DNA from: a virus
IMG/VR virus record: IMGVR_UViG_3300028553_002193
Coordinates: 1 to 36,503 of that record
Length of the DNA stretch: 36,503 nucleotides
Direction: 5' to 3' (one strand)
In this document: positions 1-36,503 of the stretch, in pieces
How positions within the stretch are numbered: the first letter of the stretch is position 1
How the letters are laid out: each line of letters starts with the position of its first letter
The notes under the pieces: generated by a model
Seen by the model: only the letters and a program-made list of their open reading frames with translations
What the model was told of the DNA's origin: nothing
Databases searched by the model: none
Made by a program: the position numbers and the translations under genes

Positions 1-1
1 T

Positions 2-439
2 AAAAACAAATTTCTAACTCTCCCCAAAAATAATAACGGTTACATTCTTTTTGTGGGTACTGTTGACTACTTGAGAGAAATGGCAATTAAAGATGCTGCC
101 GAATATGCAATTTCCATAGGTAAAGAATTGTGGTTAGTTGGTGAAGATAAATCTATTTATTTAAAAAGTTACTTGGAACATCCCACAATTAAACATTTTC
201 CTTCCACATGGAATCTCAAACCATTTATCGAAGGTGCATATGAAACCGCAGGTATCCAACTTGGAAGAACAACAATTGAGAGTTGGATGAGTGGGAAAGA
301 TTCTTGGATTTATAAGGTTAATGAAAATGGAGATATCCTTTCCAAAGAAAAAACATCACCTCCTGAAGATATAGAAAAGTTTTATTCCGAAAATGTTGCA
401 AAACAAATAAAAGAAGAATATATCAAGATTTTGTCATGA
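2..439 (+). CDS. Glycosyltransferase, GT-B-like C-terminal part (5' partial)
   Basis: The frame is open from the window edge and has no start inside it, so the true N-terminus lies upstream; the GTG at 53 is just a valine codon in FVGTVDYLR. The visible 145 residues read like the C-terminal Rossmann half of a GT-B (GT4-like) glycosyltransferase. There is a new domain start (GYILFVGTVDYLRE), a strand-turn LWLVGE, and a late sugar-nucleotide-binding segment with TAGIQLGRTTIESW, which resembles the part where GT4 enzymes carry their E-x7-E region. The likely role is transfer of a sugar in the cytoplasm onto the glycan made by this cassette. Its stop overlaps the next start by four bases (ATGA), so the two are probably translationally coupled. 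The donor and acceptor cannot be told from sequence. Confidence 0.7.
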   Translation, partial: KNKFLTLPKNNNGYILFVGTVDYLREMAIKDAAEYAISIGKELWLVGEDKSIYLKSYLEHPTIKHFPSTWNLKPFIEGAYETAGIQLGRTTIESWMSGKDSWIYKVNENGDILSKEKTSPPEDIEKFYSENVAKQIKEEYIKILS

Positions 440-1164
440 TTAAAGTTGTAAGTTGTTTTTGGAATGCGGAAAAATACATTGGAAAGTGTATTGAATCGTT
501 ACAAATGCAAAAGTATAAGGACTTTAAAGTTTACCTTATTGATGACATGTCTACGGACAATTCGGTTTCTAAAATACAAAATTTAATTGATGATGATTCA
601 AGATTTGAATTAATTATTAATCAGGAAAAAAAATTCAAATTAAAAAACTTGGATGAACTGATACAAACCTTTGATGACGATGATGTTGTAATCGAATTAG
701 ACGGTGACGATTGGTTATATTTACCAACCGTATTAGAGGAGATTAACAAAACTTATCAAGACCCATTAGTTTGGATTACCAATGGTTCTTTTATTTATTC
801 AAATGGTTCTAAAGGATTTTCCGCAAAATGTAATCCTCAGACCATCCGAAGAGAAACTTTCAGATTTTCACACTTAAGAACATGGAAGGTCTTTCTTTGG
901 AAGAACATCCCCGTAGAAAACTTTAAAGAAACCAATGGGGAATACTTTAAATCAGGTGTTGATGTTGCATATACCTTCCCTTTACTAGAGTTGGCCGGTG
1001 AAAAACACTACAAATTTATATCTAGTGTATTATATGTTTATAATGCAAACTCGCCTTACAATGACCATAAAGAAGGAAGCGCCAGTGGTGGTTTGAATGA
1101 ACAGTCTAGAGTGGCCAATATTATAAGAAAAAAAACACCCCTAAAACAACTTTTTATAGAATGA
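436..1164 (+). CDS. Glycosyltransferase family 2 (GT-A fold)
   Basis: A 242-residue protein with a typical GT2 opening (VVSCFWNAEKYIGKCIESL), a nucleotide-binding acidic pair D36-D37 in LIDDMSTDNS, and a metal-binding D89-G-D91-D92 (the DxD region) before W93. These are the residues GT2 enzymes use to hold UDP- or GDP-sugar with Mn/Mg. It has no transmembrane segment, so it should work in the cytoplasm. It overlaps its neighbours by four bases on each side (ATGA at 436 and 1161), fixing both ends within a coupled operon. The C-terminal 60 residues are variable and give no acceptor information. Family assignment is firm; substrate is unknown. Confidence 0.85.
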   Translation: MIKVVSCFWNAEKYIGKCIESLQMQKYKDFKVYLIDDMSTDNSVSKIQNLIDDDSRFELIINQEKKFKLKNLDELIQTFDDDDVVIELDGDDWLYLPTVLEEINKTYQDPLVWITNGSFIYSNGSKGFSAKCNPQTIRRETFRFSHLRTWKVFLWKNIPVENFKETNGEYFKSGVDVAYTFPLLELAGEKHYKFISSVLYVYNANSPYNDHKEGSASGGLNEQSRVANIIRKKTPLKQLFIE

Positions 1165-1910
1165 AAATAAAACAACACGAAAGAATATCTGAATGGGTAA
1201 AATCTTATGCTAAAGAAAATAAAATAAAATCATTGGTTGTTGGAGTTTCGGGGGGTATAGATTCTGCTGTGGTTTCCACCTTATGTGCTATGACAGGTTT
1301 ACCCACGCATTGCGTGTTAATGCCAATTCATCAAAATCCCGAACACACTAAAAGAGGTTCGAACCACATAAATTGGTTACAAACTAAATTTGAAAAGATT
1401 GATTTACATGAGTTTAATTTATCGGGGGTTTATGATATCTTTGTTGATACTATGTCTTATGCAAAAAGTGACTTAGGGTTTGCAAATTCTCGTTCACGAT
1501 TAAGAATGACCGCACTATATCAAATAGCTTCAAGTACTAATGGTATTGTTGTGGGGACCGGAAATAAAATCGAGGATTTTGGCGTTGGATTTTTTACCAA
1601 GTATGGAGATGGTGGTGTGGACATTTCACCAATTGCAGATTTCACGAAAACTGAAGTATACGAAATCGCTAAACATTTAGGTATAAATCAAGAAATTATT
1701 GATGCAACACCAACAGATGGTTTATGGGGGGATGATAGAAATGACGAAAACCAAATTGGTGCTACTTATCCTGAGTTAGAATGGGCCATGGAATTTAAAA
1801 ACAATAGAAATATTACGGAAAGAGAACAGGAGGTTTTATCGATTTACAAAAAATTAAATTCTCAAAATAAACATAAAATGTTACCAATACCAATTTATAA
1901 AAAATCATGA
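1161..1910 (+). CDS. nadE: Ammonia-dependent NAD synthetase (NadE)
   Basis: A 249-residue protein, normal length for the ammonia-dependent form. It carries the PP-loop S30-G-G-I-D-S35 that binds ATP pyrophosphate, the segment GTGNKIEDFGVGFFTKYGD and the downstream DISPIADFTKTEVY, all typical of NadE. There is no glutaminase domain. The family reaction is deamido-NAD + ATP + NH3 to NAD. It sits between a glycosyltransferase and UDP-glucose dehydrogenase, coupled to both by ATGA overlaps. That suggests service to NAD-consuming sugar enzymes or general NAD restoration during infection. A modified role, such as amidating a sugar acid, cannot be excluded. It is not a GuaA or asparagine synthetase: the NadE-specific motifs are present throughout. 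Confidence 0.88.
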   Translation: MKIKQHERISEWVKSYAKENKIKSLVVGVSGGIDSAVVSTLCAMTGLPTHCVLMPIHQNPEHTKRGSNHINWLQTKFEKIDLHEFNLSGVYDIFVDTMSYAKSDLGFANSRSRLRMTALYQIASSTNGIVVGTGNKIEDFGVGFFTKYGDGGVDISPIADFTKTEVYEIAKHLGINQEIIDATPTDGLWGDDRNDENQIGATYPELEWAMEFKNNRNITEREQEVLSIYKKLNSQNKHKMLPIPIYKKS

Positions 1911-3076
1911 AAATAGGTGTAATAGGTGCTGGAAGGCTAGGAATTACGTTTGCATTACTCTGTGAAAAAGCGGGTTATGATGTTATTGTTTCAGATATCA
2001 GAGAGGAATACATAGAAAAACTCAATAATAAGACTATTGATACGGCTGAGCCAGAAGTATTATTAATGCTACAAAAATCAAAAAACTTAAGAGCAACTCA
2101 AAAAAACAGTGAAGTAATTTTAGAGTCAGATGTGATTTATACTTTTGTACAAACACCATCTCTTCCATCTGGAGAATATGACACTACGTATCTAATGGAA
2201 GTAGTTAAAGATTTCAAAAAATTTGAAAATTATGACCAAAAAACTCAAAACAAACTTTTTGTAATTGGTTGCACAACAAATCCAGGAGATACAAAAACAG
2301 TTGAAGAAAAATTAAAACCCCTTGGTGTTATTGTCGCCTACAACCCAGAATTTATTGCTCAGGGAGAAATAGTTAAAGGTCTTGAATATGCGGATTTAGT
2401 TCTTGTTGGAACTGAAAACTTGGAAACAATAAACATTTTAAAACAAATATACGAGAAAATTCAAAAAACAGATGTTAAAATGTGTCCAATGTCCCCAACA
2501 GCGGCTGAAATTACAAAAATAGGTATTAATTGTTTTTTGACAACAAAAATAAGTTATGCTAATATGATTGGTGAAATTTTAATATCATCAAAATTACATA
2601 ATGAAGTTGATGAAGTTTTGACTACAATTGGTAAAGACAGTAGAATTGGGCATAAATATTTGAACTACGGTTTCGGTTTTGGAGGACCCTGCTTACCAAG
2701 AGATAATCGAGCTTTAGGTAATTATGCAAAAAAATTGGGTCTTGAAACAAATCTTCCTTATACAATCGACAACTTCAATTTAGAACATTCAAATTTTTTA
2801 AAAAGTTATTTCATAAGTCAAAACCCAAACAAAAAAGTCCCCTTTGTTTTCAACTACATTTCATACAAAAAAGGAACAGATATGTTAGTAGAGTCCCAAC
2901 AACTAAAATTAGCTAAAGACTTACTAAATGAAGGATATTCTGTTAATATTATCGAAGAAGATTCCATTTTAAACAATTCGGAATTTGTTAATGAAATTGA
3001 ATCCAACTATCCTAATCAAGTCAAATTTTATAAATTAGGCTCAAATCCAAAAGGATTTAAAATAAATATAAATTAA
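1907..3076 (+). CDS. ugd: UDP-glucose 6-dehydrogenase family
   Basis: A 389-residue nucleotide-sugar dehydrogenase. The N-terminal Rossmann fold has GAGRLG (residues 7-12). The central helix bears the AEITKIGINCFLTTKISYANM pattern of this family (shown in part). The catalytic thiolate is Cys262 in GFGFGGPCLPRDN. In the family, UDP-glucose is oxidised twice by NAD+ to UDP-glucuronate through a thiohemiacetal on this cysteine; close relatives act on UDP-ManNAc or GDP-mannose, so the substrate is inferred. The UDP-binding C-terminal domain is present but divergent and slightly short. It is coupled to nadE by an ATGA overlap and followed after 5 bases by the GT11 gene. UDP-glucuronate could be used directly or feed amino-uronate synthesis. 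Confidence 0.85.
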   Translation: MKIGVIGAGRLGITFALLCEKAGYDVIVSDIREEYIEKLNNKTIDTAEPEVLLMLQKSKNLRATQKNSEVILESDVIYTFVQTPSLPSGEYDTTYLMEVVKDFKKFENYDQKTQNKLFVIGCTTNPGDTKTVEEKLKPLGVIVAYNPEFIAQGEIVKGLEYADLVLVGTENLETINILKQIYEKIQKTDVKMCPMSPTAAEITKIGINCFLTTKISYANMIGEILISSKLHNEVDEVLTTIGKDSRIGHKYLNYGFGFGGPCLPRDNRALGNYAKKLGLETNLPYTIDNFNLEHSNFLKSYFISQNPNKKVPFVFNYISYKKGTDMLVESQQLKLAKDLLNEGYSVNIIEEDSILNNSEFVNEIESNYPNQVKFYKLGSNPKGFKININ

Positions 3077-3081
3077 AAATT

Positions 3082-3906
3082 ATGAACACAAACAATATTT
3101 TTGGAACTTGTTATTTCATGGGCGGTTTAGGTAATCAAATGTTTCAAGCCGCACACGCATTATCGCAAGTATGGAAAAAAGGAGTTGAATCGAAATTCAA
3201 AGCAGAATCTTGGACACCAATGCAAGGTAGGCAAACAGATAACTATCGTAACAATATTTTTAGAAATTTAAATTTTGTTGAAGATTTTGGTCATGTTGGA
3301 AGAGTGAGTGAAGGTCCGTGGGAATACACCGAATTAAATCCTCAGTGGGACCAACCACAAGAATTTTATGGTTATTTTCAAAGTAGTAAAAACTTTTTAG
3401 GATACGATAAAGAAATACAAAAAACATTTGAACCTACTGAGGAGTTTATTGACCGAATGATAAACAGGTATCCAGAACTTACTCAAGAAAAGACATTATC
3501 TGTTCATATAAGACGTGGAGATTGTTTTATGAACCCGGATATACACCCAATGGTTACAAAAGAATATGTTGAAAGAGCCCTTGAATTGGTACCAGAATAT
3601 TCAAATATTTTTATTTTTTCTGATGACAAAATTTGGATAAAAGAAAATTTTAATTTTCCAAATATGATAATTGTCGATGAATTAGAAGATTATGAGGAAA
3701 TGTGGTTAATGTCACTTTGTAAAAATCACATAATATCAAACTCAACATTTTCTTGGTGGGGAACTTTTTTAAATAAAAAAGAAAATAAAAAAATTATTGC
3801 TCCTTCAATATGGTTCGGGCCACGAGGTCCTCAAAATTTTAAAGATATTTACGAACCTTACTGGACCGTATTAGAGGTTACATATAAAGATGGTTGGTTA
3901 TATTAA
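3082..3906 (+). CDS. GT11 family alpha-1,2-fucosyltransferase-like
   Basis: A 274-residue protein with the two GT11 hallmarks: the N-terminal GGLGNQMFQAAHA (about residues 13-26) and H142-I-R-R-G-D147, the donor-phosphate-binding HxRRxD motif. It ends with the family motif SNSTFSWWGTFL. GT11 enzymes transfer L-fucose from GDP-fucose in alpha-1,2 linkage, without metal. No GDP-fucose synthesis genes are visible here, but a GDP-mannose 3,5-epimerase is (13201), so GDP-L-galactose is a possible donor. ATG at 3082 is preceded by an A-rich leader with no Shine-Dalgarno, as is usual for Bacteroidota. Family certain; donor open. Confidence 0.87.
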   Translation: MNTNNIFGTCYFMGGLGNQMFQAAHALSQVWKKGVESKFKAESWTPMQGRQTDNYRNNIFRNLNFVEDFGHVGRVSEGPWEYTELNPQWDQPQEFYGYFQSSKNFLGYDKEIQKTFEPTEEFIDRMINRYPELTQEKTLSVHIRRGDCFMNPDIHPMVTKEYVERALELVPEYSNIFIFSDDKIWIKENFNFPNMIIVDELEDYEEMWLMSLCKNHIISNSTFSWWGTFLNKKENKKIIAPSIWFGPRGPQNFKDIYEPYWTVLEVTYKDGWLY

Positions 3907-3910
3907 AGAT

Positions 3911-4720
3911 ATGGTTAAAATTAATATGTTATCAAGAAATTTTGCTCATGACAAAGGGTCAACAGCAAATAAAGCTCCCATAAATATTGAGTGGGCATTC
4001 AATTCTTATGAAAATCCAATATCAGTATATTTGGATAATGACGCTATGCAAGGGGTGCAAGATAAATCAAACGGTAAACTAAGTTTTTTGTGGCTAATAG
4101 AATCAAAAAAATTTGATGGAGGTGCAAGTGAGACGATAAAAAATAATTTAGAAGCTATCTTGGACACTTATGAACAAATTTGGACACACAATGATGAGTT
4201 GTTAGCTTTAAACTCAAAATTTAAATGGGCACCAGCATATGGAAGCTACATTACTGATTTTGGTATTCATGAAAAAACAAAGTTAGCTTCGATGATAGTC
4301 TCAAATAAAAGATGGACCAAACAACATGAAATACGACATGATTTTGCAATGGCTAACCAAACACGAATTGATGTATTTGGTAGAGGCATTGCAGAAATAC
4401 CAAAAAAAGAAATGGGTTTAAATGATTATATGTTTTCTTTTGCAGCTGAAAATGATACCTACGACACTTATTTTACGGAAAAAATTTTAGATTGTTTTGC
4501 CACAGGTACTATACCCATTTACATGGGAACAAAAAAAATTGTTGAATATTTCAATCCAGAAGGTATTTTATTTTTTGATGGTACTTATGATTTGGACTCT
4601 TTAACCCCCGACCTATATTACTCCAAAATGGATGCAATAAAAGACAATTATGAAAGAGTACAAAAATATAGTATTTTGGATGATTGGTTATATGAAAATT
4701 ATTTGATTCATTATGTCTAA
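3911..4720 (+). CDS. GT10-like alpha-1,3-fucosyltransferase
   Basis: About 269 residues from the ATG at 3911, just after the previous stop; an in-frame upstream start at 3890 would overlap GT11 by 17 bases and add only a few unconserved residues. The diagnostic segment is FSFAAEN followed by YFTEKILDCFATGTIPIYMG (T189-E190-K191), the GDP-fucose-binding C-terminal motif of GT10 enzymes, then VEYFNPEGILFFDG. GT10 members add fucose in alpha-1,3/4 linkage from GDP-fucose. The N-terminal acceptor half is divergent. It follows a GT11 gene directly, so two fucosyltransferase-type steps are encoded together. The stop overlaps the next start by eight bases. Confidence 0.8.
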   Translation: MVKINMLSRNFAHDKGSTANKAPINIEWAFNSYENPISVYLDNDAMQGVQDKSNGKLSFLWLIESKKFDGGASETIKNNLEAILDTYEQIWTHNDELLALNSKFKWAPAYGSYITDFGIHEKTKLASMIVSNKRWTKQHEIRHDFAMANQTRIDVFGRGIAEIPKKEMGLNDYMFSFAAENDTYDTYFTEKILDCFATGTIPIYMGTKKIVEYFNPEGILFFDGTYDLDSLTPDLYYSKMDAIKDNYERVQKYSILDDWLYENYLIHYV

Positions 4721-5420
4721 AATTTGTTTGATACAACAACCAGCAGGGATAGGAGATATTTTTTTTATACAAAAAATTGCTAACCACTTTATAAACAAAG
4801 ATTATGATGTGTGGATTCCAGTAATACCTCAATTTGAATATATCAAAGATTATATTAAAATACCGAGGCTTCATTTAATCTCAGAACTTGAAAATTTCCC
4901 TTACAAAAACCTTTATGGTACTGGAAGTTCAGTTCCAGTAAAATTTGATAATGAAGATGTGTTTCTTCCAATTCAAAATTTTGATAGAAATTTCCCTGGA
5001 ATGTCAGTCATGATTGCAAAATACAAAATGTTAGGTATAGACCATTCTGATTGGGTAAACTTTTTTGATTTTGAGAGAGATTTGGAAAGAGAAGAAAAAT
5101 TGTTTCAATTTAAAAATCCCGACAACAAAGAATACATTTTTGTAAATCGAAATTTTGGTTCCCCGCCAGATTCAAAAACATGTCCCCACATGGGTGATTA
5201 TGACAACTCTATTGAAATGGAATATTTAGGTTGGGATAACTTATTCGATTGGATTGGATTGGCCATTAAAGCTAAAGAAATTCATACTGTTGAGACCTCT
5301 CTTTTGTATATTCTATACAAACTAGGTGTTGAAAATGTTACCGTATATTCAAGACATAATCCGCCTTCTTTTGCCCAAGTAGAAGGATTTTTCAACAAAA
5401 ATTGGGTATACAAATTATGA
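4713..5420 (+). CDS. Putative GT9/heptosyltransferase-like glycosyltransferase
   Basis: A 235-residue protein I recognise only weakly. Its start (ICLIQQPAGIGDIFFIQKIA) has the glycine-aspartate turn of GT9 ADP-heptose transferases. The C-terminal half contains IHTVETSLLYILYKLG, which mirrors the late donor-site helix of that fold (usually D-S-G-x-x-H-L). Length is about two thirds of a bacterial heptosyltransferase. Context supports a sugar transferase: it overlaps GT10 by eight bases and the following methyltransferase by four (ATGA at 5417). It has no signal peptide or membrane segment. It could instead be a non-catalytic GT-B-like protein. Confidence 0.5.
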   Translation: MSKICLIQQPAGIGDIFFIQKIANHFINKDYDVWIPVIPQFEYIKDYIKIPRLHLISELENFPYKNLYGTGSSVPVKFDNEDVFLPIQNFDRNFPGMSVMIAKYKMLGIDHSDWVNFFDFERDLEREEKLFQFKNPDNKEYIFVNRNFGSPPDSKTCPHMGDYDNSIEMEYLGWDNLFDWIGLAIKAKEIHTVETSLLYILYKLGVENVTVYSRHNPPSFAQVEGFFNKNWVYKL

Positions 5421-6088
5421 ATACAAATTTAAAAAACCAACTGAAAAACTATTTTGAAGATGAAAGTCTAATTAATCCACTTGGAACTCCAGGTCATGAA
5501 ACTGGATACCCTGAAAGAGACGTCAATTGGATGGAATCAAATTTAGTTCCAAGAATTGAAAATATTATTGATAAAAGCATACATAAAAATTGTTTGGACG
5601 TCGGTTGTGCTTTTGGATACTTTACAAAAATATTAAACAATACTTTTGATAATTCCTATGGAATAGACTTGTCCGAAAACAGAATCAATTATGCTAAGCA
5701 ATATGAAACAAACACCTTGAAGTTTGTTCAAGCAGATTTAACTGAAAGTTTCAATGATAAATTTGACATCAGATTTGATTTCATGTTCACTAACGCGGTA
5801 TTACCCCACATACCATTAGAATTCAAAGCGTCTGTTTTCAAGAACTTAGCAGAAATAGCAAATCCAGGATGCTTACTCGTTATGTATGACGGAATGTTAA
5901 ATGACGATAATACACATAAACATGATAGTAAACAACAAGCTAATTTCGATGGTTGGAATAATTCAGAAATTATCAGAGTTGTTTTTATTAGTGAAAAATG
6001 GTTAAAAGAAAACGCTGAGGATTGGGAAATAATTAGGATTACAAATGTTGGTATTGCAACTGAAGAAATAATATTAAAAAGAAAATAA
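5417..6088 (+). CDS. Class I SAM-dependent methyltransferase
   Basis: About 223 residues from the ATG at 5417, chosen because it overlaps the previous stop as ATGA; an upstream in-frame start at 5402 is inferior. SAM motif I is D61-V-G-C-A-F-G67, the acidic post-I residue lies in YGIDLSENRI, and motif II-like FMFTNAVLPHIP follows. This is a Methyltransf_11/25-type fold. In a glycan cassette the likely targets are sugar hydroxyl, amino or carboxyl groups. Nothing in the sequence identifies the acceptor. It is followed after two bases by the FkbM gene. Confidence 0.75.
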   Translation: MNTNLKNQLKNYFEDESLINPLGTPGHETGYPERDVNWMESNLVPRIENIIDKSIHKNCLDVGCAFGYFTKILNNTFDNSYGIDLSENRINYAKQYETNTLKFVQADLTESFNDKFDIRFDFMFTNAVLPHIPLEFKASVFKNLAEIANPGCLLVMYDGMLNDDNTHKHDSKQQANFDGWNNSEIIRVVFISEKWLKENAEDWEIIRITNVGIATEEIILKRK

Positions 6089-6090
6089 TT

Positions 6091-6753
6091 ATGAGTCTAT
6101 TTGGTGCATTTTGGGACAAAGACCCAAATCCTGTTGGTGAACAACAATTTGGTAATAATAAAGGACTATTTTACAATTTGAATTGGTATCCAAAAGGTGT
6201 TTTGCACATTGGAGCTTGGGATGCTTGGGAAGCAAAGCAATATGCTAATTATTGCGGAAATAATTCTGTGTTTATAGAAGCAAATCCACAATCATTCGAA
6301 AGATTTAGAAATGAAATTGAGCAATTTGGACAAAAGATTTATAATTTTGCTGCTTGGGATATTGATGACATAGAAATGAATTTATATTGTCCTAGTGGTA
6401 ATGAAGATTCAAGTTCTTTGTTAGAACAAAAAGGGTATGTTCTTAAAACAAAAACAATTACTATCAAAACTCTTTTTGAAAGAGAAGCTCTACAATTCGA
6501 AAATTTTGATTTACTTAATATTGACACTGAAGGTGCTGAATTACAAGTACTCAAAGGAATCGGTGATAACATTAAAAATTTCACATACATAATCATCGAA
6601 GTCAGTGACATTGGAAGTGAATTCGACAACAATGTTAACCAATATATTATTGATAAGGGCTTTAAATTTATTCGTGATAGCACACATCACAAGAGTAGCA
6701 TAAACGGAAAAACTTTTTGTGACAAATTGTATAAAAGAAATGACAATATCTGA
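6091..6753 (+). CDS. FkbM-family methyltransferase
   Basis: A 220-residue protein with the FkbM signature: SAM motif I in GVLHIGAWDAWEA (residues 36-48), FIEANPQSF for ribose binding, and the conserved D145-T-E-G-A-E150 followed by LQVLKG. FkbM enzymes are O-methyltransferases common in polysaccharide and glycolipid loci, where they often cap a non-reducing end. The family assignment is firm; the target is unknown. The sulfotransferase start at 6740 lies inside its last codons, giving a 14-base overlap. It is the first of two FkbM genes in the cassette (the other is at 12544); the two are clearly different sequences, not a recent duplication. Confidence 0.82.
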   Translation: MSLFGAFWDKDPNPVGEQQFGNNKGLFYNLNWYPKGVLHIGAWDAWEAKQYANYCGNNSVFIEANPQSFERFRNEIEQFGQKIYNFAAWDIDDIEMNLYCPSGNEDSSSLLEQKGYVLKTKTITIKTLFEREALQFENFDLLNIDTEGAELQVLKGIGDNIKNFTYIIIEVSDIGSEFDNNVNQYIIDKGFKFIRDSTHHKSSINGKTFCDKLYKRNDNI

Positions 6754-7411
6754 AAAATACAAATTTATTTTTGTTGAAGTTGGCTCTTCTGCTTCAACCG
6801 CAATCAGAAACGCACTAAATCAATATAGGGATACAAAAGTAAATGTTATTGATGAATTTCCGTTTGGAATTGACCATAATGCAAATGTCGCACATTTACC
6901 GATATGGACTCTTAAAAATGATATAAATACTAACGAATATTTTAAATTTGCTTTTTTTAGAAATCCTTGGGAAGTTGCGGTTAGCAAATTTTTTTTCCAT
7001 CATGGTTGGCATGTTGTAAATACTCATAAGATACCCAAAAGCGAAAGAGTACACTCACATTTTAGTTGTGATTTTAATCAATGGGCACAAGAACCTGGGT
7101 TTTTGGATATGCATTATGAAAGTAAAACAAAAACTATGTGGGATATGGTCGCAAAAGGAGACAATCTGTTGGTTGATAAAATTTTTGATTTCAAACATCT
7201 CGAAGAAAATTGGGAAATAGCAACAAAAATAATTGGAATCCCCCATCAAAAATTGATAAACAATAAAATAGAATCGAATAACGAAGCCTGCGGTACAAGA
7301 AAGGACAAACACTATTCGTTATATTATGACAATAAAACAATTGAAGTTGTGAGAGAGCAATTCGCACGAGAAATTGAGTATTTTAATTACGAATTTGAAG
7401 ACCAAAGATGA
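6740..7411 (+). CDS. Sulfotransferase family protein (PAPS-dependent, divergent)
   Basis: About 223 residues from the ATG at 6740; an in-frame GTG at 6719 would extend the overlap with FkbM without added conservation. The N-terminal strand-loop-helix FVEVGSSASTAIRNAL aligns with the 5'-phosphosulfate loop of Sulfotransfer_2 proteins, usually P-K-x-G-x-T-S. R74-N-P-W-E-V-A-V-S82 matches the 3'-phosphate-binding R-N-P-x-x-x-x-x-S. The lysine expected in the first loop is replaced (V-G-S-S), so activity is not certain. If active it would move sulfate from PAPS to a sugar hydroxyl. No PAPS synthesis gene is in the window. Its stop overlaps the next start by four bases. Confidence 0.65.
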   Translation: MTISEKYKFIFVEVGSSASTAIRNALNQYRDTKVNVIDEFPFGIDHNANVAHLPIWTLKNDINTNEYFKFAFFRNPWEVAVSKFFFHHGWHVVNTHKIPKSERVHSHFSCDFNQWAQEPGFLDMHYESKTKTMWDMVAKGDNLLVDKIFDFKHLEENWEIATKIIGIPHQKLINNKIESNNEACGTRKDKHYSLYYDNKTIEVVREQFAREIEYFNYEFEDQR

Positions 7412-8238
7412 AAACTTCAGTTGTAATTCTTGCTAAAAACGACAATTACGGGGGTAATCTAACTCACCGTGCAAAAATGTGTATCAACTCAATGGTCGAA
7501 AACTTTGATGAGGTTGTGGTCGTGGATTGGAAAACAAGAAACAAAAATACTTTGTTATCCACCATCATCAATGAAATACCTCACGTTGGAAAAATAAAAA
7601 GTATAGAAGTAGGTAGTGAACTTCTAAAATACAAATACCCCAACTTGTATCAATGGAATATTTTGGAAGCTATTGGTCGAAACATTGGTATCAGAAGAGC
7701 AACAGGAGATTGGATAGCATCTTCAAATATTGATATCGTAACAACTCCGCTAGATATTTCGCAGCTCAACACTTCAGAATTCTATACAACATCAAGAAAA
7801 GATGTTGAAGAAAATTTTCACTTAGGGCAAACTGATTATCAGGTCTTAAAAAATCACCTTTGGGAAAATCAAAATAATTACTCGGATAAACCACAAATTG
7901 ATAGCCCAACTGACAAATGGTCTTTGGTTGTTTGCTGTGGGGATTTTCAAATAGGATACAGAGACATTTGGTACAAAATCAAAGGATTTGAGGAATCTGT
8001 TTTGTATGGATGTGGTATTGACACTAATATAATGAAGAAAGCATCCAGTTATGCGCAAATTAAAATTCTACCCTATAATGTTTTTCATTTAAACCATGGA
8101 AAAAGTGGTGATAGATTTGAGGGTGAGCTAACGCCCCCTATGTCGGACCAAAACTCAATAATCCGAGATTTTGTTGAGACAACTAACTTAGAAACTTGGG
8201 GACTTATAAATGAAGAATTTATAACCGAAATAATATGA
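7408..8238 (+). CDS. Glycosyltransferase, GT-A/GT2-like
   Basis: A 276-residue protein with an N-terminal GT-A Rossmann fold: TSVVILAKNDNYGG, VVVVDWKT (nucleotide-binding acid), then the helix AIGRNIGIRRATGDWIASSN, the usual prelude to the DxD site in GT2 enzymes. The expected DxD is altered to N-I-D-I, so metal dependence may differ. A later CCGDFQIGYRDIWYKIKGFEE is typical of the acceptor-side motif of the galactosyltransferase-type C-terminal domain. ATGA overlaps join it to the sulfotransferase upstream and the acyltransferase downstream. Substrate unknown. Confidence 0.7.
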   Translation: MKTSVVILAKNDNYGGNLTHRAKMCINSMVENFDEVVVVDWKTRNKNTLLSTIINEIPHVGKIKSIEVGSELLKYKYPNLYQWNILEAIGRNIGIRRATGDWIASSNIDIVTTPLDISQLNTSEFYTTSRKDVEENFHLGQTDYQVLKNHLWENQNNYSDKPQIDSPTDKWSLVVCCGDFQIGYRDIWYKIKGFEESVLYGCGIDTNIMKKASSYAQIKILPYNVFHLNHGKSGDRFEGELTPPMSDQNSIIRDFVETTNLETWGLINEEFITEII

Positions 8239-8870
8239 AAATAATAATTGTCGGGGGAAATGCCGGAGCTAAAATAGCCGCAGAAATATTTACAATAAAT
8301 TTTCCTCATTGCGATATTTTATATGCGGAAACTTACCTTGAACGTGAAAAAGAAACTCAAGTAGTCAGTGACTATAAAAAAGTTCCGGACCTTCTAAGAG
8401 AGGGGGGATATGAATACTTTATCGCAACTGGTGATAATTTTCAAAGAGCTGAGATTTACAAATACATTTGGACCAATACCACTTTAGAACCCCTAAACTG
8501 CATTCACCCATCTTCAGTAATATCATCTTCTGCTAAGATAGGATATGGCAATTTGATTTGTCCTACGGCGGTAATTCACACAGACGCTGAAATTGAAAAC
8601 TGCACAGTAATTAACACTGGAGCAATCATCGAACACGATTGCAAGGTTAGAAACTTTGCCCAGATTTCACCAAACGCAACTCTCTGTGGTAGAGTAAGCG
8701 TTGGTGAGTATTGTTTTATTGGTGCTGGCTCAACAATAATCCCCAACAAACAAATAAGCAATAAATCAGTTGTTGCGGCAGGAAGTGTCGTAATTGATTA
8801 CATCTCCCAAAATGTAATGGTTGCTGGTGTTCCTGCTAAAATTAAAAAGAAAGATTATCATGAAATTTAA
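8235..8870 (+). CDS. NeuD/PglD-type sugar O/N-acyltransferase
   Basis: A 211-residue protein with two domains: an N-terminal PglD-type Rossmann domain (IIIVGGNAGAKIAAEIF) and, from about residue 85, a left-handed beta-helix made of hexapeptide repeats. The catalytic histidine is probably H134 in IIEHDCKV, matching PglD/NeuD enzymes. A glycine-rich FIGAGSTIIP and a terminal VMVAGVPAKI follow, as in the family. PglD acetylates the 4-amino group of a UDP-amino sugar using acetyl-CoA; NeuD O-acetylates sialic acid. The DegT aminotransferase directly downstream, overlapping by 11 bases, favours N-acylation of an amino sugar. Confidence 0.85.
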   Translation: MKIIIVGGNAGAKIAAEIFTINFPHCDILYAETYLEREKETQVVSDYKKVPDLLREGGYEYFIATGDNFQRAEIYKYIWTNTTLEPLNCIHPSSVISSSAKIGYGNLICPTAVIHTDAEIENCTVINTGAIIEHDCKVRNFAQISPNATLCGRVSVGEYCFIGAGSTIIPNKQISNKSVVAAGSVVIDYISQNVMVAGVPAKIKKKDYHEI

Positions 8871-9990
8871 TATTCCGATTTTTAGACTTAAGTTTTCCCT
8901 TGGATTCAAATTAAAGTTTCTACGTGGTGCTTGGGATATTTTATCCTCTGATAGACCCCTGGGAGAATCAAAATATGTTAAAGAATTTGAAACCAAGTTT
9001 TCCTCCCTGGTAGGAAGCAAATATGCTATTGCATGCAGCAACGGAACAACTGCTATTGAACTTGCTCTCAAAGCAATCGATGTTAATGGAAAAAAAGTGC
9101 TATGTCCCTCTAATACCTTTTTTGCAACAACTGTTGCAATAAATAACGCAGGTGCCGAGGTTGTATTAGCGGATTGCGAGAAGGAAACCTTTTCAATTTC
9201 ATACAATCATCTCAAAAAAATCATATCAGAGAATGAAATTGCTGCTGTGGTTATAGTTCATATTGGGGGAATAATATCAAAAGATATTGCAAAGATTGCT
9301 AGTCTTTGCAAGAAACATAATATAACCCTTATCGAAGATGCTGCTCACGCACATGGTTCTCAAACTTTGGGTTACACAGCAGGAACAATTGGAGACATTG
9401 CATGCTTCTCTTTTTTCCCAACAAAGGTAATGACCACCGGAGAAGGGGGAATGTTAACAACAAACAACAAAGACTATTTTGAAAAAATCAAATCTTTAAA
9501 AAACTTCGGAAGAGACAATCAAAACGCAGGCATAATAGTAAATCCTCACGGTAACAATTTCAAAATCCATGAGTTTACTGGATTAATGGGGTCACTCGAA
9601 TGTGATAGAGTATTGGGCAGGATTTTAATAAGAACAAATTTGCTCAAAAGATATGAACAAAACTTGGAAGACACCTCATTTAAAGTAATTATCCAAAAAG
9701 AAGGTAGATGTTCTTACTACAAGTGTATTCTGCTTTCCCCATACAATACCGATGAGCTAAAACAATATTGTAAAGAACACTCAATCTCACTAACTGGAGA
9801 GGTATACAAAATACCTGTACATCATCAACCTCTCTATGCAAACCTCATTGATTCTATACAACTTAAAAACACAAACTATATTGCTAATAAACACATTTGT
9901 CCCCCACTTTATCCAGAACTTACTTTTAAAGAAGTGGATTACATCTGTGATGTTTTGAAAAAATTTGATAATGAAAAACAGAGTCGCTAA
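8860..9990 (+). CDS. DegT/DnrJ/EryC1 PLP-dependent sugar aminotransferase
   Basis: About 376 residues from the ATG at 8860, placed by the overlap with the preceding stop and by where DegT similarity begins; upstream in-frame TTG at 8821 would overlap too far. The PLP-binding lysine is K189 in FFPTKVMTTGEGGM. LIEDAAHAHGS supplies the aspartate that pairs with the pyridine nitrogen, and KYAIACSNGTTAIELAL binds the cofactor phosphate. The family aminates a keto-sugar nucleotide or cyclitol, using glutamate as donor. Flanked by an acyltransferase and a zinc dehydrogenase, it probably performs the middle step of ketone formation, amination and acylation. The regiochemistry is not readable from sequence. 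Confidence 0.87.
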   Translation: MKFNIPIFRLKFSLGFKLKFLRGAWDILSSDRPLGESKYVKEFETKFSSLVGSKYAIACSNGTTAIELALKAIDVNGKKVLCPSNTFFATTVAINNAGAEVVLADCEKETFSISYNHLKKIISENEIAAVVIVHIGGIISKDIAKIASLCKKHNITLIEDAAHAHGSQTLGYTAGTIGDIACFSFFPTKVMTTGEGGMLTTNNKDYFEKIKSLKNFGRDNQNAGIIVNPHGNNFKIHEFTGLMGSLECDRVLGRILIRTNLLKRYEQNLEDTSFKVIIQKEGRCSYYKCILLSPYNTDELKQYCKEHSISLTGEVYKIPVHHQPLYANLIDSIQLKNTNYIANKHICPPLYPELTFKEVDYICDVLKKFDNEKQSR

Positions 9991-11002
9991 GCTAGTAGAA
10001 ATACAAAGAATAGAAATATTTGAAGAAGAACTTCCTAAACTCCAACCAGGACAAATTCTTGTTGCAATGAAATCGGTGGGTATCTGTGGCTCAGATATGC
10101 ACTACTTCAAAGAGGGGGGATTGGGGTCTTTTAAAACCCCACTGCCAATGTATATGGGGCATGAACCTGCAGGACAGGTAATAGATGCAAATGGTTCCCT
10201 TAAGTTTAAAGAGGGGGACAGAGTAGCTGTTGAACCTGGTATGCCTTGTATTACAAGTTTTTGGTCGTTAAAGGGTAAACATAATCTGTGTGACAAAGGC
10301 ACATTTATGGGTGCAAATGCTCAGGGTGCTTTTGCAGATTATGTTATTGTTGAAGAACTTCAGTTGGTAAAAATACCAGATTCCATGTCTTACGATTTGG
10401 CATCACTAATGGAACCTTTAGGGGTTTGTCTTCACACCGCCAACCTTATTGAACCCAAGTTCATTGAAAGTGCAACTATTTTTGGTGCGGGACCAATAGG
10501 TTTGTCTATGTTTTCAATTTTAAAAAAGATGGGATTAAAAAACATATTTATGGTTGATAAGTTGAAATACCGTGTTGATTTTGCAAAAAAGTTTGGAGCA
10601 ACAGATGCTTTCCTTTTAAGTGATGATTGGATTAAAAAAATTAAAAGTCAAACAGAAAACTTAGGCACAACATTAGCAATTGACACTGGTGGAACTACCG
10701 ATTCTATTGATGGATGTATTAATGTGGCCGCTGTCAATGGTAGAGTTGCTTTGATTGGTATACCCGAAGCAGACTGGGTTAGCTACAATCCTCATCGAAT
10801 GAGAAGTAAAGAATTGACAATTAAAAACGTAAGAAGGTCAAATCAGACTCTTGATGATTGTGTGATAAACTACGGCGAAGACTCTGAGATGGAACAAATA
10901 ATAACCCATAAATATGAATTCGAAAAAATTCAACAAGCCTTCGAGTTGGTTGCACAATATAATGACAAGGTCATAAAATGCATTATAACAAATAATAGAT
11001 GA
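9971..11002 (+). CDS. Zinc-binding medium-chain dehydrogenase (sorbitol/idonate dehydrogenase-like)
   Basis: About 343 residues from the ATG at 9971, overlapping the aminotransferase stop by 20 bases. Catalytic zinc ligands are visible: C39 in GICGSDMHYF and H64-E65 in GHEPAGQV. The NAD-binding motif is GAGPIGLSMF. In place of the usual four-cysteine structural zinc loop only the first and last cysteines remain (PGMPC ... HNLC), so that second zinc is probably absent, as in some sorbitol dehydrogenases. The family oxidises a secondary alcohol of a polyol or sugar to a ketone with NAD(P)+. Next to DegT it may supply the ketone that is aminated, as in aminocyclitol pathways; this is inference. 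Confidence 0.82.
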   Translation: MKNRVAKLVEIQRIEIFEEELPKLQPGQILVAMKSVGICGSDMHYFKEGGLGSFKTPLPMYMGHEPAGQVIDANGSLKFKEGDRVAVEPGMPCITSFWSLKGKHNLCDKGTFMGANAQGAFADYVIVEELQLVKIPDSMSYDLASLMEPLGVCLHTANLIEPKFIESATIFGAGPIGLSMFSILKKMGLKNIFMVDKLKYRVDFAKKFGATDAFLLSDDWIKKIKSQTENLGTTLAIDTGGTTDSIDGCINVAAVNGRVALIGIPEADWVSYNPHRMRSKELTIKNVRRSNQTLDDCVINYGEDSEMEQIITHKYEFEKIQQAFELVAQYNDKVIKCIITNNR

Positions 11003-11604
11003 AACTTAATTTAGATTACAAAGATGACCCACGATGGGCAAGAATGGGTGACAATCACAAAAATTTAAGATTACCAAATTTGTTTATTCATATCCTTTAT
11101 GAATATCAAAACCAAATTTCAAATTTAAATGAGATAAAATTTGCTGTTGAAACGGGAACCTTTGAGGGACAAACAACAGAAATTATGGCAGAGCACTTTG
11201 ATAGTGTATTTACGGTAGAAAAATTTGTTACAAAAAATCCATATACCGGTAAAAACAACTGGCATCTCTATCAGACATTAAAAGAAAAATATAAGAATAT
11301 ATCATTTACTGAGGGTGATTCAGAAATTTTTCTCGAAAAACTTTTTGAAGAGTTTCCTGACGATAGATTTTTTATTTTACTTGACGCTCACCACAATGAA
11401 AAGGGGCCACTACAAAGAGAGCTTGAGGTAATTCGTGATTTTAGTAAATGTAAAAACCATGTTATTATTGTTGATGACGGGGCTGATTTGGGTAGAGGAG
11501 ATTTTCCAAGTAAAGAAACCTTTGAAAGAATTATTATGGAAATAAATCCAAAATATAAAACTATAAACACCGGCTTAGGGAATCAAATATATTTAATTTT
11601 TTGA
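10999..11604 (+). CDS. SAM-dependent methyltransferase-like protein
   Basis: A 201-residue protein starting in an ATGA overlap with the dehydrogenase. A Rossmann-type start FAVETGTFEGQTTEIMAE resembles SAM motif I of macrocin O-methyltransferase (TylF/CmcI-like) proteins, followed by VFTVEKF as the acidic strand. FFILLDAHH and VIIVDDGADLG fit the metal-linked DA-H and DD residues of that group. It would be an O-methyltransferase in the glycan cassette. The assignment rests on pattern, not on a full match, so a distinct enzyme with the same fold is possible. The next gene starts just after its stop. Confidence 0.55.
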   Translation: MKLNLDYKDDPRWARMGDNHKNLRLPNLFIHILYEYQNQISNLNEIKFAVETGTFEGQTTEIMAEHFDSVFTVEKFVTKNPYTGKNNWHLYQTLKEKYKNISFTEGDSEIFLEKLFEEFPDDRFFILLDAHHNEKGPLQRELEVIRDFSKCKNHVIIVDDGADLGRGDFPSKETFERIIMEINPKYKTINTGLGNQIYLIF

Positions 11605-11606
11605 AA

Positions 11607-12542
11607 ATGAAAAAATACATTATTACAACTACAATCAACAGTCCCACGGAGGCAACAATTAAATTTTGTGAAATTGCGGATAAAAAAGATTTTACATTTG
11701 TGATTATTGGAGACACAAAAACTCCGCATGACGAATACAGATTACTTGAAAAAAAGTATCAGAATGTAATTTATCTTGCGCCTGAAAATCAGGAACTTTT
11801 GTATCCGGAACTTTCAGAAATAATAGGTTGGAAGACAATTCAAAGGAGAAACATTGGATTTGTGTATGCTTATCAACATGGTGCAGATGTTGTTGCTACC
11901 GTAGATGATGACAATATTCCCTACGATATCTGGGGAGATAATATCATGGTAGGTAAAGAGATGATTGTTGACTTGTATGAAAACATTTCATGTCCCTACT
12001 TTGATGCAATATCAACAACCGAACATAACGACTTATGGCATAGAGGATTTCCGATTGAATATCTTCAGGTAAAAAATAACATCGAATATAAAGGTCAAAC
12101 AACAATTACACCTTTAGTTCAAGCTGAGTTTTGGGATGGTGACCCCGACATTGATGCTATTTGTCGATTAAGTAAAAAACCAATTGTGAAATTTAATAAA
12201 TTTGCACCTTTTACTACTAACCAACTAACCCCTTTTAATTCACAAAACACATTCCTCCACAGAAGTGTTTTAAAAAATTATTCAGTTTTTCCTTACACAG
12301 GTAGAATGGATGATATATGGGGTGCATATGTAATGCAACATTACCACCCAAATTCAGTAATCTTTACAAGTGCCTCAGTATACCAAGCAAGAAATCCACA
12401 AGACTTGGTAAAAAACTTAGAGAACGAAGTAATCGGATACAGAAACACTTTAAAATTATTAGAAAACATAAATGATTACGAAACTATTTTACCGGAACAA
12501 ACCGTAAAGTATTTTGAAATCTACCAAAAACATTTTAATTAA
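11607..12542 (+). CDS. STELLO/DUF288-like glycosyltransferase
   Basis: About 311 residues from the ATG at 11607 (the upstream TTG at 11601 overlaps the previous stop). The start KYIITTTINSPTEATIKFCE and VIIGDTKTP are typical of the STELLO (DUF288) group, as is RRNIGFVYAYQHGADVVATV leading to D100-D101-D102-N103, a DxD-type metal site. This family is best known from plants, protists and viruses, where members are glycosyltransferase-like. It carries no membrane anchor here. The C-terminal half (FLHRSVLKNYSVFPYTGRMDDIWGAY) is also family-like. Function in the cassette is probably sugar transfer; donor unknown. Confidence 0.62.
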   Translation: MKKYIITTTINSPTEATIKFCEIADKKDFTFVIIGDTKTPHDEYRLLEKKYQNVIYLAPENQELLYPELSEIIGWKTIQRRNIGFVYAYQHGADVVATVDDDNIPYDIWGDNIMVGKEMIVDLYENISCPYFDAISTTEHNDLWHRGFPIEYLQVKNNIEYKGQTTITPLVQAEFWDGDPDIDAICRLSKKPIVKFNKFAPFTTNQLTPFNSQNTFLHRSVLKNYSVFPYTGRMDDIWGAYVMQHYHPNSVIFTSASVYQARNPQDLVKNLENEVIGYRNTLKLLENINDYETILPEQTVKYFEIYQKHFN

Positions 12543-12543
12543 A

Positions 12544-13170
12544 ATGAATATTATTTTTGACATTGGGGCCAATAGAGGACGTACAGCAGAGATTTTCCTA
12601 AATCATGCGGAAAAAGTTATTAGTTTTGAACCAAATCCTAGTTTGGTTAATCATCTGAAACATCTTTTTCCTAATTCGAAACTTCACATTGACAATCGTG
12701 CAATTTCTCACGCAAGAGGAACACAAGAATTCAAACTTGCAAATGTGGATACAATTTCTACATTATCAACTGACTGGGTTGAAAACTCAAGATTCACAGG
12801 TGAATATACCTGGGATAACTCAATTATGGTTGAGACATTAACATTGTCCGATGCAATTGCCAAATACGGAATTCCAGATTACATCAAAATTGATACTGAA
12901 GGGTATGAATATGAAATATTAACTAACTTTCATGAGTTTTTACCCAATACCTTATTTGCTTTCGAATGGGCAGAAGAACAAAAAGAAAAAATTGTTAAAA
13001 TCTTGAATCACATAAATGCGTTAGGCTACAAAAATTTTGCGTATACTGAGGGTGACCCAGTATTATTTGATGAGCAAATAAGTTGGTCAGATTTTGATAA
13101 TTTTAAATTGATTGACACTTTAGACTCAAGTAGAAAAGCCTTGTGGGGTATGATTTACTTCAAAAAATAA
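12544..13170 (+). CDS. FkbM-family methyltransferase
   Basis: About 208 residues from the ATG at 12544, one base after the previous stop; a longer in-frame version from 12514 would lie in the upstream gene. SAM motif I is IFDIGANRGRTAEIF, followed by ISFEPNPSL, and D117-T-E-G120 precedes YEYEIL, all characteristic of FkbM O-methyltransferases. It probably methylates a sugar hydroxyl of the cassette's glycan. It is the second FkbM gene after 6091. A 30-base gap without a recognisable promoter separates it from the epimerase gene. Confidence 0.82.
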   Translation: MNIIFDIGANRGRTAEIFLNHAEKVISFEPNPSLVNHLKHLFPNSKLHIDNRAISHARGTQEFKLANVDTISTLSTDWVENSRFTGEYTWDNSIMVETLTLSDAIAKYGIPDYIKIDTEGYEYEILTNFHEFLPNTLFAFEWAEEQKEKIVKILNHINALGYKNFAYTEGDPVLFDEQISWSDFDNFKLIDTLDSSRKALWGMIYFKK

Positions 13171-13200
13171 AAACTTATGATTTTTAAAAAATAGATTAGA

Positions 13201-14292
13201 ATGAAAAAAATAGTTGTTCTTGGCGGTGGTGGTTTTATTGGTGGACACCTTGCACACAAATTAAAAAAAGATGGACATTGGGTCCGCATCTGTGATATCA
13301 AAAGACATGAATATTGGGACAATGAAGATATTTGTCAAGAATTTATTGTTGGTGACCTTCGTAATCCTGAAGTAGTATCTTTAGTTATCGACGACACTAT
13401 TGATGAAGTTTATCAACTTGCCGCTGACATGGGTGGCGCTGGTTACATCTTTACAGGTGATAATGATGCTAATGTAATGCACAATTCTGCGTTAATAAAC
13501 TTGAATGTGGTACATGAATGTGTTAGGAAAAAAGTTGGTAAAGTTTTTTATTCGTCATCAGCGTGTATGTACCCTGAACACAATCAATTAGACCCTAATA
13601 ACCCAAATTGCGAAGAATCGTCAGCTTATCCAGCAAACCCAGACTCCGAATACGGATGGGAAAAACTTTTTTCTGAAAGATTGTTTTTAGCTTTCCACAG
13701 AAACTACGGACTTGATGTAAGAGTCGCTCGTTTTCATAATATCTTCGGACCAATGGGGACATGGATTGGTGGTAAAGAAAAGGCGCCAGCTGCAATGTGT
13801 AGAAAAGTTGCTGAAGGGGAATCAGAAATCGAGGTTTGGGGTGATGGACAACAAACCCGTTCGTTCCTTTATGTTGACGAATGTGTTGAAGCTGTTTTGA
13901 AAATGATGGAATCTGATTTTATAGGTCCTGTCAATATAGGTTCAGAAGAAATGGTAACTATTAACCAATTAGCAGAAATGGCAATTAACATTTCTGAAAA
14001 AGATATTAAAATCAAAAATTTGGGAGGTCAAGATTTTCTTGAAAAATATGGTTTTAGTTGTCCAGTTGGTGTTCGTGGTAGAAACTCAGACAACAAATTG
14101 TTCAGAGAAAAGATTGGTTGGGAAGTTTCACAACCACTAAGAGTTGGAATGGAAAAAACTTACTCTTGGATTCAAGAACAAGTTGAAAAAAAGAACTCAG
14201 AAAAAGTTTTCATTTATGAAAGTCCTGACGGTGGAAATACTGTCTATCGTCGTGAATTTGGTAAACCACATTCTGAAAGAGAAATTGTGTGA
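13201..14292 (+). CDS. GDP-mannose 3,5-epimerase-like NAD-dependent epimerase
   Basis: A 363-residue extended short-chain dehydrogenase. It matches the plant GDP-mannose 3,5-epimerase pattern in order: GGGGFIGGHL (NAD binding), LAADMGGAGYIF, SSACMYPE with C122, Y151-G-W-E-K155, RFHNIFGPMGTW, GGKEKAPAA with K194, and GVRGRNSDN. In the plant enzyme the equivalent cysteine and lysine are the acid/base pair for C3 and C5 epimerisation, giving GDP-L-galactose (and GDP-L-gulose). The last 30 residues after KTYSWIQEQ are extra. It is the only visible source of a GDP-L-sugar for the two fucosyltransferase-type genes. Bacterial relatives of uncertain substrate exist, so the product is inferred. Confidence 0.82.
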   Translation: MKKIVVLGGGGFIGGHLAHKLKKDGHWVRICDIKRHEYWDNEDICQEFIVGDLRNPEVVSLVIDDTIDEVYQLAADMGGAGYIFTGDNDANVMHNSALINLNVVHECVRKKVGKVFYSSSACMYPEHNQLDPNNPNCEESSAYPANPDSEYGWEKLFSERLFLAFHRNYGLDVRVARFHNIFGPMGTWIGGKEKAPAAMCRKVAEGESEIEVWGDGQQTRSFLYVDECVEAVLKMMESDFIGPVNIGSEEMVTINQLAEMAINISEKDIKIKNLGGQDFLEKYGFSCPVGVRGRNSDNKLFREKIGWEVSQPLRVGMEKTYSWIQEQVEKKNSEKVFIYESPDGGNTVYRREFGKPHSEREIV

Positions 14293-14729
14293 TTAAACAT
14301 TACATTTCACACCGAGGTAATATAGACGGGAGAATAATGAATGCCGAAAATTCTCCCCAACATATCTCAAATGCTTTATCTCGAGGATATGAAGTGGAAA
14401 TCGATGTGTGGTTCGTCAATGACTCATTTTATTTGGGTCACGACGAACCTCTTTATTTGGTGGATGAAGAGTTTTTAGAGAATGAAAAATTTTGGTGTCA
14501 CGCTAAAAATGGAGAATCGTTTCACAAAATGTTATCTAATTCAAAAATACATTGTTTTTGGCATCAAACTGATGACTACACCCTAACCTCAAAAGGGATA
14601 CCTTGGGTTTTTCCCGGTAAAAAAGTTTACGATAACGCCATTTGGGTTTTACCCGAGAAGACCACCTATAAAAATATTATGTTAAATTGTTTAGGAATTT
14701 GTTCAGATAATATTTTGAGATACAAATGA
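14289..14729 (+). CDS. Short glycerophosphodiester phosphodiesterase-like protein
   Basis: A 146-residue protein starting at GTG within a GTGA overlap with the epimerase stop. It keeps the GDPD catalytic pattern: H8-R9-G10, E20-N21, E37-x-D39 and H51-D52 (in ISHRGN, AENS, EVEIDVW, YLGHDEP). GDPD domains are normally about 240 residues, so this one lacks the later barrel strands or has a compact fold. The family hydrolyses phosphodiesters such as glycerophosphodiesters. In this position it could act on a sugar phosphodiester, but that is inference. It is coupled to the following fusion gene by ATGA. Confidence 0.62.
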   Translation: MIKHYISHRGNIDGRIMNAENSPQHISNALSRGYEVEIDVWFVNDSFYLGHDEPLYLVDEEFLENEKFWCHAKNGESFHKMLSNSKIHCFWHQTDDYTLTSKGIPWVFPGKKVYDNAIWVLPEKTTYKNIMLNCLGICSDNILRYK

Positions 14730-16090
14730 TAAAATTAATTGTTTTTGATTTAGACGGTGTGTTAATTGAGGCAAAACAATTACACTATGAAGCTCTCAAT
14801 GATGCCCTAAATCTACATTCACCAAATTGTGTAATATCTTGGAATGAACACCTATCTAAATATGATGGTTTAAAAACCAAACAGAAACTTGAAATGTTAA
14901 GTAAAGAAAAAGGTTTTGACCGTGATTTACATAATGTTGTTTGGGAAGAAAAACAAAAAATCACGAACGAAAAATTAAAAAATATTTCCCCCCATTCTAA
15001 TTTGATAGACCTACTAAAAAAACTATCAGAAGATGGGTTTAAAATTGCGTGTTGTAGTAATTCAATAAGAAAGACTGTACTCACGGTTTTATCAAAGTTA
15101 GATATTATCGAATACTTCGACCAAATACTATCTAATGAGGATGTTAAAAACAGCAAGCCCCACCCTGAGATTTATTGGAAGGTCATCTCTGAGATGGGTG
15201 TCATTGCAGAGGAGACTTTAATTGTTGAGGACTCTCCTTACGGACTTTTAGCCGCGTCAAGAACACATGCTCCAATACTGAGGGTAAAGTCCCCCAAAGA
15301 GGTTAATATTGATAATCTGTATAGAAAATTAAACGAATTAAATAACAAGTTCAAAATGAAGAAACCCAAATGGACTGACGAGACCCTTAATGTATTAATT
15401 CCCATGGCGGGTGCTGGCTCAAGATTCGAAAAAGCGGGTTATACCTTTCCTAAACCTCTTATTGATGTTGAAGGTGACCCTATGATTAAAGTAGTAACTG
15501 AAAACTTAAACATCAAAGCCAACTACATCTATATTGTTCAAAAATCCCACAGGGAGAAGTATAACTTGGACACATTACTTGGTATGGTTTCTCCTGGGTG
15601 TAAAATCGTTGAAGTTGAAGGAATTACTGAGGGCGCTGCCAGTACCACACTTTTAGCAAAAGAATATATCGATAATGATAACCCATTGGTTATGGCAAAC
15701 TCAGACCAATTTATTGAGTGGGATTCAAACGAGTTTATGTATAAGATGTCAGAGACCGATTGTGATGGGGGTATTGTAACATTTGAATCGACACACCCTA
15801 AATGGTCTTTTGCAAAGGTTAACGAAAGCGGATTAGTCACGGAAGTTGCAGAGAAGAATCCTATTTCAAACATTGCAACAGTGGGGGTGTACTATTGGAA
15901 GAAAGGTTCTGACTATGTTAGGTATGCAGAACAGATGATTGAAAAAAATCTAAGGGTCAATAACGAATTTTATGTATGTCCTGTATTCAATGTTGCTATA
16001 CAGGACAATAAAGAAATTAGAACTTTTGAAATCACAAAAATGTGGGGATTGGGTACTCCTGAGGATTTAAATACCTACCTAAGACGATAA
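14726..16090 (+). CDS. HAD phosphatase - sugar nucleotidyltransferase fusion
   Basis: A 454-residue two-domain protein. Residues 1 to about 210 form an HAD hydrolase of the beta-phosphoglucomutase type: D8-x-D10 in FDLDGVL, a helical cap, CCSNS, SKPHPEIY and VEDSPYGLLAA. From about 222 a nucleotidyltransferase domain starts: LIPMAGAGSRFEKAGYTFPK with the signature G-x-G-x-R and K243, then MANSDQFIEW with the metal-binding aspartate. Together these could dephosphorylate or isomerise a sugar phosphate and activate a sugar 1-phosphate with NTP. The fusion is continuous, with no frameshift. It is the last gene of the coupled run; a 46-base gap with an inverted repeat follows. Confidence 0.83.
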   Translation: MIKLIVFDLDGVLIEAKQLHYEALNDALNLHSPNCVISWNEHLSKYDGLKTKQKLEMLSKEKGFDRDLHNVVWEEKQKITNEKLKNISPHSNLIDLLKKLSEDGFKIACCSNSIRKTVLTVLSKLDIIEYFDQILSNEDVKNSKPHPEIYWKVISEMGVIAEETLIVEDSPYGLLAASRTHAPILRVKSPKEVNIDNLYRKLNELNNKFKMKKPKWTDETLNVLIPMAGAGSRFEKAGYTFPKPLIDVEGDPMIKVVTENLNIKANYIYIVQKSHREKYNLDTLLGMVSPGCKIVEVEGITEGAASTTLLAKEYIDNDNPLVMANSDQFIEWDSNEFMYKMSETDCDGGIVTFESTHPKWSFAKVNESGLVTEVAEKNPISNIATVGVYYWKKGSDYVRYAEQMIEKNLRVNNEFYVCPVFNVAIQDNKEIRTFEITKMWGLGTPEDLNTYLRR

Positions 16091-16136
16091 AATGTTTTTT
16101 TTCTATATTTTACCACTATTTTGGTAAAAAAACATT
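16091..16136. repeat. Nested inverted repeat before 16137
   Basis: An 11-base arm (AATGTTTTTTT, 16091-16101) is the exact reverse complement of 16126-16136. Inside it TTTTACC (16108-16114) pairs with GGTAAAA (16123-16129), loop 8. The two stems share the A-run and cannot form fully together. The 3' arm ends directly at the ATG at 16137. There is no T-run after the stem on the + strand, so it is not a classical intrinsic terminator; it could fold over the start codon or bind a protein. Confidence 0.5.
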
Positions 16137-16523
16137 ATGATTACAACTCCTATTAGTGTGGGTGAACTTTTGGACAAATTATCGATTTTGTCAATCAAAA
16201 AAAACCGATTAACAAATCCTGACAAATTGTTTCAGGTTGAAAAAGAATTTTCTTTTCTATATGAATTGTCCACACAATTTTTAACCGTTAAAGATTATTT
16301 TAACTTATATGACGATTTAGTTTTGATTAACTCTAAACTATGGGAAATAGAAGATAAGTTACGAGTTCGTGAAAAAAATAAAAAATTCGATGAGGAATTC
16401 ATCGAGCTTGCCAGGTCGGTCTATTATACTAATGATGAGAGATTCGAACTGAAAAATAAAATTAATCTTCTGTCAAATTCAGAAATACAAGAGCAAAAAA
16501 GTTACGAAGATTACAAAAACTAA
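16137..16523 (+). CDS. DUF6165-like small protein
   Basis: A 128-residue, charged, mainly helical protein. The opening PISVGELLDKLSILSIKKNR matches the DUF6165 pattern, a family of unknown function often found beside glycosyltransferases. No catalytic residues, signal or membrane segment are visible. Translation starts at ATG directly after the inverted repeat. The three-base gap to phoH, with no promoter in it, suggests the two are one transcript. It may be a coiled-coil adaptor, but no function is claimed. Confidence 0.65.
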   Translation: MITTPISVGELLDKLSILSIKKNRLTNPDKLFQVEKEFSFLYELSTQFLTVKDYFNLYDDLVLINSKLWEIEDKLRVREKNKKFDEEFIELARSVYYTNDERFELKNKINLLSNSEIQEQKSYEDYKN

Positions 16524-16526
16524 TAT

Positions 16527-17252
16527 ATGAGAAAAAAACCATCTCCAACACCATCTTACATGGTACAAGAAACCTCTAAAACCAAAAAGGAAATTATCGG
16601 CTCTATTTTAAAGAAAAAAACAAAAGAAAAATTTTTAACTGAAAGTCAAAAAGAATATTATAAAAAATTAAACGAAGCACAGATAACAATTTGTGCGGGT
16701 CCTGCTGGTGTTGGAAAAAGTTACATAGCCATGAAAGCGGCAATTGACTTGTTGGTAGACCCTTTGAGTCCTTATGAAAAAATTATTATTGTTCGACCTG
16801 CAGTTGAGGCGGAAGAAAAACTTGGTTCACTACCAGGTAATGTTGAAGAAAAACTCGACCCATACATTTTCCCAACATACTACCTCCTTAATAAAATTAT
16901 CGGTAAAGATGCAAGAGAAAAATTGAAGGAGCTTGAAGTCATCGAAGTTTTCGCTCTTGCATATATGAGAGGGATGAACATTGATAACTCAATTTTAATT
17001 TTTGAGGAGGCTCAAAACTCCACACCAAATCAAATGAAACTTCTTTTAACAAGAATTGGTTTTAATTCCAAATTCTTTATTTCGGGTGATTTGGAACAAA
17101 CAGACCGATACAAAGACAAAACACATTCAGGTCTCTATGATGCAATTACTCGATTTAAATCGGTTGACTCAATCTTGTGTCATGAGTTTAGTCAATCAGA
17201 TGTTGTTAGAAATTCATTAATAACAAAAATCTTAGAAAAATACGACCAATGA
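16527..17252 (+). CDS. phoH: PhoH-like ATPase
   Basis: A 241-residue protein with Walker A G58-P-A-G-V-G-K-S65, the PhoH-specific IIIVRPAVEAEEKLGSLPG and VIEVFALAYMRG, a Walker B-like LIFEEAQN and the sensor FISGDLEQTD. PhoH-like proteins are P-loop ATPases with a superfamily 1 helicase-type fold and are among the commonest auxiliary genes of marine and freshwater myoviruses. Proposed roles include RNA handling during infection and phosphate stress. The N-terminal 40 residues are basic and unconserved. It overlaps the next gene by ATGA (17249). Confidence 0.88.
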   Translation: MRKKPSPTPSYMVQETSKTKKEIIGSILKKKTKEKFLTESQKEYYKKLNEAQITICAGPAGVGKSYIAMKAAIDLLVDPLSPYEKIIIVRPAVEAEEKLGSLPGNVEEKLDPYIFPTYYLLNKIIGKDAREKLKELEVIEVFALAYMRGMNIDNSILIFEEAQNSTPNQMKLLLTRIGFNSKFFISGDLEQTDRYKDKTHSGLYDAITRFKSVDSILCHEFSQSDVVRNSLITKILEKYDQ

Positions 17253-17848
17253 AAATTGCAATAGAAATCAACGGTGTTCTAAGAGATACCGTTAAAAAAA
17301 TTGAACAGGTATACGAAAAGTTTTATGTTGAGAATATTCTCAATGAAAAAAGAGATTTTGAGTACGAGATTCTTTCACCAATAACTTCATTGAGATTACA
17401 AGACCATCTAAAGTTCAGAGACAACGACGAACTTTATGATTTTCTTTATACCGAACATTGTATGGAAATCTTCGGACACGCATCGTCAACTGAATACAGT
17501 ACTTTTATCGACTTAAATGATTTCTATGTGGACATGAGGGACAACCACGATATCATACTTATTTCTGATGAAATTGGAAAGTCGAAACCCGCAACATTAT
17601 TTTTCCTTTCCAAGTTTGGTTGCCAGATAGAAAAAATCGTTTTCTATAGCCAATTTACTCTACAAACAGTTTGGAACGAAATAGACCTTTTACTTACGGC
17701 AAATCCCGACTTATTATTAAATCATCCTACAGATAAAAAAATTATCAAGTATAATACAAACTATAACACTAATATAACAGATTTACCGAACATTGATAAT
17801 ATCAAAGAACTTAAAAATTTAATAGAAAATGATACCAATTTGGAATGA
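17249..17848 (+). CDS. Degenerate HAD/5'-nucleotidase-like protein
   Basis: A 199-residue protein whose start, KIAIEINGVLRDT, has the shape of the first HAD motif (D-x-D-G-x-L-R-D), but the nucleophile aspartate is Glu5 and the acid aspartate is Asn7. A second HAD element, IILISDEIGKSKPATLFFLSKFG, resembles motif II/III with a lysine. Similar HAD proteins sit next to phoH in many phages. The loss of both catalytic acids makes ordinary phosphatase activity unlikely; a binding or regulatory role is more plausible. It is coupled to phoH and overlaps the next gene by 20 bases. Confidence 0.6.
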   Translation: MKIAIEINGVLRDTVKKIEQVYEKFYVENILNEKRDFEYEILSPITSLRLQDHLKFRDNDELYDFLYTEHCMEIFGHASSTEYSTFIDLNDFYVDMRDNHDIILISDEIGKSKPATLFFLSKFGCQIEKIVFYSQFTLQTVWNEIDLLLTANPDLLLNHPTDKKIIKYNTNYNTNITDLPNIDNIKELKNLIENDTNLE

Positions 17849-18107
17849 AAATTACTATATCGATTTAGAAAGAATCGAAGAATTCATTGATTTAACTAAT
17901 GTTATCAATGAAGAGCTTAGTGGTAACACTAACGAACATAAAATTAATGTTGTCAAGTTTGAAATGGTAAAGATGATGTTAGAGGTCATTATGACTGAAC
18001 ATCCTGAAGGTGATGAAAAACTCGGAATTAAAAATTCAGAATTATCCATACCATTTAGATTAGCGTTTAACTCGTTACTAAATAAAAAAATTATTAACAA
18101 ATATTAA
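17829..18107 (+). CDS. Hypothetical protein, 92 residues
   Basis: Not recognised. It starts with IPIWNENYYIDLERIEEFI and is mostly predicted helix, acidic, with a MEMV-type hydrophobic stretch in VKMMLEVIM. There is no signal peptide or membrane segment. It overlaps the end of the HAD-like gene by 20 bases and is followed one base later by a glycosyltransferase start, so it belongs to the same transcript. The reading frame is supported by position and coding-like composition rather than by homology. Confidence 0.55.
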   Translation: MIPIWNENYYIDLERIEEFIDLTNVINEELSGNTNEHKINVVKFEMVKMMLEVIMTEHPEGDEKLGIKNSELSIPFRLAFNSLLNKKIINKY

Positions 18108-18108
18108 A

Positions 18109-19164
18109 ATGGACCAACCACAAATAGACAAAGTCAAACTTTCAATTAGTAATCTAAGAGAGAAAAAATCAAAACTATATTTTTTCATTCACGATACTAA
18201 AGGTAATGCCAAATCCTCTATCAAATACATTTATGATTTGGCATTCACACTTAAACGCAGTGGATTTAATTCAATTATCCTACATGAGAAACCCGATTAT
18301 ACAGGAGTTGGTTCATGGTTGGGTGAAGAATATATGACTGAAATTCCACACCAAGTAATCGATGGGCAAAATGTTGAAATTGCACCTGAAGATTTCTTGA
18401 TTGTTCCCGAAATTTTCGGTTTCATGATGGACCAAGTTAAAAACCTACCTTGTGGTAAAATTGTGTTGACACAGTCTTACGCATATATGTTGGAAACTCT
18501 TCAACCTGGTCAGACTTGGAATCAGTATGGATTCTTTAAAACCATTACCACATCTGAAGTACAAAAAGATTACATCAATAAAGTAATGAGAGGTCAATCG
18601 TATGATATCATCGAACCATTTATTTCTGATATTTTCAAAAAAAGAAATTTACCACCACTACCTATTATTGGTATTCACTCTAGAGAACAAGAAGACACTA
18701 TCAATCTTATCAAAACATTCTATCTAAGATTTCCACAATACAGATGGTTTACCTTCCGTGATTTAAGGGGTCTTTCCCAAGAAGAATTTGCTAATGCAAT
18801 TTCGGAGTGTTTCGTTTCAGTTTGGATTGACAGACAAAGTGCCTACGGTACTTTCCCATTAGAATCCATGAAAGTAGGTGTTCCAGTAATTGGTATTACA
18901 CCCAACTTGGTTCCTGAGTGGATGAATGAAAATAACGGTATTTGGATAAAAGATGAAATTCTTCTATCAGACATTATTGCTGATTGGACCCAAAATTGGT
19001 TAGAAGATAACATTTCTCAAGAAATGTATACGAATATGCAAGAAACTGTCGATAAACTTCCGACAAAAGAACAGTTTGAAAATAAAACCATAGATTTATT
19101 CACAGAATATCTCGAATTAAGAGCACAATCTATGGAAGAACAAATCTCTAAATTTAACGATTAA
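18109..19164 (+). CDS. GT4-like glycosyltransferase
   Basis: A 351-residue protein of GT-B shape. The N-terminal domain has KLYFFIHDTKGNAKSSIKYI and a peptide-like linker. The C-terminal domain has PIIGIHSREQEDT as its first strand and the GT4-like donor region SAYGTFPLESMKVGVPVIGI, where the glutamate in PLES corresponds to the E that binds the nucleotide ribose in GT4 enzymes. No membrane anchor. It lies outside the main cassette, directly upstream of a GT-A transferase and the late sigma gene, so it could act on a virion component or host glycan. Donor unknown. Confidence 0.7.
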   Translation: MDQPQIDKVKLSISNLREKKSKLYFFIHDTKGNAKSSIKYIYDLAFTLKRSGFNSIILHEKPDYTGVGSWLGEEYMTEIPHQVIDGQNVEIAPEDFLIVPEIFGFMMDQVKNLPCGKIVLTQSYAYMLETLQPGQTWNQYGFFKTITTSEVQKDYINKVMRGQSYDIIEPFISDIFKKRNLPPLPIIGIHSREQEDTINLIKTFYLRFPQYRWFTFRDLRGLSQEEFANAISECFVSVWIDRQSAYGTFPLESMKVGVPVIGITPNLVPEWMNENNGIWIKDEILLSDIIADWTQNWLEDNISQEMYTNMQETVDKLPTKEQFENKTIDLFTEYLELRAQSMEEQISKFND

Positions 19165-19166
19165 TT

Positions 19167-19973
19167 ATGAACACACCTTTAGACATTACAATTGTATTAC
19201 CAATTAAATCTGCGGTATCCCGAGATTTCGAAGATTACTTCGAAAAAGCGATTACATCGATAAAGAATCAAAAAGTATCTGTAAAAGAACTATTGATTGT
19301 TACTACAACAGAAGAAAAATTAAACAATTATGTTGATGGATTCGATTTTGGAGAAATTAATATGAGAAAAATTGTTTGGGACAAGGAAGCAACCTTTGCA
19401 TCTCAAGTTAACTTTGGTATCGAAAACGCAACTACAAAATGGGTTTCATTTTTTGAGTTTGATGATGAATACTCAACAATTTGGTTTGACAATGTTCGTA
19501 AGTACATGGGATATTACCCAATGGTACAGGCATTCCTACCAGTTGTTGTTGATACCGATGAAAAAGGTACCTTCGCTGGTTTTACAAATGAAGCGGTATT
19601 TGCCGCAAACTTCGCACAAGAAGTTGGTTTTTTAACTAACGATATCCTTCAAGACTATCAAAATTTCCAAACCTCGGGTATGGTTATTCGTAAAGATGTT
19701 ATTGATGATTTTGGTGGTTTTAAATCATCAATCAAATTGACTTTTGTATATGAGTTCTTACTTAGACTTACATACAATTCTACATCAATTATGACAATTC
19801 CAAAACTTGGATACAAACACACCAACATGAGAGAGGGTTCTCTATTTTGGAATTACAAATTCGGTCAAGAAAAAATGTTGGATGAAGAAGTCAAGTTTTG
19901 GGTTCAATCGGCAAAAAAAGAGTACTTCTTCAAAGAAGATAGAACAATAAATTTCCAAGCAAGTAATGATTGA
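19167..19973 (+). CDS. GT-A (GT2-like) glycosyltransferase
   Basis: A 268-residue protein beginning DITIVLPIKSAVSRDFEDYF, the usual GT2 opening. The expected metal site appears as F-E-F-D-D-E in WVSFFEFDDEYS, which fits a DxD-like motif. An acceptor-side segment TSGMVIRKDVIDDFGGFKSS is also GT2-like. It begins two bases after the preceding glycosyltransferase and its stop TGA shares a base with the next ATG (TGATG), so three genes are tightly coupled. With 18109 it makes a second small transferase pair, separate from the large cassette. Substrate unknown. Confidence 0.72.
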   Translation: MNTPLDITIVLPIKSAVSRDFEDYFEKAITSIKNQKVSVKELLIVTTTEEKLNNYVDGFDFGEINMRKIVWDKEATFASQVNFGIENATTKWVSFFEFDDEYSTIWFDNVRKYMGYYPMVQAFLPVVVDTDEKGTFAGFTNEAVFAANFAQEVGFLTNDILQDYQNFQTSGMVIRKDVIDDFGGFKSSIKLTFVYEFLLRLTYNSTSIMTIPKLGYKHTNMREGSLFWNYKFGQEKMLDEEVKFWVQSAKKEYFFKEDRTINFQASND

Positions 19974-20719
19974 TGTTAGAAACATTAACGGCAAATACCG
20001 AAGATGTTTCATCAAAAAAAAGGGGTAGGAAGGCAACTACTACCAACTATTTTGATGTTCGAGAGGAAGATGCGGTAAAAGCCTTCCTTTTAGAGGAAGA
20101 CTATGAGGAAAGAAATAAGATTTATAATGAATTTTTAAAAGACCCTTTGGATAAAATGATTTCATCAATTATCCGAAGGTATAAATTATATCGTAAAGAT
20201 ATGGATTTCAGAGAAATTCATGTGGATACTCATTCATTTTTAATAACTAAAGTTGATAAGTTTCAACCAGCAAAAAACAAAAAGGCATATTCCTATTTTG
20301 GTACCATTTGTAAAAATTATTTGATGGGTCAAATCATCAAAGACCAAAAAGATATGAATCGAAAAGTTTCCTATGAAGATATTTCACTTTCATTGGAACA
20401 AAGACCTGATATGATTTATACTATTGATTCCGACCAATTGGATATGGAGGTTGTAATCAAGAAATATTTGAATGATTTGAGAGAATTTATTAATTCAGAA
20501 TCTTTGTCCGACAACGAAGTAAAATTGGGATATGCCTTAATAGACTTATTCGAAAACTACGAAAGTATTTTTTCAAGCACTGACAATAACAAATTCAACA
20601 AAAATATTATTCTTCTGTCTCTGAGAGAAATGACAAATTTATCAACAAAGGAGATAAGAAATTCGATGAAAAAGTTCAAAAAGTTGTATACTGTTCTACA
20701 AACAAAGATGAAATATTAA
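19973..20719 (+). CDS. gp55-like late-transcription sigma factor
   Basis: About 248 residues from the ATG at 19973, which overlaps the previous stop by one base. Residues about 85-135 (THSFLITKVDKFQPAKNKKAY, then SYFGTICKNYLMGQIIKD) have the shape of sigma region 2 as kept in T4 gp55: a helix, an F-x-P/E-x-K-N-x-x-A-Y turn and a helix leading to charged residues. Region 4 is absent, as in gp55. In T4 this factor directs host RNA polymerase to TATAAATA late promoters together with the sliding clamp and gp33. The leading SKKRGRKATTTNY is basic. It sits right before virion genes, which fits late control. Family assignment by pattern; no alignment was run. Confidence 0.72.
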   Translation: MLETLTANTEDVSSKKRGRKATTTNYFDVREEDAVKAFLLEEDYEERNKIYNEFLKDPLDKMISSIIRRYKLYRKDMDFREIHVDTHSFLITKVDKFQPAKNKKAYSYFGTICKNYLMGQIIKDQKDMNRKVSYEDISLSLEQRPDMIYTIDSDQLDMEVVIKKYLNDLREFINSESLSDNEVKLGYALIDLFENYESIFSSTDNNKFNKNIILLSLREMTNLSTKEIRNSMKKFKKLYTVLQTKMKY

Positions 20720-20754
20720 CTTTTCGTTTTTTTAAGTGATATTATAGTTAATAC

Positions 20755-20763
20755 TATTTATAA
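20755..20763 (+). promoter_or_regulatory. TATTTATAA motif
   Basis: TATTTATAA ending 2 bases before the ATG at 20766, followed by GTA so that TATAAGTA (7 of 8 to the T4 late box) overlaps the start codon. A promoter here would start transcription inside the gene, so for this gene it may instead serve the following one or be a translation leader. Confidence 0.3.
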
Positions 20764-20765
20764 GT

Positions 20766-21131
20766 ATGCCAAGACCGCAACGAAAAGAAATTAAATTTTC
20801 CAAGGACTCAATTTTGTCTTTGATGCAAGAGATTTACAATGAACTTGTAGAACAAAGAAACACTGCCATAAGGATTCAAAACAAAATGATATCTATGATG
20901 AAAGACGCCGAGGATATGAAAGAAATCGGAACTGTGTTAGAAAAACAACAAAAAATTGTTAATGATTGTGTGGAGAAAAAAATTAGTCTATCTCGACTAC
21001 AAAGCTCTATTTGGGAAAAAACTACCAATCAAGAAGAGTCTTTCTCACTTTCAGATATGGATGATGATTTATTTGAAAAACTTTTAGAAAAAGATTCCGA
21101 TGTTTCCGACGAACCAAAATATCGAATGTAA
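20766..21131 (+). CDS. Small helical protein, possibly virion-associated
   Basis: A 121-residue protein, almost all helix with charged heptads (ILSLMQEIYNELVEQRNT and EIGTVLEKQQKIVNDC), an acidic C-terminus, and no membrane segment. I do not recognise it. It is the first gene after the sigma factor, with a 46-base gap carrying the TATTTATAA motif, and is 5 bases from the 718-residue gene. It could be a chaperone or assembly protein for that neighbour. Coding is supported by start, stop and spacing. Confidence 0.6.
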   Translation: MPRPQRKEIKFSKDSILSLMQEIYNELVEQRNTAIRIQNKMISMMKDAEDMKEIGTVLEKQQKIVNDCVEKKISLSRLQSSIWEKTTNQEESFSLSDMDDDLFEKLLEKDSDVSDEPKYRM

Positions 21132-21136
21132 TATCC

Positions 21137-23293
21137 ATGCCAATATTCAACAATCAATCTATAGACATCTCAAGTGGGTTTGAAAGTATCTCATCAAGGA
21201 TATCAGCGCTTCAAGCCTATAATGAAGCTCGTCAAGGTCAAATAGAGAGTGATAAAACTCGAGGAGACAGTTTAGCCCGTTCTTTAGAAATATTGGCAGG
21301 ACAAAAGTCATCGGTTGAGGCAAATCAGTCACGAAATAAAAGAAATCAAGAATCGAGTTTTGATAAATTAATTTCTTTAATTAATCAAAGTAGTTCTAAC
21401 TCTACCGCGTCGAATACTGCAACTCTTATACGACAAGAACTCTTAGGGTTGGTTTTCAAAATGAAAGACGAGATAAAAAAAATTATCTCCGAGGAAGCTT
21501 TTAAAGTACTCAACTGCGCACAACAAGAAACTTATCAAGGATTTCCAACCACACTTCTTGCAACTGGTTCAACATTTTCACTCTTACCACAACAAGATGG
21601 AATTTATGTAAAGGTAAGTGAGGTTGATTTTAATAGTTCGTTAAAGATAAAACCACAAACTGAGATAGGTAAATTATACTACGAAACCACCGGTATAACA
21701 TCCTTGGCGGTTTACAATAACTATGCTGGTAGACAACCTTTTCCAATGAACTTTGAACTCAATCAAAGGATTCAACAACAAAATACTACCTTTCGTGATG
21801 AATTTTCAGTTCCTTATAATGGTCGAAGTAGACAAGGTGTTTTTGATATTGAGTACACCACACAAGATAGTTTTGGGGCAACAGGTGACTATTTTCGAGT
21901 TTTTTTGTTAGATAGAGAAGGTACAGCCCCACCCCCCACAGGAGGCACCGTCAGTCAATTACTATATTCTGCAAATACAATTGCAGATACCTTGGGTGAT
22001 TACTACCAATCAATTGAAATATACAACTCTAAAATATTTTTGGGTAATTTATTAAATTTGGTTTCGGGCACTCTTTCACAATCCATTTCAATTCAACAAA
22101 TTGAAAATCAAAATAGATTTGTGACGATTCTTAATAGAATTATCGGAAGATGTGAACCAGGTCAAAGTGAAATTGATGTTTCAGGTGTTGCTAAACTTTC
22201 GGAGTTAGATTTAGATGATGATGAATTTTTCACATTTACAGAAACAGAATTAAACGATATTAATACAGAATCTGTAAATCAAAAACAAGGCGTAATTGAA
22301 TTTATAGATTGTGATACGGTCAAACTCCCAATAAATAATAGTATCTTACTTCAAGAGGCACAAAATCTTGCAGATAACATAGACAACCTTAGTGTCGAAC
22401 AACAAGTCCTCGAGATTGACAGAATTTTAGATTCAATAACCCAAGAGTTTTCACAAACTGGTTTTGGGGGTGTTTCGTTCAATGCTACCAACCCATTTAA
22501 CCAAAGTTTGTTAAAAAAAATTCTGTTGGCTTTATTATCATCACTTTTCACTCCCAAGGTCTTACTACCAATTTTTGTTTTCAAACAATATCTTAATAAC
22601 CAAGTTGTTGGATTTGCAAACACACTTATTACATCCGCTAACACGATAATCACCTCAGCAAATACCTTAATTAATTCCGCAAACACAATTAATAATATAA
22701 TTGCCGCCCAAATTAATAATGGTGTGGATTTTGCTCGCCAATACAAAAAGTTTGTTTTCAATGTTGTGGGGAGAATCGTAAATAGATTCTTGGAACTTCT
22801 TTTCAATATGTTAAAGAAAAATTTATTAAGACTTTTAAGGGAAATCCTAAGAGACATTGCCCGTTCAAGTAAAGACGCAAGACTTAAAGCGATTAACGCA
22901 ATATTGGACTATGCCCAACCCCTAATACAAGGGTTTTTAAACTATAGAGAATGTAAGTCTTTAATACAACAAATTCAAAGAATCATTTCCCTACTTAGAG
23001 GTACACCAAGAACTCCACAATCAGGGGTTAATTTGGCACTTTTAGCTTTGTCAGATTTTCTTCCAGGTATAAGTCCCGAAAGGGGTGTCTTGAATTCCAT
23101 TGAATATATGGAGGCATATGGACTCAAAGTGGGTGCATTACCTGACGGGTCACCAAATAGAATGATAAGATTCAACACTGCAATTCAAAAAGGTGGTTAC
23201 GACGAATTTATTCAAAATGGAAAAATAAATGGTGGGGTGATTGTACCACCAGTTACTGGTGGTATTGTTAAAATATTTGGTAAAGCATTTTGA
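21137..23293 (+). CDS. Large putative tail/baseplate protein (718 residues)
   Basis: A 718-residue protein with a helical, coiled-coil-like N-terminus (about 1-130, with SSFDKLISLINQSSSNSTAS), a middle of mixed beta sheet, and a hydrophobic, helical second half. From residue 494 there is a four-fold seven-residue repeat, ANTLITS/ANTIITS/ANTLINS/ANTINNI, followed by LLFNMLKKNLLRLLREIL. I do not recognise a family. Its size, position before a gp5-like gene and after the late sigma factor, and low charge point to a structural protein, most likely baseplate or tail. No enzymatic motif is seen. It is followed one base later by the next ATG. Confidence 0.6.
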   Translation: MPIFNNQSIDISSGFESISSRISALQAYNEARQGQIESDKTRGDSLARSLEILAGQKSSVEANQSRNKRNQESSFDKLISLINQSSSNSTASNTATLIRQELLGLVFKMKDEIKKIISEEAFKVLNCAQQETYQGFPTTLLATGSTFSLLPQQDGIYVKVSEVDFNSSLKIKPQTEIGKLYYETTGITSLAVYNNYAGRQPFPMNFELNQRIQQQNTTFRDEFSVPYNGRSRQGVFDIEYTTQDSFGATGDYFRVFLLDREGTAPPPTGGTVSQLLYSANTIADTLGDYYQSIEIYNSKIFLGNLLNLVSGTLSQSISIQQIENQNRFVTILNRIIGRCEPGQSEIDVSGVAKLSELDLDDDEFFTFTETELNDINTESVNQKQGVIEFIDCDTVKLPINNSILLQEAQNLADNIDNLSVEQQVLEIDRILDSITQEFSQTGFGGVSFNATNPFNQSLLKKILLALLSSLFTPKVLLPIFVFKQYLNNQVVGFANTLITSANTIITSANTLINSANTINNIIAAQINNGVDFARQYKKFVFNVVGRIVNRFLELLFNMLKKNLLRLLREILRDIARSSKDARLKAINAILDYAQPLIQGFLNYRECKSLIQQIQRIISLLRGTPRTPQSGVNLALLALSDFLPGISPERGVLNSIEYMEAYGLKVGALPDGSPNRMIRFNTAIQKGGYDEFIQNGKINGGVIVPPVTGGIVKIFGKAF
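22616..22699 (+). repeat. 21-base, four-fold repeat coding ANTxITS
   Basis: Four successive 21-base units in frame encode ANTLITS, ANTIITS, ANTLINS and ANTINNI (residues 494-521 of the 718-residue protein). The DNA is degenerate while the residues are kept, so selection is on protein. A seven-residue period fits a coiled-coil or helical rod. Confidence 0.7.
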
Positions 23294-23294
23294 T

Positions 23295-23504
23295 ATGACA
23301 CAAGAAGAATTTAAAATATTAGTTGAGGTTGCAAAAGACGCAAAGAATGTTCCCAATATGAGGTTGGAACAGACCATGGACCAATTATCAAAAGAATTTG
23401 AAACAACAAAACAGAGTATTTTGGGGTTAAGTTTTTATTTGGACAAAATTGAGGAATTGTATAACACAATGTTAAAAGAGTACCAAGAAAGAAATGGCGA
23501 GTAG
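23295..23504 (+). CDS. Small helical protein, 69 residues
   Basis: Not recognised. Sixty-nine residues from the ATG at 23295, one base after the upstream stop; an upstream in-frame start at 23241 would lie in the previous gene. It is charged and helical (EFKILVEVAKDAKNV, FYLDKIEELYNTMLKEY). It overlaps the gp5-like gene by 11 bases. Being lodged between two virion genes, it may be an assembly chaperone or a minor baseplate part. Confidence 0.6.
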   Translation: MTQEEFKILVEVAKDAKNVPNMRLEQTMDQLSKEFETTKQSILGLSFYLDKIEELYNTMLKEYQERNGE

Positions 23505-24993
23505 AATTTGGTTTTATGCCGTAGTAATTGATAACCAAGACCCCCTTAACTTGGGTAGAGTCAGAGCAAATCTGCTTACTGACGATGTCAGCGCTATCAA
23601 AAAAAGTTATGATGGTTTTGGTCCTCAAGACTATTGGACAGCAAAAGACCCTTTTGTATTTAATTCACTCTTACCACTTTATGTTTGGACCGTACCGAAA
23701 GTTGATGAGTTAATCCAAATTTATTATCACGAGCCAGAAACAACTCAGTTTCTCAACGCATACTACATCCAAGGACCTTTCAACAGGATACAGAATATAG
23801 TACAAGAAAACTTTAATGAATCTCAAAAGTACACCGATATCTCAGGGGTTCAAATCATTGGAGCTCAGAATTTAAGAAATCCTGATGGCACCTACAAAAA
23901 TCCTGACCCTGATGGAGTATTTCCTGACCCAGGTGATGTAGCCGTATTAGGTAGAGGTAGTACCGATATTATTTTCAAAGAACATACAACCCTTATAAGG
24001 GCTGGAAAATATTCAGGTGAGTTAGTATCAAACCGAGACCCCAAAGGAAACAAGAACAGAGCATTTATTCAACTGAGCAAATTTCAGAACAAAACATCAA
24101 TTGGGGATACTGTAAGACAAGCCGACATCGGTATTCAAAACTTACAGGTAAATTACCTTATAGAGTACGATATCAACAACCCTGAGAATACATTCAACCT
24201 TTTTAACGGAACAATCCGTCTTTATAGACTCATACCCAACACAGCAACCACATCTCAGAATCTAAAGGTAGATTCCGATGTTGAACAATATAAGTTTATC
24301 AAAGCTTCTCAGAGTTTTAGTTTTTTAAATTTAGACAACACCATTAAATTTATTAATCAATTCATTAGTGATTGTAATAGTAAATTGAAAACCGAAACAG
24401 GAGTTGTATTGTTTAATGTATTGGATGAGAAATTCCCGATGTATTTTAGACCATCAAACAATTTCTACAACCAAATGAAAACCACATCACAGAATGTGAT
24501 TAGACAAAACCTTACAACAATATTTTCAAAGGTTAAACTCATCCCCACCGATAAAGTGGGGGGTTATGGTTTGATATTTCAGCAAGGAAGAGTCGGAGAC
24601 CCGATTAAAATTACACCCAAGAGTTTTAGAAAAATCGAAACAAATGCGTTACCTGAAACCTATGGTTCATTCGGGGCACAACATGTTTACCTTCTTTCCC
24701 AACTTTCTCAAATACCGGGAAAAGGAAAAATTAATTTTGACAATAGTCTCTACGGAATCGACGAACAAAAATTTTCATTAGAAATTGAACCTAACACCTC
24801 AAGTATGGTAAGGGGTGAAGAACTACTTCAACTACTTAATGTAATTGTAAGGTTCTTAGTTTCACACACCCACGGATTTCCTGGTGAACCCCCAATTTCA
24901 ATTACCGAGGACGGTTCAACTGTTGACAACCTTATCAGAGAACTCAATGACGCATATAATAAAGTACTGAATCAATATATTCGTTTGAATTGA
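23494..24993 (+). CDS. Baseplate hub protein with gp5-like OB-fold N-terminus
   Basis: A 499-residue protein whose start matches the OB-fold of T4 gp5/baseplate assembly protein V: FYAVVIDNQDPLNLGRVRANL, then LPLYVWTVPKVDELIQIYY. These folds begin with a metal-free barrel that builds the central spike. There is no lysozyme-type domain. Middle residues are mixed beta. A C-terminal piece FLVSHTHGFPGEPP contains an H-T-H that could bind a metal, but this is not shown. It starts inside the previous gene's end and is followed by a 21-base gap with the TATTTATAA motif. Probably at the tail tip. Confidence 0.65.
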   Translation: MASRIWFYAVVIDNQDPLNLGRVRANLLTDDVSAIKKSYDGFGPQDYWTAKDPFVFNSLLPLYVWTVPKVDELIQIYYHEPETTQFLNAYYIQGPFNRIQNIVQENFNESQKYTDISGVQIIGAQNLRNPDGTYKNPDPDGVFPDPGDVAVLGRGSTDIIFKEHTTLIRAGKYSGELVSNRDPKGNKNRAFIQLSKFQNKTSIGDTVRQADIGIQNLQVNYLIEYDINNPENTFNLFNGTIRLYRLIPNTATTSQNLKVDSDVEQYKFIKASQSFSFLNLDNTIKFINQFISDCNSKLKTETGVVLFNVLDEKFPMYFRPSNNFYNQMKTTSQNVIRQNLTTIFSKVKLIPTDKVGGYGLIFQQGRVGDPIKITPKSFRKIETNALPETYGSFGAQHVYLLSQLSQIPGKGKINFDNSLYGIDEQKFSLEIEPNTSSMVRGEELLQLLNVIVRFLVSHTHGFPGEPPISITEDGSTVDNLIRELNDAYNKVLNQYIRLN

Positions 24994-25002
24994 TATTTAT
25001 AA
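24994..25002 (+). promoter_or_regulatory. TATTTATAA motif (candidate late promoter)
   Basis: TATTTATAA, 12 bases before the ATG at 25015. The overlapping TATAAAGA (24998-25005) matches the T4 late box TATAAATA at 7 of 8. GATATTTATAAAGA (24992-25005) is repeated exactly at 26482-26495, also just before a gene start. Confidence 0.45.
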
Positions 25003-25014
25003 AGAAAAAGTATA

Positions 25015-26529
25015 ATGTCAATTTATCGGTCGTATTTCAATAGAAATAATACTTTATTATCGAATCTCTACACCAACACCGCGAGAAACCCCGTGGTACA
25101 ACTCAATTTTGGTAGTAGTGACCTTGTTGTACCCAATTTTGGATTCACCCGTTTTATATTTGATTTGGACTTAGAGGGTCTAGAGGAAATGATTGCCGAT
25201 AAGGTTATCTCCACAGGTTGTACCACAGGGATGACACACACACTTATGATGACAAACACATCATCATTTGACGATGAACTCCTTAACACCAACATGACTG
25301 ACGGAAGAAAAAGAGCAACATCATTTGATTTAATACTCTTTAGAATACCAAAATTCTCAGGAACCACAGGTTCACCACAAATATGGGATGAAGGTGTTGG
25401 ATACGACTATAATGATTTTGGGACAACCCAAAATGGTCTTGCAGGGATGCAATCATCATTGGAACAACTTAACAATAAAAGTTTTTCTTTAAGACCATCA
25501 AACTGGTACCAAACAACTACCGTAACAAATTGGTCTGAACCGGGAATCTACAACAATACAAACTCCCTTACAGGACTTACAGGTCTTAACTACTCATCAA
25601 TTACAATTGTAGATGAACAAAGATTTGAATTGGGTAACGAAGATATCCAATTTGATATGACCAATGAAATTAACGGAATATTAAACGGGTCAATAACAGG
25701 AGTCACAGGATGGGGTATCGCCTATAAACCCGATATCGAAAACATCACAGGTCTAACAGAATCATACTCTGTTGGATTTTTTGGAAAATATACACAGACA
25801 TTCTATCAACCATATCTTCTTACCGATTACGATGATTTGATTAAAGACGACAGAAACCTGTTCCTTAAAAACCAAACAAACAGACTCTACCTTTATGTTT
25901 ACCAAAATGGTGATTTTGCCAATTTAGATAATCTACCAGGTGTAAACATAGAAAACCAAAATGGGGACATCGTACCGGGGGGGTCAGGACTTACAACTTG
26001 TCAGGTCACAAAAGGTGTATATGAGGTTACTGTTCCAAATATTTTTACCAATCAACCTGTACCATGTTTGTTTTATGATATATGGACAGGTCTTACAATC
26101 AACGGACAATCCTTACCTAATGTAACAAACCAATTTGTTCTTCAAGCCTACAGTGCGGGAATTCAAATAGGTAGTAACTCCCAAGAACCGAGTAAATACG
26201 GATTCAGTTTCTACGGTATTTTACAAAATGAAAAAGTACTCAATACAGAAATTAGAAAGATTGGAGTTGTTGCTAAGAAACAATGGACTTCCCAACATCA
26301 GTTGGAAAACATTGACATTTACTATAGAGTTTATGTGAGAGAGGGAACTACTGAAGTTCAGGTACAAAATTGGACCCCTGTAAATCGTACTCCTAATGAA
26401 TATTATTTCATCTTTGATATGAAAGACAAGATTCCGAATGAATATTTTGTTGACATCCGAGTGAATACTAGTGGTGAAAAAGATATTTATAAAGACACAA
26501 TTCAATTCCAAATTGTTAACAAAAAATGA
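25015..26529 (+). CDS. Probable virion structural protein, 504 residues
   Basis: Not recognised beyond position. The 504 residues are rich in Asn, Thr, Gly and Tyr, almost cysteine-free, and predicted mostly beta, which is typical of tail or neck proteins and adhesins. A stretch of ENITGLTESYSVGFFGKYTQ and a C-terminal NVTNQFVLQAYSAGIQIG are of beta type. No enzymatic motif is visible and no collagen-like repeats occur. It begins after a candidate late promoter and its stop overlaps the next start by ATGA. Could be a tail-completion, wedge or fibre-attachment protein. Confidence 0.6.
   Translation: MSIYRSYFNRNNTLLSNLYTNTARNPVVQLNFGSSDLVVPNFGFTRFIFDLDLEGLEEMIADKVISTGCTTGMTHTLMMTNTSSFDDELLNTNMTDGRKRATSFDLILFRIPKFSGTTGSPQIWDEGVGYDYNDFGTTQNGLAGMQSSLEQLNNKSFSLRPSNWYQTTTVTNWSEPGIYNNTNSLTGLTGLNYSSITIVDEQRFELGNEDIQFDMTNEINGILNGSITGVTGWGIAYKPDIENITGLTESYSVGFFGKYTQTFYQPYLLTDYDDLIKDDRNLFLKNQTNRLYLYVYQNGDFANLDNLPGVNIENQNGDIVPGGSGLTTCQVTKGVYEVTVPNIFTNQPVPCLFYDIWTGLTINGQSLPNVTNQFVLQAYSAGIQIGSNSQEPSKYGFSFYGILQNEKVLNTEIRKIGVVAKKQWTSQHQLENIDIYYRVYVREGTTEVQVQNWTPVNRTPNEYYFIFDMKDKIPNEYFVDIRVNTSGEKDIYKDTIQFQIVNKK
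26484..26492 (+). promoter_or_regulatory. TATTTATAA motif inside the end of the 504-residue gene
   Basis: TATTTATAA, 33 bases before the ATG at 26526 and inside the upstream coding sequence. Its flanks repeat those of the 24994 copy (GATATTTATAAAGA), so the sequence is kept beyond the core. Confidence 0.4.
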
Positions 26530-27005
26530 GAAAAGTTATCAGACTAACCGAAACAGATATTAAAAATATAGTTCTAAGAGCTTTAAAAGAGGCGGAACAT
26601 GAACATAACCGTTACATGTTTTTTAGTAACTTAGAACAACTAAAAAGACAGGCTGAGAGGTTATTAGAACTTGACTCAGACGAAATTCATTCTATTTTGG
26701 AGGATGGACACGATTGGGCAGATGACCATATCACCGTTGCTAAAGAAAATCTTGACCAAGTATTTGATTTTATGATGAATGAAATTCACGGGGAAGATGA
26801 CGAAGACATGATGATTGATGATATTGCTGTTATGGAAGGTAGGAAAAAAGCGGGTACTAAATTATGCGCTCGTGGTAAAGCCGCCGCCATGGCGAGGTAC
26901 GACGTATTTCCCAGCGCATATAGTAATGGTCACGCAGTACAAGTCTGTAAAGGTAAAATCAAAGGTTTGGACGGTAAGAAAAGATGTTCAGGAGCCTATT
27001 GTTAA
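26526..27005 (+). CDS. Small protein with N-terminal tag and Cys-containing C-terminal domain
   Basis: A 159-residue protein in three parts. Residues 1-23, beginning RKVIRLTETDIKNIV, form a basic amphipathic helix ending L20-K21-E22|A23, which fits the T4 prohead-protease cleavage pattern (L/I-x-E|A). The middle is acidic and helical. Residues about 106-159 (GRKKAGTKLCARGKAAAMAR, then YDVFPSAYSNGHAVQVCKG) are a compact basic domain with four cysteines ending in CSGAYC, a pattern common in phage proteins but of unknown role. It overlaps the upstream stop by ATGA. It could be a packaged internal protein; this is inference. Confidence 0.7.
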   Translation: MRKVIRLTETDIKNIVLRALKEAEHEHNRYMFFSNLEQLKRQAERLLELDSDEIHSILEDGHDWADDHITVAKENLDQVFDFMMNEIHGEDDEDMMIDDIAVMEGRKKAGTKLCARGKAAAMARYDVFPSAYSNGHAVQVCKGKIKGLDGKKRCSGAYC

Positions 27006-27029
27006 TTTGAAAAGTTTTATTTACCTTTG
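26999..27029 (+). promoter_or_regulatory. Candidate Bacteroidota-type promoter
   Basis: TTG (26999-27001), 20 bases, TACCTTTG (27022-27029), matching the Bacteroidota primary-sigma consensus TTG-N(17-23)-TAnnTTTG. Transcription would start near 27036, just before the ATG at 27042. It is the clearest host-type promoter seen in the window. Confidence 0.45.
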
Positions 27030-27041
27030 TTGTCAAATACA

Positions 27042-27449
27042 ATGGTAATGAAAAATCTCAAACACACATTTCGTCGTTTTATTCAAAAACAGGCTTTGAA
27101 ATTATTTCGGTATCTGAATACCGAACAAGAGAGGTCAATTTATGAACGGGACTGTATTGCTATTTGTAAAAAGTTTATTTATGAACCCGATTCAATAATG
27201 TTATTAACACCCATTTCTGGTAAAAGATACATTAGAAGTGAAAACAATCAAATTTTTATTATTTTAGAATCACATCGTGTAAAAATTATCAATCATGTAT
27301 ATGCTTATGATGTACTTATGAATGACAGGTCATGGAACCAATTAATCAAACTTTTTGATAACGAAGTTGAAAAACGAAGAGAGGATTTCGAAAAACAAAT
27401 CACGAAAAATATTAAAACTTCACTCCAAAAAATTATTGCCGAAAAATGA
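27042..27449 (+). CDS. Hypothetical protein, about 135 residues
   Basis: Not recognised. Starts at ATG 27042 (27048 is a possible alternative), just after a host-type promoter. The N-terminus is strongly basic (KNLKHTFRRFIQKQALKLF), followed by an acidic/hydrophobic middle (DSIMLLTPISGKRYIRSENN) and a long charged C-terminal helix. There are two cysteines and no membrane segment. The separate promoter and its place at the edge of the virion block suggest an accessory gene. It overlaps the next gene by ATGA. Confidence 0.6.
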   Translation: MVMKNLKHTFRRFIQKQALKLFRYLNTEQERSIYERDCIAICKKFIYEPDSIMLLTPISGKRYIRSENNQIFIILESHRVKIINHVYAYDVLMNDRSWNQLIKLFDNEVEKRREDFEKQITKNIKTSLQKIIAEK

Positions 27450-27799
27450 AACATCCATTTCACACTCTATACTATACAGGTCTTTCCGTTCTAATTTCAC
27501 TATTAATTTTTGGTGGATTATTAATTTATAATCTTTCAAATATTGTACACCTTATACCGAAAGAAAAAACATTTAAAAAACATTCAGATATATTAATGAA
27601 CCCTATTGTGTTGGAAACATTTACACCAAAACCTTTTATCGAGGTCAAGGTGTCTAAAGTTGAACCAAAAATTGAATCTAATCTCGAGAGCCCTAAACCA
27701 AAAGTTGTTGGTGACTCAATACCAAAATCAACCCCTAAGGACTCAAATCATATAACGGAACAAATGCGACAAGTAAAAGGAACTAACGATTCAATATAG
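27446..27799 (+). CDS. Single-pass membrane protein
   Basis: A 117-residue protein with one strong transmembrane segment at about residues 10-30 (TGLSVLISLLIFGGLLIYNL) and a long proline- and lysine-rich, soluble tail (about 45-117). No lipobox is seen, so it is probably an anchored protein with a single membrane helix. Spanin- or holin-like roles are possible from shape alone, but no family was recognised. It is coupled to the preceding gene by ATGA. Its end overlaps the stop of the opposite-strand gene at 27783 by 17 bases. Confidence 0.6.
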   Translation: MKHPFHTLYYTGLSVLISLLIFGGLLIYNLSNIVHLIPKEKTFKKHSDILMNPIVLETFTPKPFIEVKVSKVEPKIESNLESPKPKVVGDSIPKSTPKDSNHITEQMRQVKGTNDSI

Positions 27800-28412
27800 A
27801 CTCTTTGAGAACTTTTTGAATTAAGTCCCTTAATCCCTCATTTTTTTTCTTTGGTTTGTAAGAGGTCATAGTTGGTTTGTTACCTTTTCCAACTTTTGGG
27901 TCCTTTTTCTCAGCCGCTCTTTTTTGTGCACAAGCCGCTTTCTTCTCGGAATCAGACATCTTAGAAGCAACTCCCGCAGCTCTACATTTAGGGTATCCTT
28001 TAGATTCCCCTTCAGGTCGACCGCAAGGAGGATGTCCACCACCTTCTTTTTTTCTACAAATATTAACCCAAGGACCTGAAGGTTGTTTACTACCTTTAGG
28101 TTTTTTTTTAGTACCAAACCAAACCGCCAAATCCTCTTTTAAAATATCTTCTTTAAAAATTTTCTTTCTCATATTTTCAACTTTTTTAACATTTGATTTA
28201 GTTTGTTTTTCATCTTTGGCAATTTCTTGTTTTGTTTTTTTTATCTCACCATCATACGAATCAAAGGCGGTTCCATTATTGATATAACCCGAAACTTTCT
28301 CGGTGTAAGGTATTAGTTCTTTATCTTTCCAAATTCGTGGAGTAATATTCAATTTACCTTTAAAAACACCATCGCTCGATGATGTAGTACTCTCGTTGAT
28401 TTTTATTTTCAT
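27783..28412 (-). CDS. DUF5872-like basic cysteine protein
   Basis: A 209-residue protein, very lysine-rich. Residues about 95-185 hold a compact pattern I recognise from phages and giant viruses (DUF5872-like): VWFGTKKKPKGSKQPSGPW, ICRKKEGGGHPPCGRPE, GYPKCRAAGVASKMSD, KKAACAQKR. The spacing of the four cysteines suggests a metal-binding or disulfide-like knuckle. The C-terminal end L194-R-D-L-I-Q-K-V-L-K-E204|S is an amphipathic helix ending in L-x-E|S, like the N-terminal tag of the 26526 protein. No enzymatic motif. A DNA-binding or packaged-protein role is possible. The family name is from memory. Confidence 0.65.
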   Translation of the reverse strand: MKIKINESTTSSSDGVFKGKLNITPRIWKDKELIPYTEKVSGYINNGTAFDSYDGEIKKTKQEIAKDEKQTKSNVKKVENMRKKIFKEDILKEDLAVWFGTKKKPKGSKQPSGPWVNICRKKEGGGHPPCGRPEGESKGYPKCRAAGVASKMSDSEKKAACAQKRAAEKKDPKVGKGNKPTMTSYKPKKKNEGLRDLIQKVLKESILNR

Positions 28413-28424
28413 AATCCTATATTT

Positions 28425-28433
28425 TAATAAATA
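28425..28433 (-). promoter_or_regulatory. TATTTATTA motif (candidate late promoter, divergent gap)
   Basis: On the - strand TATTTATTA lies 12 bases before the start at 28412. The same bases read on the + strand as TAATAAATA, 11 bases before the + start at 28445, so one A/T-rich element (28425-28440) could serve both diverging genes. Confidence 0.4.
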
Positions 28434-28444
28434 TTTAAATTTTT

Positions 28445-28681
28445 ATGCAAGACTTAAATTCTTTACCTTTATTCGATAGAATTCAAATTCAAAATTCAGA
28501 AGATTTTGATAATTTAATAGACGCTCTGACAAAGGAACAGGGAGATTATATTATTAAAATTGCTCTTGAGAAGGCGTTCAATTCAGGTATCTATAGTTTA
28601 AGTGAAAGTGAAATACTTTCAAAATCTCTCAGATTAAAAAATAAAAATACTGAAACAATTTCAGAAAATGACACTGAATGA
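28445..28681 (+). CDS. Hypothetical protein, 78 residues
   Basis: Not recognised. Acidic, helical protein beginning DLNSLPLFDRIQIQNSEDFD, with no signal or membrane segment. It diverges from the 28412 gene and overlaps the next start by 14 bases. Small and of unknown role; coding is supported by the coupled pair and the terminator that follows. Confidence 0.55.
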   Translation: MQDLNSLPLFDRIQIQNSEDFDNLIDALTKEQGDYIIKIALEKAFNSGIYSLSESEILSKSLRLKNKNTETISENDTE

Positions 28682-28853
28682 GATAAGTAAAAGAATAATA
28701 GATGGGGAATACATTTTAACCGAAGTTGTCAGAAATGGACACAAACCTTTTTTTGGTGATGAATATGAAAAAATAAGAACTGAAGTTGGTGTATTAAGGT
28801 GTCTATATTTTGGTGAAGATTCACCATATTGTAATTCAAGATATAAAAAATAA
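28668..28853 (+). CDS. Hypothetical protein, 61 residues
   Basis: Not recognised. Sixty-one residues containing LNEISKRIIDGEYILTEVV and two cysteines in RCLYFGEDSPYC. It follows the 78-residue gene with a 14-base overlap and ends three bases before a strong hairpin terminator, so it is the last gene of this short + strand transcript. Confidence 0.55.
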   Translation: MTLNEISKRIIDGEYILTEVVRNGHKPFFGDEYEKIRTEVGVLRCLYFGEDSPYCNSRYKK

Positions 28854-28855
28854 AA

Positions 28856-28877
28856 AAAGGGGACCGAAGTCCCCTTT
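28856..28877. terminator. Bidirectional intrinsic terminator
   Basis: Perfect 9-base stem AAAGGGGAC / GTCCCCTTT with a CGAA tetraloop. On the + strand CTTTTTG follows; on the - strand a run of Ts follows. It lies between convergent genes (28853 + and 28897 -) and can end both transcripts, including the major capsid message. Confidence 0.85.
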
Positions 28878-28896
28878 CTTTTTGTAGTTTGAGATA

Positions 28897-30711
28897 TTAT
28901 CTCAATTCTCTCAAGTCGAACGTTCTAACACCATCAACAGTGATTCTACCATAGAACCTGTTATTTACAACCTTCTTAGCGTATCTGGTCATGATACCCT
29001 TGATAGGTGTAAAGTTGAATGGGTTGTACATTGTTGGAGTGAGTTGTAAAGGTACATATGGAGCGTAGATGTATCCAGTATCCAATAATGAAGTACCTTT
29101 GTGTCCTAACAACACCTGGTTTGCAGGGAAGTAAGGGTCACGGTAAACTTGGTATCTACCAGCCAATGTTCCAACTCTCTCAATACCCATGTTATATTGG
29201 TCTTGCTCAGGAGCTGCGTTTGATACGTGGAAGTACTCCAAGTCATCAAAGATTGCAGAAACCTCAGAAGATACAACAATCCAGTTTGCGCCTCCTCTAA
29301 GAGTTGACTTGTGGATTTGAGCTGAAATTTGGTTGATTGCAGTGATAAGAGTTTGGTTCCAGTCCTTTTGAGTGTAAGGAGTTGTACCAGCGTTAAATCT
29401 CTTCCATCCGTTGTAGTCCCAACGAAGGTTCCAAGAAGCAGCTTTTCTCAAGTCTCTTAAGATTTCGCGGTCGATTTCAGCAGCCACTTGCTCAGACAAC
29501 AAAGCTGTCAATTCAGCTTCAGCGTCGATGTTGTGGAACGCAGCTACGTCCTGAGCCATTTCAGGTGACCATTGAGCTCTAAGTTTTCTTTCAGTAACCG
29601 AAACAGTCACAGACTGAAGGTCAAAAGAAACTTCACCAATTTTATCTTCAAATTCAAGATTCTTGTAGATTCTGTAAGTTGCTAAGAACGCGTTGTTGTT
29701 AGCGGTTGAAGAGGAGAATGTTGAACCCGTGTACCCGTCGAGTGATGAATCACCACAAGAAATACAAACAGGAACTTGAAGGTCAACTTCGAGGTAGATT
29801 TTACCTTCAGCGTCACAAACATTGTAGTAAGTACCACCGTCAGTCAAACTATTTGGGAATGCTAAAGGTACATTCTCACCATACTCAACAATACCCTTAC
29901 CGTATCTTTGTGTTACAACTCTGAACAAGTAGTTGTTCGAAGTGTTTCCAGAAGTGTAAGCGTTTCCAGCAGCACCACGGATTTGAAGGTCAGTTAAGAA
30001 TTCTTCGGTATCCATCGGTTGACCGTTTGGTCCGATAAGTTGACCAGCACCTGCAGATGCAAATCCCGATAACATAATAAGAACTTTTCTGTAGTTGTCA
30101 GACGCATATGCAGAAACAACTAATTGGTCAGCTAGCCAAGCAACTGTTCTTGTTCCACCATCAACTCCTGATGTAACACCTGGAGTTAATGCCGAAAATG
30201 AACCTTTAGAGTAGTCGTAAAGACCTGGAGGGTCTAAAGCAGGTTCGTTACCTTCGTAGAATCTATCGTAAAGGTCTTTTTGTGTGTTATAGTCATAACC
30301 ACTGTTTGGGGTTTGACCAGCAGCTGCATTAGGTGCTCCAAAAGGTGCAAAGTGCTCAGTTGTTCCTGGTTGATATGACTGAATGTTTGGTACGAAGTAG
30401 AACAACTTACCGATAGGAAGGTTCATTGCTTGTACAGAAACGATGTCGTTAGCCAAAAGCTTAGAGAATACTCTCCTTACAATTGGGAATACAACAGTTT
30501 CGAATGAACCGGTATCAGCAGTCGAAGCCGCTTCGTTAATCAAATATGACGCTTGGTTTTCATACAACTGTGCGATATTTTCTTTTAGGTGTCCGTTAAG
30601 CCCGTCAAGGAAACCTAACTTGTCCCATTTGTTAATTGTATCTTCTTTGATAACTTTAAGGTGCTTAAGACCGATGTTACCAACAAGACCACTTTCTAAT
30701 AATGCTCCCAT
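28897..30711 (-). CDS. 23: Major capsid protein (T4 gp23-like)
   Basis: A 604-residue protein of the T4 gp23 type. Residues 1-60 form the cleaved N-terminal peptide, ending YLINE60|AAS, which fits the prohead-protease rule L/I-x-E|A. The mature part begins with the motif FETVVFPIVRRVFSKLLAND, then SVQAMNLPIG, strongly gp23-like; KLRAQWSPEMAQDVAAFHN and LTPTMYNPFNF are further HK97-fold family parts. T4 gp23 is 521 residues, so this one has insertions in its middle. It is the product of a T4-order head module. The leader just before ATG is A-rich (AAAATTAAAATG-like), as expected for a highly expressed Bacteroidota gene. Confidence 0.88.
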   Translation of the reverse strand: MGALLESGLVGNIGLKHLKVIKEDTINKWDKLGFLDGLNGHLKENIAQLYENQASYLINEAASTADTGSFETVVFPIVRRVFSKLLANDIVSVQAMNLPIGKLFYFVPNIQSYQPGTTEHFAPFGAPNAAAGQTPNSGYDYNTQKDLYDRFYEGNEPALDPPGLYDYSKGSFSALTPGVTSGVDGGTRTVAWLADQLVVSAYASDNYRKVLIMLSGFASAGAGQLIGPNGQPMDTEEFLTDLQIRGAAGNAYTSGNTSNNYLFRVVTQRYGKGIVEYGENVPLAFPNSLTDGGTYYNVCDAEGKIYLEVDLQVPVCISCGDSSLDGYTGSTFSSSTANNNAFLATYRIYKNLEFEDKIGEVSFDLQSVTVSVTERKLRAQWSPEMAQDVAAFHNIDAEAELTALLSEQVAAEIDREILRDLRKAASWNLRWDYNGWKRFNAGTTPYTQKDWNQTLITAINQISAQIHKSTLRGGANWIVVSSEVSAIFDDLEYFHVSNAAPEQDQYNMGIERVGTLAGRYQVYRDPYFPANQVLLGHKGTSLLDTGYIYAPYVPLQLTPTMYNPFNFTPIKGIMTRYAKKVVNNRFYGRITVDGVRTFDLRELR

Positions 30712-30730
30712 TTTAATTTTTGTTTTTAGG

Positions 30731-30738
30731 AATTTATA
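30731..30738 (-). promoter_or_regulatory. T4-type late box TATAAATT before the capsid gene
   Basis: On the - strand TATAAATT, 7 of 8 to the T4 late box TATAAATA, lies 19 bases before the capsid start at 30711. No Shine-Dalgarno follows; the leader is A-rich. It overlaps the untranslated gap after the scaffold gene. Confidence 0.4.
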
Positions 30739-30741
30739 TTT

Positions 30742-32265
30742 TTAGAGTTTATTCATCAAATCCTTAATTCTTAAGAATTGTGGATTCTCATATGTTTTAG
30801 ACTCAATCAAGGTTGTAGATGAACCAGAAGTTTTTGCTGTGTTCAACTGTCTTTCAACACTTTCAGAAATATTTTTCGTTTCAGTGTTGGAAAGTTCATC
30901 CTTGACAGTTTTGTAGAGTTGTTTTGATTCTTTAAGTGATTCTACAGAATCAAATCTTCTCAGAATATTTATTTTTTCTTTTTTGGTAGTGGAATGCTCA
31001 GTAAACAATCTTGTAGCATATGCCAAGTTCGAGTTAAAAACAGCAACTTCGTTGAGTTTTTCTCTAAAGACATTAAGAGCCTTTCTGTACTCTTCATTCT
31101 TTTCTCTTAACAAATTTAATTCTACTTCAACAGCTTCTACTTTTACACCTTTATCACCATAAACATAATTTCTGTTATTTGTGATACCTTTTCTTAACCC
31201 TCTACCTTCTTTTGACCCCATACCATAAGTTCTAGCAGCCTCTTTTGTTTCCTCCTTGGTTTCATAGTCTTTCTTGCCAGGATTAGTTTCAGATTTGTCA
31301 CCTTTGTTACCACCGAACTTTCCTTCGTAGTCTTTGTAGTGTCCATCTTTACCTTCACCAGCTTTCTTTTCAACACCGTCTACTTTCTTACGTCTGTATT
31401 CGCGTTTCTTAGAATCTTCTTCCATTTCACCCTCTTTAAATTCAAATTTTGCTTTACCAGTACCCATAGTTTTAGGTCCAGCCTTTTTGTGGTCATCAAA
31501 TCCTTTTTTTGGTAAAGTACTGTCGTACTTAAATTTAGGATGACCCATACCTACGCCTTTTGGTTTTACAGTCATTTTAGCTTCTTCAAGGTTATATTCC
31601 TCATGTGAGGATTCTCCCATCTCTTCCATAGATTCTTCATCCATGTACTCAGAAAGGTCTAATTCTTCCTCATCCATTTCTATCTCATACATGATTTCGT
31701 CTTCTTCCATAGTTTCAGACGACGAATAAAGAGCATCTAAAACAGCATCTAAGTCGGGGTCTTCTTCAACATCAAGTTCATTGAATTCCATTTCTTGTTC
31801 TTCCATTTCCATCTCTTCCATCATATCCTCTTCCTCATCCATTTCAGACTCGTCAAGTTTTACAATGTATTCAACATCTTCATTATCGTCGGTAATGTGA
31901 ACCATACCTTCGTCTTTTACAACTACAATTCCATCTTCAGGTCCCATAGCTTTAAAAGCCTTAATAACTTCATCATCAGACATATCTGTCATATCGATAG
32001 TTTCTTCATCCGAATCAAAATCCATATTGAATTCATTATCAGAATCTTCCATATTATCAACATCGCTATCCATGTCAAAATCCATGTCTAGCTCAGTATC
32101 AACTTCAACCTCATCTTCTTGTTCGGAAAGAGATTCCTTTACTAACTGACTGATTTCTTCCTTCATTGTAGAAGCAAGTATTCCTTTTGCGTTTTCGGCA
32201 ATGACTTCTTCAACATTTCTCATTTGAATAAGTGCCTCTTCAACTAAATTTTTAGTTTTTTGCAT
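30742..32265 (-). CDS. Scaffold/prohead core protein (gp22-like, acidic)
   Basis: A 507-residue protein with strongly divided charge: residues 45-235 are extremely acidic (long runs of D, E and M), residues about 235-365 are Lys/Gly-rich and basic, and 370-507 is a coiled-coil-like helix (LLREKNEEYRKALNVFREKL). Its place between protease and major capsid protein is that of T4 gene 22, the main scaffold core protein, which is degraded by the protease. The C-terminal helices support that. It is much longer than T4 gp22 (269). The family is inferred from position and C-terminal part, since acidic stretches alone are not diagnostic. Confidence 0.72.
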   Translation of the reverse strand: MQKTKNLVEEALIQMRNVEEVIAENAKGILASTMKEEISQLVKESLSEQEDEVEVDTELDMDFDMDSDVDNMEDSDNEFNMDFDSDEETIDMTDMSDDEVIKAFKAMGPEDGIVVVKDEGMVHITDDNEDVEYIVKLDESEMDEEEDMMEEMEMEEQEMEFNELDVEEDPDLDAVLDALYSSSETMEEDEIMYEIEMDEEELDLSEYMDEESMEEMGESSHEEYNLEEAKMTVKPKGVGMGHPKFKYDSTLPKKGFDDHKKAGPKTMGTGKAKFEFKEGEMEEDSKKREYRRKKVDGVEKKAGEGKDGHYKDYEGKFGGNKGDKSETNPGKKDYETKEETKEAARTYGMGSKEGRGLRKGITNNRNYVYGDKGVKVEAVEVELNLLREKNEEYRKALNVFREKLNEVAVFNSNLAYATRLFTEHSTTKKEKINILRRFDSVESLKESKQLYKTVKDELSNTETKNISESVERQLNTAKTSGSSTTLIESKTYENPQFLRIKDLMNKL

Positions 32266-32286
32266 AAAAATTGTTTTTAATTTACC

Positions 32287-32295
32287 TTATAAATA
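32287..32295 (-). promoter_or_regulatory. TATTTATAA motif (candidate late promoter)
   Basis: On the - strand TATTTATAAGG lies 21 bases before the scaffold start at 32265, followed by an A/T-rich leader. Same core as at 24994, 26484 and 20755. Confidence 0.45.
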
Positions 32296-32362
32296 GTTCT
32301 GTAAATAAAAAAATCCGTTTATAAACCCCCTTCTTTACGAAAAAGATTTAAAACGGACAAAA

Positions 32363-32384
32363 AAAAGGTGGAAAACCACCTTTT
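32363..32384 (-). terminator. Intrinsic terminator after the DUF4494-like gene
   Basis: On the - strand AAAAGGTGG, TTTT loop, CCACCTTTT, then a T run. It begins three bases after the stop of the 69-residue gene at 32388. It would end that transcript, or most of it, before the scaffold gene, so scaffold and capsid have their own promoter (32287). Confidence 0.8.
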
Positions 32385-32387
32385 AAG

Positions 32388-32597
32388 TTATTCGATTACT
32401 TCGTCAATTTTGCTTTCCACAACTGAAACGATACGCCATTCGTGTTGGAACCCCGTATATTTCTTTGTTACTTTAGCTTCGACATCGGTAACTGAGAAAC
32501 CATTAACAAGTTTCTCTTCTCTGATTTTTTTAAATCGTCCTGAATTTTCATCAGGTAAATCATAAACCACTTTAGCTACAAAAAATTTCTCATCCAT
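32388..32597 (-). CDS. DUF4494-like small protein
   Basis: A 69-residue protein with the DUF4494 outline: FFVAKVVYDLPDENSGRFKK, then EEKLVNGFSVTDVEAKVTKK and WRIVSVVESKIDEV. The family, small and of unknown function, is found mainly in Bacteroidota and their phages, supporting the host guess. It lies between the protease and the scaffold, is probably cotranscribed from the protease side, and is followed immediately by a terminator. No catalytic residues are visible. Confidence 0.7.
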   Translation of the reverse strand: MDEKFFVAKVVYDLPDENSGRFKKIREEKLVNGFSVTDVEAKVTKKYTGFQHEWRIVSVVESKIDEVIE

Positions 32598-32616
32598 AAT
32601 TATTAATTCATTTTAG

Positions 32617-33333
32617 TTAACGATTTAAATAATCGGTTAATTTTTTCATTAAATCAACTGACTTGTTCATTCCTGAGTCAGAAATTTTTTGATTTTTTTC
32701 TTCATCGAGGTTTTCCTCGTACATTGACCTCTCTTCGGGGGAGTTAAATAGGTAAGCACCAGGGGTTGACGGGGAAGAGACCAAGTCAAAGCAAATTAAC
32801 TCAAAATCGTCTTGAACTTCATTTTGTTCTCCTTTTTTTGCCAATGACCCTACACCACGAGATGAAACACCCATTGTCACACCTTGTCTAATGAGGTTTG
32901 CGGCGATATCTCCTTTAGTTGATACAATACCACTCTCGTGGAATCCAGGTGATGTTAGAAGTTTTAATTTACCCATAAGAATGTGACCATCCCACCATAT
33001 GTCTGTAATAAGGTGTGATACTCTATCCAAATCAATCAAAGATGATTCTGGGTGATTTAACTCAGAGGTTGATAAACCTTTTTTGATTGCGGTTTTGTAT
33101 CTATCGGATTCTCTTTTTAATATTCTTTCAGGGTATACTCTTCCATTTCTATTTGGGACACCATATTTTTGAAGAACAGCATAAAACTCAAATGGGTTTC
33201 TATAATCCATTTGTTTTTGTTCCTTCAAAAAAGATTCGTTAAGTGGGTCAGATGGTGAAATGTAACCTGCGTCCATTTCGATTAAAATCCCCTTACCTGT
33301 TTCTCTTGGCCCAAGAATGCGTAAATCTTTCAT
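32617..33333 (-). CDS. 21: Prohead core protease (T4 gp21-like, peptidase S80)
   Basis: A 238-residue protein with the S80 family outline: VPNRNGRVYPERIL (59-72), the histidine of S90-E-L-N-H94-P, a second block SSLIDLDRVSHLI and the serine block G155-V-S-S-R-G-V-G162, where the nucleophile is S157 or S158. In T4, gp21 matures the prohead, cutting after L/I-x-E. Here L31-N-E33|S34 near the N-terminus could be a self-cleavage site. It is normal in length (T4 gp21 is 212). Together with the LxE sites in the capsid protein this shows an active maturation system. Confidence 0.85.
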   Translation of the reverse strand: MKDLRILGPRETGKGILIEMDAGYISPSDPLNESFLKEQKQMDYRNPFEFYAVLQKYGVPNRNGRVYPERILKRESDRYKTAIKKGLSTSELNHPESSLIDLDRVSHLITDIWWDGHILMGKLKLLTSPGFHESGIVSTKGDIAANLIRQGVTMGVSSRGVGSLAKKGEQNEVQDDFELICFDLVSSPSTPGAYLFNSPEERSMYEENLDEEKNQKISDSGMNKSVDLMKKLTDYLNR

Positions 33334-33345
33334 TATATTGTTTTA

Positions 33346-33354
33346 AAATAAATA
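33346..33354 (-). promoter_or_regulatory. TATTTATTT motif (candidate late promoter)
   Basis: On the - strand TATTTATTT, 12 bases before the protease start at 33333; the same 12-base spacing is seen for 24994/25015 and 28425/28412. Confidence 0.35.
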
Positions 33355-33359
33355 TAATG

Positions 33360-33812
33360 TTAGTTCATAGTTTTTATTTTTATCTTTTCTTTACTCGAAG
33401 TAAATGTGAAGTAATCATTTTTAATAACACAATCTTTATAAATTTCTCTTATAATTTTTTTTATTGCATCTTTAAGAATTGAACCTTTGAAATCTATTTC
33501 TGTTTTTGTAAAAAGATTTATCTCAAGATTCATAAAAGATTTTTTACCTAATTGAATCCCACTAGTTCTAAGGTCTAAATCAACAATAAATTTTTCTGCG
33601 AAAAGTTCTCTATTAATACTCTCATAAACACTGTGTTTAACATTTCTTGAAAGACCACCCACTATACGGTCCCAATTTTCCATTTCGACTTTTGGGGCTA
33701 CCCATGTTTGCATGTTTATGTAAAGTGATTTTAGCTGTTTTGAATCTACTGTTCCGTATTGAGTTTTAATTGATTCATATTGGTTAATCTTAACCGTTTT
33801 TCCTTTTTTCAT
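33360..33812 (-). CDS. Hypothetical head-module protein, 150 residues
   Basis: Not recognised. A basic 150-residue protein (KKGKTVKINQYESIKTQYG, LRTSGIQLGKKSFMNLEINL), rich in charged beta/alpha pattern, with no membrane segment. It lies between bS21 (opposite strand) and the protease. In T4 the genes between portal and protease are 67 and 68, small prohead core proteins; position only suggests a related role. A leader motif close to TATTTATAA (GATTTATAA at 33843-33851) precedes it. Confidence 0.55.
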   Translation of the reverse strand: MKKGKTVKINQYESIKTQYGTVDSKQLKSLYINMQTWVAPKVEMENWDRIVGGLSRNVKHSVYESINRELFAEKFIVDLDLRTSGIQLGKKSFMNLEINLFTKTEIDFKGSILKDAIKKIIREIYKDCVIKNDYFTFTSSKEKIKIKTMN

Positions 33813-33842
33813 TCATATTCAGATTGGAATCTGTTTATTTTT

Positions 33843-33851
33843 TTATAAATC
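33843..33851 (-). promoter_or_regulatory. GATTTATAA motif (weak candidate late promoter)
   Basis: On the - strand GATTTATAA, one mismatch to TATTTATAA, followed by AAAA so that TATAAAAA is 7 of 8 to the T4 late box; 30 bases before the start at 33812. Confidence 0.3.
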
Positions 33852-33890
33852 ATAACAAACTTTTACCCCAAATCCAAATATTTCTATTAT

Positions 33891-34076
33891 ATGTTAATAG
33901 TACAGGTAGACAAAAATATTGAAAAAGCACTCAAGATGCTTAAGTCTAAAGTAATTAAAACCAAACAGAATCAGAAACTAAATTCTTTAAAAGAATACCA
34001 AAAAAAATCTGTTAAAATAAGAGCCGAAAAAATCAAAGCTTCTTATGTTCAAAAGTTTAAGAATCAAGAAGAATAG
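33891..34076 (+). CDS. rpsU: Phage-encoded ribosomal protein bS21
   Basis: A 61-residue basic protein matching bS21: MLIVQVDKNIEKALKMLKSK, a KTKQNQKLNSLKEYQKKSV middle, and RAEKIKASYVQKFKNQEE at the end. bS21 lies beside the anti-Shine-Dalgarno end of 16S rRNA. Phages of Bacteroidota and Pelagibacter are known to carry it. A tyrosine (Y52) lies where, by my recollection, Flavobacteria use a bS21 tyrosine to cover the anti-Shine-Dalgarno. It is the only + strand gene in the head module and overlaps the opposite stop at 34057 by 20 bases. It has no visible Shine-Dalgarno; its leader is A/T-rich. Confidence 0.85.
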   Translation: MLIVQVDKNIEKALKMLKSKVIKTKQNQKLNSLKEYQKKSVKIRAEKIKASYVQKFKNQEE

Positions 34077-34764
34077 ACTCTTCTAATCTTTTTAACTTTA
34101 CATAATTAACTTGGTCAAATTTTTCAATCTCAATCCTTTCAATCGTTTCGTTAATTTTGGATTGAATATCCGATTCCTCTTGTTTGTTAAGTAATACTTT
34201 CAATTTGTTAATTGTTGATTCTTTAAGTGTTGTGTACTCGATTTCTAAATCTTCATTCTTTGATGCCAAAATATAGAATACCTCTTTTTTTGTTGCCTCG
34301 TCTAAACTCTCAATATATTTTCCAATAGTTTGATTGGCAATCAAAACCATTGATTTTAAAGGAATTTTAGGGGTTTCATTTAAACCTTTTGTGGTTAACA
34401 TAAGATTATCGATTAACATTTTCTTTGACGACAACCTTTCGTGAATATTCACATTTTCAAAATATACCAAATTATCAATATTTTGGTAAATATTTGGGGA
34501 TTTTTCCCCATTTTTTGGTAATGAAGTATTTTCTAATAAATGTCTAATTACATTTACAGACTCTTCTAAGAATTCTTTAGCATCGTTTTCAGATAAACCT
34601 TGTGGTAAATTAAGGTCATCATAAATGGAATAAACCTTTGAAAATGATTTATTTTTCAAAACATTATGTTTGAATTCTTTTAATGTTTGCTTGAAAGTAG
34701 AGGAATCTTTGTAAGACTCTACCAAGTTTTTTTCGATAATAGATTTGATTTGTCCGAAAGTCAT
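34057..34764 (-). CDS. Hypothetical head-module protein, 235 residues
   Basis: Not recognised. A helical, charged 235-residue protein. Its N-terminus TFGQIKSIIEKNLVE16|S17 is an amphipathic helix with an L-x-E|S ending, like the tags of the 26526 and 27783 proteins. It ends LKRLEESILLDS, again L-x-E|S-like. It sits directly after the portal gene, in the place of T4 genes 67/68 (prohead core), so it may be a core protein processed by the protease. No enzymatic motif or membrane segment. A candidate promoter sits at 34783-34791. Confidence 0.6.
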   Translation of the reverse strand: MTFGQIKSIIEKNLVESYKDSSTFKQTLKEFKHNVLKNKSFSKVYSIYDDLNLPQGLSENDAKEFLEESVNVIRHLLENTSLPKNGEKSPNIYQNIDNLVYFENVNIHERLSSKKMLIDNLMLTTKGLNETPKIPLKSMVLIANQTIGKYIESLDEATKKEVFYILASKNEDLEIEYTTLKESTINKLKVLLNKQEESDIQSKINETIERIEIEKFDQVNYVKLKRLEESILLDS

Positions 34765-34782
34765 GAGGTCGTATTTATTCTC

Positions 34783-34791
34783 TAATAAATA
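34783..34791 (-). promoter_or_regulatory. TATTTATTA motif (candidate late promoter)
   Basis: On the - strand TATTTATTA, 18 bases before the start at 34764 and directly after the portal stop. A second A/T box, AATAAATA (34779-34772 on the - strand), is closer (7 bases) and is 7 of 8 to the T4 late box. Confidence 0.35.
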
Positions 34792-36503
34792 TTAGGAATT
34801 TAACAACTTATCTAACTCGTCTTCTATTTTACCTAAACTTTGTTGTGCAATACCTAAATTTAAAAACTGATTACCATACAAACCAGTTTCTATCAAAATA
34901 TTCATATCTTTATTTTGTGTTGATTCTGGCGTAATTTCACCCTCTTCAGGGGTTGTTGCACCCAAGTCTGGTGTTTCACCAGCTAAGTCACCACCAAGGT
35001 CTCCACCAAGGTCCGCACCAACATCAAAACCACCACCACCAAACGCAGCAGCGGCTGGTTCAGAGGTTTCACCAGGAGGTGCTTGTGGCGCCCCTTCACC
35101 AGGTTTATTTCCATACAACTTATCAAGTTGGTCAAACAATCCTGTTTTAGAGATTACTGTCGGAGTGTTTTTTAATTCCTCACCAATGGCTCTTTCCATT
35201 CTCTGTTGTAGAAGGTCAGTTCTGATTTCATCATCTGACCAATTGAAAATGTGTTTCTTAGCCCAAGTAGATGAAGCTGGTTGAATACCATTTCCGGGGT
35301 CTGAAACTAAATCACGATACAAAAGAACTTTTTCTTTCCATATATCAACCTTCAGTAAGTCAGCTTGTGTTGATGGATTTGTAAGACCTAAAGTAAAATT
35401 AGAAATCTCTTCTTCAAAACCAAGTAGAAATAAATGGATAATTGCAACCTTATTAAGTTCTTGCAACATCGACTTTTGAATTCTATTAATGGTTCTCGCA
35501 AATCGGATATCCATCAATGCTAAAGTTTTACCGTCACCGACAACTTCTTCAAAACCTAAAAAGGCCTTAGGAATTCTAAGTGCAGTAACAAGTTTTTTCT
35601 GAATGTATTCAATGTCAGCAATCTCTGAAAGATTCTGTGCTCCAGGCAAAGTTTCAATTGGAGATGGTTGTGCTGGGTCTCTAACAGGAATAAAGAAATC
35701 TTGGTCTACAGCCATTTGGTTAAACCTCATATCAACATTGCCTGTTTTGGAATCAACAATTTGTTCCCTTTTGAACTTGTTAGCAACACGTTGTACATAA
35801 GCCTCGACATCATCATCGTTCATGTTTCCAACATAAACTTTGAAAATTCTTCTTTCAGGGGCTCGTGAGGTACGATAAATTAACATCGCATCTTCAGATA
35901 ACAAAAGTTGTTTCCAAATACGGCGAGATTTTTCCAACATTGAGGTACCATATGGGAGTTTTCTGTCGTCCCCTAATAATCTGAAGTGAGCAATTTCCCA
36001 AGTTTGAAATTCCATATTTTGGGTTTTCCAAGTAAACCTTAACCCTTTGTCTTCAGTATCATTTTTTGTGACACCAACCGATGCATTTCTTGTTGACAAA
36101 CCTTGTTCAAATCTCTCAATTTCGATGTTAGGTAGTTGTTGACATCCAACAACACCTTTTTCAGGGTCTAATCTCATATAAACGAAATTATCACCGTACT
36201 TACAGGTGTTTCTTGTCCACATGGGTAGATTAGTATTGATGTCTAAAGAATTATTAAATAAATCTGATAAAACGGATTTAATTCTTTTTGATTCAGAATA
36301 AATTTGAAGAATTTGACCATCTTCGTTAGGTGTGGTAGATTCTTCAGCGTAGATATCTAAGGCCGCAGAAATTTCCGGAGTATTATGTGAAAAAATAGTG
36401 TCGGTGGCAAAATTTTTATAACCAGGAACTGTCAAGTCATACACAGGAATAACACCATAAGGTTCAATAGATTCAATTTTGTGATTTAAATTGATTACAT
36501 CAC
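34792..36503 (-). CDS. 20: Portal protein (T4 gp20-like), 5' partial and intein-interrupted
   Basis: The open frame reaches the window edge, so the portal N-terminus lies beyond it. The first 40 visible codons (36503-36382) are the C-terminal end of an intein; portal sequence resumes at Thr (36381-36379) as TPEISAALDIYAEESTTPNE, the gp20-type first conserved block. Then come MWTRNTCKYGDNFVYMRLD, FRLLGDDRKLPYGTSMLE and VTALRIPKAFLGFEE with the portal's typical EIADIEYIQKKL. The visible C-extein is about 529 residues. Near the C-terminus there is a Gly/Pro-rich stretch with DLGGDLGGDLAG. The GTG at 36444 is an internal valine codon of the intein, not a start. Confidence 0.85.
   Translation of the reverse strand, partial: DVINLNHKIESIEPYGVIPVYDLTVPGYKNFATDTIFSHNTPEISAALDIYAEESTTPNEDGQILQIYSESKRIKSVLSDLFNNSLDINTNLPMWTRNTCKYGDNFVYMRLDPEKGVVGCQQLPNIEIERFEQGLSTRNASVGVTKNDTEDKGLRFTWKTQNMEFQTWEIAHFRLLGDDRKLPYGTSMLEKSRRIWKQLLLSEDAMLIYRTSRAPERRIFKVYVGNMNDDDVEAYVQRVANKFKREQIVDSKTGNVDMRFNQMAVDQDFFIPVRDPAQPSPIETLPGAQNLSEIADIEYIQKKLVTALRIPKAFLGFEEVVGDGKTLALMDIRFARTINRIQKSMLQELNKVAIIHLFLLGFEEEISNFTLGLTNPSTQADLLKVDIWKEKVLLYRDLVSDPGNGIQPASSTWAKKHIFNWSDDEIRTDLLQQRMERAIGEELKNTPTVISKTGLFDQLDKLYGNKPGEGAPQAPPGETSEPAAAAFGGGGFDVGADLGGDLGGDLAGETPDLGATTPEEGEITPESTQNKDMNILIETGLYGNQFLNLGIAQQSLGKIEDELDKLLNS
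36382..36503 (-). other. Intein C-terminal segment in the portal gene (partial)
   Basis: Forty codons before the splice point show intein C-terminal blocks: PYGVIPVYDLTVPGYKNFAT (block F, with D and the V-P-G turn) and DTIFSHN (block G, the H-N end). The first C-extein residue is Thr, a permitted +1 nucleophile. These features are those of a Hint-type splicing domain. The rest, including any endonuclease domain and the N-terminal cysteine or serine, lies outside the window. Confidence 0.85.

Follow-up and report, generated by a model that had tools for sequence, protein, structure and literature searches.

Results and Discussion

Portal locus and truncated intein

The window, meaning the whole 36,503-base virus record that was analysed, is cut at its end inside an intein. 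The minus-strand open reading frame (ORF) at 36501..34792 runs off the contig end, and its first residues, DVINLNHKIESIEPYGVIPVYDLTVPGYKNFATDTIFSHN, are followed directly by TPEISAALDIY. The Pfam domain Portal_T4 (PF07230) begins at residue 40 of this ORF, and the portal, head maturation protease and major head protein genes succeed one another on the minus strand, arranged as in the T4 head module (Table 1). By its domain and its head-module neighbours, the ORF encodes a T4-type portal protein, gp20. A family scan of seven window ORFs next to the portal gave no PHROG match for three of them. A long series of plus-strand ORFs (2-16090) resembled sugar or surface-polymer genes, presumably glycosyltransferase-, epimerase-, aminotransferase- and dehydrogenase-like.

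The Intein_splicing profile (PF14890) matched residues 6-40 of the portal ORF at profile positions 120-155 of 155 (E 1.7e-4, 21.8 bits), the only match to this family in the window at E values up to 0.1. The score fell under the curated cut-off of 35.8 because the window holds only the last 40 residues of the intein.

Table 1. Features of the portal locus and insertion sites in T4-type portal genes. A slash marks the junction; sites are listed in their order along the portal.
Feature	Position or junction	Strand	Remarks
Two bases of the preceding intein codon	36502..36503	-	Contig ends within the intein
Intein C-terminal end, 40 residues (blocks F and G), last two His-Asn	36382..36501	-	Same as the end of the full L090 intein
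GTG, possible false portal start for gene callers	36442..36444	-	Val codon of intein block F (PVYDLTV)
Thr+1, residue 1 of the C-extein	36379..36381	-	Thr in 75/75 contigs with complete intein
C-extein, portal gp20, TPEIS to stop, 529 aa	34792..36381	-	Portal_T4 E 9.8e-74; phrog_213 portal E 4.3e-62
Head maturation protease (T4 gp21-like)	32617..33333	-	phrog_207 E 1.7e-43
Major head protein (T4 gp23-like)	28897..30711	-	phrog_138 E 7.1e-68
Intein, full extent	36382-37341 (L090 record numbering)	-	280 residues beyond the window
N-extein	37342-37617 (L090 record numbering)	-	In frame with the intein
Site A	MEY/TPE
Site I	EES/..E		Two records
Site B	RNT/CKYG
Site C	YGT/SML
Site D	WKQL/..ED		Two records
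Site E	IYRT/SRAPE		Two records
Site G	before VDQD
Site F	LPGA/.NL		Two records
Site H	GDGK/..L		One record

Complete intein in a longer record

A longer record, IMGVR_UViG_3300028571_002036 (L090; 84,612 bases), continues beyond the cut end of the window. It was 100% identical to the window over the 1712 portal bases and over window positions 26504-36503 and 1-20000, at the same coordinates, these being the stretches compared. Its portal ORF of 941 residues, starting at the ATG at 37617 (L090 record numbering), comprises in a single frame an N-extein of 92, an intein of 320 and a C-extein of 529 residues. The N-extein ends in YDYESMEY, and the intein begins with CIHGDTKIATPDGF and closes with TDTIFSHN. 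This intein carries Cys1 (beyond the window), TWEH in block B, an HNH motif and a C-terminal His-Asn. PF14890 scored 52.9 bits, above the cut-off, with no second match in the record at E <=0.01. The ORF upstream of the portal is terminase-like, as judged by its position, which is that in annotated records.

The full intein bore out the initial annotation, made on the window, which had read the 40 codons at 36382-36501 as intein blocks F and G followed by Thr and had placed the insertion exactly at a conserved portal segment; frame and coordinates were right. Extension past 36503 recovered the block A Cys and an N-extein upstream in the same frame, and the homing endonuclease looked for there was represented by the HNH motif. 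The warning against starting the portal at the GTG at 36444, which would give an ORF of 550 residues, was likewise justified: this GTG encodes the Val of block F and would be a false portal start, and the L090 ORF begins at its upstream ATG.

Three contigs (the window, L173 and L175) stop at the identical base inside the intein, window position 36503. Such a shared end would be compatible with a contig-end chimera, or with a split intein that has its N-half at another locus. It is better explained by a 79-base stretch that is identical between two intein lineages and in which the common end falls; the break is probably an assembly branch point. The ORF is moreover unbroken in L090 and, counting all contigs, in 75 distinct ones, which leaves a chimera or split intein very improbable.

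Empty sites and conserved residues

The portal query, which included the 40-residue intein end and was thus biased, if at all, towards intein-bearing matches, returned at least 600 rows in viral contigs, of which the best 80 loci were kept. Among these best 80 of the matches listed, 74 were empty, with ESMEY joined exactly to TPEIS, and six held a whole intein. The comparison of the exteins with intein-free homologues that had been proposed for the window therefore gave the expected precise join. It also bears on the reading in which the YDLTVPG segment belongs to the mature portal of a window lineage without any intein. Only 40 residues of the element lie in the window, and they score below the Pfam cut-off; yet L090 holds the full intein, and YDLTVPG is absent from those 74 of the best 80 listed relatives. 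The empty sites already refute this reading, whose probability is practically nil.

The intein query found 113 relatives, the best 80 of which (55-100% identical) were kept; in all 80 the C-junction HN/TPEI lay at site A, and in 75 the N-junction did so too. Together the two queries gave 160 loci on 154 contigs, six intein-bearing contigs having been fetched twice (L002-L004 and L007-L009 are the same contigs as L086-L088, L091, L107 and L108). The sample is biased, its halves being the best 80 drawn by the portal query and by the intein query. Residue counts were taken over the 75 distinct contigs in which the intein is complete; L121, L129, L137 and L155 (contig ends) and L162 (deletion and frameshift) were left out as incomplete.

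Residue 1 was Cys in 54 and Ser in 21 of these 75 contigs, and His-Asn at the end and Thr at +1 were found in every one (75/75 each). Intein length was 319-322 residues in 52 contigs and 380-390 residues in 23, the extra stretch of the longer form being located after the HNH motif. Across 43 distinct site A inteins, T71, H74, H319 and N320 were unvaried (43/43), as were H148, N155, N156, H169 and H173, which we take to be the His and Asn residues of the HNH motif. Five proteins spanning full inteins all matched PF14890 (E 3.7e-12 to 3.6e-17) and HNH_3 (E 8e-5 to 1e-3), the latter in each case below the curated 24.8 bits. The Cys or Ser at position 1, the TxxH of block B, the terminal His-Asn with Thr+1 and the in-frame insertion with empty homologues support assignment to class 1; the sequences show the anatomy of the element, its exact empty sites and the conservation of its predicted catalytic residues.

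Among the 43 distinct inteins, block B had the Gly-His form (TYGH or THGH) in 10/10 with Ser1 vs. 0/33 with Cys1, a pairing that appears to represent two splicing types at one site. In L162 (~3070), the site A intein had a deletion of ~112 bases and a frameshift relative to L130; its appearance is not that of a split intein, and it may be an assembly error or a dead allele. Outside the viral contigs, the genome contig search for the intein gave one relative, with 43% identity, and in the phage collection 67 records matched the L002 query, every one at <60% identity and none at >=60%.

Fold and position in the portal

The structure predicted for the intein (pLDDT 68.5) has a HINT domain formed by residues from both ends. 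Compared with the DnaB, RecA and DnaE inteins it gave a VIA Z of 17.1 and an rmsd of 2.3-2.4 Å over 131 residues, so the site A intein is predicted to have the HINT fold. Site A corresponds approximately to N84/N85 of T4 gp20, in the wing domain, a position read from a MAFFT alignment of seven sequences with 24% identity; HMMER aligned the portal with T4 gp20 only from portal residue ~244-250 onward. An AlphaFold2 structure of the portal itself (25 rows) reached a pLDDT of 39.6 and was set aside.

Mobility of the intein

The window lineage (L090) and L002 shared 94.6% identity over the 960-base intein DNA, vs. 82.3% over the N-extein and 79.2% over the C-extein, with the step in identity falling at the intein edges. 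Four-fold sites were alike at 82/103 positions in the intein vs. 86/196 in the exteins (p 2.3e-9). This pattern points to a recent lateral transfer of the intein independently of its flanks, as homing predicts. Of seven pairs, most of them chosen after the identity ranking was seen, four had inteins significantly more identical than their exteins (L090/L002, L095/L097, L158/L163 and L105/L116), and three showed no such excess (L125/L126, L093/L097 and L124/L140; p 0.4-0.6).

Nearly identical portals also carried unlike inteins: the exteins of L125/L157 and L123/L163 were 94 and 93% identical, respectively, and their inteins 75%, each pair contrasting a short Cys1 with a long Ser1 intein. In these two pairs and in L096/L136 and L145/L116, the first 210 codon columns of the intein DNA were 64-92% identical, and three of the four pairs dipped at columns 60-90; after the HNH motif identity dropped to 44-67% or a gap, and at the end it was 81-84%. 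The drop might reflect an exchange of the DNA-binding part.

Intein presence and absence were mapped on an extein tree of 116 of 119 rows (a quick tree of 387 columns with a long-branch warning, near-copies and short-flank rows having been dropped beforehand). Six changes were required, at least four of them forced by starred branches, compared with 35.8 in shuffles. Presence is therefore strongly clustered, and much of the spread was vertical or among near kin. Intein-free siblings with flanks 92-93% identical were found for three intein-bearing contigs (L008/L028, L007/L034 and L119/L071).

The clustering on the portal tree could also reflect an intein acquired long ago and passed on vertically, with an HNH that is past homing, a reading in line with the HNH_3 scores below the curated cut-off, the three of seven pairs showing no excess of intein identity, and the site A intein of a far relative, L187 (245 residues), which by eye seems to have lost the HNH. 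We regard it as doubtful, as the HNH residues were unvaried in 43/43 inteins and, in the window's own pair (L090/L002), the intein is far more alike than its flanks. On balance, the window almost certainly ends in a mobile class 1 intein with an HNH motif, inserted between ESMEY and TPEIS of the gp20 of an uncultured T4-type phage.

Proposed splicing and homing

For this mobile intein, we infer splicing and DNA cutting from the sequences. The portal would be made as a 941-residue precursor, in which Cys1 would begin an N-S acyl shift and the branch would then move to Thr+1; Asn320 would cyclise and the exteins would ligate, giving a portal of ~621 residues. When relatives with an intein-free portal allele co-infect, the intein would cut the matching site in that allele, and repair would copy the intein into it. 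The initial annotation had further held that splicing is required for head formation. In T4 the portal is needed to start head assembly (PMC4493910), and from that role the requirement is soundly inferred for an intein-bearing phage.

The same T4 role would place any delay in splicing at a control point (PMC4493910), so that a conditional, regulatory intein, splicing slowly or responsively, might time the release of portal subunits and let heads start late; site A is filled in 80 contigs. This is improbable, since there is no sign of any switch, the intein-free siblings at 92-93% flank identity imply that related phages manage without the intein, and the transfer signature suits a selfish element.

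The portal gene as an intein hotspot

Further inteins at other portal sites were carried by nine ORFs of more than 1100 residues among the 160 loci. With L082, L083 and L187 added to these loci, nine insertion sites were distinguished, in the order A, I, B, C, D, E, G, F and H, their junctions set by eye and by pattern (Table 1). Three inteins interrupt each of the portals of L157, L124 and L083. The longest array, in L187 (G004:C32:3100-9059), has four inteins of 245, 136, 433 and 455 residues, which make up 1269 of the 1879 residues of the ORF (68%). The MAG to which the L187 contig was assigned is labelled Candidatus Wolfebacteria; an upstream ORF in L178 that by eye is terminase-like makes a phage origin of the contig probable.

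Relatives of the site B intein were found in 12 contigs, with the C-junction pattern in 11 and the N-junction pattern in seven. Site A was empty in five of these contigs and filled in three, the patterns giving no call in four; because it is both empty and filled in this set, the portal sites fill independently. At site C, the intein of L125 has 363 residues and the version in L157 has 150, 95% alike in the best segment; the middle part of the latter was apparently lost, which we read as loss of the endonuclease.

Four inteins at sites B and G (L096:4138-5409, L187:1736-3034 and 3500-4864, and L157:5275-6450) begin with Pro in place of Cys or Ser, and their block F includes a Cys (VYCMEV, VYCLEA or VYCMTV). 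They resemble class 3 inteins, of which the block F Cys is a feature (PMC7664689), a likeness based on Pro1 and, within the WCT motif, on this Cys. Judging from these sequences, T4-type portals are an intein hotspot, with class 1 inteins bearing HNH, mini-inteins and Pro1 types, and up to four per chain. One could imagine that, in a hotspot filled independently by different inteins, the 12 subunits per ring would entail dozens of splicings per head, acting together as an assembly timer, an idea we consider doubtful.

Comparison with known systems

The site A family is a splicing element moved between environmental phages via the gene that T4 needs for head building. A single gene family displays empty, occupied and dissimilar alleles along with probable loss of the endonuclease and probable change of the DNA-binding part, and provides a source of new inteins, with 43 distinct ones at one site. 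It also carries a warning for annotation: gene callers can take the GTG of block F for the portal start, and in phages of this kind portal markers will go undetected or be disrupted.

The DnaB, RecA and DnaE inteins (6frg, 1mi8, 2in0 and 4kl5) have the HINT fold in common with the predicted site A structure (VIA Z 16-17) but interrupt other exteins, and their solved chains of 139-158 residues leave no room for an inserted enzyme part. Two phage inteins share an HNH-like stretch, recognized by eye: that of L084, a 735-kb phage record (28% identity over 320 residues), and that of Bacillus phage SP-15 (L085; 31% identity over 200 residues). Both sit in other genes, the former by eye a ribonucleotide reductase, the latter a protein annotated as hypothetical. 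The huge-phage records LR756508 (L083) and LR756511 (L082) are unannotated in the phage collection. They too have inteins in a T4-type portal, three and one, respectively, but all at sites other than A, and site A of L083 is empty.

Portal (PORT) inteins are known from cluster C1 mycobacteriophages, six of them in Table 1 of PMC5050341. These lie in a phage portal protein, as does the window intein, but in another phage group, the comparison covering the kind of protein interrupted. Four close intein sites within one gene have been described for the haloarchaeal MCM helicase (PMC10643990), resembling the situation in the portal gene, although MCM is a helicase and the portal a virion protein. 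The open-licence literature searched yielded neither a description of a T4-type gp20 interrupted by an intein nor a counterpart among virion proteins described as a multi-intein hotspot. Inteins with HNH and inteins in phage portals are already known (PMC5050341); the portal occupied at multiple sites is less ordinary than the site A intein itself.
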